64,000 nt of DNA from Xanthobacter dioxanivorans (GTDB lineage: Bacteria; Pseudomonadota; Alphaproteobacteria; Rhizobiales; Xanthobacteraceae). The stretch is taken from NCBI RefSeq assembly GCF_016807805.1, contig NZ_CP063362.1, positions 2,097,001 through 2,161,000 on the forward strand, given 5' to 3'. The notes beneath the pieces were generated by a model. That model saw nothing but the letters and a program-made list of their open reading frames with translations. It did no database searches and was not told where the DNA came from. The position numbers and the translations under genes are program-made. Position 1 is the stretch's first letter; every line of letters begins with the position of its first letter. Of the stretch, positions 1-64,000 are shown one piece after another.

Positions 1-2
1 TG

Positions 3-797
3 TGCGGGCCGCCGATCGGCGGCGTCATCGCCGACCGGCTGGGTGCCGAGGCGGCCTTCGCCACCTCCTGCGGCCTGGCGCTGGTCGCCCTCCTCGTCGC
101 CGCCTTCACCCTGCCGCGCGGCAGGCCGGACGAGCGCACCGGGGGCGTCGGCTGGTCGCAGCTGAAGCAGGCGGCCCGCGCGCCCGGCCTGATGGCGCTT
201 TTGTTCGGATGCGCCTTTCCGGCCAAGTTCCTGTTCGCTGCCCTCTGCTTCCTGCTGGTGCCCCTGGAGTTGCAACGGCAGGGCTATTCCTCCGCCGCCA
301 TCGGCCGCTTCCAGATGATCTATCCGCTGATCATGGTGCTGGCGGTGCCCTTCTTCGCCACCCTCGCCGACCGCTTCCAGGTGCGCCATGGCTTCGTGGT
401 CGCCGGCGCCCTTGTCGCCGGGATCGGCGCCATGCTGGTGCCGATCCAGCCCTCCATCGCCCTGATCGTGGTGGCGCTGGTGACGCTCGGCTACGGACAG
501 GCCATGTCGATCGCCTCCCAGTCCGCCCTGGTGGCCGATACCGCCTCCGCCATGGGCGGCGGGCGCGGCGCCGGCGTGCTCGGTCTGTTCCGGCTGGTGG
601 AGCGCTCCGGCAATGCCGCCGGGCCGGCCAGCGCCGGTTTTCTCATGGCGGCGCTGGGATTTGCGCCCGCAACCGCATTTCTCGGTGCCGTGGTTGTGGC
701 GGGTGCGGTATTGTTTGCGCTATCCGGGCGGGGAAAGCCCGCCGTTCAATCCGGCCGCGCCTCGTCCGCGGCCGCATCGGAAGGAACCTCAGCCTGA
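3..797 (+). CDS. MFS transporter, 5' end outside window
   Basis: The C-terminal 264 residues of a major facilitator superfamily membrane transporter are present; the N-terminal part lies before the window. The first visible residues read CGPPIGGVIADRLG, the motif expected at the end of a helix in MFS proteins. About seven hydrophobic segments follow, with a short basic/acidic central loop near residues 45-60 that fits the loop between the two six-helix halves. The stop codon overlaps the ATG of the next gene (ATGA), so the two are probably co-transcribed. The substrate cannot be read from sequence. The neighbouring binding protein suggests a small-molecule uptake or efflux setting, which is inference. 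Confidence 0.85.
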   Translation, partial: CGPPIGGVIADRLGAEAAFATSCGLALVALLVAAFTLPRGRPDERTGGVGWSQLKQAARAPGLMALLFGCAFPAKFLFAALCFLLVPLELQRQGYSSAAIGRFQMIYPLIMVLAVPFFATLADRFQVRHGFVVAGALVAGIGAMLVPIQPSIALIVVALVTLGYGQAMSIASQSALVADTASAMGGGRGAGVLGLFRLVERSGNAAGPASAGFLMAALGFAPATAFLGAVVVAGAVLFALSGRGKPAVQSGRASSAAASEGTSA

Positions 798-1810
798 TGA
801 TGGACCGCCGATCGCTTCTCTCCCTCGGCCTCGGCGCGGGCGCCGCGAGCCTCGCCGGGCCCCTGGCCCGCGCCCAGACGTCGGGCGGGCCCTACCGGAT
901 CCTCATGCTCACCTACCGCGGCGATACCGACGTGGAGCGCGGCTTCCGCGACTACTTCGCCGCCAACGAGATCAAGGTGGAGTTCATCACCCGCGACGTG
1001 GAGCGCGACCCGGCCAAGGTGAAGCCGATCCTCGCCGAGGTGCTGCCCACCTTCAAGCCGGAGCTCATCTACACCTACGGCACGCCCAACACCCTTGCCG
1101 TGGCCGGCCCGTACGACGCCCCGCCCACCGCCAGCTTCGTCCGCGACATCCCCGTGGTCTTCGCCCTCGTGGCGGCGCCGGTGCAGGTGAAGATCGCCCC
1201 GTCGCTCGCCTCCTCCGGGCGCAACGTGACCGGGGCGGTGCACGTGGTGCCCACCGACGTGCAGATGCGCGCCATGCAGAGCTACAAGGCGTTCAAGAAG
1301 GTGGGGGTGATCTTCTCGCCCAACGAGAACAACTCGCTCGCCATCATCGAGGAGATGAAGGCCTTCTGCGCCGGCATCGGCGCCACCGTGATGGCCCAGC
1401 CCCTCAACATGGACGGCAACCGCCCCACCGCGGACGGGGTGGAGAACCTGGTCCGCGACCTGCGGGCCAAGGGCGCGGACTGGCTCTATCTGCCCGCCGA
1501 CACCTTCCTCGCCTCCATCTTCAACCGGGTCGGGCCGGTGGCCCTTTCGGTGGGACTTCCCACCTTCGGCGCCACCGAGTTCTTCATGCGCGAGGGGCAG
1601 GGTCTTGTCGGGCTGGTGAGCCGGTTCTATTCCGTGGGCCAGCTCGCCGCCTCCAAGGCGGCGGCGATCCTGGTCAACCACCGGCCGCCGCAGGACATTC
1701 CCATCGAGACGGTGAAGCGCTTCACCCTCATCATCAACCTGAAGGTCGCGAAGGAACTCGGAATCTATCCGCCCATCGCCATGCTGAACTATGCGGAAGT
1801 CGTGACATGA
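797..1810 (+). CDS. ABC-type substrate-binding protein (ABC_sub_bind / TrpX-like family)
   Basis: This 337-residue periplasmic binding protein has an N-terminal signal with a twin-arginine-like start (DRRSLLSLG) and a likely cleavage after ARA near residue 26. The mature part has the two-lobe organisation of the ABC_sub_bind family (PF04392 type): a receiver-like first lobe with 'ELIYTYGTPNTLAV' and 'GRNVTGAVHVVP', and a second lobe with 'VGVIFSPNENNS' and 'LPTFGATEFF'. Members bind aromatic amino acids or related solutes. No ABC permease or ATPase lies beside it; instead it follows an MFS gene (4-bp overlap) and overlaps a GNAT gene downstream. Start codon 797 or 800 are both ATG. Confidence 0.8.
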   Translation: MMDRRSLLSLGLGAGAASLAGPLARAQTSGGPYRILMLTYRGDTDVERGFRDYFAANEIKVEFITRDVERDPAKVKPILAEVLPTFKPELIYTYGTPNTLAVAGPYDAPPTASFVRDIPVVFALVAAPVQVKIAPSLASSGRNVTGAVHVVPTDVQMRAMQSYKAFKKVGVIFSPNENNSLAIIEEMKAFCAGIGATVMAQPLNMDGNRPTADGVENLVRDLRAKGADWLYLPADTFLASIFNRVGPVALSVGLPTFGATEFFMREGQGLVGLVSRFYSVGQLAASKAAAILVNHRPPQDIPIETVKRFTLIINLKVAKELGIYPPIAMLNYAEVVT

Positions 1811-2487
1811 TGCGGGGTTCCCTGGCTGTTTCCCCCAGCCTTTCCGTCCGCCGGCTGACAATCGAGGATCTGGAGCAGGTCGATGGGCTGAACCGGCTCG
1901 CGGTGGGTCCGGTGATCGATCCGAACGTGGTGAAGCCCGAAAGCCACGCCTATTTCGAGACCATCTTCGCCGGCCGCGGCTTCTTCGTCGGGGTGTTCGA
2001 CGGTGCGGAGCTCGTCGCCTACGCCATCCTGCAGCACGACCATGCGGCGTCCGACGATCCGCGCGCGAGCCTGGGCCTTGCGCCCGGGGCGCCGGTGGGG
2101 CGGCTCGCCGGGGCGCGGGTGGCGCCGGCCTATCGCGGCCAGGGCCTCCAGCGCGCGCTGATCGCGGCGCGGGTGAGGGCGGCCCCGCCCGACATGCTGC
2201 TCTTCTCCACCGCCGCGCCGGTGAACACGGCCAGCTGGTCCAACCTCCTCGCCGAGGGGTTCCCCATCCGGGACATCCAGTTCTTCTTCGGCGGCTACGC
2301 CCGCTACCTGATGGTGCGCGACGGCACCACCTACGATCCGGGGCGCACCCTTCTCGTCGATCCGCTGGATACGCCGCGCCAGAAGGCGCTGTTCGCGGAA
2401 GGCTGGCGCGGCTATGCCCGCGGGCGGCTCGAATCGGGGGCGACGGGGGTCGTCTTCGCCAAGCCCATCCCGGCCGTCGGCAGCTAG
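1807..2487 (+). CDS. GNAT-family N-acetyltransferase
   Basis: A 226-residue cytosolic protein with the GNAT fold. The acetyl-CoA binding A-motif is visible as 'GARVAPAYRGQGLQRALIAA' (about residues 99-118), matching the V-x-P-x-x-R-G-x-G-x-G/A pattern. The early 'RRLTIEDLEQVDGLN' and the late 'FSTAAPVNTASWSNLLAEGF' fit the first strand-helix and the C-terminal swap region. The start ATG overlaps the stop of the preceding binding protein, so it ends a three-gene operon. The acceptor substrate is unknown. Confidence 0.75.
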   Translation: MMRGSLAVSPSLSVRRLTIEDLEQVDGLNRLAVGPVIDPNVVKPESHAYFETIFAGRGFFVGVFDGAELVAYAILQHDHAASDDPRASLGLAPGAPVGRLAGARVAPAYRGQGLQRALIAARVRAAPPDMLLFSTAAPVNTASWSNLLAEGFPIRDIQFFFGGYARYLMVRDGTTYDPGRTLLVDPLDTPRQKALFAEGWRGYARGRLESGATGVVFAKPIPAVGS

Positions 2488-2815
2488 GACCCGTTCCCGG
2501 CGGCTTGCGGCGTGGTCCGGCTGGAAAAGCCTTCTTCTGCCTCGGTTTCGCGACGGATGGTCTGCGCCCGGCCCCGCTGCCGGGGCCAATCCTACCGAGG
2601 AGGCTTCGCGCCGGGCTGGTGTGATTAAGTCGTTATAAATCAAATGCATGGCGCGGTCAGGGGGCGCCGTGAGACCCGAAGTCATCCCCCATGCCGCCGA
2701 ACTGGACCCGGCGGGCTATTTCCGCACGGGCACGACTTCACTAAACTGTCGCAGCAATTCTCCAACCTGTGGATGGTCCTGCCGCCGGCCGGCGGGATGC
2801 GAGAGACGGCGTCGC
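2488..2815. other. 328-bp intergenic region
   Basis: No convincing gene is seen. A GC-rich inverted repeat (7-bp arms GGCCCCG/CGGGGCC, 2570-2587) may end the upstream operon, but there is no T-run after it. The AT-richer stretch around 2620-2645 (GATTAAG ... TATAAAT) is the only promoter-like sequence before the STAS gene at 2816. Confidence 0.4.
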
Positions 2816-3178
2816 ATGAAGATCGAGAAGAAGTCGCTCGGCCCTGACCTCGTGCTCGTCGTCCTGGATGGACGGCTCGACATCGGTGGCGCCGCGCAAG
2901 TGGAACCGGAGTTCAAGGCCGCCTGCGCCGAGGCGCAGGTGCTGCTGGTCGATCTCTCGGGCACTCCCTTCATGGCCTCCATCGGCATCCGGCTGTTGCT
3001 GGCCGGGGCCAAGGGCCTGCACCGGAAGGGCGGCGTCATGCGCCTGTTCGCCTGCGATCCGCAGGTGGAGAAGGTGCTGCGTGCCACCGGCGTCGATCAG
3101 CTGGTCTCCATTTACGGCACGCGGGACGAGGCGCTCGCCGTGGCGGGCGTGTCCCCCGCCAGCCCCACCGCCACGTGA
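2816..3178 (+). CDS. STAS-domain anti-sigma factor antagonist
   Basis: A 120-residue single STAS domain of the SpoIIAA/RsbV type. The segment 'VLLVDLSGTPFMASIGIRLLLAG' (residues 42-64) is the family signature; Ser55 occupies the position normally phosphorylated by the partner kinase. The usual D-S-S/T-G reads A-S-I-G here. The ATG at 2816 is chosen because the sequence upstream in frame does not resemble a STAS domain. The stop overlaps the GTG start of an RsbW-like kinase, so the pair forms a partner-switching module, probably co-transcribed with the transporter-like gene and second STAS gene further on. Confidence 0.85.
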   Translation: MKIEKKSLGPDLVLVVLDGRLDIGGAAQVEPEFKAACAEAQVLLVDLSGTPFMASIGIRLLLAGAKGLHRKGGVMRLFACDPQVEKVLRATGVDQLVSIYGTRDEALAVAGVSPASPTAT

Positions 3179-3642
3179 CGGACGGCGCCATGGCCGCCCC
3201 CGCCGCCGGCACGCTGATCTCCGCCATCGAGGTGGGGGCGCAGATCGATGACATCACGGAGGCGACGAGCTGGCTCGGCGTCGTGGCGCTGGAGGAGGGG
3301 TGGCCGGACGCGACCCGCTTCGCCCTTGAGCTCAGCCTCGAGGAGGCGCTCACCAACGTGGTGTCCTACGGCTTCCGCGGCGCGCACGCCGCCCCGCACA
3401 TCCGCATCGAGTGCTACCGCCTGCCCGAGCGGCGGGTGGCGGTGCGCCTCATCGACAACGGCGTCCCCTTCGACCCGACCAACGTGAGCGAGCCGGAGAC
3501 GCCCGATTCCATCGAGGACGCCAAGATCGGCGGTCACGGGGTGCAACTCATGCGGCATTTCCTGGAGACCCTCGCTTATGCCCGCGAAGGCGAGGAAAAC
3601 CAGCTGACGCTGGTTGCCGGCGTCGCCGGAGGCGGGGCCTGA
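3175..3642 (+). CDS. RsbW/SpoIIAB-like anti-sigma regulatory kinase (HATPase_c_2)
   Basis: A 155-residue GHKL-type ATPase. The N box is visible as 'LELSLEEALTNVVSYGF' (E and N for Mg-ATP), and the G boxes as 'VRLIDNGVPFDP' and 'KIGGHGVQLMRHFLE'. Such proteins phosphorylate a STAS partner or bind a sigma factor or other target. The GTG at 3175 overlaps the STAS stop codon; an ATG at 3190 is an alternative. No sigma factor gene is adjacent, so the output may be something else, possibly the following membrane protein; that is inference from context only. Confidence 0.85.
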   Translation: MTDGAMAAPAAGTLISAIEVGAQIDDITEATSWLGVVALEEGWPDATRFALELSLEEALTNVVSYGFRGAHAAPHIRIECYRLPERRVAVRLIDNGVPFDPTNVSEPETPDSIEDAKIGGHGVQLMRHFLETLAYAREGEENQLTLVAGVAGGGA

Positions 3643-3654
3643 TGCCTCGTCCAT

Positions 3655-3714
3655 GAGCGCGTTTGAGACGAGCGCGTTTGAGACGAGCGCGGCTGGAATG
3701 AGCTTGCGCGTGAC
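3655..3714 (+). repeat. degenerate 15-bp tandem repeat (about 4 units)
   Basis: Two identical copies of GAGCGCGTTTGAGAC (3655-3669, 3670-3684) are followed by two diverged units (3685-3699 and 3700-3714). The repeat fills the gap between the RsbW-like gene and the Na/Pi-like gene, just before the start codon at 3727, so copy-number change would alter spacing but not coding sequence. Confidence 0.75.
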
Positions 3715-3726
3715 GGTGCGTGCGCG

Positions 3727-5376
3727 ATGACGGTGCTGGCGGAGATCCTCGCCGGGCTCGGGCTGCTGTTCGTCGGGCTGAGGATCATGGCGACGCACCT
3801 GCAGCAGGCGACGGGGCGCAAGGTGCGCCGCCTGCTGCGCGGCGCGACAAGGTCCCCGCTCGCGGGCCTCGCTTGCGGCACCCTTGCCGGGCTGGCCACG
3901 CAATCGAGCAACGCGGTCGCCGTGGTGTGCGGCAATCTGGTGCGCGGCGGCGTGTTCGCCACCCGCGACGCCATCCCGGTGGTGGCTGGCGGCAACGTGG
4001 GCACGGCGGGCCTCGTCTTCATCGCCGCCATCGATTTCCGCCTCGTCGTCCTCTATCTCGTCGCCGCGGTGGGCTTCACCTTCCACCTCAGGCTCGATCG
4101 CCGCAGCGCCTGGCGCGAATGGATGGGTGTGGGCCTTGGCCTCGCGCTGGCACTGCTCGGCCTCGACTTCATCAAGCACGGGCCGGCGGACATCGACGTG
4201 GAGGCCCTGGCCGGGACGCTCAGCGCGGGCATCACCCCTCTCCTCGCCTTCGGCCTCGGCTTCCTCGCCTCGGCCGTGACGCAATCCTCCTCCACCCCCA
4301 CCATCCTCGTGGTGGCGCTGATCCAGGCGCGGCTGCTCGGCCTGCACGACGCCTTCTTCCTGGTGCTCGGCGCCAATCTCGGCTCCGGCTTCGCGGTGCT
4401 GATCTCGTCCAGCGGCCTGGCGGGAACGGGGCGGCAGCTGTGCTACGTCCACGTCCTGGTGAAGGTCGCCGGCTGCCTTCTCGTGGGCGCCGCCTTCGCC
4501 GTCCTGGGCGCGGCCGGGGCCGACCCGTTCGCCCTGCTCGCCGGCGCCGGCGGCGGAACGCCGACCGCCTCGGTGTCGGTCCTGTTCCTCCTGCTCCAGG
4601 TGGCCGGGGCGCTCCCCGTCGCCCTGCTGCGGGGAACCGCCGAGGCCATCGCCATGCGCCTCAGCCCGCCGACGGTGGAGGACGATGCGGCGCGTCCCCG
4701 CTTCATCGACGCGCAGGCGCGCCAGGACCCGGCGACCGCCCTCGACCTCGCGGAACGCGAGACCCTGCGCCTCCTGCACCAGCTGCCCCTGCTGCTGCCC
4801 GACCTCGACGGCGCCGAGGCCGGCGATGCCCAGGTGCGGCTCGGCACCTGGCGGGGCGGGGCGTCGGTGGCGCTGGCGGTCGACCATTTCCTCGCCGACC
4901 TCATCGCCCACGGCATGCCCCGGGAGAGCCTGAGGATCGCGCTGCACCACCAGTCCCTGCTGGAGACGGTGCGCACGCTCCAGGACACGCTGCACGACTT
5001 CACCGAGGTGATCGAGGGCTTCGAGGACGTTCCCCCCCTCGGCTTCAACCTGTCGGAGGCGCTGCGCGCCATCGTCCTGTCACTCGCCGACGCGGCCGGG
5101 GCGGAGGCGGCGGACCTCGACATCATCATCACCCTCGCGGGCGATCGCAGCGAGCTGCTCAACCGCATCCGCCGCCAATTGGCCGCCTCCGCCCTGGGGT
5201 CGGATGTGGATACGCGGCAACTGCTTTTCGCCACCAGCCTGTTCGAACGGGCGGTCTGGCTTGTGCGCCGCATTGCGGTGGCGTTGCGCACCCCCGATAA
5301 TGAGGCTAAGCGGGAGGCATCCGTCGCCGCGGACACGGATCTGAAGCGAGTAGAGGCCGATGCACATCGAGCGTGA
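3727..5376 (+). CDS. Na/Pi-cotransporter-like membrane protein
   Basis: A 549-residue protein of the Na/Pi cotransporter II-related family. The two inverted repeats each carry the family's QSS motif: 'ATQSSNAVAVV' near residue 60 and 'VTQSSSTPTILVV' near residue 190. Eight or so hydrophobic helices span residues 1-310. The C-terminal 230 residues are soluble, alpha-helical and acidic, as in relatives with a PhoU-like tail. It sits between an RsbV/RsbW-like pair and a second STAS gene that overlaps it by 17 bp. That suggests the module senses or controls phosphate or anion flux. Transport of phosphate is known for the family; here it is inferred. Confidence 0.8.
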   Translation: MTVLAEILAGLGLLFVGLRIMATHLQQATGRKVRRLLRGATRSPLAGLACGTLAGLATQSSNAVAVVCGNLVRGGVFATRDAIPVVAGGNVGTAGLVFIAAIDFRLVVLYLVAAVGFTFHLRLDRRSAWREWMGVGLGLALALLGLDFIKHGPADIDVEALAGTLSAGITPLLAFGLGFLASAVTQSSSTPTILVVALIQARLLGLHDAFFLVLGANLGSGFAVLISSSGLAGTGRQLCYVHVLVKVAGCLLVGAAFAVLGAAGADPFALLAGAGGGTPTASVSVLFLLLQVAGALPVALLRGTAEAIAMRLSPPTVEDDAARPRFIDAQARQDPATALDLAERETLRLLHQLPLLLPDLDGAEAGDAQVRLGTWRGGASVALAVDHFLADLIAHGMPRESLRIALHHQSLLETVRTLQDTLHDFTEVIEGFEDVPPLGFNLSEALRAIVLSLADAAGAEAADLDIIITLAGDRSELLNRIRRQLAASALGSDVDTRQLLFATSLFERAVWLVRRIAVALRTPDNEAKREASVAADTDLKRVEADAHRA

Positions 5377-5662
5377 GCAAGTCGGAAGCGACGTATTGCT
5401 GAAGGTGGCGGGGCGCCTCGACACGCCCAATGCCAAGCCGTTCGAGGCCAGCCTGATGGAGGTCGTGTCCACGACCGATGGCGGCATCGTCGTCAATCTC
5501 GCGGGGGTGGACTATGTCTCCTCCTCGGGCCTGCGCGCGCTGCTCGTGGCCGGCAAGGCCATGCGTGGCGCCAAGCGCAAGCTGGCGCTGGCCTCGCTTC
5601 AGCCGCAGATCCGGGAAGTGTTCGACATTTCCGGCTTTTCCACCCTGTTCGAGATTTCCTGA
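5360..5662 (+). CDS. STAS-domain protein (second copy in cassette)
   Basis: A 100-residue STAS domain with the canonical 'GRLDTPNA' strand and 'VDYVSSSGLRALLVAG' motif (residues 50-65), so it keeps a phosphorylatable serine in the SSSG loop. It is a closer match to a classic anti-sigma antagonist than the STAS protein at 2816. Its start lies within the last codons of the Na/Pi-like gene, implying translational coupling. Together the four genes look like one partner-switching operon with two possible substrates for one kinase. Confidence 0.88.
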   Translation: MHIEREQVGSDVLLKVAGRLDTPNAKPFEASLMEVVSTTDGGIVVNLAGVDYVSSSGLRALLVAGKAMRGAKRKLALASLQPQIREVFDISGFSTLFEIS

Positions 5663-5700
5663 GATCGAGATCTTCTGAATTCGAGGACGCCGGTGGCGGC

Positions 5701-6762
5701 TCAGGGTGCCGCCACCGGCGCCCACAGCACGTCCTCGATGCGCCGCGCGCCGCTCGCCAGCACGGCGAGCCGGTCGAATCCCAGCGCGCATCCGCTGGCC
5801 TGCGGCATCTGCGCCAGGGCCGCGAGGAAATCTTCGTCCAGGGGATAGCGCTCGCCATAGAGCCGCGCCTTCTCCGCCATTTCCTGTTCGAACCGCCGCC
5901 GCTGCTCGCGTGCATCGGTCAGCTCGCCGAAGGCGTTGGCGAGCTCCAGGCCGCAGGCATAAAGCTCGAACCGCTCGGCAAAGCGTGGGTCGTCGGGCTT
6001 CGGCCGCGCCAGCGCCGCCTCGCTCACCGGGTAGTCGCACAGGATCGCCGGCCGACCGATGCCGAGATTGGGCTCGATTCGCTCCACCAACACCCGTGAG
6101 AAGATGTCCGCCCAGGTGTCGTCCGGCGCGGTACGGATGCCCGCATGCGCGGCGAGGGCGGCGAACGGGCCGGGTTCGCTCGCGCCGCCGGGCGCGGGGA
6201 GCACGCGGGTGAGGTCCATGCCGGCGAAGCGCGCGAACGCCTCCACCAGGGTGATGCGCTCGGGCTCGGCCCTCGGGTCGCAGCTCCGGCCGCGCCAGGA
6301 GAAGGGGGAAACGCCACCGGCCTCTGCGGCAAGGGCGAGGAGCCGGGCGCAGTCGTCCATGAGCCGGGTGTAGGGTGCGCCGGCGCGGTACCATTCCAGC
6401 AGGGTGAATTCCGGGTGGTGCGCCATGCCGCGCTCGCGGTCGCGGAACACCCGGGCAAACTCGAAGATGCGCTCTTCCCCCGCCGCCAGCAGCTTCTTGG
6501 CGGAGAATTCCGGCGAGGTGCGCAGATAGAGCCGGTGGACGCTGCCATCCGGGGCGTGGAGGTCGGTGGCGAAGGCGTGCAGGTGGGCCTCGTTGCCCGG
6601 CGAGAGCTGGAGGGCGGGGGTTTCCACTTCCACGAAGCCATCGGCGCCGAACCAGGCGCGCACCGTCGCCGTGATCCGCGACCGGGCGAGCAGGAAAGGC
6701 CGCCGGTCGGCATGGATGGAGGGGCTCCACCAGGGGCTCGGGGCGGACGAAGATACCACCAT
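5701..6762 (-). CDS. epmA: EF-P lysine ligase EpmA (lysyl-tRNA synthetase-like)
   Basis: A 353-residue class II aminoacyl-tRNA synthetase core without an anticodon-binding domain, the hallmark of EpmA/PoxA/GenX. Motif 2 reads '[22 protein letters not shown]'-like (about residues 108-130), and motif 3 is '[12 protein letters not shown]' near the C-terminus. The enzyme attaches beta-lysine to Lys34 of elongation factor P. Its substrate gene efp lies immediately next door in divergent orientation (141-bp spacer), and the encoded EF-P has Lys34. No epmB (lysine 2,3-aminomutase) is within the window. The ATG at 6762 gives the usual family length. Confidence 0.93.
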
Positions 6763-6903
6763 GTGGCTGAAAATCCTTGTTCCCGCTGGCGCGGGTGGCA
6801 GAAAGGCGGGGGCGAGACTGGCGTTGCGCGCGAAGATCGCTATGTTGCCCGCCAACGGTTCAGGAGCGGCACGCCGCCGCACAAAGTTCGAGGAAGACGC
6901 GAC

Positions 6904-7473
6904 GTGGTCAAGGTCATCGCCAGCTCTCTGCGCAAAGGCAATGTGGTCGATATCGACGACAAGCTCTATGTGGTGCTCACCGCCGAGAATATTCATCCCG
7001 GCAAGGGCACGCCGGTCACCCAGCTCGACATGCGCCGGATCTCCGATGGCGTGAAGATCTCGGAGCGCTACCGCACCACCGAGCAGGTGGAGCGCGCCTT
7101 CGTGGAAGACCGCCCCCACACCTTCCTGTACGAGGATTCGGACGGCTACACCTTCATGAACCCGGAGAATTTCGACCAGGTCACCGTCCCCAAGGACATC
7201 ATGGGCGACCTGTCGGTCTATCTCCAGGAAGGCATGGAGTGCATGCTCTCCACCCACAACGGCAATCCCATCGCCATCGAGCTGCCGGCGCGGGTGACGC
7301 TGGAGATCGTGGACACCGAGCCGACCGTGAAGGGCCAGACGGCATCCTCCTCCTACAAGCCGGCCATGCTCTCCAATGGCGTGCGCACCATGGTGCCGCC
7401 GCATATCGCCGCCGGCACCCGCGTGGTCATCATGACCGCCGACGCCTCCTACGTGGAACGCGCGAAGGACTGA
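6904..7473 (+). CDS. efp: Elongation factor P
   Basis: A 189-residue three-domain EF-P. Domain I starts '[20 protein letters not shown]' and carries 'HPGKGTP' with Lys34 at the tip, the residue modified by EpmA. The middle OB domain contains '[14 protein letters not shown]', and the C-terminal domain contains '[20 protein letters not shown]' with the Y-K-P-A signature. It relieves ribosome stalling at polyproline stretches. The start is GTG at 6904, which gives the standard length. It is divergent from epmA, so the pair may share a promoter region at 6763-6903. Confidence 0.96.
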
Positions 7474-7481
7474 TCGCCTCG

Positions 7482-7499
7482 TCCCGGCGCCGGCCGGGA
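7482..7499 (+). terminator. possible hairpin terminator after efp
   Basis: Seven-base arms TCCCGGC/GCCGGGA flank a four-base loop just after the efp stop codon. There is no T-run after the stem, so intrinsic termination is uncertain. Confidence 0.3.
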
Positions 7500-7590
7500 A
7501 CACGCATTTCAGCCGCCAGCCACGACGGATGGAACTTTTACCAGTTCTGTCTGTTGTGGTGGAAAATGGCAGCGGGTCAGGCGTTTGGCG

Positions 7591-8007
7591 ATGAACTTCA
7601 CAGGATTGCGGGTGCTGGTGGTCGAGGACGAGTTCCTCGTCGCCTTGGGGCTGGAGGACAATCTCCGCTCCCTCGGCTATAGCGTCGTCGGCCCCATTTC
7701 CAGCCTTCGGGCGGCGCTGGAGGCTGCGGCCCACGAGCGCGTCGATGCCGCAATCCTCGACGTCAACCTCAATGGCGAGCCGGTCTACCCCGCCGCCGCC
7801 ATCCTCGCCGGCCGCGGCATCCCCTTCATCTTCTGCTCTGGCTATACGGGCGCGGTGCGCGTGCCGCGGGAATTCGCCGACGCTCCCCGCGTGGGCAAGC
7901 CCTACACCAGCCAGGTCATCGCGGACGCCCTCGCCGACCTGTTGTCGGGCGGCACAGTCGGATCGGCCGGCGGCAGCGGTGCCCGGGCCGCCCCGAGCGA
8001 GGCCTGA
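7591..8007 (+). CDS. single-domain response regulator
   Basis: A 138-residue stand-alone receiver domain. Acidic residues 'VVEDE' (12-14), the phosphoacceptor Asp57 in 'ILDVNLNG', and the lysine in 'VGKPY' are all present. No output domain follows, only a short Gly/Ala-rich tail. The ATG at 7591 is preferred over an in-frame TTG at 7585. No sensor kinase is adjacent; proteins of this type in alphaproteobacteria often work with hybrid or HWE kinases elsewhere (general knowledge). Its partner here is unknown. Confidence 0.88.
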   Translation: MNFTGLRVLVVEDEFLVALGLEDNLRSLGYSVVGPISSLRAALEAAAHERVDAAILDVNLNGEPVYPAAAILAGRGIPFIFCSGYTGAVRVPREFADAPRVGKPYTSQVIADALADLLSGGTVGSAGGSGARAAPSEA

Positions 8008-8101
8008 GCGGAACGCTCACGCCTGCGCGGCAGAACAGGCGGATCACGAGAAGCGCAATCCGCCGAAGCGAGCATTCCGGAAATGCAAAAGGCGCATGGC
8101 C

Positions 8102-8752
8102 TCAGGCCGCGCCGGCTTCCTTGCCGGGCGAGGCGGCTTCCGCCTTCGGGCCACCACGCGCCACGCCCACCATGGCGGGCCGCAGCACGCGCTCGCCAAT
8201 GACGTAGCCCGCCTGCACCACCTGCACCACGGTGCCCGAGGGCACGCTCGGGTCGGGCACTTCGAACATGGCCTGATGGATGTTGGGGTCGAACTTCTCG
8301 CCCTTCGGCTCGATCTTGCGGATGCCGTGCTTCTCCAGCGCCTTGATCAGGCCGCGCTCGGTCAGCTCCAGCCCGTCCAGCAGCGCCTTCAGGCCGCCCT
8401 CGGCGGTGGCCTTGGCCGCATCGTCCACCGACCCCAGGGCCCGCGCCAGGTCATCGGCGACATTCAGCACGTCGCGCGCGAAAGAGGCGATGCCGTAGGT
8501 CCGGGCGTCCGCAACTTCCTTCTCGGCCCGGCGGCGGATGTTCTCCGCCTCGGCGAAGGCGCGCAGGAACTTGTCCTTCAGCCCGGCGATCTCGGCCTCG
8601 AGGCGCTGCTTCTCGCCGTCGTCCACGCCGATCTGCGCATCTGCGGTGGCGAGGGCTTCCGCCTCGGCCGTCGCTTCATTGACGGCCGCCGTGCCCGCAC
8701 CGTTTTCGCTTGCGTCGCCGCCGGTCTCGGGCGCGCGCTTCTGCTCGCTCAT
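8102..8752 (-). CDS. grpE: GrpE nucleotide-exchange factor
   Basis: A 216-residue GrpE. The long N-terminal coiled-coil helix ('[20 protein letters not shown]'-like, about residues 49-68), the '[14 protein letters not shown]' segment and the C-terminal beta domain ending '[16 protein letters not shown]' are all typical. It releases ADP from DnaK during chaperone cycling. It lies downstream of hrcA on the same strand, the classic heat-shock arrangement, with about 120 bp between them. No CIRCE element was found in front of it. Confidence 0.96.
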
Positions 8753-8874
8753 CCGGTTTCTTCCCCTGCCTCAAGTTTTGCCCCCCGGTTTCGCACCATT
8801 GGAGGCAAAGGCCAAACTTTCCCCGCGCATATCGGGGCGGCGCGGGGAAAAATCAAGACTGCGCGAGATCGCGT

Positions 8875-10002
<1,128 letters not shown>

Positions 10003-10154
10003 GGGCCCGCACGCCCCATTATGTGTCCATGACCGGGCCTGTGTTCAAGCGTCCTGCGCGGGGGCCTGCGCGCGGCCTTGCTTCCCACGCGGGCCCGGCC
10101 GCTCTAAAAGGAGCGCCCGAGACCCGATAGAATACCAAGAAAGAGGTAGTTCCC

Positions 10155-10868
10155 ATGCGCCCCAGCAAGCGCGCCGCCGACGAGATGCGCGCCGTTTCCT
10201 TCGAACGGGGCGTCATGCGCCACGCGGAAGGCTCCTGCCTCGTGAAGTTCGGCGACACCCACGTGCTCGTCTCCGCCACTCTGGAGGAGCGTCTGCCGCC
10301 ATGGCTCAAGGGCCAGGGCCGCGGCTGGGTGACGGCGGAATATGCCATGCTGCCCCGTGCCACCCACGACCGCACCCGGCGCGAATCCACCACTGGCAAG
10401 CAGTCCGGCCGCACCCAGGAGATCCAGCGCCTCATCGGCCGCTCCCTGCGCTCGGTCACCGACCTCGTGGCCATGGGCGAGAAGCAGATCACCCTCGACT
10501 GCGACGTGCTCCAGGCCGATGGCGGCACCCGCACCGCCTCCATCACCGGCGCCTGGATCGCGCTTTACGATTGCCTGTCGTGGATGCGCCAGCGCTCCAT
10601 GATCAAGGAGATGCCGCTGAAGCAGCACGTGGCGGCGGTGTCCTGCGGCATCTATGAGGGCACGCCGGTGCTCGACCTCGACTATGCCGAGGACTCGGTG
10701 GCCGAGACCGACGCCAATTTCGTCATGACCGGCACCGGCGGCATCGTCGAGATCCAGGGCACGGCGGAAAAGACCCCCTTCACCCAGGACGAGCTCCTGT
10801 CCCTCCTCGCCCTCGCCCGCTCCGGGGTGGACAAGCTGGTGGGCCTGCAGAAGCTCGCGGTGGGCTGA
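10155..10868 (+). CDS. rph: Ribonuclease PH
   Basis: A 237-residue phosphorolytic 3'-to-5' exoribonuclease that trims tRNA 3' ends. Recognisable segments include '[20 protein letters not shown]', '[19 protein letters not shown]', '[17 protein letters not shown]' and '[20 protein letters not shown]' (acidic metal-binding residues). An AGAGGTAG-type ribosome site precedes the ATG. Its TGA overlaps the ATG of rdgB (TGATG), so rph-rdgB-hemW are translationally linked and lie divergent to hrcA. Confidence 0.97.
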
Positions 10869-11503
10869 TGGGCCACCGCCGCCTTGACGGCCGCCTCGTG
10901 GTGGCCACCCACAATCCCGGCAAGCTCATCGAGATGCGCATGCTGCTGGAACCGCACGGGGTGGAGGCGGTCTCCGCCGGGGAGCTGCGCCTCCCCGAGC
11001 CGGAGGAGACCGAGGAGACCTTCTTCGGCAACGCGCGCCTGAAGGCGGTGGCGGCGGCGCAGGCGGCGCAGCTTCCCGCCTTCGCCGACGATTCGGGGCT
11101 CGTCATCGATGCCCTCGGCGGCGCTCCGGGCATCCACACCGCCCGCTGGGCCGGGCCGGAGCGGGACTTCGAGATGGCCATGGAGAAGGTGGAGGTGGAG
11201 CTGCAGAAGGTGGGCGCCACGGCGCCGGAACAGCGCCGCGCCCGCTTCGTCTCGGCCCTGTGCATCGCCTGGCCGGACGGGCACCTGGAGGAATTCGAGG
11301 GGGTGGTCGACGGCACCCTGGTCTGGCCGCCCCGGGGCGCCAAGGGCTTCGGCTACGATCCCATGTTCCTGCCGCAGGACCATGTGAAGACCTTCGCCGA
11401 GATGACGGCGGACGAGAAGCATTCCATGCCGCCCAAGGGGTTCGGCCTGTCGCACCGGGCACGGGCGTTCCTCAAGCTGTCGCAGGCGTGCCTGAAGGGA
11501 TGA
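10868..11503 (+). CDS. rdgB: dITP/XTP pyrophosphatase RdgB (HAM1 family)
   Basis: A 211-residue non-canonical purine NTP pyrophosphatase that hydrolyses dITP, XTP and ITP to monophosphates. The N-terminal 'VVATHNPGKLIEMR', the metal-binding 'TFFGNARLKA' and 'FADDSGLVIDALGGAPGIHTARWAG', and the C-terminal 'GFGYDPMFLPQD' and 'KHSMPPKGFGLSHRARA' (K/S/H/R base-recognition residues) are all present. It overlaps rph upstream and hemW downstream by a few bases each, giving a tight three-gene operon. Confidence 0.96.
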   Translation: MGHRRLDGRLVVATHNPGKLIEMRMLLEPHGVEAVSAGELRLPEPEETEETFFGNARLKAVAAAQAAQLPAFADDSGLVIDALGGAPGIHTARWAGPERDFEMAMEKVEVELQKVGATAPEQRRARFVSALCIAWPDGHLEEFEGVVDGTLVWPPRGAKGFGYDPMFLPQDHVKTFAEMTADEKHSMPPKGFGLSHRARAFLKLSQACLKG

Positions 11504-12729
11504 GCGTTCGACCGCAGACCGCCGGCGGCACGCCGGACACCTTGCCCCTGACGCCGGCGGAGCGGTCGCCCCCGCTCGGGTTGGGCGCCGCAGAGGGCGG
11601 CTTCGGCGTCTACGTCCACTGGCCCTTCTGCAAGGCCAAGTGCCCCTATTGCGACTTCAACAGCCATGTGCGGCAGGCGCCGCCGGATCAGGACCGCTTC
11701 ATCGCCGCGTTCCGGCGCGAGATCGCGCACATGCGCGACCTGTCGGGACCGCTGCGGGCGCAGACCGTGTTCTTCGGCGGGGGCACGCCCTCCCTCATGG
11801 CGCCGGCGACGGTGGCGGCCATCCTTGCCGCCATCGACGCGGCATGGCCGCTCACGGCGGATGCCGAGGTGACGCTGGAGGCCAACCCCACCTCGGTGGA
11901 GGCGGAGCGCTTCCACGGCTATCGTGCGGCGGGCGTGAACCGGGTCTCGCTCGGGGTGCAGGCCCTTGACGACACGGACCTGCAGGGCCTCGGGCGGATG
12001 CATTCGGTGGCCGAGGCCCTGGCCGCCGTCGCCATCGCCCGGAGGGCGTTCACGCGCGTGTCCTTCGATCTCATCTACGCTCGCCCGCGGCAGACGCCGG
12101 AGGGATGGGCCGCAGAGCTGAAGCGCGCCCTGGCGGAGGGCTGCGAGCACCTCTCCCTCTACCAGCTCACCATCGAGCCGGGCACGCCGTTCGAGCGGCT
12201 CTACGGCGCCGGCAAGCTGATCCTGCCCGACGACGAGGTGTCGCGCGCCCTGTGGGACGTGACGCAGGAGGTGACGGCCGCGGCCGGCCTTCCCGCCTAC
12301 GAGGTTTCCAACCATGCCCGTCCGGGAGCGGAGGCGCGGCACAATCTGGTGTATTGGCGCTACGGCACCTATGCCGGCATCGGTGCCGGTGCGCATGGCC
12401 GGCTGCTGGTGGAGGGCGCGCGCCGCGCCCTCTTCACCGAACGCGCGCCGGAGGGCTGGCTGGCGCAAGTCGAGGCCAACGGCCACGGCATCGTCAGCGA
12501 CGAGGCCCTCTCCCCCGCCGAGCAGGCAGACGAGATGCTGCTGATGGGGCTCCGCCTGAAGGAAGGCGTGGACCTCGCCCGCCACGCCCGGCTCGGCGGA
12601 CGGGTGGTGCCGGAGCGCATCGCGGCGCTGGTGGCCGAGGGGATGGTAACGCTTGCCGGCGACCGGTTGAAAGTGACCGATGCCGGCTTCCCGGTGCTCA
12701 ATGCGGTGATCGCGGCGCTGGCGGGGTAG
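11500..12729 (+). CDS. hemW: HemW-like radical SAM heme chaperone
   Basis: A 409-residue radical SAM protein. The 4Fe-4S cluster cysteines are C44, C48 and C51 in 'WPFCKAKCPYCDFNSH'. The GGGTPS motif ('FFGGGTPSLM') binds SAM, and 'GVNRVSLGVQALDD' plus the C-terminal HemN domain ('LLMGLRLKEGVDL') complete the family pattern. The Cys-x3-Cys-x2-Cys arrangement without a fourth cysteine and the rdgB-hemW linkage indicate HemW, a heme-binding chaperone, rather than the coproporphyrinogen dehydrogenase HemN. The ATG at 11500 overlaps the rdgB stop. Confidence 0.94.
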   Translation: MSVRPQTAGGTPDTLPLTPAERSPPLGLGAAEGGFGVYVHWPFCKAKCPYCDFNSHVRQAPPDQDRFIAAFRREIAHMRDLSGPLRAQTVFFGGGTPSLMAPATVAAILAAIDAAWPLTADAEVTLEANPTSVEAERFHGYRAAGVNRVSLGVQALDDTDLQGLGRMHSVAEALAAVAIARRAFTRVSFDLIYARPRQTPEGWAAELKRALAEGCEHLSLYQLTIEPGTPFERLYGAGKLILPDDEVSRALWDVTQEVTAAAGLPAYEVSNHARPGAEARHNLVYWRYGTYAGIGAGAHGRLLVEGARRALFTERAPEGWLAQVEANGHGIVSDEALSPAEQADEMLLMGLRLKEGVDLARHARLGGRVVPERIAALVAEGMVTLAGDRLKVTDAGFPVLNAVIAALAG

Positions 12730-12890
12730 GGGCCCTCGTGTCCCGGCCGGCCGGAACGGAGAGAAGCGCAGTGGAAGGAGAGCCGGGACCCGCGCAAGGA
12801 GACGCGAGAGGTGCGCTGGACCCCGGCCCGGCGCTTCGGCTGCGCCGTCGCTTGGCCGGGGAATTTCGGCCGGGGGACCTTTGGCGCCCC

Positions 12891-14279
12891 TCACTCCGCG
12901 TAGGGATTGTCCTTCTGCCGCAGGGTCAGCCGGATCGGCACGCCGGGTAGGTCGAAGCTCTCGCGCAGGCCGTTCACCAGGTAGCGGATATAGCTCTCCG
13001 GCACCGCATCGGCGCGCGAGCAGAACAGCACGAAGGAGGGCGGGCGGGCCTTGGGCTGGGTGATGTAACTCAGCTTCACCCGCCGTCCCGACACCGCCGG
13101 CGGCGGATGGGTGTCGGTCACCTGCTGCAGGAAGCGGTTGAGCGGGTTGGTGGCGATGCGCTTGTTCCACACCTTGTGGGCGGCCGAGATCGCCCCCACC
13201 AGCTTGTCGAGCCCGTGCCCCATGAGCCCCGAGACCGGAACGATGGGCAACCCCTTCACCTGCGGCAGAAGGCGGTCCGCCTCCTCGCGCAGCCGGGTGG
13301 CGAGGCCGCCGCGGGCCACGAGGTCCGCCTTGTTGTAGCCGATGACCAGCGCCCGGCCCTCGCGGGCAACCAGGTCGGCGATGCGCAGGTCCTGTTCCTC
13401 GAAGGGATGGGTGGCGTCCACCAGCAGCACCACCACCTCGGCGAACTTCATGGCGCGCAGGGCGTCGGCGGCGGAAAGCTTCTCCAGCTTGTCCTCGATG
13501 CGCGCGCGCTTGCGCAGGCCGGCGGTGTCGAACACCTCCAGCTTCACGCCCGCATAGGTGACTTCCACGGAGATGGAGTCGCGGGTGATGCCGGCCTCTG
13601 GCCCGGTCAGGAGCCGGTCCTCGCCAAGCAGGCGGTTGATGAGGGTGGACTTGCCCGCATTGGGCCGGCCCAGCACCGCCACCTTGATGGGACGGCGGGG
13701 CTTCCCCTCCGCCGCATCCTCTTCGGCCGGCGCGTCCTCTTCTTCTTCCTCCTCCGGGTCCGGGCGGGTCTGCTCGGGCAGGGCGTCGCAGATGGCGTCG
13801 TAGAGGTCGCCGAGGCCTTCCCCGTGTTCGGCGGAGAGCGGCACCGGCGTGCCGAGGCCGAGGGCGAAGGCTTCCATGGTGCCCGCCTCGCCGCCGCGGC
13901 CCTCGCTCTTGTTGGCGAGCAGGATCACCGGCTTGCCGGACTTGCGCACCAGCTCGGCGAAGGCCCGGTCGGTGGGGGTGAGACCGATGCGGGCGTCGAT
14001 CATGAAGAGGATGGCGTCGGCATGGCCGATGGCCGCCTCGGTCTGGGCGCGCATGCGCCCTTCGAGGGTGGCCGCGTCCGCCTCCTCGAGGCCGGCGGTG
14101 TCGACGATGCGGAAGGAGAGGTCGCCGAGCCGGGCGTCTCCCTCCCGCCGGTCGCGGGTCACGCCGGGGCGGTCGTCCACCAGCGCGAGCTTCTTGCCCA
14201 CGAGGCGGTTGAAGAGGGTGGACTTGCCCACATTGGGGCGGCCGACGATGGCCAGGGAGAAGGTCATGGGAATGGGCAC
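12891..14279 (-). CDS. der: Ribosome-associated GTPase Der (EngA)
   Basis: A 462-residue protein with two tandem Era-like GTPase domains and a C-terminal KH-like domain. P-loops are '[12 protein letters not shown]' near residue 13 and '[12 protein letters not shown]' near residue 206; matching switch regions and 'NKSE'/'NKAD' G4 motifs are visible. The linker between the G domains is unusually acidic (a run of glutamates near 178-196). Der acts in 50S subunit assembly. It is convergent with hemW and is followed upstream by a small lipoprotein and a YfgM-like TPR protein on the same strand. Confidence 0.96.
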
Positions 14280-14342
14280 CAGGGAAGGAGGGCCACGGGA
14301 TCGGCGCTTGGCCTTCCGGCCGGTGCGGTGGGGAGCCGCGCC

Positions 14343-14612
14343 TCAGCGCTGCTGTTGCTGCTGGCCGCTCGGCGGCGGGGTCGGCGGCGGTTCGACGGCT
14401 GCCGGATTGCTGGGCTGGCCGAGGCTCCTGGACGAGTAGTCCACCCCCGGTACGCCGGTGGGGAACACGGGATTGCGCGCCCCGGGCAGCGGCTTTTTCT
14501 GCTGCTCCAGGAAGCTGAAGAAATCCGTCGATTCGCAGCCCGCGACCGACAAGGCGAGCCCGAGGCCGAGCACCAGACGCAGCGACCTGAAAACGCCGTT
14601 CTCAATCTTCAT
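14343..14612 (-). CDS. small Pro/Gln-rich lipoprotein, function unknown
   Basis: An 89-residue predicted lipoprotein. A hydrophobic signal ends in the lipobox LSVAGC, with Cys26 as the lipidated residue. The mature part is rich in Pro, Ser and Gln and ends in a run of glutamines. It lies between a TPR membrane protein and der on the same strand, where many proteobacteria place the outer-membrane assembly lipoprotein BamB. It has no beta-propeller, so it is not BamB. No function is assigned. Confidence 0.65.
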   Translation of the reverse strand: MKIENGVFRSLRLVLGLGLALSVAGCESTDFFSFLEQQKKPLPGARNPVFPTGVPGVDYSSRSLGQPSNPAAVEPPPTPPPSGQQQQQR

Positions 14613-14637
14613 GGGCGGCTCCTCACTGGCTCTGATC

Positions 14638-15330
14638 CTACTGCGTGGCGGCTGGGGCGCCGGCCGCCGGGGTGGTGACGGCTGGCGCGGCGTTGGCGGT
14701 CAGGCGACGGATGAGCTCCGCGCGCGAGCGCACGCCGGGGGGCGTCGCGGCGTCGGCGGTGACCTCGGTCGCGGTCTTGTTGGCGGCGGCGGCGTCGCCG
14801 GCCTTGAGCTGGGCGAGGGCCAGCACCTCGCGCGCCGAATGGCGCAGCGGCCCGGTGCCGGCGGCAAGAGGGCCGACGCGCCGTGTCACGTCGGCAAGGC
14901 TTGCTGTGTCCACGAGAATCAGGCCGGCGCGCAGCTGGGCGAGGTCGCGCACCAGGGGATCGAGGCGCGTGTCGGCGGCGATGGCGTCGAAGGCAGCGAC
15001 GCCGGCCGCCTTGTCGCGGGCCGCCGCCGCGCCGGCGGCGCGGAACAGGGCCACCATGCGGTAGCCGCCGGGGGCGTCCTTGGCGAGGGCGTTGAAAGCG
15101 GCCTCCGCCTCCGCGAGCTTGCCGTCTTCCGCCAGCTTTGCCGCAGCCTGGAATGCGGTGCTGGCGGAAACCGCCTGCTGGTGGCGCCAGTACTGGTAGC
15201 CGCTCCAGGAGCCCGCGCCGACCACCGCCAGAACGGCGAGGCCGATGATGACTCCGCCGAAGCGGTCCCACAGCTTGCGCAGGCGCTCGCGCCGGAGGTC
15301 TTCCTCGATCTCGTGAAAAATGTCCGTCAT
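14638..15330 (-). CDS. YfgM-like tetratricopeptide membrane protein
   Basis: A 230-residue protein with the YfgM/TPR_21 architecture: a short charged cytoplasmic N-terminus ('FHEIEEDLRRERLRKLWDRF'), one transmembrane helix at about residues 25-47, then alanine-rich helical TPR-like repeats facing the periplasm. Relatives associate with the Sec translocon and PpiD during export (family knowledge). It precedes a lipoprotein gene and der. The ATG at 15330 is preferred over an upstream in-frame ATG because it puts the conserved MTDIF start first. Confidence 0.8.
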   Translation of the reverse strand: MTDIFHEIEEDLRRERLRKLWDRFGGVIIGLAVLAVVGAGSWSGYQYWRHQQAVSASTAFQAAAKLAEDGKLAEAEAAFNALAKDAPGGYRMVALFRAAGAAAARDKAAGVAAFDAIAADTRLDPLVRDLAQLRAGLILVDTASLADVTRRVGPLAAGTGPLRHSAREVLALAQLKAGDAAAANKTATEVTADAATPPGVRSRAELIRRLTANAAPAVTTPAAGAPAATQ

Positions 15331-15516
15331 GGGTCCGCGACTTCGTGTGGGCCGGCACGCCGGCAAAAGGGCGCGTAAAGTATCCATGCGGCTGCATCGT
15401 GGCAAACGCGGCGTTTTCAGGGCGTTGTCACACCGGATGCGGCCCTCAGGGTGCCCGGTTCCCGCGCGCCGGCCCGGCGCACGGGAACCGGACCCGGGAG
15501 AAGCCCGTCCGAACGC

Positions 15517-16020
15517 TCAGTCCACCGGCCGGCCGGGCGGGCTCGTGGAAAAGCCCGCGCGCTTCAGCCGCACGAAGGCGAGGTCGAGGGCGGAGAGGAA
15601 GGCGGAGCGATCCCGCGGCGCGAACGGCCGAGGCCCGGTTGTGACCGTCCCCGCCGAGCGCAGGTCCTCCATCAGGTTGCGGGTGGCGAGCGCCATGCCG
15701 ATGGAATCCTTGGTGAAAGGCTTGCCGGTGGGGCCGATCACATCGGCCCCGGCGGCGACGCAGCGCGCGGCCAGGGGGATGTCGGCGGTCACCACCACGT
15801 CGCCCCGGCGGGCGCGGGAGGCGATGAAGTCGTCCGCGGCGTCGGGGCCGGCCGGCACGATCACGCGCTCCACCATGGGATCGCGCGGCACCGCCAAAGG
15901 CGTGTTGGCCACCACGAACACGCGCACCTGATGGCGGAAGGCGACCTTGTAGGCCTCCTCCTTCACCGGGCAGGCGTCGGCGTCGAGATAAAGGGCGATG
16001 GGCTCCGGACGGGCGGTCAT
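15517..16020 (-). CDS. YaiI/YqxD (UPF0178/DUF188) family protein
   Basis: A 167-residue PIN-like-fold protein. The N-terminal '[18 protein letters not shown]', the middle '[30 protein letters not shown]' pattern (acidic residues spaced as in PIN/NYN folds) and '[16 protein letters not shown]' are diagnostic of DUF188. The biochemical role of the family is not established; a nuclease-like activity is only suggested by the fold. It stands alone, divergent from the PAP2 phosphatase gene. Confidence 0.9.
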
Positions 16021-16161
16021 GGGCGGCTGATGACAGGTGCGCGGCCGGGGCGCAAGGCGGGCCTGCGGGCGATCGTGCGCCGTGACCGGGGCATGGCGGG
16101 GGAGGAGGACCGCAAAAGGGGGTGTTGACGCCGCCGCCCGGCCAAGCCAACCCTTGCGCCC

Positions 16162-16932
16162 ATGCGTTCCTTGATCCGCCGTGGCTGGCGCCACCTCGAA
16201 GCCCTTCCCGTCGTCGGCCCGCTGCTTGCCTCCGTGGGGGGCATGGAACGCGCCACGCTCGCCGTGGTCGCCTTCAGCGCCCTCGGTTTCTACACCTTCA
16301 TCAAGGTGGCCGACGAGGTCATGGAGGGGGCGCCCGGGGCGCTCGACCGCGGCATCCTTGTCGCCCTGCGCAATCCCGCCGATCCGTCGGACCCGCTCGG
16401 GCCGCCCTGGCTGGAGGAAAGCATGCGCGATTTCACCGCGCTGGGCGGGACTGCGGTGCTCACCTTGCTCACCGTTCTGGTGCTGATCTTCCTCATGATG
16501 ACCGCCAAGCGTCACGCGGCGATCGTCGTCGCGGTGTCGGTGGCGGGGGGCACGCTCCTGTCGCAGGTGCTGAAATGGGGCTTCGACCGGCCGCGGCCGG
16601 ATCTCGTGCCGCACGGCATGTCGGTCTACAGCCAGAGCTTTCCCTCGGGCCACGCCATGCTTTCGGCGGTGGTCTACCTGACCCTCGGGGCGCTGCTGGC
16701 GCGGACCCAGGCGCGGACGCGGGTGAAGGTGTTCCTGCTGGGATCGGCGACGGCGCTGACCGTGATCGTCGGCGTCAGCCGCATCTATCTCGGCGTGCAC
16801 TGGCCCACCGACGTGCTCGGCGGCTGGGCGCTGGGTGCCGCCTGGGCCGCCGCGTCCTGGCTGCTGATGCTGTGGCTGCAGCGCCGGGGTGAGGTGGAGT
16901 CGGAAGGCAGCGTCCAGCCGACCCGGCGCTGA
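16162..16932 (+). CDS. PAP2-family membrane phosphatase
   Basis: A 256-residue integral membrane phosphatase. The three PAP2 motifs are present: K138-x6-RP in 'KWGFDRPRP', PSGH at 161-164, and SR-x5-H-x3-D (S206 to D217) in '[12 protein letters not shown]'. Six hydrophobic segments surround them. Members remove phosphate from undecaprenyl diphosphate, lipid phosphates or phosphatidylglycerol phosphate; which one applies here cannot be told. It is convergent with prs. Confidence 0.9.
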
Positions 16933-16962
16933 GCGCGCACGGCCGGCGGCCGAGGGCGCAGG

Positions 16963-17915
<953 letters not shown>

Positions 17916-18025
17916 GGGATGCTCCGCCGGTGCTTCCGAGCCTGATCGAAAGCGTGCGTGGTTCTGATAGGCGGGCCGTCACAATGTTGTAAAGGGCCAG
18001 CTCGACCCCGCGCGATTGGGCCACG

Positions 18026-18706
18026 TCAGCGGTCGGCGTACGCCAGGGCAGCGCCGGAGGCAGGGAGGCCTGAGCCGGGTGTGGTGAGGGCGGCCACCGG
18101 CACGCCGGATCCGCCGTCGGGCCGCGGGGTGTCCGCGGGCTGCGGCGCCGCCGCTGGCACGGCGCCGGAGGCGCCCAGCGTCTCGGCGAGGCTCGCCATG
18201 GACTGGTCGGCGATGCGCGCCACCACGGCGTCGTCGCAGGCGGCCCAGCCGTTGGCGGCGCCGCCCTTCACCGGGCCGGCGGGCTCCTCGCCCACCACTC
18301 GGGCGACGCGGGTCTGGTTCTGGTCGTAGACGTCCCAGGCATAGGCGACGGTGGCCTTGCCGCGCTCCACGTGCATGGCGAGATAGCCCTTCACGCGGTA
18401 GGCGGCGGGCGTTGAGCGCGATACCACGGCGACCCGGCGTGTCTGCGCCTCGCTTGTCAGGTCGCCCACCAGCTTGTCGAAGGTGGCCGGGGGCGGGCCG
18501 TCGATGGTGTCGAAGGCGAGGGTGCGCCCGCCCGCCCCGGCCATGCCCGGGCCATCGGTCTGGCAGGCGGCGAGGGCCACGCACAGGAAAAGCCCGGCGC
18601 AGCGGGCCGCCAGCCAGGATACGCGCGGGAGCTGAACGCTGGCGGAAAGCTCGCACGGGCGGCGCGGTGGCGCTGGCGGTACGACCTCTGCCTTGTGTCC
18701 CCGCAT
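18026..18706 (-). CDS. predicted lipoprotein, function unknown
   Basis: A 226-residue protein with a hydrophobic segment ending in VALAAC; Cys48 would be the lipidated residue, which implies an unusually long n-region or a start further downstream. The mature domain includes 'FDTIDGPPPATFDKLVGDLT', 'YRVKGYLAMHVERGKATVAY' and 'WDVYDQNQTRVARVVGEE', matching a conserved envelope-lipoprotein pattern of unknown role in Hyphomicrobiales. The C-terminus is Pro/Ala/Gly rich and probably disordered. It stands alone between prs and an RBBP9-like hydrolase gene. Confidence 0.65.
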   Translation of the reverse strand: MRGHKAEVVPPAPPRRPCELSASVQLPRVSWLAARCAGLFLCVALAACQTDGPGMAGAGGRTLAFDTIDGPPPATFDKLVGDLTSEAQTRRVAVVSRSTPAAYRVKGYLAMHVERGKATVAYAWDVYDQNQTRVARVVGEEPAGPVKGGAANGWAACDDAVVARIADQSMASLAETLGASGAVPAAAPQPADTPRPDGGSGVPVAALTTPGSGLPASGAALAYADR

Positions 18707-18920
18707 GGTGGCTCCCGGCGCTTGTCTCGTCGCCGCAGGCGTAGCGGGAAACGGCGGCCGGGTCCAGAAAAACGGTTAAGATGCGGTTAACGGGCCTGTG
18801 AAAATGCGGGCCGGGCCGCTTGGGGCATTTGGCGGTGCATCGCATCGCCAGCGTGCCACAAGTCTTTCAGTTGACGCGCTTTCTTCGCGCGCCCCGGTGC
18901 CCGCTTCGCTCGAGAGCGTT

Positions 18921-19472
18921 CTATTTCAGCGACTGGAGAAAGCCGAGAAGCCGCATGGAGCCCTCCGGCCAGGGGCCGAAGCCGGAGGCCGAGCCGATGT
19001 GGCCGGCATCCCCGGCATCCACGAGCGCCGAGCCCCAGTCGAGGGCGAAGCCCTCCGCCCGGTCGAAGGCGCAATAGGGGTCGGTGCGGCTGGCGATCAG
19101 CACGGAGGGGAAGGGCAGGGGCGCCGTCGGCACCGGGGCGAAGGGCGCGAGCACGGCGGGAAGGCCGGGCGCGTCCAGGTCCGGCGGTGCCACGAGGAAC
19201 GCGCCCTTCACCTTGCCGGGCGGCAGCAGGGGGGCGGCGTGGAGCAGGGTGGGCACGCCGAGGGAATGGGCCACCACCACCACCGGCTTGTCCGCCGCAG
19301 CCACCGCCGCGGCGAGCCGGCGCGGCCAGTCGACGCGGTCGGGCCGCTCCCAGTCGGCCTGTTCCACCCGGCGGGCGGAGGAGAGGGCGCGCTCCCACCG
19401 GCTCTGCCAATGGTCGGCGTCCGAGCCCTGCCAGCCAGGGACGATGAGGAGGGTGGCGTCGGTGGAGCGCAT
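18921..19472 (-). CDS. RBBP9/YdeN-family alpha/beta hydrolase
   Basis: A 183-residue compact serine hydrolase. 'LLIVPGWQGSDADHWQSRWE' near the start is the family signature, and the nucleophile elbow is 'VVAHSLGVPTLLH' (Ser about residue 70). An acid 'SRTDPYC' and the catalytic His in 'DAGDAGHIG' complete the triad. Bacterial relatives are small esterases of unknown substrate. It is followed by pgeF on the same strand after a short gap. Confidence 0.87.
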   Translation of the reverse strand: MRSTDATLLIVPGWQGSDADHWQSRWERALSSARRVEQADWERPDRVDWPRRLAAAVAAADKPVVVVAHSLGVPTLLHAAPLLPPGKVKGAFLVAPPDLDAPGLPAVLAPFAPVPTAPLPFPSVLIASRTDPYCAFDRAEGFALDWGSALVDAGDAGHIGSASGFGPWPEGSMRLLGFLQSLK

Positions 19473-19489
19473 GGGTTGGTCCGGGAGGC

Positions 19490-20257
19490 TCAGGCGAGGG
19501 CGATGGCGGCCATCAGCCGGCCGTAGTCGGGTTCCTTGCGGTGGGTGGTGCGGCGATAGGAGAAGAAGCGCGCCTCGTCCGAATAGGTGTCGAGGCCGAG
19601 ATCCTCCACATGGCCGATTCCGGCCTGCTCGAGGCGCAGGCGGATGAAGCCGGGCAGGTCGAACAGGGCATGGTGGGCCCGGTCGGCCGGGGCGAAGAAG
19701 CGGGCGAAGCCCTTGTCCTCGGCGAGGAAGCGGGCGACGAAGTCCTCTCCCACCTCGTAGCTTTGCTGGCGGATGAGCGGGCCGACGACGGCGCGGATGT
19801 CCGCCCGCCGCGCCCCCTGCTCCTCCATGCGGGAAACGGTGGACGCGACGATGCCGGTGAGCGCGCCCTTCCAGCCGGAATGGGCGGCCGCCACCACCCG
19901 CGCCTCAGGATCGGCGAACAGGATGGGCCCGCAATCGGCGATGGAGACGGCGGCGCCGATGCCCTGCGTCCGCGTCACGATCGCGTCGGCCTTGGGCGCG
20001 GTTTCCCGGGTCCAGGGCTCGGTGGCGACCACCGCGTCGGGCGAGTGCACCTGCCAGCAGGCGAGGAGGGCCGGGGCTTCCACGCCGATCTCCGCCGCCA
20101 TGCGGGCGCGGTTCTCCATCACCGCCGCGGGATCGTCGCTGGAGCCCAGGCCGCCGTTGAGGCTCGTATAGATGCCTTGCGAGACGCCGCCCTGCCGGGT
20201 GAAGAAGGCGTGGCGGATGCCGGGCAGGGCCGCGAGCGACGGCGCCTCGATCTTCAT
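19490..20257 (-). CDS. pgeF: PgeF (YfiH/laccase-domain) peptidoglycan editing factor
   Basis: A 255-residue YfiH-family enzyme. 'GIRHAFFTRQGGVSQGIYTSLN' starts the fold. The zinc ligands lie in 'VVAAAHSGWKGALTGI' (His in the AAHSGWKG motif) and in 'ADCGPILFADP', and the C-terminal 'DTYSDEARFFSYRR' is conserved. Homologues cleave L-Ser from misincorporated UDP-MurNAc-L-Ser, or act as purine nucleosidases. The start ATG overlaps the stop of the upstream methyltransferase, and lgt precedes both, giving an lgt - methyltransferase - pgeF operon typical of Hyphomicrobiales. Confidence 0.92.
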   Translation of the reverse strand: MKIEAPSLAALPGIRHAFFTRQGGVSQGIYTSLNGGLGSSDDPAAVMENRARMAAEIGVEAPALLACWQVHSPDAVVATEPWTRETAPKADAIVTRTQGIGAAVSIADCGPILFADPEARVVAAAHSGWKGALTGIVASTVSRMEEQGARRADIRAVVGPLIRQQSYEVGEDFVARFLAEDKGFARFFAPADRAHHALFDLPGFIRLRLEQAGIGHVEDLGLDTYSDEARFFSYRRTTHRKEPDYGRLMAAIALA

Positions 20258-21360
20258 GGGCAGAACTCCTCGGACAGGTCGAACGCGGGCGGCGCCCCAA
20301 GGTCAGGATGGGCGAGGACGAGCACCTTGAACAGCCGCCCCATGTCTGCGTCCCCGGTTCCGGCGAGGCGGCGGGCGGCGGCATCCACGGCGGCGCGCGT
20401 CGCCTCCGGGGCATCGCGCTTCAGCCGCTCGGCGCGGGCGGCAAGGCCGAGCCGGGCGAGGAAATCCCCCTGCTCCAGCGGGCCGAAAGCCTTCAGTCCC
20501 GCCGCGACGGCGATGCGGGCGAGGGCGGAGAAGTCCACGTGGGCGGTGAGGTCCGCCGCCCCCGGCGCCGCCAGCGGATCGGCGAAGCGGTGCTTTTCCA
20601 GCGCCTGCAGCGTGTCGCCGAAGCCGCCCGCATGGCCGTAATCGACGATCAGGGCGGCGCCGCCCTGCGCCAAGAGCCGCGCGGCGAGGGCGCGGGCGGG
20701 GCCGCTCTCCATATGTTCCAGCACCGCGCCATCGGGGGCCGGGGGCAGGTGGCCGGCCAGCAACTGGGCGGCGCGGGACGGGGCCGGATCAAGGCCGAAC
20801 GCGAGGCGGCCGCCCGCATCCATCCCTACCCGCCGTTCGTGCCAGTGCCCGGCGGTCCGCACATATTGGTCGATGGGCAGGGCATCGAAGAATTCATTGG
20901 CGAGGACCAGGGCCGGACCGTCCGGCACATCCTCGATCCGCTGGTGCCAGGAGGCGGCGGACGCTTGCGACGCCAGGGTTCGCGCCTGTGTCACCGTCAG
21001 CACCGGGCTCGTTTCCACCAGATGGATGCGCGCCGCCGCGCCGAAGCCGGGCACGAGGCGCGCCGCCCGCAGCGCATCCGCCATGAGCGTGCCGCGGCCG
21101 GGGCCGAGCTCCACCAGGCGGAAAGGGTCAGGCGCGCCCATCTGCTGCCAGCTGGCCACCGCCCACAGGCCCAGGAGCTCGCCGAACATCTGGCTGATCT
21201 CGGGGGCGGTGGTGAAGTCGCCGTGCGCGCCGAGCGGGTCGCGCGTCATGTAATAGCCGTGGCGGGGATGGCCGAGGGCGAGGGCCATGTAGCGGCTCAC
21301 CGGCATGGGACCCTCGGCGGCGATGAGGGTGCGGATCTCCTCGGCGAGCGGCGTGGTCAC
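20254..21360 (-). CDS. MidA/NDUFAF7-like SAM-dependent methyltransferase
   Basis: A 368-residue DUF185-family protein. '[44 protein letters not shown]'-type N-terminus is diagnostic, followed by the SAM-binding '[18 protein letters not shown]' and '[17 protein letters not shown]'. In mitochondria the homologue methylates a complex I subunit arginine; the bacterial role is inferred. Translation starts at a GTG (21360) that overlaps the lgt stop. Its own end overlaps pgeF by 4 bp, so the three genes are coupled. Confidence 0.9.
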
Positions 21361-22174
21361 GGGTGCCGCTTGCGCGTCAGGGCGAAGAGCAGGAGGCCGA
21401 GCCCGGCGAGGACCAGCGGCACCGAGAGCCACATGCCCATGGTGGTGCCGAAGGCCAGGTAGCCGAGCTGGGCGTCCGGCTCGCGGAAGAACTCGCCGAC
21501 GATGCGCGAGACGCCGTAGCCGATGCCGAAGATGCCCGCCGCCACCCCGGCCGTTTCAGCCCGCCGAGCCGCACCACCAGCAGCATCACCAGGAACAGCA
21601 CCAGGCCTTCCAGGCCCGCCTCGTAGAGCTGGCTGGGGTGGCGCGGTACGTCGCCGCCGTGGGGGAAGACGATGGCCCAGGGCACGTCCGCCGGCCGGCC
21701 CCACAGCTCGCCATTGATGAAATTGGCGAGCCGGCCGAACAACAGGCCGAGGGGCGCCACCACCCCGGCCACGTCCAGCAGGGACATGACCGGTATGGCG
21801 CGCGAGCGGGCGAACAGGGCGAGCGCCACTAGGGTGCCCGCGAGCCCGCCGTGGAACGACATGCCGCCCTTCCAGACCGCGACGATGTCCGCCGGATTCG
21901 CGGCGAAATAGGCGGGATTGTAGAACAGCACGTAGCCGATGCGGCCGCCGAGGATGACGCCGAGGGTCGCCCAGAACAGGGCGTCGTCGAGATCCTGCGG
22001 GCGCATGGGCGAGGTGCCGCCCCACAGCGCCGGCCGCGCCACCAGCCTGCGGGCCAGCAGCCAGCCGAGCACCAGCCCGGCGATATAAGCGAGGGCGTAC
22101 CAGCGGACGGCCAGCGGGCCGACCTGGAGCAGCACGGGATCGATGGCCGGGAAGGGCAGGGCGAAGGTGGGCAT
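21357..22174 (-). CDS. lgt: Prolipoprotein diacylglyceryl transferase (frameshifted as given)
   Basis: Lgt transfers diacylglycerol to the lipobox cysteine of prolipoproteins in the inner membrane. The first frame (from ATG at 22174) has '[13 protein letters not shown]', '[12 protein letters not shown]' and the signature '[18 protein letters not shown]', then '[12 protein letters not shown]'. After 'LGGLKRPG' the frame is lost; the conserved tail ([19 protein letters not shown]) continues in another frame to the stop at 21357. Adding one base to the run of four C at 21545-21548 (plus strand) restores a normal-length enzyme. Lgt is essential in most Gram-negatives, so a sequencing error is likely. 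Confidence 0.92.
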
Positions 22175-22197
22175 GTGGTCCCCCCTGGTGGATCAAC

Positions 22198-22225
22198 CGA
22201 AACGGATAGGTACCCATCCGTTTCG
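22198..22225. repeat. inverted repeat, 10-bp arms
   Basis: CGAAACGGAT and ATCCGTTTCG are perfect inverted copies separated by 8 bases. The repeat lies in the divergent region between lgt (leftward) and the DUF1579 gene (rightward), 24 bp upstream of the lgt start, so it could be an operator or an mRNA leader hairpin. Confidence 0.7.
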
Positions 22226-22255
22226 AAAAATTGCTCCGCCAGATCAAAGGCTCAT

Positions 22256-22297
22256 GGTTCGACCGCGACAGATGGAACCATCTGTCGCGGTCGAACC
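22256..22297. repeat. perfect long inverted repeat, 20-bp arms
   Basis: Twenty bases reading GGTTCGACCGCGACAGATGG are followed, after AA, by their exact reverse complement. The 42-bp structure would form a very stable hairpin and sits 31 bp from the other inverted repeat in the same divergent intergenic region. There is no T-run on either side, so it is not a standard terminator. It may be a cruciform-type regulatory site or a small mobile-element remnant. Confidence 0.8.
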
Positions 22298-22469
22298 ACT
22301 GGGGCATCCCCGGTTGGGCGCGCCGCCGGACGGGGCCGTCATGTGCCGCGCCGGGTGCCGGTCGTCAAGCCGGGGGCGGTGGCGGAACGCGGACAGCGGA
22401 AGCGCTTCGTTCCGCATTACATTCCGCAACGGAAGACGATAATGTTCCGGTCAACCCGGGAGGACCATC

Positions 22470-22949
22470 ATGCACGGCGAACCCCAGGCGGAGCATCGGT
22501 GGCTGCGGCGGCTCATGGGCGAATGGGTGGTGGAGGCTCCCTCCACGGAGGCCAGGGCGACAAGGGAGCCCTTGTACACCGGCACCGAGACGGCGCGCTG
22601 CGTGGGCGATGTCTGGGTCGTGTGCGAAGGCCGCATGGAGCTGCTGGAGCATGGCACCGCCATCAACATCATGACCCTGGGATACGATCCGGCGAGGCAG
22701 AAGGTGGTGGGGTCCTGGATCGGCTCCATGATGACCCACATGTGGACCTATGAGGGGACCATCGACACGGCCGCGGACACGGTTACGCTCGACACCCGTG
22801 GGCCAGCCCTCGACGGCACCGGCATCACGGACTATCAGGACGTGATCGCCTTCGAAGGCGGGGACGCGCGCACCCTCACCTCGCGTTCGCGCCAACCGGA
22901 CGGGAGCTGGAAGGAGCTGTTCGTCGTGCGCTACCGCCGGGTCGCGTGA
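22470..22949 (+). CDS. DUF1579 family protein
   Basis: A 159-residue soluble protein. 'WLRRLMGEWVVEA' near the start, 'GSWIGSMMTHMWTYEGTID' in the middle and a beta-rich lipocalin-like pattern match DUF1579 proteins. No catalytic residues are known for the family. The gene begins with ATG at 22470 after an AGGA-type site. It is isolated from other genes and preceded by two inverted repeats. Confidence 0.75.
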   Translation: MHGEPQAEHRWLRRLMGEWVVEAPSTEARATREPLYTGTETARCVGDVWVVCEGRMELLEHGTAINIMTLGYDPARQKVVGSWIGSMMTHMWTYEGTIDTAADTVTLDTRGPALDGTGITDYQDVIAFEGGDARTLTSRSRQPDGSWKELFVVRYRRVA

Positions 22950-23034
22950 GGGCGTCTGCTCGGGCCGCCCTTGCGCCGACGGGCGGGCGGCGCCATCTTG
23001 CGCCCAAGCCGCGAACCCGCGCGAGGAGGCTCCC

Positions 23035-23334
23035 ATGACCCAGACCACCGGCCGAATCTTCGACGAGATGGCGCGTCTCGTGAACGACGCCGCGGGGGTC
23101 GCCCAGGGGGTGCGGCGCGAGGCCGAGACCGTGATGAAGGCGCAGATGGAGCGCTTCCTGCGCGACATGGACCTGGTGAAGCGCGAGGAGTTCGAGGCGG
23201 TGAAGGACCTGGCCGCCGCCGCCCGCGCCGAGAACGAGCGCCTCGCCGCCCGCCTGGAGGCGCTGGAGGCCACCCTGCGCGGCGCCGCCCCCGCGCGCCC
23301 CGCCGATCCCGCGGCCGGGGACCAGCCCGCCTGA
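23035..23334 (+). CDS. ubiK: UbiK-type ubiquinone biosynthesis accessory factor (BMFP domain)
   Basis: A 99-residue protein with the BMFP architecture: an amphipathic N-terminal helix ('IFDEMARLVNDAAGVAQGVR'), the conserved 'DLVKREEFEAVKDLAAAARAEN' and a C-terminal coiled coil with leucine heptads, ending in an Ala/Pro tail. UbiK forms a trimeric coiled coil that helps the Ubi complex handle hydrophobic ubiquinone intermediates. The gene start is supported by AGGAGG spaced 7 bases before the ATG. Confidence 0.85.
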   Translation: MTQTTGRIFDEMARLVNDAAGVAQGVRREAETVMKAQMERFLRDMDLVKREEFEAVKDLAAAARAENERLAARLEALEATLRGAAPARPADPAAGDQPA

Positions 23335-23682
23335 GGGCGCCCGACCCGTATCGATTGCCGTGCCTGTTCCCGCGCCGACTTGCCGCAATGCGAAAATCGG
23401 TCGCATGTGCGAGAACGGACCACAATCTGTCGTAGCGGGAAAATCTTTACCCGCGATATACTGATTTTCGTGGCGATTCGGAGCCGGTTCGTCGTATCGG
23501 GTATACGACGGGGTGCAGTCTCGCCAGGAATGTCGACCCAAGGGTTATGTCTGCCCCCCGGGTGGGCTTCCGCCCGGCACGCCGCGCTGCGCATGCCACA
23601 TGGCCCGATCGCCACTGGCCTCGCTTGCGGAGGTTGCCGCGTTCGACCCTCTCCGCGTTCCTCAAACCGCGAGGTCGAGGCC
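23335..23682. other. 348-bp intergenic region
   Basis: No gene with good codon use is seen. It contains a short inverted repeat GTCGTA...TACGAC around 23492-23510 and a GC-rich hairpin (arms CCGGG/CCCGG) near 23559-23578. The AT-richer stretch TATACTGATTTT near 23457-23468 is the best promoter candidate for the YbjN gene that follows. Confidence 0.35.
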
Positions 23683-24183
23683 ATGTCTCTCATCGACATC
23701 GAAGCCGATGCGCCGGCGAACCCGGTCGATTTGGTGGAGCAGCTCGCTGCCCTCCACGATTGGTCGTTTGAGCGTTCAGACGAGGACGAGATCACCCTCT
23801 CGCTCACCAGCCGCTGGACGGACTGCCATGTCTCCTTCCAGTGGATGGACGAGCTGGAGGCGCTGCATCTGGCCTGTGCCTTCGACTTCAAGGTGCCCGA
23901 GGGGCGCCGGGCCGAGGTGCTGAAGCTCCTGGCCCTGGTCAACGAGCAGATGTGGCTCGGCCATTTCGACATGTGGTCGCAGGAAGGTGTGATCATGTTC
24001 CGCCATGCCCTGGTGCTGGCGGGCGGCGCAACCGCCTCCGACCGGCAGTGCGAGGTGATCGTGGACGCGGCGCTCGACGCGGTGGAGCGTTATTATCCCG
24101 CCTTCCAGTTCGTGGTCTGGGCCGGAAAGACCGCCAAGGAGGCCATGGAGACGGCCCTCTTCGACACGGTCGGCGAGGCCTGA
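23683..24183 (+). CDS. YbjN-domain protein
   Basis: A 166-residue cytosolic protein with the YbjN (type III secretion chaperone-like) fold: 'VDLVEQLAALHDWSFERSDEDEITLSL', then 'LALVNEQMWLGHFDMWSQEGVIMFRHAL' and 'ERYYPAFQFVVWAGKTAKEAM'. In alphaproteobacteria this gene commonly precedes proC, but here it is followed by a CCA-enzyme-like gene. The function of the family is not established. The ATG at 23683 is selected because homologous-looking sequence starts there. Confidence 0.85.
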   Translation: MSLIDIEADAPANPVDLVEQLAALHDWSFERSDEDEITLSLTSRWTDCHVSFQWMDELEALHLACAFDFKVPEGRRAEVLKLLALVNEQMWLGHFDMWSQEGVIMFRHALVLAGGATASDRQCEVIVDAALDAVERYYPAFQFVVWAGKTAKEAMETALFDTVGEA

Positions 24184-24310
24184 GCGCGGTCCTCGCGGCG
24201 TAGTGGCACCGCTCCCCCGCGGGGGAGCTTGCGGTCCGGTGGCGGCGGTGGCGCGGCCGCCGTTCAGCAAAAGCTTGCATTGAGCATCCCGGTAGTGGTC
24301 CAATTTCCCG

Positions 24311-25174
24311 ATGGACCGCAAACCGCCTTTCCTCCCGTCCGATCTGGTGCAGATGCACCCGGGCCTCGCCCTCCTGCGCCTCGCGGCGCTCCTCGCCGAA
24401 GGCAGCGAGGCGGACGAGGACACCCTCGACCTCATGTTCGAGCAGATGGAGGTGGGCGCCCTCGACAGCCTGTCTCCCGGCGAGATGTGGCCCGAGCTGG
24501 AGCGCGGCCTGATGGCCCCGTCGCCGGCCACCATGGTCAAGGCGCTGCGCGAGTGCGGCGTGCTGGAGGTGGTGCTGCCCGAGGTGGCGGGCCTGTTCGG
24601 CGTGCCGCAGATCACTGACACGGCGGACGAGATCGACCTCGGCATGCTCCTCCTTGCCGCCCTCTCCGAGGCGGCGCGGCGCGATGCGCCCCTTGAGGTG
24701 CGCTTCGCGCTTCTGGTGATGCACGCCGGTAAATCCGATTCCCCGCGGGAGCACCTGCCGGTGCACCACCGCCACATCGAGCGTGGCGTGCCCCGCATCG
24801 ACGCCATTTGCGAGCGCTTCGGCGTGCCGGGGGTTTGCCATGACCTCGCGCTCATGGCGCTGAACGAGTGCGAGCGGGTGCACCGTGTCTCCCCCGTGCG
24901 CGCCGGCCCGGTGGCGGCCATGCTGGAGCGCAGCGGGGCGTTCCGCGATCCCGTGTTGTTCGAGAAATTGCTGCTGGTCGCCACCTGCGACTATTTCGGC
25001 TATGGCGACCGCCTCGGCGAGACCCACCCCAAGGTGGACCTGCTGGGGCAGGCACGCGACGCCTGTGCCGGCGTGGAGGCGGACGGGCTGGACGACGCCG
25101 ACCTCTCCCTCGCCCGCGCCCAGGCCATCGCCACGGCGTTTCGCTCGGAGCGGTGGGCCGACAGCGAGGCGTGA
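24311..25174 (+). CDS. stand-alone CCA-enzyme HD-like domain protein, catalytic HD degenerate
   Basis: A 287-residue protein resembling only the C-terminal half of multifunctional CCA-adding enzymes, with no nucleotidyltransferase head domain. The run 'ELERGLMAPSPATMVKALRECGVLEVVLPEVAGLFGVPQ' and the tail 'FEKLLLVATCDYFGYG' align with the post-catalytic helices of Cca. The HD phosphohydrolase motif (normally T-HD-x-GK) reads V-M-H138-A139-G-K, so the metal-binding Asp is lost, and the following His motif is also altered. It probably works as a tRNA- or nucleotide-binding scaffold, not as a hydrolase. This is inference. Confidence 0.65.
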   Translation: MDRKPPFLPSDLVQMHPGLALLRLAALLAEGSEADEDTLDLMFEQMEVGALDSLSPGEMWPELERGLMAPSPATMVKALRECGVLEVVLPEVAGLFGVPQITDTADEIDLGMLLLAALSEAARRDAPLEVRFALLVMHAGKSDSPREHLPVHHRHIERGVPRIDAICERFGVPGVCHDLALMALNECERVHRVSPVRAGPVAAMLERSGAFRDPVLFEKLLLVATCDYFGYGDRLGETHPKVDLLGQARDACAGVEADGLDDADLSLARAQAIATAFRSERWADSEA

Positions 25175-25367
25175 GGCGCATCAAATAACCTGAGGCCGGG
25201 CCTCTCTGTCCCGCACTCGCCGTCATGACCGGGCAGTTTCCGACCCCGCGTCAGAACCGCCGGCCGCCCATCCGGCCCCTTCAGGCTCAGGAGATTAGCA
25301 CCCCCGCGCAGCTCGAAGTTCAGCATCGGGGCCACCCGCTCGATGCCCTTGATCATGCATGCGGCGC

Positions 25368-25604
25368 TCAAGCCGAGAGCCAGCGGGCGACATCATCCGG
25401 CTTGGGCAGACCGCCGGCGTGCACCACCTTGCCGTCGATGACGATGCCGGGGGTCGAGGCGATGCCGTAGCCCGCGATCACCGCATAGTCGGTGACCTTC
25501 TCCACGCTCACGTCGAGCCCGAGCTTGGCGGCCTCATCCCGCACCATCTGTGCCGTTGCCTCGCAGCGGGAGCAGCCGGGGCCGAGCACCTTCACGTCTT
25601 TCAT
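25368..25604 (-). CDS. small thioredoxin-like protein (redox-active disulfide, MTH895 type)
   Basis: A 78-residue minimal thioredoxin/glutaredoxin fold with the redox motif C11-S-R-C14 and the cis-Pro segment 'GIASTPGIVIDGK'. Proteins of this subfamily are regularly encoded next to DUF318/ArsP-type permeases and ArsR regulators, as here, and are thought to support metal(loid) handling. It is the last gene of a three-gene leftward operon (arsR-like, permease, this gene). Confidence 0.9.
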   Translation of the reverse strand: MKDVKVLGPGCSRCEATAQMVRDEAAKLGLDVSVEKVTDYAVIAGYGIASTPGIVIDGKVVHAGGLPKPDDVARWLSA

Positions 25605-25623
25605 GGCTTTTGCCTTTCTTGTT

Positions 25624-26688
25624 CTAGGAAAACAGCGCGTTGAACAGGAACCCCACGGCGAGTATGCCGGTGCCGACCACGCCCACGAACACGGCGATCA
25701 GCTTCAGGCTCAGGACTTTGCGCAGGATGATCATTTCCGGCAGAGACAAAGCGATCACCGCCATCATGAAGGCCAGCACGGTGCCCAGCGCCGCCCCCTT
25801 GGCCAGCAGGGCCTCCACCACCGGGATGATGCCCGCAGCATTGGAATACATGGGAATGCCCAGCAGCACCGCGGCCGGAACCGACCACCACGCATCCCGC
25901 CCCATGATGGAGCCGAGCAGATCCGCCGGCACGTAGCCGTGGATGAAGGCGCCCGCCGCGATGCCGGCGATGATCCACATCCACACCTTGCCGACGATGT
26001 CGCGCACCGCGTCGAGACCCGCCCTGATGCGGTCCACCAGCGTCATGCCGTTTGGCGGTAGCTCGACCGGACTGGCACGCACATTGCGCACCCAGTCTTC
26101 CAGCCAGCCTTCCAGGTGCAGCCGGCCGATGATCCATCCGGCGACGATGGCGATGGAGAGGCCGAATGCCAGATAGGTGAGCGCCACCTTCCAGCCGACC
26201 AGCGCGAACAGGAGGCCCAGCGCCACCTCGTTGACCATGGGCGCGGCGATGAGGAAGGAAAACGTCACGCCGAGGGGCACGCCGGCGGAGACGAAGCCGA
26301 CGAACAGCGGCACCGCCGAGCAGGAGCAGAAGGGCGTGACGATGCCGAGGCCGGCGGCCGCGACATTCCCGAGTCCCTCGCGCTTTCCGGCGAGCAGCGC
26401 ACGGGTGCGCTCGGCGGAGAAGAAGCTGCGCACCACGCCCATGGCGAAGACCACCAGCGTCAGCAGCATCAGCACCTTGGGCGTGTCGTAGATGAAGAAC
26501 GCGACCGCTTCGGCGAGATGGCTGCCGGGCTCCACCGGCAGGCGGGCCACCAGCCATTGGGAGAACGGCGCGAGCTGGGCATAGACCACGAACCAGAGGG
26601 CGATCGCCGCGACGGTCGCCGCCGCCCAGGCCAGAGGCGATGCCTCCCGGGGCGGCTTGCGCCTGGTCAATGACAGGTCGGCGCTCAT
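25624..26688 (-). CDS. DUF318/ArsP-like permease
   Basis: A 354-residue inner-membrane protein with about eight helices. The signature 'GIVTPFCSCSAVPLFVGFV' (paired Cys in the first repeat) and 'IAAPMVNEVALGLL' identify the permease family that includes ArsP (trivalent organoarsenical efflux) and related metal-linked permeases. It overlaps the upstream ArsR-family gene by 4 bp and is followed by a thioredoxin-like protein. Substrate specificity cannot be decided; arsenic or another soft metal is inferred from the regulator. Confidence 0.88.
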   Translation of the reverse strand: MSADLSLTRRKPPREASPLAWAAATVAAIALWFVVYAQLAPFSQWLVARLPVEPGSHLAEAVAFFIYDTPKVLMLLTLVVFAMGVVRSFFSAERTRALLAGKREGLGNVAAAGLGIVTPFCSCSAVPLFVGFVSAGVPLGVTFSFLIAAPMVNEVALGLLFALVGWKVALTYLAFGLSIAIVAGWIIGRLHLEGWLEDWVRNVRASPVELPPNGMTLVDRIRAGLDAVRDIVGKVWMWIIAGIAAGAFIHGYVPADLLGSIMGRDAWWSVPAAVLLGIPMYSNAAGIIPVVEALLAKGAALGTVLAFMMAVIALSLPEMIILRKVLSLKLIAVFVGVVGTGILAVGFLFNALFS

Positions 26689-26984
26689 GCGGCTCTCCTG
26701 TTCGATGAAGCGTCCAGGCTGTTGAGGACAGCATTGATGATGGCCGCCTGCTCGGCCGGCAATTCAGGATTACGTCGGTAGCGCACCCATTGGGCGTCCC
26801 GCCGATCCACCACGACGCCAGCCTGCTTGAGCACCGCCATATGGCGCGACATGCGGGATTGGGTGACGCCGAGGACGCGCACGAGTTCGCAGACACAATG
26901 CTCGCGCCCATCCCACAGGAGGCGGACCGCCGCGAGGCGGGTGGGTTCGGCCAGGGCCGACAGAAGGGTGAGGGTGGACGGCAT
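26685..26984 (-). CDS. ArsR/SmtB-family metalloregulator
   Basis: A 99-residue winged-helix repressor. The metal site in helix alpha-3 is C30-V-C32-E-L, the ELCVCDL-type arsenic-binding motif, and the recognition helix reads 'VTQSRMSRHMAVLKQAGVV'. It would release DNA on binding arsenite or a similar soft metal and so induce the permease operon that it starts. The ATG at 26984 gives the usual start; an in-frame upstream start at 27026 is possible but would add an unusual N-terminal tail. Confidence 0.9.
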   Translation of the reverse strand: MPSTLTLLSALAEPTRLAAVRLLWDGREHCVCELVRVLGVTQSRMSRHMAVLKQAGVVVDRRDAQWVRYRRNPELPAEQAAIINAVLNSLDASSNRRAA

Positions 26985-27005
26985 GGGAGTTTTGTTACTC
27001 TCATG

Positions 27006-27015
27006 CGCATATGCG
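27006..27015. promoter_or_regulatory. palindrome upstream of arsR-like gene, candidate operator
   Basis: The perfect 10-bp palindrome CGCATATGCG lies 22 bp upstream of the ArsR-family start, and a further GCGCAT half-copy follows at 27021-27026. Autoregulated ArsR-family genes usually carry an inverted repeat in this place. Confidence 0.45.
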
Positions 27016-27087
27016 TGCAAGCGCATTTATTATCGGGTCTATCGCCGGTAGCGCGGTGATTTTGGCCATCGGTGACGACCGTTTCGG

Positions 27088-27648
27088 GTGTGCCAGCCCG
27101 CCGCTGTGGTTCGCGCGGCAGGACCGCGGAAACCGCCGCCGTGCATCACGATTGGGGCACCGCGCGTGGATCGATGCGGCAGGAGGCGCAGGCGCGGCCT
27201 AAACGTCGATACGGCGGGCGCAATCGCCAATGCGCTTGAGAGGGCCTACCGGGAAGGCATCAACGGCGGCGAAAACAGGCCCGCTCCCATAATCGAATAT
27301 CCAGACAACGGGCCAATGGATTGGGCGTTGATACCGCCACGTCCAAGAAACGCGTTCTGGAGCATCTGCCTGTTCACGCTTTCGCGCGGCGACAGGCCCG
27401 CCCGAGGCGGACGCCTTGTCCCTGCCATCACCGAACGCGGAACATCGGGATGGATGCTTGTCGTGCCCGGGCACACCTATGAAAAGCAATTCGGTGACAA
27501 GACGGTCGCACCGCTCGTACGTCTTGGCCTGCTTGAGGCTGATGACGATGATCCTGCACACCGGGTCGTCTCGAAACGTGGCGAGGAAACCTGGAGCCAA
27601 TTCGTCCAGAGAGGCGGTCAGTTCCCGGAAGACCTGACCAATCTCTAG
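27088..27648 (+). CDS. hypothetical protein, start uncertain
   Basis: An open frame of 186 codons whose downstream part (from about 27203) looks like real protein: 'YPDNGPMDWALIPPRPRNAFWS', 'GWMLVVPGHTYEKQFGDKTVAPLVRLGLLEADDDDP'. The first ~38 codons (from a GTG at 27088) are arginine-rich and look like spurious GC-rich sequence, so the true start is either later (ATG at 27316 is possible) or the gene is 5'-truncated. No family is recognised. It opens the accessory island and is followed by another orphan gene in the same direction. Confidence 0.45.
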   Translation: MCQPAAVVRAAGPRKPPPCITIGAPRVDRCGRRRRRGLNVDTAGAIANALERAYREGINGGENRPAPIIEYPDNGPMDWALIPPRPRNAFWSICLFTLSRGDRPARGGRLVPAITERGTSGWMLVVPGHTYEKQFGDKTVAPLVRLGLLEADDDDPAHRVVSKRGEETWSQFVQRGGQFPEDLTNL

Positions 27649-27669
27649 CCCTATTCAGAAAGCTATTCC

Positions 27670-28203
27670 ATGTCACAAGAAAACCATCGGATCGCCGCCG
27701 CCATCGATCTGCGAATGCGACAACTGGAAAAGCAGGGCATTCAAGGAGCGGCGGTCGTCCATCATATGCTTGGCTATATGCAGGGTCTTCAGCAGATTTA
27801 CGACACGGCTTCGGACAAGGTGCTGTCGAACCTGTGTCAGCGCTATCCGGGCTTCTATCGCTATGCGGATATGATGGAGTCCATGTCCGAGAGAAATCAG
27901 CAAATGATCGAGGCGGGAACGCACCCCTACCGCGATCTGCCTGAACTTCCCGAGAAGCTGAAGCGGAGCTTGGCTGCATTGATGGCCAGTGCGGCCGATC
28001 TCGAACGTGCCTTCCAGTCTGCCGTGGATTGCGGTGACTTCGCCCGTCACGTCGACCAACTCGACAGCCTGAAACGGCAATGGGGCGCGGATTTGCAGCG
28101 CCTGGTCGAGTTGTTTCGCTCTTCAGACGTTGCTCCCCAAAGCCAACTCATCGTGCAAAGCGCCCTCAAAGCCATGGCTGAGCGAATTAATCGGCTCGGG
28201 TGA
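27670..28203 (+). CDS. hypothetical helical protein
   Basis: A 177-residue predicted alpha-helical cytosolic protein with no motif that I recognise ('KQGIQGAAVVHHMLGYMQGLQQIYDTAS', 'RYADMMESMSERNQQMIEAGTHPYRDLPELP'). It starts 21 bp after the preceding hypothetical gene, so they may be one operon. Codon choice is less GC-biased than in the core genes, fitting an acquired segment next to the traH remnant. Confidence 0.6.
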   Translation: MSQENHRIAAAIDLRMRQLEKQGIQGAAVVHHMLGYMQGLQQIYDTASDKVLSNLCQRYPGFYRYADMMESMSERNQQMIEAGTHPYRDLPELPEKLKRSLAALMASAADLERAFQSAVDCGDFARHVDQLDSLKRQWGADLQRLVELFRSSDVAPQSQLIVQSALKAMAERINRLG

Positions 28204-28268
28204 GCAATTGGTGAGCAATCTGGTCCCTGAAGCCGCCGCTAAACGTAGGACATTGATAAAACCCTTAA

Positions 28269-28859
28269 CGTAGGATTCCGCCCTCAGCCGGAGCCGACCC
28301 CTTCATCGCCGAGGCCGGCGCCGACGATCCGTTGGCGATCTCGATCACCTCCGGGAATCGCGTCATCCTGCCGGAGCCGCCCCGCACGCCCGAGGCCGCA
28401 ATGCGCCTCATTGAGCAGTTTGTCGGCCAGGCGATAGTGCGGGTCGGAGTGACGCGCTATCCGGCCGGCCACGGCATATCCGACCCCTCCGAGCTCAGTC
28501 CCGGCCTGGTCGATCCTTGCGAGAACATCCGCATGGGAACTGCTCTATTTGGAAAGGTTCACCGGATTGTCACTCACGCCCGCGGCGCGGCCGACGGGTC
28601 GGCGTTCACCCAATCCCTCGAGGCTTGGCGGACGGGCATGTTCGAGGGCCGATATGTCTTCGGCGAGGCCGATCCGGGTCCGCTATCCACGGCGGAAGCG
28701 GAACTCGATCATGACGAGGTACCCAGCGTTACCGGCGAAGACCCCGATCCCGCTACGGTTCCCGACCGGACGGCGGTTCAAGACGGAGAGGCGCTCGATC
28801 CGAACCACGCTGGAATTCGAATCGACCTCTCCCCCATTGGTACTGGAAGAGATCCATAG
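28269..28859 (+). pseudogene. traH: TraH-family conjugation protein, 5'-truncated
   Basis: The frame resembles TraH of Ti-type/rhizobial conjugation (traF-traB-traH) operons from about residue 30 onward: 'DDPLAISITSGNRVILPEPPRT', 'GQAIVRVGVTRYPAGHGISDP', 'DPCENIRMGTALFGKV', and the C-terminal 'AGIRIDLSPIG'. The expected N-terminus is missing: the frame opens after a TAA at 28266 with unrelated codons and has only a TTG (28332) as start. No traF or traB is beside it. It marks a recombination scar of a conjugative element at the edge of the island. Confidence 0.65.
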
Positions 28860-29054
28860 ATAGGTTTCGCCAGAGTGAGGTCCGAACGAGGCCACACGCA
28901 GGACAGTCGGAAATCCTATTCTTTCTGGCCTGCGCCAAAGCAGGCATCGGGAAGGCCGAGGCGGCGGCAAAGCGCTGCCACGCCCACCCGGAGCCGCGTC
29001 GTATGATCTTCATCGCGCGCTCATGCCGTCAAAGCATCGCTCCGTATCCCATTC

Positions 29055-29894
29055 TCATTTCGGCATTCGCGCGAGCGCATCCGCGAAGAAGGGAGCAAAA
29101 CCCTCGGGATGCTCGCTCATCGGGAAATGACCGAGTTCATCCATCACGGCCAGCGTGGCGCCGGAGATGGCATCGGCGGTCCGTCTGGCGTCTTCGGGCG
29201 TGCAGGTCAGGTCATAGGCGCCGACGAGCAGGTGCACCGGAGTTTTGCTCGTGTCGATCAGGTTCAGCCGCGCTACCAGGCTGTTGTCGCGGGTGTAGAA
29301 GCTCAGGTCTCCGCGGAACACGCCCGGCCCCGATTGCATGAACATCCATTGCGTATTCCAGCGTTCGGCATTGGGCGCATGAGGGCTGATATTGGCCGAA
29401 ACCAGCGCTGCGCCCATTTCCCCGCCATGGGCATCGGGACGGTGGAACCAGTCGATGTCGTACCAGGCGGGCTGGTAGTCGCTGGCCTCGATGGCAATGA
29501 AACCGGCGAACCGATCGGGATGCAGCGCGGCCAATTGCAGCGCGATGCGCCCGCCCATTGAGCAGCCGGCCAGTACCGGCCGGTCGAGACCCAGCGCCAC
29601 CATGAGCGCCAGGATGGTTTCTACATAGGCCTCGGTGGTCAGCAGGTATTCGCGGGTCTCGAACCCTTCCGGTGGCAGCGACTTGCCGTGCCAGGGCATG
29701 TCAAAGGCGACGAACCGATTGTGGGCGATGAAGCGCCGGTCGTTCATCACATGGCGCCATTGCCGGGTATCGGCACCAGCGGTATGCAGGCACAGCACGG
29801 GGCGCCCCTGGCCTGCTTCCTCGAAATAGATCCGGTATCTCTCGCCGCCCTGCTCGATGGCAACATAGCGACCGGTGATCGGTTCGATGCTCAT
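29055..29894 (-). CDS. alpha/beta hydrolase (serine nucleophile) at end of monooxygenase operon
   Basis: A 279-residue alpha/beta hydrolase. The nucleophile elbow is 'LAGCSMGGRIAL' (Ser112), the oxyanion segment 'LCLHTAGADTRQW', the acid is in 'VGAYDLTCTP', and the His in 'DELGHFPMSEHP'. A serine nucleophile rules out an epoxide hydrolase mechanism, which needs Asp, so an ester, lactone or C-C bond is the likely target. It overlaps the preceding SCP2-like gene by 4 bp and is the last gene in the leftward monooxygenase operon, so it may act on a late product. Confidence 0.8.
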   Translation of the reverse strand: MSIEPITGRYVAIEQGGERYRIYFEEAGQGRPVLCLHTAGADTRQWRHVMNDRRFIAHNRFVAFDMPWHGKSLPPEGFETREYLLTTEAYVETILALMVALGLDRPVLAGCSMGGRIALQLAALHPDRFAGFIAIEASDYQPAWYDIDWFHRPDAHGGEMGAALVSANISPHAPNAERWNTQWMFMQSGPGVFRGDLSFYTRDNSLVARLNLIDTSKTPVHLLVGAYDLTCTPEDARRTADAISGATLAVMDELGHFPMSEHPEGFAPFFADALARMPK

Positions 29895-30292
29895 GCTGCT
29901 TCCTCCGCCTTGAGCGCCCCGCGTCCGAGCGCCATAAATTCCTTGAAGAAGCGCAAGTTCTTCACCAGTGTGAGGATATCGCCATCGATACGGCCGCGGC
30001 CGATCTTCACCAGACCGAAAATGTCGTGGAAACCGGGTGACGGCAGAGGCTGCCAGAAGCGCTCGAGCGCATCGCGATCACAGCGCAGTCCAAACCGCCA
30101 GGGTGTCTTGCGGCTGGGGCCGGATTGAACCTGGATGAGACGGCCTTTTTCGAAATGCAGATAGGTTTCTTCCCCATCTACCTCGATCAGCACTGTTTCA
30201 CTGAAGAGAGCTCCCAGACGCAGAAGGTGCGTGCGGGAGTTATGTGCGGCCTGCATTGCCTTGAATTTAGTTTGGATCTTCGGGCTGATCAT
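29891..30292 (-). CDS. SCP2-like small protein
   Basis: A 133-residue protein with no transmembrane segment. The pattern 'VLIEVDGEETYLHFEKGRLIQVQ', then a middle helix and 'GRIDGDILTLVKNLRFFKEFMAL' resembles sterol-carrier-protein-2 domains, where the last helix closes a hydrophobic pocket. It could bind a hydrophobic intermediate or the substrate of the adjacent hydrolase, with which it overlaps by 4 bp. The family assignment is by pattern only and needs an HMM check. Confidence 0.5.
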   Translation of the reverse strand: MISPKIQTKFKAMQAAHNSRTHLLRLGALFSETVLIEVDGEETYLHFEKGRLIQVQSGPSRKTPWRFGLRCDRDALERFWQPLPSPGFHDIFGLVKIGRGRIDGDILTLVKNLRFFKEFMALGRGALKAEEAA

Positions 30293-30507
30293 TTGGCATC
30301 CTTGGCGTCAGTTGATTGTTCGCCAATGTGATGGCGCCGGTAGCCATTCAATGACGTTTCGGGTATCCGTCGATACCTTTGGGAATTGTCAGCACCGTTT
30401 CTTGGATTCCAGAGGTGGAGACCAAACTGCAAAACGCCGACTGCAGGCCCATCCGTGAAGCCAGCGGAGCGCACATCGCCCCCCGCCGATTAGTCCTGTC
30501 AGAATCT

Positions 30508-31158
30508 TCAGAATCTGTAGACGATGCCGGCGCTCAACAGAGTTGGGTTGGCTGTCACTTCTGCCCGAGCTGGATTTCCGCCGACGGTGCCAGTCGCCGT
30601 GGTGGAAAGGAAGATCTTCTTCACGTCCATGTAAACCCCCCATTTGCTGTCGATATCATATTCGAAGCCCGCCTGAAGAACCGGAGCGAAGGCGTTGTTG
30701 ACTTTGAGATCGGCGACGGCGCCATCGGAGGTGCCGAAGAAGAGTGTATAGTTCACCCCTGCGCCGACATAGGGCTGAAATCTCGGACCGAAGTTGGTGA
30801 AATGGTACTGCGCTGCGAGGACGGCGGGTGCGTAGTACGTCTTCCCAAGTGTCACGCCGCCGAGCGGACCCGTACCTGTCAGCGTCGTCTTGGGCGGAAT
30901 GCCTCCCGTCAACATCAGGCTCACGTTGTTGTCGAAGCGATATCCCACGTCAAACCCCAGTGTGAGATTGTCCTTAGTGTCAGCACTCGCCCCGGGGATG
31001 ACACCGCCGCCAACCGAGATGTCTGCCTTCGAGTCAAACAGGACGCCAAGTGGGCCGGTACGAACGAACCAACCCTCCTTCGATGCGTCTTGTGCTTGTG
31101 CGGTCGAAGACATGGTCAATATCGCAAGAGCTGATAAGATCTTCTTCATTTTCTTCAT
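30508..31158 (-). CDS. OmpW/AlkL-like outer-membrane protein
   Basis: A 216-residue outer-membrane beta-barrel of the OmpW family. The signal peptide is cleaved after AQA (about residue 23). The mature part shows alternating beta strands such as 'DVGYRFDNNVSLMLTGG', 'PAVLAAQYHFTN', 'QPYVGAGVNYTLFF' and 'AGFEYDIDSKWGVYMDVKK', and ends 'LLSAGIVYRF' with a C-terminal Phe. OmpW relatives such as AlkL import hydrophobic alkanes and alkenes, which fits its place in a hydrocarbon monooxygenase operon. The ATG at 31158 follows a GGGGGA site. Confidence 0.87.
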   Translation of the reverse strand: MKKMKKILSALAILTMSSTAQAQDASKEGWFVRTGPLGVLFDSKADISVGGGVIPGASADTKDNLTLGFDVGYRFDNNVSLMLTGGIPPKTTLTGTGPLGGVTLGKTYYAPAVLAAQYHFTNFGPRFQPYVGAGVNYTLFFGTSDGAVADLKVNNAFAPVLQAGFEYDIDSKWGVYMDVKKIFLSTTATGTVGGNPARAEVTANPTLLSAGIVYRF

Positions 31159-31245
31159 TCCCCCCGTGTGTGTGGATCGTCGCCACAATGGCCTCCCGAT
31201 CGCCAATCTTCGCCCATCAGGCGATATCGAAGCATGTTAGCTTCG

Positions 31246-31650
31246 TCATTCCGCGTTCTGAACTCCCTGTGCCCGACCGCGCCGATGCCCCGATCGCTTT
31301 CCGGAGGGAAAGGCACGGGCCAGGAGGTTGTGGGCGATGCGCATCTGGGTCATTTCGCGGCGGGTCTCCGTTTCATGCTGCCGCAGCACAAGGTCCGACC
31401 GCGGCAGCGCAGAGCAGATCAGGACAAAGCCAGCCGCATCATCCTCCGGATAGTGGGTGAGTGCGCCCGAGGTATCGACTTCGCCTTCGATCAGCCGCGC
31501 GGCGCAAGCCAAGCACCAGCCCTGCTCGCAAATCATCGGGCTCTCCAACCCCGCATCGATAAGCGAGTAGAGCAGATACTCGTTGTCCGGCGCCTCGAAC
31601 GACCAGACACCGTCCGGCCGTTCCAGTGTGACCCTGAATGCCCAGCTCAT
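31246..31650 (-). CDS. plant-type 2Fe-2S ferredoxin
   Basis: A 134-residue protein with a [2Fe-2S] ferredoxin domain. The ligands are C41, C46, C49 and C79 in 'CEQGWCLACAA...LICS', the C-x4-C-x2-C-x29-C spacing. The usual Ser/Ala residues around the cluster vary. The C-terminal 45 residues are basic and extend beyond the domain. The monooxygenase already has a Rieske ferredoxin and a reductase with its own cluster, so this is a second electron carrier or a repair ferredoxin like XylT. It overlaps the alcohol dehydrogenase gene by 4 bp. Confidence 0.85.
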   Translation of the reverse strand: MSWAFRVTLERPDGVWSFEAPDNEYLLYSLIDAGLESPMICEQGWCLACAARLIEGEVDTSGALTHYPEDDAAGFVLICSALPRSDLVLRQHETETRREMTQMRIAHNLLARAFPSGKRSGHRRGRAQGVQNAE

Positions 31651-32708
31651 GGCCGGATGAGCACCTTCTCCACGTTGTCGAGCCGCTCGCCGAACACGCG
31701 ATAGGCCTCGCCGGCTTGGTCGAGCGAGAAGTTGTGGGTGAACATCTCAGTCAACGTGATCTTGCCCTCCGTGATGAGACGCTGAGCGTTCCACATCTCC
31801 GGCCAGACGCTTGCGAAACCGCGCATATGCAACGTGATGTCGCGGAAGAACACATCGAGGAGGTTCACAGGATGCGCCATGTCTGTGAACATGCCGAGGC
31901 CCGCCATCGTGCCACCAGCGCGGATCAGCGAGAATGACAGATCGAGGCTTTCGCCGGTGCCTACCATCTCGATCACCTTGTCGACACCCCGTCCGCCGGT
32001 GGCTGCCTTAACGGCTTCTACCCCCGCTTCACCGGGCTCGAAGACCTCGATGCCATAGCGCATCTTGGCGGCCTCGCGCCGGTGCGCGACCGGATCGAAG
32101 GCAAAGACTTTGCCCGGACCGCGTTTGGTCGCCAGATCGAGGGCCATCATTCCGGTAGGTCCAAGGCCAACGATCGCTAGACTTTCGCCGATCTGGACGT
32201 CCACCAGCTTATTGGCCAGGATCGCGGTGGGCAGGTTGCATGAGAGCGTCAGCGCCTGCGCGTCCGTCAGCGCATCGTCGATCTTGATCGTATGGGCATC
32301 GGCATGGGGGATCGACATGTACTCCGCCTGCGTCCCATTGAGATCGCCGAAGCCGACACCGAATCCGTAGACTGCGGATTTCGTAACTTGGCAGTGTGCC
32401 GTGTTGTGATGCCGGCACTGGTAGCAGTCACCGCACGAGGCCGAATAGCCCATCGAAACCCGGTCGCCCTTAGAAAACCTGCCGACCTCGGCACCGGTTT
32501 CGATCACCTCGCCCGAGAGTTCATGGCCCAGCGTGGAATGACCCTTTCCCATCGCTTGATCCAGGGTGCCGCGCCAGATGTGCAGATCCGACCCGCAGAT
32601 CGAGGTGGCGCGCACCTTCACCAGAATCTGGTGCGGCTCGGTGATTTTCGGATCGTCCACATTGATGGTGCGGATATCCTTGGGGCCGAAATAGACAGCG
32701 GCTTTCAT
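31647..32708 (-). CDS. zinc-dependent NAD(P) alcohol dehydrogenase
   Basis: A 353-residue medium-chain dehydrogenase. Catalytic zinc ligands C38 ('SICGSDLH') and H62-E63 ('GHELSGEV') are present; the structural zinc cysteines are C92, C95, C98 and C106; the Rossmann motif is 'VGLGPTGMMALDLA'. It probably oxidises an alcohol made by, or derived from, the monooxygenase product. Secondary alcohol dehydrogenases play this role in propane and alkene degraders (established). It lies in the monooxygenase operon between the DUF5519-like gene and the ferredoxin gene. Confidence 0.9.
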   Translation of the reverse strand: MKAAVYFGPKDIRTINVDDPKITEPHQILVKVRATSICGSDLHIWRGTLDQAMGKGHSTLGHELSGEVIETGAEVGRFSKGDRVSMGYSASCGDCYQCRHHNTAHCQVTKSAVYGFGVGFGDLNGTQAEYMSIPHADAHTIKIDDALTDAQALTLSCNLPTAILANKLVDVQIGESLAIVGLGPTGMMALDLATKRGPGKVFAFDPVAHRREAAKMRYGIEVFEPGEAGVEAVKAATGGRGVDKVIEMVGTGESLDLSFSLIRAGGTMAGLGMFTDMAHPVNLLDVFFRDITLHMRGFASVWPEMWNAQRLITEGKITLTEMFTHNFSLDQAGEAYRVFGERLDNVEKVLIRP

Positions 32709-32737
32709 GTGCGGTTTCCTCCCTGTTTCCTTGTTCT

Positions 32738-33286
32738 CTACCAACGCGTGTCCGGCAGGATGACGTCGCCGATCCTGCCAACAGCATATCCGTAGGCAGC
32801 CTCTATGATCGAACGCGCGGCGATCAGCTCTTCTTCGTCCCTTGGGGCAAAGACGATCAGGCTTTGCGGCGGCACCGCACCGGCCATGTAGCGGGCGAAG
32901 GGATGAACGGTTCCCCAGCCAAGCGTCAGAATCCGTTGTGCCCATTCCGGGCGCAAGCCGAGATGCATCGCGCCGTCGGCGCGCAGGATTAGCCAGACAG
33001 GGTCGCTGACAAAGGCCTCGGGCTGGCCCCGCGCGAGTTCTTCGTCAAGGGCGAAGCCATGTCCGGGCGTTTGGAATGGCGCCTCGCAGGAGGTGCTGCC
33101 GGGCAAGGTGCCCGCAAAGGCCGCGATTGCGGCCAGCAATGCGGGACTTGCCCGATCTTCATCCTGTAAACAGGGCCATTTCGCATCTAGGTGCGGGGGG
33201 GCGCCAACCCTCTTTTGCAAACTGCGCAGTGAGGGTGCCAGCTCCCAGACCTGAATCTCCGACAGATTCTTAGCCGAAGCTGTCAT
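32738..33286 (-). CDS. luciferase-domain (DUF5519-like) protein of unknown function
   Basis: A 182-residue soluble protein. The C-terminal half, 'DGAMHLGLRPEWAQRILTLGWGTVHPFA' followed by 'LIVFAPRDEEELIAARSIIEAAYGYAVG', matches the small 'luciferase' (DUF5519) domain seen as a solo protein in many bacteria. The N-terminal part is variable. Its start lies inside the last codons of the reductase gene (17-bp overlap), so it is translated with the monooxygenase. It has no known role in such systems. Confidence 0.55.
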   Translation of the reverse strand: MTASAKNLSEIQVWELAPSLRSLQKRVGAPPHLDAKWPCLQDEDRASPALLAAIAAFAGTLPGSTSCEAPFQTPGHGFALDEELARGQPEAFVSDPVWLILRADGAMHLGLRPEWAQRILTLGWGTVHPFARYMAGAVPPQSLIVFAPRDEEELIAARSIIEAAYGYAVGRIGDVILPDTRW

Positions 33287-34259
33287 AGTGCACCTGTGTT
33301 ATCGGTACTCCAGCTTCTTTGAGCTGAGCTTTGACACTGTTCACCATGACTGGCGGGCCGGCGACGTAGAATTCAGCCTCTGTCGGTGCGTTGATTAGCG
33401 CCGTGATTGCATTGGTCACAAAGCCTTGCTGGTAGCCCCAGCCTTCCGGCGGCATCTCCACGACCGGCGTATAGCGTGCATGGCGGACCCGCGCCGCCGC
33501 TGCTGCAAGCTCATTCCCCGCCGCAAGATCGACAGCGCTGCGGGCGCCATAGATCACATCGACAGGCGCATTGAAATCGACCGCCTCTTCGGCTGCCTGC
33601 CGGATCATCGAAAGGATCGGCGAGATGCCGGTGCCGCCGGCCACGAACACCTTGCGTCCCGCCTTCTTGCGCAGGGTGCACACGCCAAAAGGCGCTTCGA
33701 TGGTGATGCAGGTGCCTACAGCAAGATCGGCCAGGGCGTTTGACCCTGCTCCGCCGTCGTAACGTTTGGCGATGAATTGAAGCGTGTCGCCACATGGCAG
33801 ATTGCACATGGAATAGCTTCGCCGGATGCCACCCGGCAGGTGAAGAATCGCGTACTGGCCAGGAAGAAACTCGGCTCCGCCCTCAACGCGAAAGGTGAAA
33901 CGGCGGATTTCAGGTGCAAGTTCCTCGACAGCGATCAGTTCGCCGGTGCATTCCTGGCAGGGCAAGGGCAGTCCTTCCCAGTGTCCCGGGGGAGGAGTGA
34001 TGATGATGTCACTTGTCGGGCGAGACTGGCAGGCCAGAACACGTCCGCGCCGCGCATCGCGTGGACTTACGGCAGGGGCGTCCTGGAAGATCAGGTCGAC
34101 AGAACCTTCGACAAGCCCCACTTTGCATGTCCCGCAACTCCCCCAGCCGCATTCATAGGGCAGGATCTGGCCGTTGCGCCGTGCAGCCTGAAGGATGGTT
34201 TCATCGGGCCGTGCCTCGAATATCGGGCCATCAGGTGCGATTTGGATCTTGTGTGACAT
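33270..34259 (-). CDS. monooxygenase NADH:ferredoxin reductase component
   Basis: A 329-residue reductase of the TmoF/XamoF/IsoF type. An N-terminal plant-type [2Fe-2S] domain has C37, C42, C45 and C77 ('CGWGSCGTCK ... LACQ'). An FAD-binding domain follows with 'RRSYSMCNLP', and an NAD domain with 'VFVAGGTGISPILSMI' and C-terminal 'FYVAGPPVMV'. It passes electrons from NADH to the Rieske ferredoxin encoded upstream. Length matches the roughly 325-residue family norm. The ATG at 34259 is preceded by about 70 bp of non-coding sequence after the beta-subunit gene. Confidence 0.93.
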   Translation of the reverse strand: MSHKIQIAPDGPIFEARPDETILQAARRNGQILPYECGWGSCGTCKVGLVEGSVDLIFQDAPAVSPRDARRGRVLACQSRPTSDIIITPPPGHWEGLPLPCQECTGELIAVEELAPEIRRFTFRVEGGAEFLPGQYAILHLPGGIRRSYSMCNLPCGDTLQFIAKRYDGGAGSNALADLAVGTCITIEAPFGVCTLRKKAGRKVFVAGGTGISPILSMIRQAAEEAVDFNAPVDVIYGARSAVDLAAGNELAAAAARVRHARYTPVVEMPPEGWGYQQGFVTNAITALINAPTEAEFYVAGPPVMVNSVKAQLKEAGVPITQVHYDSFG

Positions 34260-34329
34260 TGGTGGCACGATCTCATTTGGCTCGACGCGATGACCGGGGC
34301 CACGAAATCGACCCCGGTGCTGAAGCGGC

Positions 34330-35352
34330 TTAAAGGCCGCATTCGCCCATGAGACGGCGCTGTGCGGCCAAGGTGCGATCCAGAATCGAAGCGGCACTTT
34401 CGGCACCAGGTGCGGTTGCCAAGGCCTCGGCCAAGCCGCGCGCCGCCTTCTCTCCAAGAGGCAGCCATTTGGCAGTTTGCTTGCGCAAGAATTCCTCGTT
34501 GGAGGCTGCCTTGCCGACGGCGTAGTCGACCAGCGCCTTGGTATTTTCCTCGGCATAGACCTGGTCGTGATTGCGGAAGTCATCGTGCATCAGCTGCAGG
34601 AGATCATCACCGTTGGCGGCAGCCAGCGTCGCGATCTCGCTGTTGAAGATGTGGTCGAAGATCGGTCGCACCACCAGATTGCGCGAGGCGAAGGCTTCGC
34701 CGAAATCATACGCGATGAGCTGCTTCTCGATCAGCTCACGCAGGCCCTGCCATTGCGGTCCATCGGTCCACCTCGTACGGGTCGCGTCACTGTCAGCCAG
34801 ATCGGGGCGCTCATTATCCATCGCGAGAACTTGCGCCACATAGGCTTGACGCTGCACACGCCGCATTTCATTCCCGAGCTGGAAATAGAACGTGTTGGTG
34901 ACGAAGGCCGACGGAGCCATCTGCGCCACATAGGCAGCGCTCATCTGCATGCCGTGGCCGGGAAAGCGCACGGGCAGGTAATTGTTGCGCAGGAAATCGA
35001 GCCACGCGGTCGGGAGCGAGCGATAATGGTCGCGGCTCTCGAATTCGTCGATGAGGTTGTCGAGGTAGACCTCGCGATCCTTCTGCATCTCGATGTAGCG
35101 ACGATAGGTGAAGGCGCGTGTATCGCGAAAGCCCTCCCAGTCGTCGACGGAAGAAACAAGCGGCGAGCCTTCGCGGTTCTGCTTGTAGAAGACGTTCAGC
35201 GACCAGTTTTCGGACAGTTCAAAAGGCGCTGGTTCCTTCCGAAAATGGTTGTGGAACTTGTAGGTGACGGCCTCATATTCCGAGGGGACGCGACGCTCTT
35301 CCCACTGGCTCCATGTCGTCTTGCGTTTGCGGCCGGCTGATCTGACTGCCAT
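34330..35352 (-). CDS. diiron monooxygenase hydroxylase beta subunit
   Basis: A 340-residue homologue of TmoE/XamoE/IsoE. It has the ferritin-like helical fold but lacks the diiron ligands. Segments 'RKTTWSQWEERRVPSEYEAVTYKFHNHFRKEPAPFELS' at the N-terminus and 'YRRYIEMQKDREVYLDNLIDEFE' are typical of this structural subunit. It forms the alpha2-beta2-gamma2 hydroxylase with the products of the genes at 36400 and 36055. Position fifth in the ABCDEF-type order agrees with Xanthobacter alkene monooxygenase and isoprene monooxygenase operons. Confidence 0.92.
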   Translation of the reverse strand: MAVRSAGRKRKTTWSQWEERRVPSEYEAVTYKFHNHFRKEPAPFELSENWSLNVFYKQNREGSPLVSSVDDWEGFRDTRAFTYRRYIEMQKDREVYLDNLIDEFESRDHYRSLPTAWLDFLRNNYLPVRFPGHGMQMSAAYVAQMAPSAFVTNTFYFQLGNEMRRVQRQAYVAQVLAMDNERPDLADSDATRTRWTDGPQWQGLRELIEKQLIAYDFGEAFASRNLVVRPIFDHIFNSEIATLAAANGDDLLQLMHDDFRNHDQVYAEENTKALVDYAVGKAASNEEFLRKQTAKWLPLGEKAARGLAEALATAPGAESAASILDRTLAAQRRLMGECGL

Positions 35353-35376
35353 ATTTCTTTCCTCCCAGAAAGCTCG

Positions 35377-35673
35377 TTAGTTGTGAATCGTCCAGGTCCA
35401 TGCCTCGTCGGTCGAACTGAGTCGTCCGGCGAAGGAAACGAGGCTCGGTTCGATCTCGGTCAGCCGGAAGGGCCGACCGAGCATCTGGACCATGCTCTTC
35501 TCGGTCAGACAGAATTCGTGATCTGCCTGGATGCGGACATAGCCACCCCGATCCTCGACTATGATCTCACGGTCAGGATTGTCCTGTTCGGCCGCTTCGA
35601 TCACGGCGTTGATGATGTCTTCATCAACGCCGCGGATGACCGGACCGACCAGTCTGACTTCAGTATTCGTCAT
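35377..35673 (-). CDS. monooxygenase coupling/effector protein (MmoB/DmpM family)
   Basis: A 98-residue cofactor-free effector protein of the TmoD/XamoD/IsoD type. 'VRLVGPVIRGVDEDIINAVIEAAEQDNPDREIIVEDRGGYVRIQAD' matches the conserved MmoB-fold core. Such proteins bind the hydroxylase and tune dioxygen activation and regiospecificity. Its place between the Rieske and beta-subunit genes is the canonical order. A clear GGAGGAA-type site precedes the ATG. Confidence 0.93.
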   Translation of the reverse strand: MTNTEVRLVGPVIRGVDEDIINAVIEAAEQDNPDREIIVEDRGGYVRIQADHEFCLTEKSMVQMLGRPFRLTEIEPSLVSFAGRLSSTDEAWTWTIHN

Positions 35674-35684
35674 GTTCTTCCTCC

Positions 35685-36065
35685 CTATGCCTCTTCTTCG
35701 ACGCTGTGACGCAATCGACGCAGGCGTCCGTCGGTAGGTACGCCGACCATGATGTTCTCGCCCTCAAGCCTCACGTCGTACTGGAAGAGCTTGCAGCCGA
35801 GCGGATTGCGCCCCCTGCCGTCTTTCATGTCGAACTCCCATTCATGGGCAGAACAAGTGATCGTGCCTTTCACGAAGTCGAAGTTGCCGTCTGCGAGGAG
35901 TATTTCCTGATGCGGGCACATTCCCTGGAAGCAGACAATCCGTCCGCCTTCGCGGTGGATCAGGATCACTTCTTCACCTTCGACCTTGGCGTCCAACATA
36001 TCGCCTTCCCAAAGGTCATCGAGCGTGGCCACCTTGACCCATTTCACGCCTGGATCATCCGACAT
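35685..36065 (-). CDS. Rieske-type ferredoxin of the monooxygenase
   Basis: A 126-residue Rieske [2Fe-2S] protein. The cluster ligands are C50-P-H52 and C71-S-A-H74 in 'MCPHQE' and 'ITCSAHEWEFD'. It transfers electrons from the reductase to the diiron hydroxylase (TmoC/XamoC/IsoC role). The ATG at 36065 overlaps the end of the gamma-subunit gene and has GAGG about 7 bases upstream; an ATG at 36080 is the alternative. It is the third gene of the canonical six. Confidence 0.94.
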   Translation of the reverse strand: MSDDPGVKWVKVATLDDLWEGDMLDAKVEGEEVILIHREGGRIVCFQGMCPHQEILLADGNFDFVKGTITCSAHEWEFDMKDGRGRNPLGCKLFQYDVRLEGENIMVGVPTDGRLRRLRHSVEEEA

Positions 36066-36303
36066 ATCCAGCCTCGACATAGTCCATCACCCCGATGCCA
36101 CTGTCGGCCACCGTCATCTCGGGCGGCAGTTCCTTGCCGTTGAAATAGACGCGCTTCGGCGCGTCCCGGATCGCCACCCGCAGTCCGACCGCGTGATGTG
36201 CAATCTTTTCCGCCACGGTGTTCATGTCGTCGGTATCTTCGACGGGGACCAGCTGCACGACGAAGTCGCCGCGAAAGCTGGTTTGAAGCGGTATCATGGC
36301 CAT
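36055..36303 (-). CDS. diiron monooxygenase hydroxylase gamma subunit
   Basis: An 82-residue ubiquitin-fold subunit of the TmoB/XamoB/IsoB type. 'IPLQTSFRGDFVVQLVPVEDTDDMNTVAEKIAHHAVGLRV' matches the family start, and 'MTVADSGIGVMDYVEAGY' its end. The start ATG at 36303 has GGGAGGAAATTC directly upstream, supporting this choice over an in-frame ATG further 5'. It completes the hydroxylase with the alpha and beta subunits. Confidence 0.92.
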   Translation of the reverse strand: MAMIPLQTSFRGDFVVQLVPVEDTDDMNTVAEKIAHHAVGLRVAIRDAPKRVYFNGKELPPEMTVADSGIGVMDYVEAGYVG

Positions 36304-36399
36304 GAATTTCCTCCCTTTCGCCCGAGCCGAAGGCAAACTTCTCCTGGCATAGGCCGTTGGTGCCGGCGCGGATGTTGGTTTCTTTGGTGTGTGTGGCGC

Positions 36400-37887
36400 T
36401 TACTCGGCCGCCAATGGCATCCGTTCCTTGGCCCATGCGTAGTTATCGGCATCGTTGCCGGCCACATCTGGGGTGATGCCCATGTATTTCAGTGCGCCTT
36501 CCAGGTTGGGTGGCTGAATGTGACCGGCTAGGAAGCGATCGACGATCGACAGATGAGTGTCGTAGCGCTCAGGCTGGCTCTGCCAGACCCATTGGCAGAT
36601 ATCCGAACAGAACGTGAGCTTGCGCCCCTTGTGCGTGGTCAACCTCGGGGCTTTGTCCACCGTGGGGGAACAGATCGGGAGTTGGCAGCAGTTGCAAACG
36701 ACGGGCAGCGTTTCGGGATAGGTTTTTTCCATCCGGCCTTCGCGCACGTTGTCCACGATGACATCCCAGTATTTGCCAAACCTGTCGTTCCAGCCGGGAT
36801 ATTTTTGCTCGAGCCAGTCCCGCTCCTGCATCGAGATGCCGGCATCCGGGTTCCACCAGACGGTGGGCCGCCAAAACCACACGCCGAGATGGATCGCGTG
36901 GTGAAACCATTCCAGCTCCGGCAGGAAATGCTCTTCCCAGTACCAAGGAAGATCCATGCCCAGGTCCTTGAACTGGTCCATGAACTGGCGGCAGATCCAG
37001 TCCTGCATAAACTCCTTGAAGCTCATGGTCCTGTTTTCGAGAGGCGTGTAGTAGTCCATCGACAAGCCGGTGAGCAGAGCAAAGATCTTCCACGCCCGCC
37101 AGAACATCTGGTCAACCAATTTCTGTGCTTCCGGACCCTTACCGGCGTTACGCAGGATCTTCAGCGTCGGCTCGCCCTGCTGCGAGTGACGGGCCTCGTC
37201 GGTCTGGATGGAAGAGATCAATGCTCCGAATTCGATGTCGCCCACATGCAGTGCGTCGGCCGACATGCCGAGAAACTGCAGATTGGTGAAGCCGGTTTCG
37301 AAGGTGAAGGTCAGCTGGATCGCCGTGGACACCGCGTCGTTGGCGGTGAACATGTCGTCAAACAAGCTTCCCGCGGCAATCGCACCCCATCCGTTGGTAT
37401 GCGCCGCCTTGTGTGCCCAATCCATCTGCGGGTCTTTGTCGAGCAGACAGTACGGGAAGAAGATCTGGGCTTGCCCGTGGCGGGCTTCATCCAGCGTGCC
37501 GAACGTTGCCATGTTGCGCCAAGCTGCTGCGCGACCGAAACGCGCCATACGTGCCTCGCCGATCGAGGCCAGGTATTCAGGGACCGGAATTGCACCGTAG
37601 TGCGCCTTCACCGCAGATTTCCAGCCCGGATCGAGCTTTTCGTACATGTCCGAGCGCGCGATGGTCGAACGGATGGAGTAGATTCCGGCGTCCTTGCCAG
37701 CCTGGTTGTGGACATATTCGCGGAACGTCAGCTTGTAGGGTTCATCCCAGCCCCACCAATCGCGATTAGTCGTCCCAAAGCTCTTAGAAAGCACCTCGGG
37801 GAACGCTTCCTCCTCGGTGACATATCTTAAGTCCCAGTTCATGTCTCTGGCTGTATCGTAGTAGTCCTGCCTTTGGAGTTTGGGCAT
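36400..37887 (-). CDS. diiron monooxygenase hydroxylase alpha subunit (alkene/isoprene/toluene monooxygenase family)
   Basis: A 495-residue catalytic subunit homologous to TmoA, XamoA and IsoA. All six diiron ligands fall at the toluene-4-monooxygenase numbering: E104, E134, H137 ('LDEARHGQ'), E197 ('FETGF'), E231 and H234 ('TDEARHSQ'). The gating threonine T201 is also kept. Residue 103, usually small (Gly in TmoA), is proline here. The C-terminal domain has a Cys-rich 'VCNCCQLPIC' pair and 'FCSDICQW' that may form a structural site. Alkene epoxidation or aromatic hydroxylation is expected; the order A-B-C-D-E-F with an OmpW and ADH favours a small alkene. It is the first gene of the leftward operon. 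Confidence 0.94.
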   Translation of the reverse strand: MPKLQRQDYYDTARDMNWDLRYVTEEEAFPEVLSKSFGTTNRDWWGWDEPYKLTFREYVHNQAGKDAGIYSIRSTIARSDMYEKLDPGWKSAVKAHYGAIPVPEYLASIGEARMARFGRAAAWRNMATFGTLDEARHGQAQIFFPYCLLDKDPQMDWAHKAAHTNGWGAIAAGSLFDDMFTANDAVSTAIQLTFTFETGFTNLQFLGMSADALHVGDIEFGALISSIQTDEARHSQQGEPTLKILRNAGKGPEAQKLVDQMFWRAWKIFALLTGLSMDYYTPLENRTMSFKEFMQDWICRQFMDQFKDLGMDLPWYWEEHFLPELEWFHHAIHLGVWFWRPTVWWNPDAGISMQERDWLEQKYPGWNDRFGKYWDVIVDNVREGRMEKTYPETLPVVCNCCQLPICSPTVDKAPRLTTHKGRKLTFCSDICQWVWQSQPERYDTHLSIVDRFLAGHIQPPNLEGALKYMGITPDVAGNDADNYAWAKERMPLAAE

Positions 37888-37982
37888 TCTAATCTCCTCC
37901 CTAGTCGGGAATTACTCCCGCATTACATCCATGAGTGGCTATTACCGCAGGATCGTGGCGGCGCCTGCAGAAGCGGTTAACC

Positions 37983-38072
37983 TCACATCTTGGCGACGGC
38001 CTTGAGAACGTTCACATCCCAAGGATTGATCAGGTCGGACTTGGTCCAACCCTTGAGATCGTACTCGCTCAT
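37983..38072 (-). CDS. 29-codon open frame upstream of the monooxygenase operon
   Basis: A short frame starting MSEYDLKGWTKSDL and ending in KAVAKM lies 95 bp upstream of the alpha-subunit start, on the same strand. Its amino-acid composition looks protein-like, and a GGGGA stretch lies about 14 bases upstream of the ATG. It could be a leader peptide or the remnant of a gene cut by the nearby IS element. No homologue is recognised. Confidence 0.3.
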   Translation of the reverse strand: MSEYDLKGWTKSDLINPWDVNVLKAVAKM

Positions 38073-38203
38073 GCACCGACATTCCCCAAGTGGCCTGCCG
38101 CTTGACTTCAAGATCGCCTGATTTTGCTCGCTGGGCAAGCGTTTTTCGCCCCGAGCGGTGTCTGTCGTCGCGCAAACGGCCGAAGTCGGGTGGATCAAGC
38201 CTC

Positions 38204-39763
38204 GAACCCGCAGCATTCTGGCCCGGCAGAGCCGCTTTTCCGCGCGGCAGACGGACCTGTCCTGCCGCTTTCGTTCAGCTTGGGCATGGATCGTGGTCAT
38301 GCGCATGACGGAGGCGTTCGAAGACGGCGGATGGCGGCAAGGACGGCCCGCACCATCGGGCCGGTGACGGCGACCTCGGCCAACTGGAAGGTAATGGCGC
38401 GGGCGTGGCGGACGACGCGGGCGCCGATCTTGATCAGCTTGAGTTGCAGGCTGGTCAACGACCAGTCCGCCATGGCCTCGGGCAGTTCGATGCAGCGCAG
38501 GAAGGTTGCCAGGTTGTAGGCCAGCGCGTGCAGTTGCAGCCGCACCTCGTTGTGCCGGAACTTCCGGCATGACAGCCGCGTCCAGCGAAAGGCATATTTG
38601 CCTTCCTTGATGTGCTGCTCTGCGGTGCCGCGCTGGTTGTAGAACCTCACCACCCAGTCTGGCTCCATCGGCAGGTTGGTGACGATGAAGCCGACTTTGG
38701 GGAACAGCTCGCCCGGATGCCATTCGATCTTGGCGATGACGCGGCGCGGCTTGTCCCAGGACGCCGCCTGATACTCGAAGTCCTCGAAGAACCGTTTGAC
38801 CTTGGTCAGCGAAGGCCGTCCCACGGGCCGTGTCAGCCGATGCGCGATCTTCTCGCGCAAGACGGCGTTGGCGGGCAGACGGATGGCGTAGAAGAACCTG
38901 GCTTCTTCCAGCCGCATATAGATCGCGGGGATCGCGTAGGCAGCGTCGGCCCGGAAGAAGCGTCCACCAAGGTCGCGGCCAGCATATCGGGCAATGACGG
39001 GATCAAGGACATCCCGCCAGCCATCGGCGCTGTGGACATTGCCGTTACGCAGGGCGCAGCGCTCCAGCATGCCAAACTGGTTGAACAAGAAGATGGGGTG
39101 ATAGCAGGTGCAGTCGAAATGCCCGTTCCAGGCAGCACCTTCCTGATCGCCGTGGGTGGGGCTGACCGAGCTGTCCATGTCCAGCACGATGTATTTCAAC
39201 CCGTTGCGGTCATGAAACCGGTCGATCCATTGGCCGTTCAGATCGGCCAGCGCCGCCCGGTTCGCGGCCAGAGCCAGCGTCTCGGTCTCGAACCGTCCCA
39301 TCTGCGATGCCGAAGCAGCTTGCGCCTCGACGGCCCTGCCGCCAACGACCTGACGCATCACGGGATCGAGGGCCAAGCGGTCGGCATCGTTCACATCCTC
39401 GTATCCGGCCAGTCGTCCGAACACCGATTGCCGGAACAATCCGTCAAGCCGATGGAGCGTGTTCTTCCCGGTGCGGCTGTCTCGCAGCGCCTCCGACGCC
39501 AGATTGGACAGGCCGAGCACGTCATCAAGCTCGCGCATCACCAGCAGGCCACCGTCTGAACTGATCTGCGCACCACGGAACTCCAGACGCACACGGCGGT
39601 CGAAATCAACCCGATCTCCCCGCGCCAAGCCCGCACCCTCCAGGTGATCCATGAAACGCGCCCCTCGCAGCCGTCAACGCCATGATTTATATGCGAAATA
39701 TCACGATTACGACAGCGAAATCAGCGACTTACTTGGAGAATGTGGGCTAAAATGTTCGGGCTC
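38204..39763 (-). mobile_element. IS1380-family insertion sequence
   Basis: A transposase gene nearly fills a segment of about 1.56 kb. Imperfect terminal inverted repeats are proposed at 38204-38224 and 39744-39763 (16 of 21 positions match with one gap, core CATT-Y-T-R-GCCC). No matching target duplication was found at these ends, so the boundaries are provisional. IS1380-family elements (for example IS1247 in Xanthobacter) move catabolic genes, and this copy abuts the monooxygenase operon. Confidence 0.6.
38297..39652 (-). CDS. IS1380-family transposase
   Basis: A 451-residue DDE transposase. The N-terminal part includes 'ISSDGGLLVMRELDDVLGLSN' and 'DRLALDPVMRQVVGG', both typical of IS1380. 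The catalytic core has 'YIVLDMDSSVSPTHGDQEGAAWNGHFDCTCYHPIFLF' (first Asp), 'FFRADAAYAIPAIY' (second Asp) and the C-terminal 'RFYNQRGTAEQHIKEGKYAF' with the catalytic Glu. The frame is intact, so the element may still move. It is encoded on the same strand as, and upstream of, the monooxygenase operon. Confidence 0.93.
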   Translation of the reverse strand: MDHLEGAGLARGDRVDFDRRVRLEFRGAQISSDGGLLVMRELDDVLGLSNLASEALRDSRTGKNTLHRLDGLFRQSVFGRLAGYEDVNDADRLALDPVMRQVVGGRAVEAQAASASQMGRFETETLALAANRAALADLNGQWIDRFHDRNGLKYIVLDMDSSVSPTHGDQEGAAWNGHFDCTCYHPIFLFNQFGMLERCALRNGNVHSADGWRDVLDPVIARYAGRDLGGRFFRADAAYAIPAIYMRLEEARFFYAIRLPANAVLREKIAHRLTRPVGRPSLTKVKRFFEDFEYQAASWDKPRRVIAKIEWHPGELFPKVGFIVTNLPMEPDWVVRFYNQRGTAEQHIKEGKYAFRWTRLSCRKFRHNEVRLQLHALAYNLATFLRCIELPEAMADWSLTSLQLKLIKIGARVVRHARAITFQLAEVAVTGPMVRAVLAAIRRLRTPPSCA

Positions 39764-39819
39764 AACCCCGGCGCAGGTCGGAGGGGCGGACGTGTCCGCC
39801 CGCAAGAAGGGAGAGCGTC

Positions 39820-40386
39820 ATGAAGATCAAGTCTGTTTCCGTTACGGGCGTTGCAGCGTTCGCGCTGGCCGCGGCGGCATTGTCCGCTGTGCCGGCGAGC
39901 GCCCAGATGGGCGGTGGGCCCGGCTATGGTCCGGGCATGATGGGTCAGGGTGAGGGTTATATGGGTCCCGGCCAGGGGGGCTGGGGCCCCGGGTTCCATC
40001 GCTCGGCCCGGAGCATGATGGGCGGCTGCGGTGGCGGGATGACGGGTGATGCCGATGGCCAGCTACCCGCCTTCATCGAGGGGCGTGTCGCCTTCCTGAA
40101 GGCCGAGCTCGGCGTCACCGATGCGCAGGCCAAGGCATGGGATGCCTATGTGGTGGCGATGAAGAACAATTTCGTCAGCATGCAGGGCCTGCGCCAGTCC
40201 ATGCGCGCCAGCTTTGATGCTGATACGCCGATGGAGCGCCTCGAGTCCCGCGTCGCGGTGATGGAAGCCCGCGTCGCCGCTCTCAAGGGCATGAAGCAGC
40301 CGCTAAGCGACCTCTACGCCGCGCTCAGCGATGGCCAGAAGAAGAAGGCCAATGAGCTGCTCACCGGCATGGGATGCATGATGTGA
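39820..40386 (+). CDS. Spy/CpxP-like (LTXXQ-type) periplasmic protein
   Basis: A 188-residue exported protein with a signal peptide cleaved near ASA-Q (residue 28). A Gly/Met-rich stretch (residues 30-75) follows, then a helical hairpin domain containing 'FLKAELGVTDAQAKAWDAYVVAMK' and 'PLSDLYAALSDGQKKKANELL', matching Spy/CpxP-type chaperones. The many methionines and the terminal 'GMGCMM' suggest copper or other soft-metal binding; this is inference. It lies just outside the IS and is convergent with the ferric-reductase-like gene. Confidence 0.8.
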   Translation: MKIKSVSVTGVAAFALAAAALSAVPASAQMGGGPGYGPGMMGQGEGYMGPGQGGWGPGFHRSARSMMGGCGGGMTGDADGQLPAFIEGRVAFLKAELGVTDAQAKAWDAYVVAMKNNFVSMQGLRQSMRASFDADTPMERLESRVAVMEARVAALKGMKQPLSDLYAALSDGQKKKANELLTGMGCMM

Positions 40387-40693
40387 GCGTGACGGGGCGC
40401 GCCTCGCCGCCGGCCCGGGCGGGTGCCCGCCGCCTCTGACGGACTTTGTCGCGACCGGCCTGTCTCATCAGGCTGGCTCCGCCAGGCGGATGTTGCCGGG
40501 ATTGTCGTCCGACCGACGGCCCCGCCACAGTCACGCCGTTGATGAAGAACGGCATGATGTGCGGGACGCCCCCAACCGCTGCAGAAGGCGCGTCTCCAGG
40601 CGGTGGGCCGCCGCAGCGGGGAACCGCGGCCGGCGGTACCGCGTACCGTCTGGGCGCCCTCCTCCGTTTTGGACGCCGGAGGTTGAGCCTGCC
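40387..40693. other. 307-bp intergenic region
   Basis: No complete gene. On the minus strand a short stretch around 40500-40580 reads like the end of a thioredoxin-fold protein (VPHIMPFFINGV), possibly a decayed DsbA-type remnant, but it is too short to call. The segment separates two convergent genes. Confidence 0.3.
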
Positions 40694-42045
40694 TCACCGC
40701 ATGTCGAAGAGCTCCTGATGGAACCTCTGCTCCACGGGAAACCCCACGGCGGCAAAATCCCGCCGCAGTGCCGCCCCGAAGCTGGCGGGACCGCAGAACC
40801 AGATGCTGGCCTCGCGCCAGTTCGGCACGGCCTCGCGGATGCGGGCGCCGGTCAACCGGCCATCGCGCGCGCTGACCAGCAGATGCAGGCGCACCTTGGC
40901 GGATCTTGCGTCTTCCCCGAGTTTGGCGAGCGCTCCCTCGTCCACATCGGAGGTGGTGTGGAACAGGTCGGCGGTCTGGCCGAGCGGCCAATCGGGCGAT
41001 TCGCCGCGCAGGGCCATGTGCTTCATGCGCGCGATGAACGGGGTGATGCCGATGCCGCCACCGATCCAGATCTGGTTGCGGCAGTCGTCGTCGAAAGTGA
41101 AGCAGCCATAGGGCCCCTCGACCCGGACCTCCTGGCCCACCTTGAGCCTCTCCTTGAGGCGTCGGGTGTGGTCGCCCAGCTCCTTGGTTATGAACGTGAT
41201 TCGCGGATGCTCCGGATGCCACCCCGATGCAATGGTGTAGGGATGCGCGCCTTCGGAGGCATCCGACAGGGCAAAGGCGAACTGGCCCGCCCGGTGCCCC
41301 GGCCAGCCGGCGGGCACATGGATGATGGTTTCGAGCACCTTCACCCCCGGAAAATAGTTCAGCCCGGCAATCCGCCCCTTCACCTGCCGCGCGGCGCCGA
41401 CCCGGCGCAGCAGCACCACCCCCGCGGCGAAGGTGCCGCCGGCCAGCAGCACCGCCATCACACCCCGAGCGGCGTCATCCAGTCGGCGAAGTTCAGGAGC
41501 ACCACCGTATGGAACACCAGCACCAGATAGGCGACAGCCAGCAGGCGGTGGGTCTTGTAGAACCAGCGGTAGGGAAAGACGCGGATCAGGGCCAGCGCGA
41601 TCAGCGCCACGGCCGCGTAGAAGGCCCATTCGCCGATGCCCTCGGCGGTGCCGCGCAGGCTTGAGAAGAAGGCCTCGATCGGGTTCGCGATGGGCGGGCG
41701 TGGGCCGCGGGCGGGTCGCTCCAGAAGGCCCCAGCCCACGGCCCATTTCGGCCCCTGCGCCCACAGCCAATGGATGACGGCGACGACAAGGGCGGTGATG
41801 CCCAGCCATTTGTGGAGGCGATACATCTTGTCGAGGCCGCCCATCCAGCGTTCGGGCCAGCGCGGGCGCAGAGCCAGCATCATCGCCACGCTCATGACCG
41901 CAATGGCGAGCACGCCCGTGTACTGGACGGCTGCCGCCCGCACTGCGAAGAAGCCATTCCGCTGGAACACCCCGGGCTCCGCGGCGATCCACAGCACGGA
42001 CATGAAAGCGAGGATGCCGAAAAGGGCCAGCTTGATGTGTCGCAT
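40694..42045 (-). CDS. ferric-reductase-like flavocytochrome (frameshifted as given)
   Basis: A ferric reductase/NADPH-oxidase-like protein of about 450 residues in two frames. The membrane half has several helices with His pairs ('LHKWLGITALVVAVIHWL', 'KTHRLLAVAYLVLVFHTVV') that can hold two hemes. The cytoplasmic half has the FAD motif 'HPYTIAS' and the NAD motif 'IWIGGGIGITPFIARM' and ends in 'FHQELFDMR'. The frames meet at a run of four C at 41463-41466 (plus strand); one more base would join them. Alternatively the stop-start overlap TGATG means two genes. It heads a likely redox operon and is probably an electron-transfer or metal reductase. Confidence 0.8.
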
Positions 42046-42203
42046 GTCTCAGGCTCCCTTTCGCGCCGCAACGAGCAGCCATTGACCCTGAACGGGCCTC
42101 TCCTTTGGGAAGGACACCCGAAAACGGCGGATGCCGCATTGAGAGGGCTCAAGGGGCAGGTCTTGGGCCCGGGCCGCGCCGGTCGTCGGCCCCAGCGGGC
42201 CGC

Positions 42204-43150
42204 TCATGGCCATGTCGACACCACCTCCCCATCGGTCCGCACGAACAGCGCGGCGAGACCGAGGCGGCGGGCGAGCGCCAGGCCATCGGTCGCCCCGCGC
42301 ACCATCAGGGCGGTGGCCCAGGCATCCGCCGCCATGCAGGTCTCGCTGAGCACGGTGACGGCGGCGAGGTCGTTGTCCAGCGGCGCGCCGCGAAAGGGGT
42401 CCATGGTGTGCGAGACGGTCCGCCCCGCCACCTGCATCTGGTGGCGATAGTTGCCGGAGGTGGCGACGGCGGCGCCGGACAGTTCCAGCACGCCGAGTAT
42501 CTCCCGCGCGCCCGGCGTGGGCTTTTCGTGGGCGATGGTCCAGGGCCGTCCGTCCGGCTTCGTGCCCTCGGCCCGCATCTCGCCGTCGATGCCCACCAGC
42601 CAGGAGGACAGGCCCGCCGCCTGCATCTCCCGCGCCAGCTCGTCCACGCCGAAGCCCTTGGCGATGCCGGAGAGGTCAAGCCGCAACGGCGCCAGCCGGC
42701 GCGCGCGACAGCCGGCTGGATCGAGCTGAAGCGTTTTCGGTGGCTCGAACGAGGGGCGGCCGTCGATCGCGGCGATGCGCCCGCCATCGGGTACGCGCGC
42801 GCCGCCGCCAAAACCCCAAGCCTGGACCAGGTCGCCCACGCCGATATCGAACGCCCCCTGCGACAGGCGGCCGATCTCCAGGGCGGTGGCGAGAACATGC
42901 GCCAGTTCGCGGGGATCTCCACCCAGGCGCCCACCGGCGCGGCGTTGAGCCGTTCCAGATCCGACGCCGGCCGCCAGGTGGACATCTGCTGCTCCACCCG
43001 CTCGACGGCGCCCTGGAGGCGCCGGGCGAGCGCCGCCTCGTCCACATGGTCGACCGCATGGAACCGGGCGGACCAGCGCGCGCCCATGGCGGGGCCGCTC
43101 AGGGCGTGGCGGCGGAGCGCCATGGGACCTTCGGCCGGATCAGTAGACAT
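42204..43150 (-). CDS. apbE: ApbE-like FAD:protein FMN transferase (frameshifted as given)
   Basis: An ApbE enzyme that attaches FMN covalently to threonine residues of secreted or membrane proteins. N-terminal 'RRHALSGPAMGARWSARFHA' and 'VEQQMSTWRPASDLERLNAAPVGAWVEIP' match the family. The conserved 'LRLDLSGIAKGFGVDELAREM' and 'MVRGATDGLAL' are in the second frame. The frames meet near 42900-42906, where one base is missing (AACCTGG expected, AACTGG present). The start at 43150 overlaps the end of the flavoprotein gene upstream; ATG 43123 is an alternative. It lies between that gene and the ferric reductase gene on the same strand. Confidence 0.85.
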
Positions 43151-45332
43151 CTTCGACATAGCGTCCACACGACTTGAGGGTGGCAAGGTCGAGGCCGAGG
43201 GGGCGCACCACCGGCTCGAAGGCGCGGGTCACCGCCTCGGCCATGTCGCGGCCGCCGCACACCAGGATCTGCGCGCCCTGCTTCAGCAGTTCCCGCAGGC
43301 GGGGCGCATCGGCGGCGATGCGGTCCTGGACATAGGCGCCGCCCTCGGCATCCCGGGAGAAGGCGGTCGCGAGGGAGGTCAGGCGCCGTTCCGCCAGATG
43401 CTGGGCCAGCTCGTGCTCGTAGAGAAAGTCGGAGGCGGCGCTGCGCCCGCCCCAATAAAGATGCATGGGCCGTCCTTCCGCATTGGCGCGCACGAAGCCG
43501 GCAAGCGGCCCGATGCCGGCCCCGGCGCCGATGAGGATGAGCGGCGCGCGCCCTGCCGTCGGGCGGAACGCCGGGTTCTCGCGGATGAACGCGTTGACGG
43601 TGCCACCAGGCGCCAGCGCGTGCAGGAAGGTGGAGCACAGCCCGCCCTCGCGCAGCCGCACGCAGATCTCCAGCATCCCGTCGCGGGTGGACGAGGCGAG
43701 CGAATAGAAGCGCGGCATGGCGTCCCCCGGCGGCAGGATGCCCACCAGATCCCCCGCCGCGAAGGACGGCAGGCGGCCGGGCGCGCCGGTCCGCGGATCG
43801 AGTGGGGCCTCAAAGCGCAGGATCGCCACTGGCGTGCCCACCGCCTCGCCATAAAGCTCACGCCCGGCGAGCGTCAGCGGCACGCTCTTCGGCGGCTCGG
43901 CCACGTGGGAGAGCGTAAGGTCATGCCCCAGCACGGCGCCGAGGTCCCGCCCCCATTGGGCGAATTCCTGAGACGAGCGCCGATCCACCCGCTTCATGGG
44001 AAGAAGGCGCGGGCACCCTTTGGCCTCCAGCGCGTCGGCGACCTCCTGGGCGAACCGGCAGAAGTGCGGGAAGTTGCGATCGCCGAAGCCCAGCACTGCC
44101 ACCGGCGGACGCCCCTCAAGACGCGCGAGGCGGGACAGGAAGCTCTTGGCCGAGGCTGGCGCATCGCCTTCGCCATAGGTGGCGGTGAGCACGAGAAGAC
44201 GGTCGGCGGCAAGATGCGCCGTGCCCACATCGTTCATGGCCGCGATATGTACGCGGTGCCCCGCAGCGGTAAGGGCCGCATGCAAGGTGCCGGCGAAACC
44301 CCAGGTGGAATTGCCTTCGCTGCCCACGAGGATCACCGTATCGGCACCGTGCGCGGGCGCATTCGCCGCGACGCGCGGACGGGCCGCCCGCCGCCGCACC
44401 CACAGGATGATGCCGGTGGCCCCCAGCACCGGCACGGCGGCCGAGGCGAGGCCCAGCAGCAGGCCGAGCAGCCAGGCGCCGCGCCCGGTGTGAAGGGTGC
44501 GGACAAGGTCATTGATCCGCTCCAGCGTGGTGGCCGGAGCGAAGGCCAGGGCCGCGCCGGTGCCGGCGTCGACCTGCGTCTCGCCGGCGGCAGTGCGCAG
44601 GGTGAAAATGTCGGTGGGGTCCGAGGGGTCGGGGAAGCGGAGCTCGCGCAGGTCCGTCAGCGGTACGGATCGCAGCGCGGCGAGGGTGCCCACCGGCGCT
44701 GGCGCACCGCTGCTTGCGGTGACGACGCGGGTGATTCCCTGCGCCTCGGGGATGAGGCCGAAGGTGCCGGCGGACATCCACAGGCCGGTGAAGGAGGACA
44801 GCACCAGCCCGGCGCCGGCCAGCCGCCCCAGTTCGCCATGCCAGCGCTGGGCCGGTGTGCCGCGGATCGGCCGCAGCAGCGCCCCCGCGCCGCCGAGCCG
44901 TCGCGCGAGCAGCGCCGTGCCGGACAGGCTCAGCGCCAGCATGGCCAGAGCGCCGATGCCCGCCACCGCCCGCCCCGCGTCGCCCGCCAGGAACGAACGG
45001 TGGAGGTTGGTGATGACGCGCGTCGCCTCGGACACCTGATAGGGGCCGAGCCCCGCGCCTGTGGCGGGATCGACCCGCTCCACGCCGCGCGCGTCGCCGT
45101 CGTCGAAGGCCACCGTGATGCCGCCATCCGGCCGCTGGCGGATGGCGGCGATGCCGGGGTGGCGCGCGGCGACCTGCGCGGCAAGGTCCGCGACGTTGGT
45201 GCCAGACGGCACCGTTGGAACGGTTGCGCGGTCCAGCGCCGGCTGGAGCGAGAGCACGGCGCCGGTGACGGCGACCACCGTGAGGCCGAGCGCCAGCACG
45301 ACGCCCGGGAGCCCATGAAGACGGCGCAGCAT
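43140..45332 (-). CDS. PepSY-flavodoxin-FAD/NAD reductase fusion protein
   Basis: A 730-residue membrane flavoprotein. Residues about 10-330 form a PepSY_TM region with four transmembrane helices and heme-type His residues ('NLHRSF', 'TLHTGRGAWLLGL'). A flavodoxin domain follows ('VILVGSEGNSTWGFAGTLH', 'VLTATYGEGDAPASA'), and then a sulfite-reductase-type FAD/NAD module ('RFYSLASS', 'LCSTFL', 'ILIGAGAGIGPLAGFV', ending 'CGRYVEDVY'). The order is that of a transmembrane NADPH-driven electron exporter. It is flanked by apbE and a DUF2271 gene, which supports flavin-based electron export to the periplasm. Confidence 0.87.
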   Translation of the reverse strand: MLRRLHGLPGVVLALGLTVVAVTGAVLSLQPALDRATVPTVPSGTNVADLAAQVAARHPGIAAIRQRPDGGITVAFDDGDARGVERVDPATGAGLGPYQVSEATRVITNLHRSFLAGDAGRAVAGIGALAMLALSLSGTALLARRLGGAGALLRPIRGTPAQRWHGELGRLAGAGLVLSSFTGLWMSAGTFGLIPEAQGITRVVTASSGAPAPVGTLAALRSVPLTDLRELRFPDPSDPTDIFTLRTAAGETQVDAGTGAALAFAPATTLERINDLVRTLHTGRGAWLLGLLLGLASAAVPVLGATGIILWVRRRAARPRVAANAPAHGADTVILVGSEGNSTWGFAGTLHAALTAAGHRVHIAAMNDVGTAHLAADRLLVLTATYGEGDAPASAKSFLSRLARLEGRPPVAVLGFGDRNFPHFCRFAQEVADALEAKGCPRLLPMKRVDRRSSQEFAQWGRDLGAVLGHDLTLSHVAEPPKSVPLTLAGRELYGEAVGTPVAILRFEAPLDPRTGAPGRLPSFAAGDLVGILPPGDAMPRFYSLASSTRDGMLEICVRLREGGLCSTFLHALAPGGTVNAFIRENPAFRPTAGRAPLILIGAGAGIGPLAGFVRANAEGRPMHLYWGGRSAASDFLYEHELAQHLAERRLTSLATAFSRDAEGGAYVQDRIAADAPRLRELLKQGAQILVCGGRDMAEAVTRAFEPVVRPLGLDLATLKSCGRYVEDVY

Positions 45333-45349
45333 GAGGAGGTCCGTTTTGG

Positions 45350-45820
45350 TCAGAAGGTGACGGTGAGGGACTTGACGTAGCCCTTGCCGGCAAAAGGCTT
45401 GCCGGAGGCGGCGGCATCGAGCGGCACGACGACCTCGGAGGGATTGTCCAGGCCGTCCTCGACGGCGGTGTCCACATGCACCTGGTAGCCGGCACCGATC
45501 ATGGCGTCGGCAAGGTCGAGGCTGATTTTCAGCGTCTTGCCGGAGCCGATGCTGGCGCCGGTGATGCCGTCGATCTCGGTGGCCCGCCCGCCGGAGGCGC
45601 GCTGCCAGTCGGACAGGTGGCGATGGTATTTCGCCTTGCCGCCGGCCATCCACAAGGTGCCCTTGTAGGCCCCGGCGGCGTCGGTGACGTAGAGCACCAC
45701 ATAGGCGCCGTTGCCGCCGTAGCTCTTCAGCGTGGCCTGGAAGGTGACCTGCCGGGCTTCGGCGAGCGCGGGGGCCACCAGCGCGGCGGTGGCGGCCATG
45801 GCGGGGAGAACAAATTTCAT
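45350..45820 (-). CDS. DUF2271-family periplasmic protein
   Basis: A 156-residue exported protein: signal peptide cleaved after ALA (residue 20), then a beta-rich domain with 'LKSYGGNGAYVVLYVTDAAGAYKGTLWMAGGKAKYHRHLSDWQRAS', the DUF2271 pattern. DUF2271 genes are habitually linked with PepSY and ApbE genes, as here. Its role is undefined, but it is a likely periplasmic partner of the electron-transfer flavoprotein encoded directly downstream. Confidence 0.82.
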   Translation of the reverse strand: MKFVLPAMAATAALVAPALAEARQVTFQATLKSYGGNGAYVVLYVTDAAGAYKGTLWMAGGKAKYHRHLSDWQRASGGRATEIDGITGASIGSGKTLKISLDLADAMIGAGYQVHVDTAVEDGLDNPSEVVVPLDAAASGKPFAGKGYVKSLTVTF

Positions 45821-45855
45821 CGGTTGGCTCCTGGAGGGGACGGACGGGGACGGGC

Positions 45856-46224
45856 TCATTGCACCTCGACCTTGGGCCGGGCCTTGCCGTTGAAGAGGCC
45901 GTTGTCGGGCATCGGCGCGTTGGGATCGGCGGGGCCGGCCTGGGGCAGGGCGCTGCGGCCGCCGCGGCGGTCGTCGTCATCGTCATCATCGTCGTCGTCG
46001 TCGTCGTCATCTTCGCGGTGACGGCGGTCATGCGCGCCATCTCGCCTGTGCTCGGACTTCGAGTCCGCGAGGCGCATTGCCCCGGCAGGCTCGGAAGCCT
46101 CCCGGCGCTCGTGCCGCTCGTGGCCGAACAGCGACAGGGAAGGGAGGTCCGCCGCCGCCATGGCGATGCCGATGCCCGTGGTGGACAAGAGAAGAGCCGC
46201 TCCGATCAGGGTGCGCGTTTTCAT
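45856..46224 (-). CDS. exported protein with 14-Asp tract
   Basis: A 122-residue exported protein: signal peptide to about residue 24, a basic/His-rich segment ('FGHERHERREAS', 'SEHRRDGAHDRRHRE'), then a run of 14 aspartates encoded by GAC/GAT triplets, then a Pro/Gly-rich tail. Such a His-then-Asp arrangement would bind divalent cations strongly. It sits between the histidine kinase and the DUF2271 gene on the same strand, so it may be a metal-sensing or metal-buffering part of the redox module. No family is recognised. Confidence 0.6.
   Translation of the reverse strand: MKTRTLIGAALLLSTTGIGIAMAAADLPSLSLFGHERHERREASEPAGAMRLADSKSEHRRDGAHDRRHREDDDDDDDDDDDDDDRRGGRSALPQAGPADPNAPMPDNGLFNGKARPKVEVQ
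45970..46011. repeat. trinucleotide (GAY) microsatellite inside coding sequence
   Basis: Fourteen consecutive GTC/ATC triplets (plus strand) encode the poly-Asp run on the minus strand. The mixed GAC/GAT usage shows selection to keep Asp, but slippage in steps of three is still possible, which would change tract length without breaking the frame. Confidence 0.8.
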
Positions 46225-46305
46225 GGATGCCTCCCGGCTGGTGTTGACCGGGCTCACCCTCGTGCGTGCACCTGACGCGGACCTGAAGCGCGAGCGCTAT
46301 TACGT

Positions 46306-47667
46306 TCAGCTTCCCGTCAGGATCGGGACCGGAAAGCGCACCGTGACCTGGAAGCCGTCCGCCTCCCCTGGGACCGGAGAGGCGAGATCGAGCCTCAGCC
46401 CGGCGCCACGGCACACGGCGGCGGCGATGGCGAGGCCGAGGCCGGAGCCCTCGGCCTGGGTCGGCCCCCGCTCGAACGGGCGCAGCAGCGCCGACAGCCG
46501 GTCGGCCGGCACCACCGGGCCGCGATTGGCGACCTCGAAGCCGTCAGCGCTCAGCCTTACATGGATGGGGGTTTCGGGCGCGCCGTGCTTCAGGGCGTTC
46601 TCGATGAGATTGCGGGCGAGGACGGCGAAGGCGTCCGGGTCGAGATCGCTGATCGGGCCGCCGTTCGGCGGAATCGCCAACACAAGGTCGGAGCCCCGGT
46701 CGGTCTGGCGGTCGAGCTCGGCGATCACGTGGCGCAGCACCGGCCCGAGCGGTGCCGGGTGCTCGGCCAGAAGGCCGCCACCTTCGGCTTTCGCCAGCTG
46801 CAGCAGCTTCTCGGAGAGGCGGGACAGGCGCCGGAGCGCGCCGGCCACGTCCCGCGCCCGCTGGCGGGGGGCGCCTTCGGGCAGCTCGGCCAGCAGGCGC
46901 TGGGTCTGCGCCAGCGCAGCGGCGATGGGGGTTCTCAGCTCGTGGGCGCTGTTGGCGGTGAAGCCCCGCTCCGCCTCCAGCGCCCCGCGCAGGCGCTCCA
47001 TCAGCGCGTTGACCGAGACGGCGATGCTCGCCATCTCCTCCGGCAGGCCGTCCGCGGCGACCGGGGTGAGATTGCCGCGGCCGCGCGCCGCGATCGCCTG
47101 CCGGAATGCCAGCACCGGCTTGAGCGAGAGCCGGACCGAAAGCCAGACGCCGGCCAGCGCGATGGGTACCAAGGCGACGAGCGGCCAGATCAGCGCCATC
47201 ACGGCCCGCCGCACCGCGGCGGCGCGGTGGCCAAGCTCCTCCGCCGTGGTGACGACAATGGTGCCACGCACCGCCGCCTCGGTATAGGTACGCAGTCGAT
47301 CGGTGGTGTGAAAGCCCGGAGCGAGGCCGGCCGGAATCGCCATCTGCTCCGCGTCGCTGGACTGGAGCAGCACGCGCCCCGCGCCGTCGCGCACCACATA
47401 GGTGATGTATTCCCGATGGACCCCGATGGGTGCCATGTGCTGGGGAGCGTCCCCGGCCTCACGGGACAGCAGCTCGGAATAAGCCAGAGGCAGCACCCGC
47501 TGCGCCACCTCCTGCAGCGCGCTGTCGAACACTTCGTCGATCTCGTGCTGCAGCACCAGTCCCGCGACCGTGGCCGCGGCGAGCCACAGCGCCGCCACCG
47601 CGGCCGCGAGCCACAGTCCGAGGCGCCGGCGCAGGCTCCACCGGCGTGCGCGGCCCGGGCCGCTCAC
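46306..47667 (-). CDS. sensor histidine kinase (QseC/PmrB type)
   Basis: A 453-residue membrane kinase. Transmembrane helices are at about residues 16-39 and 158-178, with a periplasmic sensor region of some 115 residues between them, then HAMP and HisKA with H242 in 'FTANSAHELRTPIAA'. The HATPase domain has 'LARNLIENALKHG', 'DRLSALLRPFERG' and 'GSGLGLAIAAAVCRGAG'. It starts with GTG at 47667, overlapping the stop of its response regulator. The signal is unknown; the neighbouring metal-binding and redox proteins suggest metal or redox stress. Confidence 0.92.
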   Translation of the reverse strand: MSGPGRARRWSLRRRLGLWLAAAVAALWLAAATVAGLVLQHEIDEVFDSALQEVAQRVLPLAYSELLSREAGDAPQHMAPIGVHREYITYVVRDGAGRVLLQSSDAEQMAIPAGLAPGFHTTDRLRTYTEAAVRGTIVVTTAEELGHRAAAVRRAVMALIWPLVALVPIALAGVWLSVRLSLKPVLAFRQAIAARGRGNLTPVAADGLPEEMASIAVSVNALMERLRGALEAERGFTANSAHELRTPIAAALAQTQRLLAELPEGAPRQRARDVAGALRRLSRLSEKLLQLAKAEGGGLLAEHPAPLGPVLRHVIAELDRQTDRGSDLVLAIPPNGGPISDLDPDAFAVLARNLIENALKHGAPETPIHVRLSADGFEVANRGPVVPADRLSALLRPFERGPTQAEGSGLGLAIAAAVCRGAGLRLDLASPVPGEADGFQVTVRFPVPILTGS

Positions 47668-48335
47668 GCCCCCGCTCCCGGCGTGCCGAGGCGATAACCC
47701 ATGCCGCGCACGGTCTCGATCACATCGGCGCCGAGCTTCTTGCGCAGGCGGCCGATATAGACCTCGATGGTGTTGCTCTCCACTTCCGCATCGAAGGAAT
47801 AGAGCCGTTCCTCCAGCTGCGGCTTCGACATGAGCTGGTGCGGCCGCTGCACGAACGCCTCGAACAAGGACCACTCCCGGGCGGTGAGCGCCACCGGCCG
47901 CCCCGCCCGCCGCACCGAGCGGGCGGCGAGATCGACCTCGATATCGCCGAGGGTGACGAGCGGGTTGGGATTGCCCGCGTAGCGCCGGCCCACGGCGCGG
48001 ATGCGGGCGCTGAGCTCGAACAGGTCGAACGGCTTCACCAGATAGTCGTCGGCCCCGGCGTCGAGGGCCGCGATACGATCGGAGATCTGGTCGCGCGCGG
48101 TCAGCACCATGACGGGCGTCACGTCGCCGGCGCTGCGCAGCCGCTTCAGGAAGTCGGAGCCGCGGCCGTCCGGCAGCATGAGGTCGAGCAGGACGAGCTC
48201 GAAGGCGGCGGCATGAAGGGCGACACCGGCCTCGCCGAGGCGCGTCACCCAATCGGCGCTATGCCCGTCCACGACCAGTTGGTCACGCACGGCCGTGCCC
48301 AGAACGGGATCGTCTTCGACCAGCAGGATACGCAT
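47664..48335 (-). CDS. OmpR/PhoB-family response regulator
   Basis: A 223-residue two-domain regulator. The receiver domain has the acidic pair 'VEDD' (7-9), phosphoacceptor D51 ('LLDLMLPDGRG'), T/A and K in 'VLTARDQ' and 'DYLVKPFD'. The C-terminal winged helix has 'LTAREWSLFEAFVQRPHQLMSKPQLEERLYSFD' and 'IEVYIGRLRKKLG', close to QseB/PmrA. It starts the leftward operon with the kinase and is divergent from the small PepSY-like gene, whose promoter it may control. Confidence 0.93.
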   Translation of the reverse strand: MRILLVEDDPVLGTAVRDQLVVDGHSADWVTRLGEAGVALHAAAFELVLLDLMLPDGRGSDFLKRLRSAGDVTPVMVLTARDQISDRIAALDAGADDYLVKPFDLFELSARIRAVGRRYAGNPNPLVTLGDIEVDLAARSVRRAGRPVALTAREWSLFEAFVQRPHQLMSKPQLEERLYSFDAEVESNTIEVYIGRLRKKLGADVIETVRGMGYRLGTPGAGA

Positions 48336-48528
48336 CTTTCACCTCGGCGCGCCAACTTAGAACGCGATCCGATCAGATTGGCTCACTCTGATCGGTGTAT
48401 CGTCCTCTCACTTAAGTTAGAGCACGCGCCGGTTGACGATGGGGCGGCGGAATCGACCCCGGCGTTCAGGTGGGCGTCAGCTCCGCATGCTTCTCCTAGG
48501 CGCGGGGCGTGTGGCAGGAGAGCGCAAG

Positions 48529-48813
48529 GTGAAAAGCACATGGTTCGCAGGCTGCCTGCTCGTCGCCTGTCTCGCCGCAGGGTCGGCGGCGGCCGACCGG
48601 GACTGCAATGTGCCCCTCGCCGACTGGCAACCTCGCGACGTGCTACGGAAAAAGCTCGAGGCGGAGGGCTGGACCGTTCAGTCCATCCGCTCCGACGATG
48701 GCTGCTACAAGGTTCTGGCCACCAATGTCCAAGGCGGGAGTCTGAAGGCCAAGTACGATCCCGCCAGCCTCGAGCGTATCCGCCATGGGCGGGATGGCGG
48801 GGGCGACGACTGA
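48529..48813 (+). CDS. small periplasmic PepSY-like protein
   Basis: A 94-residue exported protein. After a signal peptide (to about residue 22) comes 'DCNVPLADWQPRDVLRKKLEAEGWTVQSIRSDDGCYKVLATNVQGGSLKAKYDPASL', the PepSY-like fold with one probable disulfide. Such genes are typically controlled by an adjacent QseB/PmrA-type two-component system, and this one is divergent from the pair at 46306-48335. The start is a GTG with AGGAG 8 bases upstream; an in-frame ATG further 5' would give a less credible N-terminus. Confidence 0.8.
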   Translation: MKSTWFAGCLLVACLAAGSAAADRDCNVPLADWQPRDVLRKKLEAEGWTVQSIRSDDGCYKVLATNVQGGSLKAKYDPASLERIRHGRDGGGDD

Positions 48814-49145
48814 TATCGTCGGATGGAAGATCCGTCCTCAAAATCAGAAACGGTGATGCGGCTTCTCGATCTTTCCGCTCCGCGAATACTCAAGAATCTC
48901 AACTTGAGATGCCTTGCGTCGAGCGGCTGTCAAATTCTGCGCGGTATGCTCCTTGGTTTCGCCGGCATTGCACCGCGTTCATGGATATTCCGGCTTTCTT
49001 GAAGAACTGGCCCGTGCCGAGCCGCTGGCGTGCCGGATCCAGGGCAGCGTGGATCGACGCTACGTAAGGTTCCGAGGAGCTGTGCCGACGAGGCGGTCCT
49101 GAGCGCTGACATCATCGAGCCGGCGACGCAATATGGGCGCGATGG
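48814..49145. other. 332-bp intergenic region
   Basis: No gene is supported. It holds a weak inverted repeat CTCAAG...CTTGAG at about 48890-48909 and separates the redox module from the catabolic cluster. Both flanking genes end towards it, so termination would be expected here, but no clear hairpin with a T-run was found. Confidence 0.4.
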
Positions 49146-49850
49146 CTAAGCCTTCCTGGGTGTCCTCCGCGACCGCCGCGGTGCATCGGCCGGCGCCTGC
49201 GTTTCGAGGGGCGCGACCCCGTTGAGGATCATGTCTGCAAAGCCCTCGCCTATGTCCTCAGCAGCCAGCGGCCCCCCCGGCTTGTACCAGCGATGGGCCC
49301 AGTTGACGGTGCCGAGAACACCGAGCGTGGTCAGGCCCACCGAGAGCGGCAGGCGAAAGCTGCCCTCGTCCACACCCTGCTGGATGATTGAACGGATGGC
49401 GAGGTAATAACGCTGCGCCCAGTCGCGTGCCTCCGCGCTCCAATCATCCTTGCTTCCAGAGAGGGTTGGGAAGTTTTCCTGAAGAAAAACATGCATATAG
49501 GGGTATGACGAATTGTAGCTGCCCATTACCGAACGAAAAGCTTCGACCAGTTTCAGCTTTGCCGAAGCGTTTGATTTCGCGATAGCCTCGGCTTCTTCTA
49601 TCGTGTTGCGCGCCACTTCGCGCACGATCTCACGGAAGAGCTCCTGCTTCGAGCCGAAATAATAATACAGGCTGGCCCGATCCGTATTCAGCTTTTCCGC
49701 GATCATGCCCAGCGTCGCGGCTTCATAGCCGCGCTCCTGGAATACCTCCGCCGCCGCGTCGATGATCGCCTTGCGCCGCTCCTGATAAAATTCACTGCTG
49801 GCGTCCGCATTTGCTTCGCGGCGTTTGCCGATCCCCGTTCTCGCTGCCAT
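49146..49850 (-). CDS. TetR-family regulator, candidate master repressor of the 49-64 kb cluster
   Basis: A 234-residue TetR protein. The N-terminal helix-turn-helix is 'IIDAAAEVFQERGYEAATLGMIAEKLNTDRASLYYYFGSKQELF', with the usual Y-Y-F-x-S-K end. The ligand domain includes 'YMHVFLQENFPTLSG' and 'WAHRWYKPGG', seen in fatty-acyl or catabolic TetRs. It is the only transcription factor in the catabolic cluster. The palindrome GTCAAC-N6-GTTGAC in front of the other genes is its most likely operator; its own upstream region has only a half site. Start ATG at 49850. Confidence 0.9.
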   Translation of the reverse strand: MAARTGIGKRREANADASSEFYQERRKAIIDAAAEVFQERGYEAATLGMIAEKLNTDRASLYYYFGSKQELFREIVREVARNTIEEAEAIAKSNASAKLKLVEAFRSVMGSYNSSYPYMHVFLQENFPTLSGSKDDWSAEARDWAQRYYLAIRSIIQQGVDEGSFRLPLSVGLTTLGVLGTVNWAHRWYKPGGPLAAEDIGEGFADMILNGVAPLETQAPADAPRRSRRTPRKA

Positions 49851-49899
49851 TCGGTGTCGCCCTTGGTCGCCAATCCGCGACCATAGTAAGCCTGCACGT

Positions 49900-49905
49900 G
49901 TTGAC
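49900..49905 (+). promoter_or_regulatory. half-site GTTGAC upstream of tetR-like gene
   Basis: A single GTTGAC lies 50 bp upstream of the TetR-family start. The other half of the palindrome is not present at the correct spacing, so it may be chance. Confidence 0.3.
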
Positions 49906-49920
49906 AAGTCCTGCGGCGAT

Positions 49921-50307
49921 TCACCCGTCTCGAGCATCGAAGAGCCATCGGGCCGAGCCTCCGGCGCGATCCAGGCTGAGTCGTACCGGCATCCCGATCC
50001 ATGGTTCGACTGGCGAGCCGGGGCGATGCAGGCAGACGAGGCGAACCCCGGCCACGACCTCGACCAGCCCGGTGACGTAGGGGACGTCGGCAACGGCTTC
50101 CCGAGCGAACACGCGGTGCACGCGTGTCCAGCTGTGGAGCGTGCCCTGTGGCGGCACCTGCGTCCACTCCTGGGCCGCAGATCCGCAGCCACGACAGCGT
50201 GGCAACGGGTACCAGTTCCAGGTCCCGCAAGCCCGGCAATGTGGAAAGCGCAGCTCACCGGCACGGATGGCGTCGTCCCAGCCCGCGAAAATCCCCGCAT
50301 CGTTCAT
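49921..50307 (-). CDS. DUF35 zinc-ribbon/OB-fold protein partnering the thiolase-like enzyme
   Basis: A 128-residue protein with the Zn ribbon C24-x2-C27...C38-x2-C41 ('HCRACGTWNWYPLPRCRGCG') followed by an OB-fold ('GTLHSWTRVHRVFA', 'YVTGLVEV'). DUF35 proteins form complexes with SCP2-thiolase-like enzymes, for example ChsH2 with the retro-aldolase Ltp2 in steroid side-chain degradation. Here its start overlaps the end of the thiolase-like gene by 4 bp, so the two should be made together. The role is inferred from this pairing. Confidence 0.85.
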   Translation of the reverse strand: MNDAGIFAGWDDAIRAGELRFPHCRACGTWNWYPLPRCRGCGSAAQEWTQVPPQGTLHSWTRVHRVFAREAVADVPYVTGLVEVVAGVRLVCLHRPGSPVEPWIGMPVRLSLDRAGGSARWLFDARDG

Positions 50308-51485
50308 GGGTCGATCCGCTCCAGAATCAGCGCACTGTATTGGCGACCCGGCCCGGCCCCCACATATCCCCTGCGGGCGTCCGTGACCTGGCGTTCCCCG
50401 GCCATGCCGCGAAGCTGGATCACCATTTCCGCGGCATGGTTGGCGCCGAGCAGATACCCATGTCCAAGCAAGCCCCCATGGGTGTTGGTCGGCAGCTTCC
50501 CGTTGTGCCGCAGGTTGCCCCCGAGCACCACATCGGCGGCCTTTCCCTTGGGGCAAAAGCCCGCGGCCTCGAGCTGCAGGGCGACGGCTATGGAAAAGCA
50601 ATCGTATAGGCCTCGCACGTCGATGTCTGCCGGTGTCAGTCCTGCGGCCGCGAACGCCTGGGCCGCGGCGCGCTCGGCTGCGGGAAGCGAAGGCAGCCGC
50701 GGGCTCTGGGTATAGAAGTCTGCATCGCTGATGGGGTCGACCGCATAGGACCAGGCGGCAAGGCCCACCTCCGGGCGCAACCGGCGCATGCGGTCCTTGC
50801 GCGTGACGACGAGGGCGACCGCTCCGTCGCTCAGCAGCGAACAGTCCGCCTGCCGAAGCGGCTCGGCCAGCATGGGGCTGCGCCGGTAAGCGTCCTCGTC
50901 CACCACCGAACGCGCCTGCGCGTGGGGGTGAAGCGCGGCGTTGGCACGCGTGGCCGCGACGATGTCGAACAGCATCTGCGACATTTGCAGGTCGCTCAAC
51001 CCGTATTCGTACTGATATCGCTTCGCGGCAGCCGCGAAATAAAGCGGCGGCCCGCTGAAGCCCGCGGGCTCCTCGATGACGTGCTTCGCCTGCATCTTGG
51101 AATGATAGGAGGTTGGTCCCTCCGCCGAGGACCCCCAGCCCGTGGCGAACCATGTGAGTGCGGTTTCCACTTCGCCGCGCTCGACCATGTCCACGGCCAT
51201 GCCGAGCGCCGCCAGGATCCCTGCGCCCACCGGCGTCGACTGAGCTGAACGCCGGAGGCCGGTCAACCGCGCTGCGGGTGCGATGCGATCGAGCGGCGTG
51301 GCTGCCGGGCACAGGGAGCTTTCGGTGACGACCGCTTCGATTTCCCTGGGATGCAGGCCCGCGTCTTCGAGCGCATGCTCGATCGCCTGCAAGGCGAGTT
51401 CCTCGACAGTGCTGGACGAACGGCGCGCAGGGCCGGCGCATCCCACTCCGTCGATGACCGCATCGCGCCGGTTCGCTTGTGCCAC
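50304..51485 (-). CDS. thiolase-like (SCP2-thiolase) enzyme lacking the usual nucleophile Cys
   Basis: A 393-residue thiolase-fold protein. 'VDPISDADFYTQSPR', 'DIDVRGLYDCFSIAVALQLEAAGFCPKG' and 'LPTNTHGGLLGHGYLLGANHAAEM' match the nonspecific lipid-transfer/SCP2 thiolase group. At the position of the catalytic Cys of biosynthetic and degradative thiolases the sequence reads 'SAQSTPVGAG', with no Cys. Such variants paired with DUF35 act as retro-aldolases or non-classical thiolases (Ltp2 type). It is divergent from the alpha/beta hydrolase gene over an operator. Confidence 0.85.
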   Translation of the reverse strand: MAQANRRDAVIDGVGCAGPARRSSSTVEELALQAIEHALEDAGLHPREIEAVVTESSLCPAATPLDRIAPAARLTGLRRSAQSTPVGAGILAALGMAVDMVERGEVETALTWFATGWGSSAEGPTSYHSKMQAKHVIEEPAGFSGPPLYFAAAAKRYQYEYGLSDLQMSQMLFDIVAATRANAALHPHAQARSVVDEDAYRRSPMLAEPLRQADCSLLSDGAVALVVTRKDRMRRLRPEVGLAAWSYAVDPISDADFYTQSPRLPSLPAAERAAAQAFAAAGLTPADIDVRGLYDCFSIAVALQLEAAGFCPKGKAADVVLGGNLRHNGKLPTNTHGGLLGHGYLLGANHAAEMVIQLRGMAGERQVTDARRGYVGAGPGRQYSALILERIDP

Positions 51486-51547
51486 GTTCCGCCTTTATGG
51501 ATTGTCTCACCGGACACTGTCTCACGGTATCGAGGCGTTCGGGTGCT

Positions 51548-51565
51548 GTCAACAATTACGTTGAC
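51548..51565. promoter_or_regulatory. GTCAAC-N6-GTTGAC operator between thiolase-like and hydrolase genes
   Basis: Perfect match GTCAACAATTACGTTGAC in the divergent region. Leftward, TTGACA is followed 17 bp later by TACCGT, a weak -10. Rightward, the -10 is less clear. A repressor here could govern both directions. Confidence 0.7.
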
Positions 51566-51615
51566 GAACGGCTTGGGATGAGGAACTAGTGTCCGCCAAA
51601 GCATAGCGAGGAGAC

Positions 51616-52467
51616 ATGACCGAAAAACAGGGTATGACGTTCATCGTTTCAGACGGGTTGAAGATCGCCGCCGACGTTGCCGGGCCGAAGGGCGGCAAGC
51701 CCGTTTTGCTGCTTCACGGCGGTGGACAAACCCGCGGAAGCTGGCGCGATACGATCGACGTTCTCGCTGCGCGCGGCCACCGGGCCTACGCGCTCGATGC
51801 AAGGGGGCACGGAGACAGTGATCGAAGTCCGAGTGGCGACTATACGCCGGACAGCTTTTCCCGCGATCTAAAGGACGTGATCCGGCAGATCGGGGAAGAC
51901 GTGGTGGTGATCGGCGCCTCGCTGGGCGGCATCAACGGCCTTCTCGCCGCAGGAGAAGGTGGCCCGGGGGCCGTGAGCACCCTTGTTCTGGTGGATGTCG
52001 CCGTACAGACCAATCCCTACGGGGTAAAGCGCATCCAGGACTTCATGCAGGCCAATCCCGATGGATTTGCGAGCCTCGACGATGCCGCCGATGCCGTCGC
52101 GGCCTACGCCGTCGATCGCCCGCGTCCCGCGGCAAATGATGGTTTGCTCCGCAACTTGCGAAAGGTCGGCGAGAAATATTATTGGCATTGGGATGCTCGC
52201 TTTCTCGGGAGCTGGCATCCCAGCCATGCCGCGGCCATGGGCCGCCTGGAAGCGGCGGCGCGGGCGTTGGAGATCCCGGTCCTTCTGGTTCACGCTGCTC
52301 ACAGCGACGTGGTGGGGCCGAGGGAGATCGCTCATCTGAGGTCACTTGTGCCGCACGCCGAATATATGCGCGTGGAAAACGCGAGCCACATGGTCGTCGG
52401 CGACAAGAACAGCACCTTCAATGAAACGATCCTTGCGTTCCTCGCCCATGTCACTTCTGTCGAATAG
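51616..52467 (+). CDS. alpha/beta hydrolase of the catabolic cluster
   Basis: A 283-residue alpha/beta hydrolase. 'LLHGGGQTRGSWRDTIDVLAARGHRAYALDARGHGDSD' is the oxyanion region, 'VVVIGASLGGINGLL' the nucleophile elbow with Ser, 'HAAHSDVVGPREI' the acid and 'VENASHMVVGDKN' the His. Peroxidase-like or esterase members share this pattern. In a cluster with a flavin monooxygenase it could open an ester or lactone product, which is inference. It starts 51 bp after an operator and is followed by an acyl-CoA dehydrogenase gene 43 bp on. Confidence 0.87.
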   Translation: MTEKQGMTFIVSDGLKIAADVAGPKGGKPVLLLHGGGQTRGSWRDTIDVLAARGHRAYALDARGHGDSDRSPSGDYTPDSFSRDLKDVIRQIGEDVVVIGASLGGINGLLAAGEGGPGAVSTLVLVDVAVQTNPYGVKRIQDFMQANPDGFASLDDAADAVAAYAVDRPRPAANDGLLRNLRKVGEKYYWHWDARFLGSWHPSHAAAMGRLEAAARALEIPVLLVHAAHSDVVGPREIAHLRSLVPHAEYMRVENASHMVVGDKNSTFNETILAFLAHVTSVE

Positions 52468-52509
52468 TTTTTTCAAATAAACAAATAATCTTGGAGAGGA
52501 GAAGTCTCG

Positions 52510-53694
52510 GTGCTGGAATTTGAGCCATCGGGTCTGGAAATGACCGAAGAGCGTCGCCAGATCAGAGAAGCGATCAAGGCATTGTGCTCCCGTTTCGATG
52601 ATCGCTATTGGTCCGAAAAGGATACGAAGCACGAATTTCCCCACGAGTTTCGCGCAGCCGTCGCCCAGGAGGGGTGGCTTGGCATAACCATGCCGCAGGA
52701 GTATGGCGGCGCTGGCCTGGGCGTCACCGAGGCGGCATTGATGATGCAGACGGTCGCGCAGTCGGCCGGCGCGATCTCTGCCTGCTCCACCTTTCACATC
52801 AATCTGTTCGGACCGCATCCCGTTGTTCTCTACGGCACGGAAGAGCAGCGTCGGCGTATTATCCCGCCGCTGCTCACGGGGGCTGACATCGTCGCATTCG
52901 GCGTTACCGAGCCGGATGCCGGGCTCGACACGACATCCATCACCACCCGGGCCGTGCGCGACGGCGACCGCTACATCGTCAACGGCCAGAAGGTTTGGAC
53001 GACCACTGCGCAGGAAGCGAACAAGATCCTGCTGCTCACGCGGACGACACCGCGTGAGGAGGCCAAGAGCCGGACCAGCGGCCTGACCTTATTCTACACG
53101 GATCTCGATCGCCGTTACGTGGAGATCCAGGCCATCGACAAGCTCGGCAGGAATGCGGTGGACTCCAATGCCACCTATTACCGTGATTTTCCCATTCCGG
53201 TGGATCACCGCATCGGCGCGGAGGGCGAAGGCTTCAGGATGCTGCTCGACAGCCTGAATCCCGAACGGATCCTCGTCGCGGCCGAATGCGTCGGTGTTGG
53301 CAGGCGGGCATTGGCGAAGGCGGCCGCATACGCCAATGAGCGCCGCGTCTTCGGCCGGTTCATCGGGCAAAACCAAAGCATTCAGCATCCTCTGGCCGCC
53401 AGCTGGATGGCGCTTGAGGCCGCGGACCTGATGGTCTGGAAGGCCGCCGCCCTCTACGATGCCGGAAAGCCCTGCGGCGCGGAGGCGAACGCGGCGAAGT
53501 TCCTCGCGGCGGATGCCGCCTTCGATGCCTGTGACCGGGCCGTGAGAACGCACGGAGGGTTCGGCTACGCGCGCGAATTCCATGTCGAGCGCTATCTGCG
53601 GGAAATCATGCTGCCGCGGATCGCGCCCGTCAGCAGGGAAATGATCATGAACTTCATCTCCGAACGGGTGCTCGGCTTGCCGAAGTCTTACTGA
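52510..53694 (+). CDS. acyl-CoA dehydrogenase
   Basis: A 394-residue FAD-dependent acyl-CoA dehydrogenase. 'ITMPQEYGGAGLGVTEAALMMQTVAQSAG', 'AFGVTEPDAGLDTTSITTRAVRDGDRYIVNGQKVWTT' and 'CDRAVRTHGGFGYAREFHVERYLREIMLPRIAPVSREMI' are the family signatures. The C-terminal tail lacks the EGT catalytic motif of short-chain enzymes and reads RIAPVSREM, a known variant whose catalytic base lies elsewhere. Start GTG at 52510 with GAGGAG upstream. Its substrate is probably an acyl-CoA from the pathway. Confidence 0.92.
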   Translation: MLEFEPSGLEMTEERRQIREAIKALCSRFDDRYWSEKDTKHEFPHEFRAAVAQEGWLGITMPQEYGGAGLGVTEAALMMQTVAQSAGAISACSTFHINLFGPHPVVLYGTEEQRRRIIPPLLTGADIVAFGVTEPDAGLDTTSITTRAVRDGDRYIVNGQKVWTTTAQEANKILLLTRTTPREEAKSRTSGLTLFYTDLDRRYVEIQAIDKLGRNAVDSNATYYRDFPIPVDHRIGAEGEGFRMLLDSLNPERILVAAECVGVGRRALAKAAAYANERRVFGRFIGQNQSIQHPLAASWMALEAADLMVWKAAALYDAGKPCGAEANAAKFLAADAAFDACDRAVRTHGGFGYAREFHVERYLREIMLPRIAPVSREMIMNFISERVLGLPKSY

Positions 53695-53840
53695 GTTTGA
53701 CTGTTCAAGAATTCGGTCTTCAAAAGAAAGCGGTTGGACAATCTCGGGAATGCCCCACCGCTTTTCCTACATATTTTCTTGCGCCGGCGAGCCTTTCGGG
53801 GGTCGGGCGGGGTCTTTATCCCGCCGCGCCATCGCATGGC

Positions 53841-54689
53841 CTATGGCGCATGGCGTGCATCGGCTGCTTCGGCTGTATCGATGATGCGGCGCGCACGACG
53901 CAGCATGGGCTCGTCCACCATCTCCCCCTCGAACAGGAACGCGCCCCGGCCGGCCGCCGCCAACAGCATTCTGCGGCTGCGCTCCACCTCGGACCGATGC
54001 GGGCGATAGGATTTGCGGATGACGGGCACCTGCGCGGGATGGATGGCGAACTTGCCTCGGAACCCAAGCAGCGCCCCCTCGCCGGCGTCCCGTTCCAAGA
54101 CGGCGGGATCGTTCAGTTCGGATGTGACGGTGTCGAGCGCGATCTTTCCCGCCGCCGCCGCCGCGAAGATCAAACCGTTGCGGGCGTGCCCGAGCGGGGG
54201 GAGCAGATCACCGGCGGCGGTTCTGACCGTGCGCATCCCGAGATCGGCGGCAAGATCGTAGGGCCCCCAACTGATCGCCACCACGCGGGCATGGGCGGCG
54301 ATGTCGTTCACCGCGAGAAACCCGCGGGCCGTCTCGACGGTGGCGATGAAGGCGCAGTCGGTGATGCCCGCGATCGCATCGAGTTCCTCCGGCCCCTCCG
54401 TCTTGGGCAAGAGGAGGAGTTGGGCCCCGGCGGCCTGCAGGGCCGCGGCGTCGGCTTGGCCTGCCGCCGATCCGGGATTGTTGATCCGGATGGCGAGGCG
54501 GTCCGGGCCGCGGGCGAGCAGATAGTCTGCGACGAGAACTCTCGCGCGCGCTTTCGCCGCTGCGGCCACGCCGTCCTCCAGATCGAGCACCGCGACATCG
54601 GCTGCCGCCAGGGCCTTGTCGAAACGTTCGGGTCGATCTCCGGGACAGAACAGGAGCGCGGGTCCGATGAGGGGAGGGGCGTCGGTCAT
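53841..54689 (-). CDS. HpcH/HpaI-type (CitE-like) CoA lyase or thioesterase
   Basis: A 282-residue TIM-barrel enzyme. 'ALLFCPGDRPERFDKALAAADVAVLDLEDGV' is the CitE-like start, 'ATVETARGFLAVNDIAA' holds the metal-binding Glu, and 'AISWGPYDLAADLGM' the Asp. Relatives cleave citryl-, malyl- or methylmalyl-CoA, or hydrolyse malyl-CoA. It is leftward, directly behind the CoA-transferase gene (10-bp gap), so these two probably act together. Confidence 0.88.
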   Translation of the reverse strand: MTDAPPLIGPALLFCPGDRPERFDKALAAADVAVLDLEDGVAAAAKARARVLVADYLLARGPDRLAIRINNPGSAAGQADAAALQAAGAQLLLLPKTEGPEELDAIAGITDCAFIATVETARGFLAVNDIAAHARVVAISWGPYDLAADLGMRTVRTAAGDLLPPLGHARNGLIFAAAAAGKIALDTVTSELNDPAVLERDAGEGALLGFRGKFAIHPAQVPVIRKSYRPHRSEVERSRRMLLAAAGRGAFLFEGEMVDEPMLRRARRIIDTAEAADARHAP

Positions 54690-54698
54690 CTGGGAGTC

Positions 54699-55982
54699 CT
54701 AGCGGAGGGCGAAGGCAGCCTTTTCCAGCTCTTCGCGGTGATCGGGATGGGAAATGGCGGTGAGAGCCAGGGCGCGTTCATGCATGGTGCGGTTTCGCAG
54801 ATCTGCGGTGCCGAACTCGGTGACCACGAACTGGACGAGGCTTCGCGGCACGGTAACCGGACCTCGGCCGAGCATCGGAACGATACGGGATTTTCCCTTG
54901 TTGGTCATTGAGGTGATCGCGATGATCGTGCGATTTCCCTCGATCTGCGCGGCCGCGGCGAAATCCATGCTTCCACCGATCGCCCCAACCTGACGGCCAT
55001 CGAGCCACTCGGAATTGACCTGCCCCAGCAGATCCACCTCGAGGGCGGAATTCACCGAGACGAACCGCTCGCGAGCGGCGAAGCTTTCCAGGCTGTGGGT
55101 TGCCAGCGCGTCAGCCATGCAGAGGTCGCGATTGGCGTTGCTCCAGGCATAGAGGTCGCGTGTGCCCAGCACCTCCCCGATAACGGCCTTCGGCCCGTCT
55201 TCCACGCAGCACCCGGCCTCGATCAGCTCGCGGGCGGGGTCGGTGACCTGGGAGAGGATGCGCAGATTGCGCCGGCCGAGATCAATGAGCCCCTTCAGCA
55301 TGGCCCCCGGAATCGATCCGATGCCGAACTGAACCCAGCTTCCATCCGGGATCAGCTCCGCGGCCTGGCGCCCGATGAGGAAATCCGCTTCGCCCGGCTC
55401 TCGGTTGGGAAAGGGCAGGAGGTCGTGATCCCCGCGCACGAGGATGTCGATGCGCGATTGATGGATGAGGGAATCGCCGCAGGTGCGCGGCATGGCGCTG
55501 TTGACCTCGGCGATGACCAGCCGCGCACCGTCCACCATCGCGCGATGCTGGCCCACCGATATCCCAAGGCTGTGGTATCCATCCGCGTCGGCGTCGCTCA
55601 CCTGCACGATGGCGGTATCGACGATGCCCGAACGCAGGTAGCGGGATGTCTGCGTCCAGTTCAGCGGCAGGTATTCGGCGGCGACGTCGCGCATGCTTCC
55701 ACTCAGAAGCGTGCCGGGCATGAACCACGTCTTCAGCCGGAACGGGCTGTCCGGAATGCCGAGGAAGCCATAACCCGTCACCATCATTCCCGAAAGAAGG
55801 GTTACGTCTCGAAGCCGATCCGCGTGGTTCCACAGCTCCTTTGTCAGCGTGATCGGCTCCGCTCCGAGGTGGCCGAGCGCCACGACGCTTTTCGATTCGA
55901 TGAGGTCGACCGCATCGGCGGCCGAGCGCCATCTGCCAGCGCCCGACGCATCCACCCGCTTGAACTGGTCGGGCTTGTTCAT
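54699..55982 (-). CDS. acetyl-CoA hydrolase/CoA-transferase family enzyme
   Basis: A 427-residue class I CoA-transferase of the acetyl-CoA hydrolase/4-hydroxybutyrate CoA-transferase family. 'LLSGMMVTGYGFLG', 'SLGISVGQHRAMVDGARLVIAEVNSAMPRT' and 'VGAIGGSMDFAAAAQ' are typical; the catalytic Glu is expected in 'QFVVTEFGTADLRNRT'. The ATG at 55982 with GAGGAGC upstream is chosen over an in-frame start 57 bp earlier. It is divergent from the BKACE gene across a perfect operator. It would load CoA onto an acid of the pathway, since no CoA ligase is seen. Confidence 0.88.
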   Translation of the reverse strand: MNKPDQFKRVDASGAGRWRSAADAVDLIESKSVVALGHLGAEPITLTKELWNHADRLRDVTLLSGMMVTGYGFLGIPDSPFRLKTWFMPGTLLSGSMRDVAAEYLPLNWTQTSRYLRSGIVDTAIVQVSDADADGYHSLGISVGQHRAMVDGARLVIAEVNSAMPRTCGDSLIHQSRIDILVRGDHDLLPFPNREPGEADFLIGRQAAELIPDGSWVQFGIGSIPGAMLKGLIDLGRRNLRILSQVTDPARELIEAGCCVEDGPKAVIGEVLGTRDLYAWSNANRDLCMADALATHSLESFAARERFVSVNSALEVDLLGQVNSEWLDGRQVGAIGGSMDFAAAAQIEGNRTIIAITSMTNKGKSRIVPMLGRGPVTVPRSLVQFVVTEFGTADLRNRTMHERALALTAISHPDHREELEKAAFALR

Positions 55983-56062
55983 GGAATGCAGCTCCTCAGT
56001 GCCTCCACGCCATCTCGCGGGGGCAATCGCAAAGCCCAACCTTCGGCAGACAGTGGCGCCAT

Positions 56063-56080
56063 GTCAACACCGTTGTTGAC
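56063..56080. promoter_or_regulatory. GTCAAC-N6-GTTGAC operator with overlapping -35 before BKACE gene
   Basis: Perfect match GTCAACACCGTTGTTGAC. On the plus strand the right arm supplies TTGACG (-35), with TAGCTT exactly 17 bp downstream. This directs the BKACE gene, 80-100 bp away. Leftward the CoA-transferase gene is 81 bp away. Confidence 0.75.
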
Positions 56081-56181
56081 GACTTGAGTCTGTCCTTTTA
56101 GCTTCGTTGGGCCCGCGTTCAACAGCCGTGCTCAGGGGCCGTTTGGTGTTCGCGTGAGGAGGCCAGAGGCGGAAAACAATT

Positions 56182-57111
56182 ATGTCGCGACAGAAGACAA
56201 TTATTACATGCGCGATCACCGGTGCGATACACACGCCGACCATGTCAGATGCTTTGCCCTATCTGCCGGATGACATCGCGGGCCAGGCGATCGATGCCGC
56301 CCGGGCCGGGGCCGCGATCCTGCATCTGCACGCCCGCAATCCGCACGACGGATCGATTTCGATGGAGCCCGCCGACTTCGCGCGTTTCCTTCCGGTCATC
56401 AAGCAGGCGACGTCGGCGGTGGTGAACATTTCCACCGGCGGCAGCATGACGAGCACGATCAGCGATCGCCTCGCTCCGGCCATGGCGGCGCGCCCGGAGA
56501 TGTGCTCGCTAAACATGGGCAGCATGAATTTTTCCTTCCACCCTCTCGCCGAGCGGTATGAGAACTGGAAATTCGATTGGGAAAAGGCCTACGTAGCCAA
56601 CAGCAAGAGTTATATTTTTAGAAACACGTTCGCAGATATCGAAGAGGTCGCGCAAACGCTCGCGCCGCATGATGTCAAATTCGAGCATGAAATATACGAC
56701 GTCGGTCACCTGTACAATTTGAAGTTTTGCATGGATACGGGCCTTTTCAAGGCGCCCATCTTCCTTCAGTTCGTCCTCGGCATTCTCGGTGGAATCGGCG
56801 CCGATCTCGACAACCTCGTCTTCCTGAAACGGACTGCGGACCGGTTGTTTGGCGACGCGTACCGCTGGTCCGTGCTCGGCGCCGGAGCGGCGCAGATGCC
56901 ACTCGCCGCCGCAGCAGTGCAACTCGGAGGGCACGTCAGGGTCGGTCTCGAGGATTCTCTCTACGTCTCTCGGGGCAGGTTGGCGGTGTCCAACGCGGAG
57001 CAGGTGGCGAAGGTCCGGCGGATCCTTGAAGATCTTGGTCATGACATCGCAACCCCGGACGAAGCGCGGACGATGCTCGGGCTGAAGGGGGGAGACCAGG
57101 TGGGCTTCTGA
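56182..57111 (+). CDS. BKACE (beta-keto acid cleavage enzyme, DUF849/Kce-like)
   Basis: A 309-residue TIM-barrel enzyme of the 3-keto-5-aminohexanoate cleavage family. Zn ligands H48 and H50 lie in 'AAILHLHARNPHDGS'; 'VVNISTGGSM' and 'EMCSLNMGSMNF' follow; 'GGHVRVGLEDSLYVSRGRLAVSNAEQVAKV' near the end is diagnostic. BKACE enzymes condense a beta-keto acid with acetyl-CoA to give acetoacetate and a new acyl-CoA. It is a single gene behind a perfect operator, divergent from the CoA-transferase. A beta-keto acid intermediate in the pathway is therefore likely. Confidence 0.92.
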   Translation: MSRQKTIITCAITGAIHTPTMSDALPYLPDDIAGQAIDAARAGAAILHLHARNPHDGSISMEPADFARFLPVIKQATSAVVNISTGGSMTSTISDRLAPAMAARPEMCSLNMGSMNFSFHPLAERYENWKFDWEKAYVANSKSYIFRNTFADIEEVAQTLAPHDVKFEHEIYDVGHLYNLKFCMDTGLFKAPIFLQFVLGILGGIGADLDNLVFLKRTADRLFGDAYRWSVLGAGAAQMPLAAAAVQLGGHVRVGLEDSLYVSRGRLAVSNAEQVAKVRRILEDLGHDIATPDEARTMLGLKGGDQVGF

Positions 57112-57222
57112 GACCGTTCGGTGAACGGCGATTGTCGGGTGGGTTGCCTTCCGGGTTGGAGCGTTCGTGGATCTGGCAGGGCGCTGTTCAGCATCAAGGG
57201 TTTAAAACTAGCCGCGCGAAAA

Positions 57223-57264
57223 CCATCTTCAACAGTCAACATCAATGTTGACTGTTGAAGATGG
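57223..57264. promoter_or_regulatory. 42-bp perfect palindrome containing the operator, before flavin monooxygenase gene
   Basis: The arms 57223-57242 and 57245-57264 are exact inverted copies around a central CA. The core 57235-57252 is GTCAACATCAATGTTGAC, and the right arm supplies TTGACT with TAGGTT 17 bp downstream. The extension beyond 18 bp by a second GTTGAAG pair may let two repressor dimers bind. Confidence 0.8.
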
Positions 57265-57340
57265 CAAATCTAGGTTGGCTCCATGCCCGATGGCGCGCCC
57301 AAGGCGACGGGCGCTCGGTCTGAAGATAAAGGAGCTCTCG

Positions 57341-59164
57341 ATGACGGCGGTGGATCCCGCATTGGCGCCCAACGCAGGCGCCATCTTTCGGTCCTGGCTG
57401 GCCAGGTTCGCCGCCGCGCTCGAGAAGCGAGACGCGGAAACGTTGGCGGGCATGTTTGGCGCGGATGGTTATTGGAAGGATTATCTGTCGTTCTCGTGGG
57501 AGCACCGGACCTTTTCAGGGCCATCCGAAATACGCGACGCCTTCGCCGCCAGCCTGCCGATCTTCAGGCCGCGCGCGGCGCGGGAGGCGATCGGCAGGAG
57601 TGCGCCGAAGTTGCTGCGCCGCTCCGCGAAGAAAGTCATAGAAGGTTTCTTCGACTTCGATGTCGAAATGGGGCGTGGTACGGCGTTCGTGCGGCTGCTT
57701 CACGATGAGCTGTCGCCCGACGATCCCAAGATCTGGCTGATGCTGACGTCGCTTCAGGAGCTGCGGGGTTTCGAAGAGAAGATTGGTGCGCGGCGCCCTT
57801 CAGGCGACGAATATGCCATGAACACCACGCCAAATAATTGGCAGGATGATTTTGAAGCGCGCCGCCTCTTCGCCGACCGTGATCCGGAAGTCATCATTGT
57901 GGGAGCCGGGCATGCGGGGCTCATTCTCGCCGCCAGGCTCCGGCAGATGGGTGTCGACACGCTCGTCGTTGAGAAGAATTCCCGCATCGGCGATGTTTGG
58001 CGCAATAGATACCATTCACTCACGCTGCACAACGAAAGCACCGCCAACCATATGCCATACATGCCATTTCCGGAGACCTGGCCGGTATGGCTGCCGAAGG
58101 ATCAGCTCGCGGGATGGCTCGAAGCATATGCCCAAGCGATGGAACTCAACGTTTGGACCGAAACTTCCCTTGCCGGCGCATCGTTCGACGAGGCCAGCGG
58201 CACCTGGTCGGTCGACCTGCGGCAGGGCATGGACGGCTCGGGGCGCAGGCTGCGGTGCAGGCATCTCGTCATCGCCACCGGCGTCAGCGGGTCCGTTCCG
58301 AACATCGCCGATATTCCGGGGCTTTCGGACTTCAATGGAGAAGTCCGGCACTCGGGCGAGTACACGCGGGGCGCCGCGTATGCGGGCAAGCGAGCGCTGG
58401 TGATCGGCACCGGCAACAGCGCCCATGACGTCGCGCAGGACCTTCACGTCAACGGTGCGGCGCAGGTCGCCCTCTACCAGCGAAGCCCGACGTGTGTCGT
58501 CAGCTTGGTTCCGAGCGCGGCGATGGTCTTCAAGATCTACAGCGAAGGGCCTGTTGACGAGATCGACCTGCTCACATCCGCCATCCCATTCCCGGTGCTC
58601 GAAGACACCTACAAGTTCATGACAAAGCGTGCCGGTGATGCAGACAAGGAAATGCTGGATGCGCTCAACAAGGCCGGCTTTGAAACCTACTTCGGAAGGG
58701 ACGGAACCGGGTTTCATATGATGTATCTGCGCGGAGAGGGCGGATATTACATCAATGTCGGCTGCTCGGATCTCATTATCGAAGGGAAGGTGGGAGTCGT
58801 CCAGGCGCGCGACGCGGACCGGTTTGTCGCGGAGGGCTTGCGGATGAAGGATGGCACCATCGTGCCCCTCGACCTCGTCGTGCTGGCGACAGGCTTCCGG
58901 AACATGCAGGAAGGCATCCGCCAGATGCTTGGCGACGAAATTGCCGATGCGCTCGGGCCGGTCTGGGGCTTCGATCAGGATTACCAGATGCGGAACATGT
59001 GGCGGCGCACGGCACGGGATGGACTGTGGCTCATGGGCGGGGCGCTGATCGATGCCAGGCTGTACTCGCGCTTTCTCGCGATCGAGATCAAGGCGTCGCT
59101 GGAAGGCCTGCTGCCGGACCGCGCTTCCATGCCGATCATTCCGCGCACCCGAGGCGACAGTTGA
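57341..59164 (+). CDS. NTF2-like/flavin-dependent monooxygenase fusion (FMO/BVMO-like)
   Basis: A 607-residue two-domain enzyme. Residues 1-155 form an NTF2/SnoaL-like domain ('LARFAAALEKRDAETLAGMFGADGYWKDYLSF'). Then comes a class B flavin monooxygenase: FAD motif 'IIVGAGHAGLILAARL' (GxGxxG at 188-193), NADPH motif 'ALVIGTGNSAHDVAQDL' (356-361) and the fingerprint F331-N-G-E-V-R-H-S-G-E-Y341, which fits FxGxxxHxxxY of FMO-type rather than the W form of classical BVMOs. A late 'VVLATGF' closes the fold. The start 57341 has GGAG 6 bases upstream. It lies behind the 42-bp operator palindrome. Oxygenation of a pathway intermediate is expected. Confidence 0.88.
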   Translation: MTAVDPALAPNAGAIFRSWLARFAAALEKRDAETLAGMFGADGYWKDYLSFSWEHRTFSGPSEIRDAFAASLPIFRPRAAREAIGRSAPKLLRRSAKKVIEGFFDFDVEMGRGTAFVRLLHDELSPDDPKIWLMLTSLQELRGFEEKIGARRPSGDEYAMNTTPNNWQDDFEARRLFADRDPEVIIVGAGHAGLILAARLRQMGVDTLVVEKNSRIGDVWRNRYHSLTLHNESTANHMPYMPFPETWPVWLPKDQLAGWLEAYAQAMELNVWTETSLAGASFDEASGTWSVDLRQGMDGSGRRLRCRHLVIATGVSGSVPNIADIPGLSDFNGEVRHSGEYTRGAAYAGKRALVIGTGNSAHDVAQDLHVNGAAQVALYQRSPTCVVSLVPSAAMVFKIYSEGPVDEIDLLTSAIPFPVLEDTYKFMTKRAGDADKEMLDALNKAGFETYFGRDGTGFHMMYLRGEGGYYINVGCSDLIIEGKVGVVQARDADRFVAEGLRMKDGTIVPLDLVVLATGFRNMQEGIRQMLGDEIADALGPVWGFDQDYQMRNMWRRTARDGLWLMGGALIDARLYSRFLAIEIKASLEGLLPDRASMPIIPRTRGDS

Positions 59165-59594
59165 TCTCGTTCCTCGCCGAAACGAGGAAGCGGCCTGGAG
59201 CCGCCGGTTCGTATTTTTGACCGCCGCCAGGCCAAGTTTCGCCGTCGCGGCAAGGTGGCGTCAAGCCGGACTGAACCGCGCATGCTTTCTGGTCGCTGTT
59301 CGATGGCCTGAAGGCAAGGGTGCCGACCGTCGTGATCTGCAGCAATGCCCGTCGGGCGCCCAGGAGCGCCCGCGAAAATCGGCAGCTTCATTCGGCCTTG
59401 GCGGAAGCGGCATGGTAGCCGCATCGCGAGTTATGCGGGGCCCTTGAAGGATGAGGCCGATAAATGTGTCAACTAACGTGTTGACAATCATATTTAGGCC
59501 GTTAGCCTTGGCGGAACAGAGTCTCGGCCGCAAGACACAAAGAGTGCGGCTGCGAAGCATAAATCGAAAAAATATAATCATGGGGAGGTCGGTA
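59165..59594. other. 430-bp intergenic region before porin
   Basis: No coding gene is supported in the first 280 bp. The last 130 bp hold the operator at 59468-59485, an AT-rich leader and the GGGGAGG ribosome site of the porin. No terminator for the flavin monooxygenase gene was found. Confidence 0.4.
59468..59485. promoter_or_regulatory. GTCAAC-N6-GTTGAC operator with overlapping -35 before porin gene
   Basis: Perfect match GTCAACTAACGTGTTGAC. The right arm gives TTGACA as -35, followed 16 bp later by TAGCCT as -10. The porin start lies about 80 bp further on. Confidence 0.75.
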
Positions 59595-61067
59595 ATGCGG
59601 GGAGTGCGGTACGTCCTATGTGTCGGCGTCGGCGGTGTGGTCATCTCGGGTGGCGCGCACGGCGCGGACCTTCCCGTGAAGGCCAGCCCTGCCGAATATG
59701 TGAAGGTGTGCGCAACCTACGGAGCGGGCTATTTCTATATCCCCGGCACCGATACCTGCTTGAAGATCGGCGGTCTCGCGCGGGTTGATGCATATGTCAA
59801 CGCTGTCGGCACGTTCATTCCGACAATCGTGTCGCCTTCGGCTGCGACGGCGTTCAATGGCCCGGGCACCGCTGGCGGCTTCGGCTATCCCTTCCGCGAT
59901 GACGATGATCCCCAGTACCTGACCCGGGCTCGCGCCGTCACGGAATTCGATGCGCGTACGCAGACAGAGTACGGCACGTTGCGATCCTATGTGCGCTTCG
60001 GTGCGGAATGGAACTCACAGGCGGGTGCGGGAGTGGGCGCCGGGAGCGCATTGTATTTCGAGCGGGCATTTATCCAATTTTCAGGATTTACGTTCGGATA
60101 TACCCAATCATTCTTCGATCCGGGTTTGGATTATATGATGACGGTCCCGTTCACGGGGTCGTATAATTGGACGACTTTGGCGGCTTATACGGCGCAGGTC
60201 GGCGGGGGGCTGTCGGCAACGGTGTCGATCGAAGATGCCGCCAATCGGACAACAGGCGTGCAGCTGACGGGCTCGACGGTTCAGCCGATCTTCAACATAA
60301 ACACCGTCGCGACCGGACTGTCCTATACGAACTTTCAGGCTGGACAGCAGCTGCCGGATTTCGTCGCCAACATCCGTCTCGATCAGGCCTGGGGCACGGC
60401 CCAAATTTCCGGAGCTCTGCATCAGGTTGTGGCGACCAGCCCTTTTTATGCGGGTTTCGTTCCCGGAGTGAACTCTTCGGATATGTGGGGTTGGGCGATC
60501 GGTGCGCATGTCGAGGTCAAGCTGCCCATGCTCGCCCCGGGTGATAGTGCTTTCATTCAAGCGAGCTATGAGCAAGGAGGTGCCAACTTCCTTGGCTTGT
60601 CGGGTGCCGGTCAGGCACGTTCGGTGGCTGTGGGCGCCATCGATCTGCAGCAGGTGGGAGGAGGGTTGTCCGGCACCGGCGCATTCTACAATATAGCTGA
60701 CGCGGTCGCCACCAACCTGCTTGGCGACTACAGCCTGACCTCCGGATGGGCAGTCCAGGGCCAATTCCGCCATTATTGGGTACCAACCGTGCGCTCAGCG
60801 TTCGCGCTCGGCTATGTGTCCTATCAGGTGCCCCAAAACATTGTCGCGGCGTTCGATTTCAATCTTTATCAGGCAGTGTTCAATACCATTTGGTCGCCGG
60901 TAAAGAACGTCGATGTCGGATTTGAAGTTCTGTATACGAAGGTGGATGGATCCGTGCCGCTTGGAAATTATTCGGCGGTCAACGCGACGGGCGGGTTTCA
61001 GGGGTCTCTGGTCGGCGGTTCGACCGATATCTGGTCCGGCGGCGTTCGGGTGCAGCGCATTTTTTGA
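59595..61067 (+). CDS. outer-membrane porin (alphaproteobacterial type)
   Basis: A 490-residue porin. Signal peptide cleaved near HGA-D (residue 24), then 'SPAEYVKVCATYGAGYFYIPGTDTCLKIGGLARVDAY', the alphaproteobacterial 'porin_2' start with two cysteines, followed by about 16 beta strands ('TQTEYGTLRSYVRFGAE', 'ERAFIQFSGFTFGYTQSFFD') and a C-terminal Phe ('GVRVQRIF'). Start 59595 is preferred to 59580 because GGGGAGG lies 6 bases upstream. Its operator suggests it is co-induced with the catabolic genes to admit the substrate. Confidence 0.92.
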   Translation: MRGVRYVLCVGVGGVVISGGAHGADLPVKASPAEYVKVCATYGAGYFYIPGTDTCLKIGGLARVDAYVNAVGTFIPTIVSPSAATAFNGPGTAGGFGYPFRDDDDPQYLTRARAVTEFDARTQTEYGTLRSYVRFGAEWNSQAGAGVGAGSALYFERAFIQFSGFTFGYTQSFFDPGLDYMMTVPFTGSYNWTTLAAYTAQVGGGLSATVSIEDAANRTTGVQLTGSTVQPIFNINTVATGLSYTNFQAGQQLPDFVANIRLDQAWGTAQISGALHQVVATSPFYAGFVPGVNSSDMWGWAIGAHVEVKLPMLAPGDSAFIQASYEQGGANFLGLSGAGQARSVAVGAIDLQQVGGGLSGTGAFYNIADAVATNLLGDYSLTSGWAVQGQFRHYWVPTVRSAFALGYVSYQVPQNIVAAFDFNLYQAVFNTIWSPVKNVDVGFEVLYTKVDGSVPLGNYSAVNATGGFQGSLVGGSTDIWSGGVRVQRIF

Positions 61068-61094
61068 TCGGCTTCCTCCAAGGCCGGCTCCTGG

Positions 61095-61127
61095 AGCCCC
61101 GGCAGTGTCCTGCCGGGGCTTCTTTTT
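61095..61127 (+). terminator. rho-independent terminator after porin
   Basis: An 11-bp GC-rich stem AGCCCCGGCAG/CTGCCGGGGCT with a TGTC loop is followed directly by TCTTTTT. It lies 28 bp after the porin stop codon, a classical intrinsic terminator. Confidence 0.9.
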
Positions 61128-61295
61128 GATGGGAGTGTCCGGTTCCGCCTGGCTGGGATTCTGCTGCGCCGGCCGGGTGCAGATTTCCTCGCGGAGGTAG
61201 TCGTGCGCGTCAGCCCAGCGGAGCAACATGCGTATCGCGCTCGGGTCGCCTCCCCCACGTCTTCCAATTGATGTGGTGGCGATGGAATTCGTTTC

Positions 61296-61313
61296 ATCAA
61301 CACTATCGTTGAC
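61296..61313. promoter_or_regulatory. operator (one mismatch) before substrate-binding protein gene
   Basis: ATCAACACTATCGTTGAC differs from GTCAAC-N6-GTTGAC at one base. The right arm gives TTGACT (-35) and TATGTT follows 16 bp later (-10). The binding-protein start is about 75 bp further. The surrounding 61068-61412 gap holds this site, the porin terminator and nothing else recognised. Confidence 0.65.
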
Positions 61314-61412
61314 TATAAAATCGCATTTGGTATGTTTCTTATGAAGGCATGAACTTTCAATAAAAATAAATTCAGGTGCTTTGTACCTAAATAATATGTG
61401 GAGGAAAGAGAA

Positions 61413-62660
61413 ATGAAGCTCAGCAGGCGACAATTTTCGGGAGCCCTCGCGTCAGCGATGGTCGGCGTGGTGGCGGGCCCGCGGCTGGGACGCGCGGAAG
61501 CCAAGCCGATTCGCATCGGCGTAATCACGTCCCTCACCGGGTTCGCGCAAATCTACGGCGAAGCGAACCGCATCGGCGCAGAGATTGCCGCCGAGCGGAT
61601 CAATGCCGCCGGTGGGGTTGGTGGGCGAAAGATCGAAATTGTGCTGCGCGACGACAAGGCTTCGTCGGACAGCACGGTGGCTGCCTTCCGGGATCTGGCA
61701 GCCCAGGGCGTTCGCTTGTTTCTGGCCGGTCCAATCTCCTCCACCGTGGTTGCCCTGGCCCCCTTGTTCAAGGATACGGACAATGTGCTGATCGCAGCCG
61801 GGCCGAACAACCTGTCCATTACCCATGAACTGTTCAACAAGAACGTGTTTCGTCTCCAGCTCACCTCGGTGCCAGTTTTTGCCGGACTGGGAAAGGTGGT
61901 TGCGGACAAGGCGCCCGAAGTGCGCGACTGGATTGCGATCAGCTCGGATCAGCAGGCCAATATCGACCTTTCCAACATCTTTATGGCATCGCTGAAGAAG
62001 GCCCATGCGGCGAAAGGCGTGGATGTCACCATTCGAGATATCGTTCTGACCAAGGCCGGCGCCGGCGATTTTCGCGCGCAGATCTCGAGCCTGATGAATT
62101 CCGGCGCCACCGGCGTATTGAATTCGCTCGTCGGCTCCGACAGCCTGACCTTCTACAAGCAGGCAAAATCGTTCGGCCTCGATCGCAAGGTGAAAGTATT
62201 CGCCGACGTCAGTGCCAACCTGAATTCGATGAAGACGATCGCCAGTGCCGTTCCGCAATCGGTGTGGACGCCCTATTATTGGTATGCTCAGGGCGACGGA
62301 AATCCGGTGTCGCAGGAATTGTACAAGATCGCCACCGAGCGGACCGGGACGCCCTTTCCCTATGGTTTCATTGCCCTTGCCCATGACTCCGTGATCGCCT
62401 TGGCCGACGCGATCAGAAGGGCCGGATCCGATAGCGCCCCGGCGGTGATCGCCGCGCTCGAAGAGGGGCGGCCGCTGGGAGCGGTGGGTCCTGTGGTCTT
62501 CCGTAAAGAAGATCACACCTACACCGGCGAGATGACCTTCATCAATTTCGGAGCAGCGCCGAAAGAACCCGAAGGCCTCCAGGTTAACGATGTCGTACGG
62601 CTGCTGTCCATCGACTATATCGAGCCCGCGACGCCCGGACTGCCCTACATCCTGAAATGA
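61413..62660 (+). CDS. branched-chain-amino-acid-type ABC transporter substrate-binding protein
   Basis: A 415-residue periplasmic binding protein. The signal has a good Tat motif, 'SRRQFSGALAS', with cleavage near AEA. The mature protein is Peripla_BP_6 (LivJ-like): 'IRIGVITSLTGFAQIYGEANRIGAEIAAERINAAGGVGGRKIEIVLRDD' is the family start. Such proteins in catabolic clusters often bind aromatic or carboxylic acids. No permease or ATPase genes lie within the window, so the rest of the transporter is elsewhere or beyond the end. ATG 61413 has GGAGG upstream. Confidence 0.9.
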   Translation: MKLSRRQFSGALASAMVGVVAGPRLGRAEAKPIRIGVITSLTGFAQIYGEANRIGAEIAAERINAAGGVGGRKIEIVLRDDKASSDSTVAAFRDLAAQGVRLFLAGPISSTVVALAPLFKDTDNVLIAAGPNNLSITHELFNKNVFRLQLTSVPVFAGLGKVVADKAPEVRDWIAISSDQQANIDLSNIFMASLKKAHAAKGVDVTIRDIVLTKAGAGDFRAQISSLMNSGATGVLNSLVGSDSLTFYKQAKSFGLDRKVKVFADVSANLNSMKTIASAVPQSVWTPYYWYAQGDGNPVSQELYKIATERTGTPFPYGFIALAHDSVIALADAIRRAGSDSAPAVIAALEEGRPLGAVGPVVFRKEDHTYTGEMTFINFGAAPKEPEGLQVNDVVRLLSIDYIEPATPGLPYILK

Positions 62661-62666
62661 CCGGAC

Positions 62667-62700
62667 CGGCCCCGCCTGGCAAACATGCCCGGCGGGGCCG
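62667..62700. terminator. bidirectional hairpin between binding-protein and cyclase genes
   Basis: Arms CGGCCCCGCC (62667-62676) and GGCGGGGCCG (62691-62700) form a 10-bp GC stem with a 14-base loop between two convergent genes. There is no long T-run. Confidence 0.5.
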
Positions 62701-62742
62701 TCGCAAGATTTCAGCGCGCGTCCTGCACCTTGCCGGTCGTCG

Positions 62743-63615
62743 TCACAGGAGAAGCATGGGTGAGACGGGGCTCGCCGTGCCGCCCACGATCTTCAGCGGG
62801 TTGATCGTCAGCAGGGCGGCAAAAGTTCGCCCCGCCACGGCCTCCAGGTCGAGGAGTTCAACGAACAGAACGCCTTCGCCCTGCATCAGTCGCACGTGGA
62901 GCGGGGTCGCCCATCCCGGAACGCCGGACGGTATCACCTCGACCGCCATATTGTCGGCGCCGACAATCGCAATCTTGCGCTCCTTGATCCAGTCGATGCA
63001 GTCAGCTCCCAGGCCGGGCGATGAGCGTTCGTGGGATTCACCTGAGTAATACGCCTTCAGCGATCCTGTCCGAACAAACAGGGCGTCTCCCGGCAGGCAT
63101 TCGAGACCCGCCGCGGTGATGAGTTCGTCGAGCCTTTGAGCCGGGATTGCCTCGCCTGGCGACAGCCAGCTGCGTCCATCCGGGACCGCATCGACCACGA
63201 TCACCCGTGTCACGATGGGGGGAATGGTTTCGGCGCCGAGCTGCCTGGCACCGAAACTGCTGACCTCGCTCGCCGGGATGCCGCCGAACATGTGCCCGCC
63301 GCAGAAGACATGGCACAGGGCATCGACGTGCGTGGTCCCATGGGTGGACAGCATGATGACGTCGTCGGAAAAGCCGAAGCCTTCCACTTCACGGCGCACG
63401 CCGACCGCATAGTCCCCCCCGTCGCGACGCATGAAATGCTGCGTCGGGGTTCGCATCGGCGCGATCGGGCCTCCGCCGTCGACGATTCGCATCCCGACGG
63501 ACAGGGGCTTGAATTGCTTGACGGTCGCAATGCCTCTGGCGACCGCCGCCTCGTCGATGTATCGCAAAGCTCCGCTTTGGGTGGTTGGGGCGCCGGAATA
63601 CCTGGCTCGGTTCAC
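62743..63615 (-). CDS. cyclase-family hydrolase (kynurenine formamidase-like)
   Basis: A 290-residue metal-dependent hydrolase of the cyclase family (PF04199). 'MLSTHGTTHVDALCHVFCGGHMFGG' holds the HxxxHxxDxxxH-type zinc site (H-G-T-T-H-V-D-A-L-C-H). 'PGDALFVRTGSL' and 'VEVIPSGVPGWATPLHVRLMQGEGVLFVELLDLE' complete the pattern. Members open amides, lactones or cyclic imides. It begins at a GTG and is transcribed leftward from a promoter whose TTGACT overlaps an operator at 63709. Its product would act on a cyclic intermediate; that is inferred. Confidence 0.9.
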   Translation of the reverse strand: MNRARYSGAPTTQSGALRYIDEAAVARGIATVKQFKPLSVGMRIVDGGGPIAPMRTPTQHFMRRDGGDYAVGVRREVEGFGFSDDVIMLSTHGTTHVDALCHVFCGGHMFGGIPASEVSSFGARQLGAETIPPIVTRVIVVDAVPDGRSWLSPGEAIPAQRLDELITAAGLECLPGDALFVRTGSLKAYYSGESHERSSPGLGADCIDWIKERKIAIVGADNMAVEVIPSGVPGWATPLHVRLMQGEGVLFVELLDLEAVAGRTFAALLTINPLKIVGGTASPVSPMLLL

Positions 63616-63708
63616 GAAAAATGCTCCGAATAGATGGTGTATGCAAACGTGTGAGGGGTGATCACTCGTGCCTTATTGCAGTGCAAAATAAAAGGCGCGT
63701 GCTCGTCA

Positions 63709-63726
63709 GTCAACAGTGATGTTGAT
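63709..63726. promoter_or_regulatory. operator (one mismatch) and -35 for cyclase gene
   Basis: GTCAACAGTGATGTTGAT matches except in the last base. On the minus strand TTGACT is followed by TATTTT 17 bp downstream, a good promoter for the cyclase gene. Confidence 0.7.
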
Positions 63727-63739
63727 TTTTTGGATGAGT

Positions 63740-63757
63740 GTCAACAAGTGCGTTGAC
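63740..63757. promoter_or_regulatory. GTCAAC-N6-GTTGAC operator before enoyl-CoA hydratase gene
   Basis: Perfect match GTCAACAAGTGCGTTGAC. The right arm gives TTGACT with TAGCCT 17 bp downstream, ahead of the enoyl-CoA hydratase gene. Only 13 bp separate it from the preceding site, so the two promoters in the divergent region have separate operators. Confidence 0.75.
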
Positions 63758-63803
63758 TAACCCTGCTCACCCCCCTAGCCTCTGAAGAGCTCTGGAGGAC
63801 CAA

Positions 63804-64000
63804 TTGACCAACGCGCAAGGAAACATCGCTTCCGCGAACCCGGCCGTGGTGGAAGACGCCGTCATCGTCGAGCGGAACGGCGACCATACGGTGTTGCGGA
63901 TCAACCGCCCGGAGCAGCGGAACGCGCTCTCGAACGAGGTCCTTGCCGGATTGCGCGAGGGTGTCGCCGCGGTCAAGGCGGATCGGTCCGCGCGGGTGCT
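63804..64000 (+). CDS. enoyl-CoA hydratase/isomerase family protein, 3' end outside window
   Basis: The first 65 residues of a crotonase-fold enzyme. 'VIVERNGDHTVLRINRPEQRNALSNEVLAGLREGVAAV' is the family start (strand A and helix 1). Translation begins at TTG 63804, with GGAGG 6 bases upstream. It hydrates enoyl-CoA, presumably the product of the cluster's acyl-CoA dehydrogenase. The rest lies beyond the window. Confidence 0.85.
   Translation, partial: MTNAQGNIASANPAVVEDAVIVERNGDHTVLRINRPEQRNALSNEVLAGLREGVAAVKADRSARV

Follow-up and report, generated by a model that had tools for sequence, protein, structure and literature searches.

A palindrome shared by the promoters of a catabolic gene cluster in Xanthobacter dioxanivorans, a probable operator of its TetR-family regulator

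The closest described systems are TetR-family repressors of catabolic genes. KstR2, the TetR repressor of cholesterol catabolism in mycobacteria, is described in the available text of PMC3068626 as having a 14-bp palindromic operator, AnCAAGnnCTTGnT, at divergent promoters. EdcR is a TetR repressor of estradiol catabolism whose palindrome overlaps promoter elements, according to the available text of PMC8700777. The features of the catabolic cluster analysed here that lie in the window, the whole 64,000-nucleotide stretch under study, are given in Table 1. It is very likely that a single repressor protein binds the palindrome GTCAAC-N6-GTTGAC that stands before the genes of the cluster.

Table 1. 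Features of the catabolic cluster in window coordinates, with the -10-like hexamers found beside the predicted operators
Feature	Position	Strand	Basis	-10-like hexamer (spacer, bp)
TetR-family regulator (TetR_N + TetR_C_24), proposed repressor	49146..49850	-	PF00440, PF17932	
Half-site GTTGAC, ~50 bp upstream of TetR start	49900..49905	+	sequence	
ChsH2-type OB-fold / zinc-ribbon protein	49921..50307	-	PF01796, PF12172	
SCP-x / lipid-transfer-type thiolase	50304..51485	-	PF22691; lipid-transfer-protein subfamily score below cut-off	
Operator 1 (predicted), perfect, divergent	51548..51565	.	motif match	leftward TACCGT (17)
Alpha/beta hydrolase	51616..52467	+	PF00561	
Acyl-CoA dehydrogenase	52510..53694	+	PF00441/PF02770/PF02771	
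HpcH/HpaI-CitE-type C-C lyase	53841..54689	-	PF03328	
Acetyl-CoA hydrolase/CoA-transferase-type protein	54699..55982	-	PF13336, PF02550	
Operator 2 (predicted), perfect, divergent	56063..56080	.	motif match	rightward TAGCTT (17)
Beta-keto acid cleavage enzyme (BKACE)	56182..57111	+	PF05853	
Operator 3 (predicted), perfect, within 42-bp inverted repeat 57223-57264	57235..57252	+	motif match	TAGGTT (17)
FMO-like flavin monooxygenase with N-terminal extension	57341..59164	+	PF00743, PF13738	
Operator 4 (predicted), perfect	59468..59485	+	motif match	TAGCCT (16)
Porin (Porin_2), start 59580 or 59595	59580..61067	+	PF02530	
Operator 5 (predicted), one mismatch at outermost base	61296..61313	+	motif match	TATGTT (16)
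ABC substrate-binding protein (Peripla_BP_6)	61413..62660	+	PF13458	
Putative cyclase	62743..63615	-	PF04199	
Operator 6 (predicted), one mismatch at outermost base, facing cyclase gene	63709..63726	-	motif match	TATTTT (17)
Operator 7 (predicted), perfect, facing enoyl-CoA hydratase operon leaving window	63740..63757	+	motif match	TAGCCT (17)
Enoyl-CoA hydratase gene, beginning	63804..64000	+	PF00378	

The sequence-only reading had claimed seven copies of the palindrome, five perfect and two with one mismatch, and all of them were confirmed to be present (predicted operators 1 to 7). With up to two mismatches the window held 8 matches against 1.5 expected, a number reached in none of 100 shuffles. 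Operator 1 lies between the thiolase-OB-TetR genes (leftward) and the hydrolase and acyl-CoA dehydrogenase genes (rightward), and operator 2 between the CoA-transferase and lyase genes (leftward) and BKACE (rightward). The BKACE is of the 3,5-dioxohexanoate type by NCBIfam NF053538 (520 bits against a cut-off of 430), and the OB-fold / zinc-ribbon protein is likely the partner of the thiolase. Beyond the window the hydratase operon continues to 69231 with an HMG-CoA-lyase-like gene, a second hydratase, a CoA-transferase III and an acyl-CoA ligase (PF00378, PF00682, PF02515, PF00501). The claim that no site falls within a gene holds for all seven if the assigned start codons are right; otherwise the longer ORF versions 57245 and 59451 would reach into sites.

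In the whole genome (6.65 Mb) six perfect sites were found, every one in the 17.7-kb stretch that makes up the cluster, against a composition-based expectation of about 0.2 per genome (using the G+C of the window). The sixth lies just past the window (C1:2166215, window coordinate 69215), where it shares bases with the stop codon of the ligase gene that precedes it (69231), and is the eighth site of the cluster. The earlier estimate of at least eight transcripts was about right, as nine arms face genes in the window and ten with site 69215. Up to one mismatch gave 15 distinct places, 8 in the cluster and 7 scattered, and the backwards control pattern 6. A similar motif density across the genome, the refuting condition named in the sequence-only reading, was looked for and not seen, the perfect copies being confined to the cluster. 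The relaxed core TCAACR-N4-YGTTGA, perfect or with one mismatch, occurred at 50 places against 12 for its control; outside the cluster there were 41 places with one mismatch and a single perfect one (C1:5992440). A stray genome-wide regulon was set aside. The perfect remote match, the one whose surroundings were checked, lies upstream of a 3-hydroxyisobutyrate-dehydrogenase-like gene and is kept as a candidate. Separately, the window match at 35623, with two mismatches, looks like chance.

Among 289 genomes of the same class, the source included, any perfect site was present in 38, with a maximum elsewhere of 3 per genome. Motif presence alone was rejected as a finder of the system because perfect sites also turned up in 37 further genomes of this class, no two listed places lying close together. 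The 13 congeners jointly had one perfect site and in no case the array of sites; the TetRs that matched best in them were distant paralogs. By sequence comparison, the control system of the cluster is accessory within the genus.

Each arm of the palindrome contains TTGAC, a -35 box, and TA-type -10 hexamers lie 16-17 bp beyond the arm in the cluster; in other genomes they are commonest at 17-18 bp. A good -10 was not found at two of the ten gene-facing cluster arms (51548 rightward and 56063 leftward), and the phasing in the cluster had p ~1e-4 when compared with positions sampled across the entire region, within genes as well as between them. Of 221 arms facing genes in other genomes, 39 had TANNNT at spacer 17 or 18, whereas the remaining offsets averaged 1.5 each. 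The peak was nearly as frequent at arms facing no called gene (15/103) and is therefore no proof of the side used; missed genes may explain it.

The TetR protein scored 6e-19 for PF00440 and 4e-20 for PF17932, and its start at the ATG at 49850 is supported by alignment A1. Its predicted structure was all helical (pLDDT 81.7) with TetR structures as the best fold matches, which together with the TetR_N helix-turn-helix places it in the TetR/AcrR family; comparative co-occurrence also points to the palindromic operator near target promoters that is expected of this family. A relative with 91% identity occurs in a Pigmentiphaga MAG. The nearest folds included PfmR, KstR2, AibR with isovaleryl-CoA and FadR with stearoyl-CoA. 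DarR, with cyclic-nucleotide ligands, was likewise among them, which leaves it uncertain that the effector is an acyl-CoA. Directly upstream of the TetR gene in the source genome only the half-site was found and no full palindrome, and autoregulation through a full site at that position was rejected. The gene is probably autoregulated as the last of the thiolase-OB-TetR operon served by 51548.

The association of motif and regulator was examined in 80 loci around TetR relatives (33-59% identical), mainly from Actinomycetota and alpha-, beta- and gammaproteobacteria. Of the 80, 72 carried the motif when up to one mismatch was allowed, and 98 perfect sites were spread over 54. Eight loci lacked a site, three of them on contigs under 9 kb and three with the full 20 kb. 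Of 229 sites 45 fell inside supported genes; such genes, whose start codons are uncertain, make up 0.61 of the sequence. The compared loci hold catabolic genes such as flavin monooxygenases, P450s, acyl-CoA enzymes and BKACE. Because one of the two peptide seeds used to recruit the loci was DRA[ST][LIV]YYY[FV], there is some circularity in the recognition helix that they share. When genomes were searched without the helix seed, three relatives reached E below 1e-40. G040 had sites, G338 carried three imperfect ones (two of them with a single mismatch, the third with two mismatches), and G072 had none within 10 kb.

In 20 further whole genomes, hand-picked from these loci, 60 of 66 perfect sites lay in or near the TetR locus (41 inside, up to 10 kb each side, and 19 on the same contig within ~40 kb of its edge), and 6 lay elsewhere. 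In a tree of 129 TetRs, one clade of 84 (support 99/99) contained all 75 site-bearing loci; the 45 TetRs outside it had no site, as judged on 1.5-kb flanks only. At equal flanks a site was found in 43 of 81 loci against 0/18 and 0/27 in the outgroups, and the clade members L103 and L104 had none at 1.5 kb. The single TetR regulator proposed from the sequence is supported by cross-phylum co-occurrence, clustering in the 20 genomes, absence outside the clade on 1.5-kb flanks and the lack of another regulator among the 17 most widely shared gene clusters.

Three other explanations were weighed. The palindrome could be bound by a regulator encoded elsewhere, the TetR at the cluster edge being a bystander with a different operator. 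Binding by the TetR is deduced from comparison, its gene is preceded directly by a half-site instead of a full palindrome, and a response regulator is encoded 0.8 kb away. This explanation is nevertheless improbable, as the motif tracks the TetR clade over two phyla and varied gene neighbourhoods; among the 17 gene clusters present in at least 12 compared loci no regulator besides the TetR was found, judged by representatives, and 26 of 81 relatives have a site with at most one mismatch in the 400 bp preceding the TetR gene. These frequent upstream sites also fit negative autoregulation, and an operator over the -35 box at fixed phase is the usual geometry of occlusion; both count against the TetR binding the palindrome as an activator or dual regulator, which is given an equally small chance. 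TetR-family activators do exist, and FasR is called one in the NCBIfam list.

It is extremely unlikely that the TTGAC words are merely -35 boxes of similar promoters and the palindrome a by-product. TTGAC is indeed the -35 consensus, with -10 hexamers at the right distance, but the second arm is kept at promoters needing only one and perfect copies are lacking elsewhere in the source genome. Spacing is also exact: in the 80 loci only spacing 6 was enriched (219 sites), spacings 0-5 and 7-12 giving at most 15, and the 179 permuted words gave at most 27 matches (median 2 over all 180 words).

The reading preferred with high confidence is that the TetR protein recognises the palindrome as its operator and represses about ten transcripts by occlusion of the -35 box until a pathway intermediate releases them, with the TetR gene autoregulated. 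Operon structure, binding, repression and effector are here deduced, starting from sites, promoter geometry and TetR association read in the sequence. The dimer would bind GTCAAC-N6-GTTGAC, with TCAACR-N4-YGTTGA as the effective core. Since the adjoining sigma-70-type promoter would use the TTGAC arm as its -35 box, one bound dimer should block RNA polymerase, and at a divergent promoter in both directions. An intermediate, most likely a CoA thioester, would free the DNA of repressor and turn on about ten transcripts, whose products would take up one substrate (porin and branched-chain-type ABC transporter) and degrade it through CoA-dependent steps. As the final gene of the operon from site 51548, the TetR gene would be a target of its own product.

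On a wider scale it is rather probable that a TetR subfamily of Actinomycetota and Pseudomonadota with the helix DRA[ST]xYYY has kept TCAACR-N4-YGTTGA as its targets, and probably its effectors, diversified; promoters acquiring the word would fall under control, and regulator, operator and regulon would be predictable as a unit. Because the repressor-palindrome pair recurs in catabolic clusters of two phyla, sequence allows its targets to be predicted. If this holds, a single protein signature together with an 18-bp word would identify the control system of uncharacterised catabolic clusters in many bacteria, and thereby much of their gene set. The locus would also offer a ready-made operator-promoter pair from which to build a biosensor for the substrate of the cluster, and a clean case of a fixed recognition helix with changing ligand pocket and targets.

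Searches by operator string, domain, relatives and regulon, in which subscription literature was thinly covered, gave no description of a GTCAAC-N6-GTTGAC operator among the matches listed. PheR was set aside, being discussed among IclR-family regulators in the available text of PMC13273656. KstR2 and EdcR were rejected as identities of the cluster TetR on operator or domain. PfmR, AibR and Bacillus FadR, TetRs of fatty or branched acyl metabolism, are among the nearest solved folds, and the AibR and FadR entries carry acyl-CoA ligands; their sequence identity is 17-30%, and the comparison covered fold and sequence. The NCBIfam FadR score was 50 against a cut-off of 200, and the KstR equivalog NF033703 gave 30 bits against 280. 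KstR2 is alike as a catabolic-regulon TetR repressor whose palindromic operator lies where promoters diverge (PMC3068626, available text); its fold is similar, and its chain can be aligned from end to end of the profile of these TetRs. The cluster TetR carries TetR_C_24, and KstR2 chains align over that region. KstR2 differs in operator (AnCAAGnnCTTGnT against the shared GTCAAC-N6-GTTGAC), in recognition helix (LSGSLYHHF against DRASLYYYF) and, in the available text, in having three predicted sites per genome against eight here. EdcR, also a TetR repressor, likewise controls a catabolic cluster and has a palindrome lying over promoter elements (PMC8700777, available text). It differs in its TetR_C_11 C-terminal domain and its operator TnnCnnTACnAnTnGTAnnGnnA over the -10 box, neither of which is seen in the cluster TetR and motif. 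TetR repressors of catabolic regulons are already known; what appears to be new is a subfamily of them that has an operator of its own across phyla.

The occurrence of the palindrome GTCAAC-N6-GTTGAC in the window and in the whole genome was analysed. All seven copies reported from the sequence alone were recovered, five of them perfect and two with one mismatch. The 6.65-Mb genome contained six perfect copies, every one within the catabolic cluster (C1:2148548-2166232, on the contig carrying the window), and about 0.2 were expected from base composition. With up to one mismatch 15 places were obtained genome-wide, eight in the cluster and seven scattered, the latter number being close to the six given by a backwards control pattern at the same tolerance. 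Among 289 genomes of the class, this one included, no other held more than three perfect sites, and 13 congeners held one between them. As the perfect copies are confined to the cluster, the scattered near-matches stay at control level and the motif is scarce in other genomes, the similar genome-wide density that the sequence-only reading had named as contrary to a regulon was not observed.

Genes and proposed operators of the catabolic cluster in window coordinates (genes from Pfam/NCBIfam matches and ORFs)
Feature	Position	Strand or direction	Remarks
TetR	49146-49850	minus	leftmost
ChsH2-type OB protein	49921-50307	minus	
SCP-x-type thiolase	50304-51485	minus	
Operator	51548	divergent	right side: hydrolase, then acyl-CoA dehydrogenase
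Operator	56063	divergent	left: C-C lyase and CoA-transferase; right: BKACE
Operator	57235		FMO behind
Operator	59468		porin behind
Operator	61296		ABC binding protein behind
Operator	63709	leftward	cyclase behind
Operator	63740		operon behind: hydratase, HMG-CoA-lyase-like, hydratase, CoA-transferase III, ligase
Operator	69215		sixth perfect site, 5 kb beyond window end; acyl-CoA ligase and ABC transporter (permease-ATPase) genes behind

The enzyme set points to uptake and CoA-dependent breakdown of some acid or ketone with several predicted C-C cleavages, and the BKACE protein scored above the NCBIfam cut-off for 3,5-dioxohexanoate:acetyl-CoA acetone transferase. The TetR had been proposed as the sole regulator, and the genes identified in the cluster included no other regulator; a response regulator of the OmpR type is situated directly outside it (47664-48335). 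The cluster was likely acquired by transfer, because in the tree its TetR falls among those of mostly betaproteobacterial MAGs, the closest protein-level match (91%) comes from a MAG of Pigmentiphaga, no close ortholog was present among the family members sampled, and G+C drops left to right into the cluster from about 0.72 to 0.60 (window 40000-64000). Neither a close TetR ortholog nor the operator array was found in the 13 congeners.

Some further features of the region were recorded. The CoA-transferase III gene is split across two frames near its middle (window coordinates 66350-67497, beyond the window; L002:7350-8497 in the retrieved stretch) by either a true frameshift or a sequencing error, and both pieces match their respective parts of PF02515. 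A minus-strand ORF at 45856-46257 encodes a small predicted protein with about 14 uninterrupted aspartates. The operator at 57235 lies inside a 42-bp inverted repeat (57223-57264; 20-bp perfect arms, 2-bp centre) whose nested half-sites, TTCAAC and GTCAAC, stand 7 bp apart; the repeat may thus accommodate two dimers or else form a terminator-like hairpin behind BKACE.

The conservation of the palindrome was analysed at loci of TetR relatives, obtained by a DNA-level search that confirmed 125 stretches, the best 80 of which were used. Perfect sites numbered 98 and were spread over 54 of these loci; when one mismatch was allowed, the count rose to 219 in 72 loci. Both hexamers at any other spacing of 0-12 gave at most 15 sites in the same loci, and none of the 179 alternative arrangements of the six letters gave more than 27 (the median for all 180 words was 2). 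The consensus of 229 sites, pooled from the 80 loci, the window's cluster and one further retrieved locus (L004), was TCAACR-N4-YGTTGA with the outer G and C weaker. Spacer sequences vary from locus to locus, and therefore the palindrome was not simply inherited as one DNA segment. A genome-wide count in 20 hand-picked named genomes gave 66 perfect sites, against 12 for the control pattern. Assigned by hand against the TetR locus ranges, 41 of the 66 fell inside TetR loci, 19 outside them but no more than about 40 kb from a locus edge on the same contig, and six elsewhere. Outside the cluster, the X. dioxanivorans genome has a single perfect TCAACR-N4-YGTTGA core (L132:4439-4456; G000:C1:5992440); it lies about 100 bp in front of a 3-hydroxyisobutyrate-dehydrogenase-like gene, a possible distant regulon member, with an ABC binding protein and an acyl-CoA dehydrogenase as neighbours.

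The association on the TetR side is to be read with the caveat that one of the two peptide seeds of the locus search was DRA[ST][LIV]YYY[FV], the recognition helix itself. At equal 1.5-kb flanks a site was present for 43 of the 81 TetRs with the DRA[ST] helix (for 26 of 81 in the 400 bp preceding the TetR gene), and for none of 18 TetRs from the relatives' genomes lacking it (25-34% identical) nor of 27 distant TetRs sampled across a phylum (L105-L131). In the tree of 129 TetRs every one of the 75 site-bearing loci fell into a single clade of 84 (support 99/99), and none of the 45 TetRs outside it had a site, the flanks searched being longer for most clade members. Searches without the DRA[ST] seed gave three relatives at E below 1e-40: with no more than one mismatch allowed, genome G040 had three sites and G338 two, the latter pair enclosing a 2-mismatch site, and G072 had none within 10 kb of its TetR. 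An unusual tandem array of three operator-like sites (1, 2 and 1 mismatches in 95 bp) was noted in G338 at L134:16963-17057. The cross-locus comparison supports and extends the proposal that the palindrome would mark a TetR regulon.

Of the ten gene-facing TTGAC arms in the window's cluster, eight have a TA-initial hexamer at a distance of 16 or 17 bp. At spacer 17 the gene-facing arms matched TATAAT with a mean of 2.5, compared with 1.2 for the six arms without a facing gene and 1.1 for positions sampled over the entire region including genes (p about 1e-4). In an independent set of 221 gene-facing arms from other genomes, TANNNT was present at spacer 17 in 21 cases and at spacer 18 in 18, while other offsets averaged 1.5. 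It was also present at 15 of 103 arms without a called gene in front (mean 0.14 elsewhere), and therefore either gene calling was incomplete or the two arms often both have promoter function; under either explanation the palindrome arm looks like a -35 box. A dimer on the palindrome would then exclude RNA polymerase. For the divergent genes (51548, 56063) one dimer would block both directions, and the pair of operators at 63709/63740, which are 31 bp apart, would act one per direction.

The window's TetR has TetR_N plus TetR_C_24 domains, and the structures nearest to its AlphaFold2 model were PfmR, KstR2, DarR, AibR, FadR and a few unnamed TetRs. As the matched AibR and FadR entries hold isovaleryl-CoA and stearoyl-CoA, a CoA thioester is the likeliest effector by inference; the effector is not settled by fold alone, since DarR has cyclic-nucleotide ligands. 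No description of an operator of this form, nor of a cross-phylum operator of a TetR subfamily, was found in the open-access literature among the matches listed. The control system is ordinary in kind, a putative member of a TetR subfamily with a cross-phylum operator. It differs from KstR2 in the recognition helix and in the operator (PMC3068626), and from EdcR in both domain and operator (PMC8700777).
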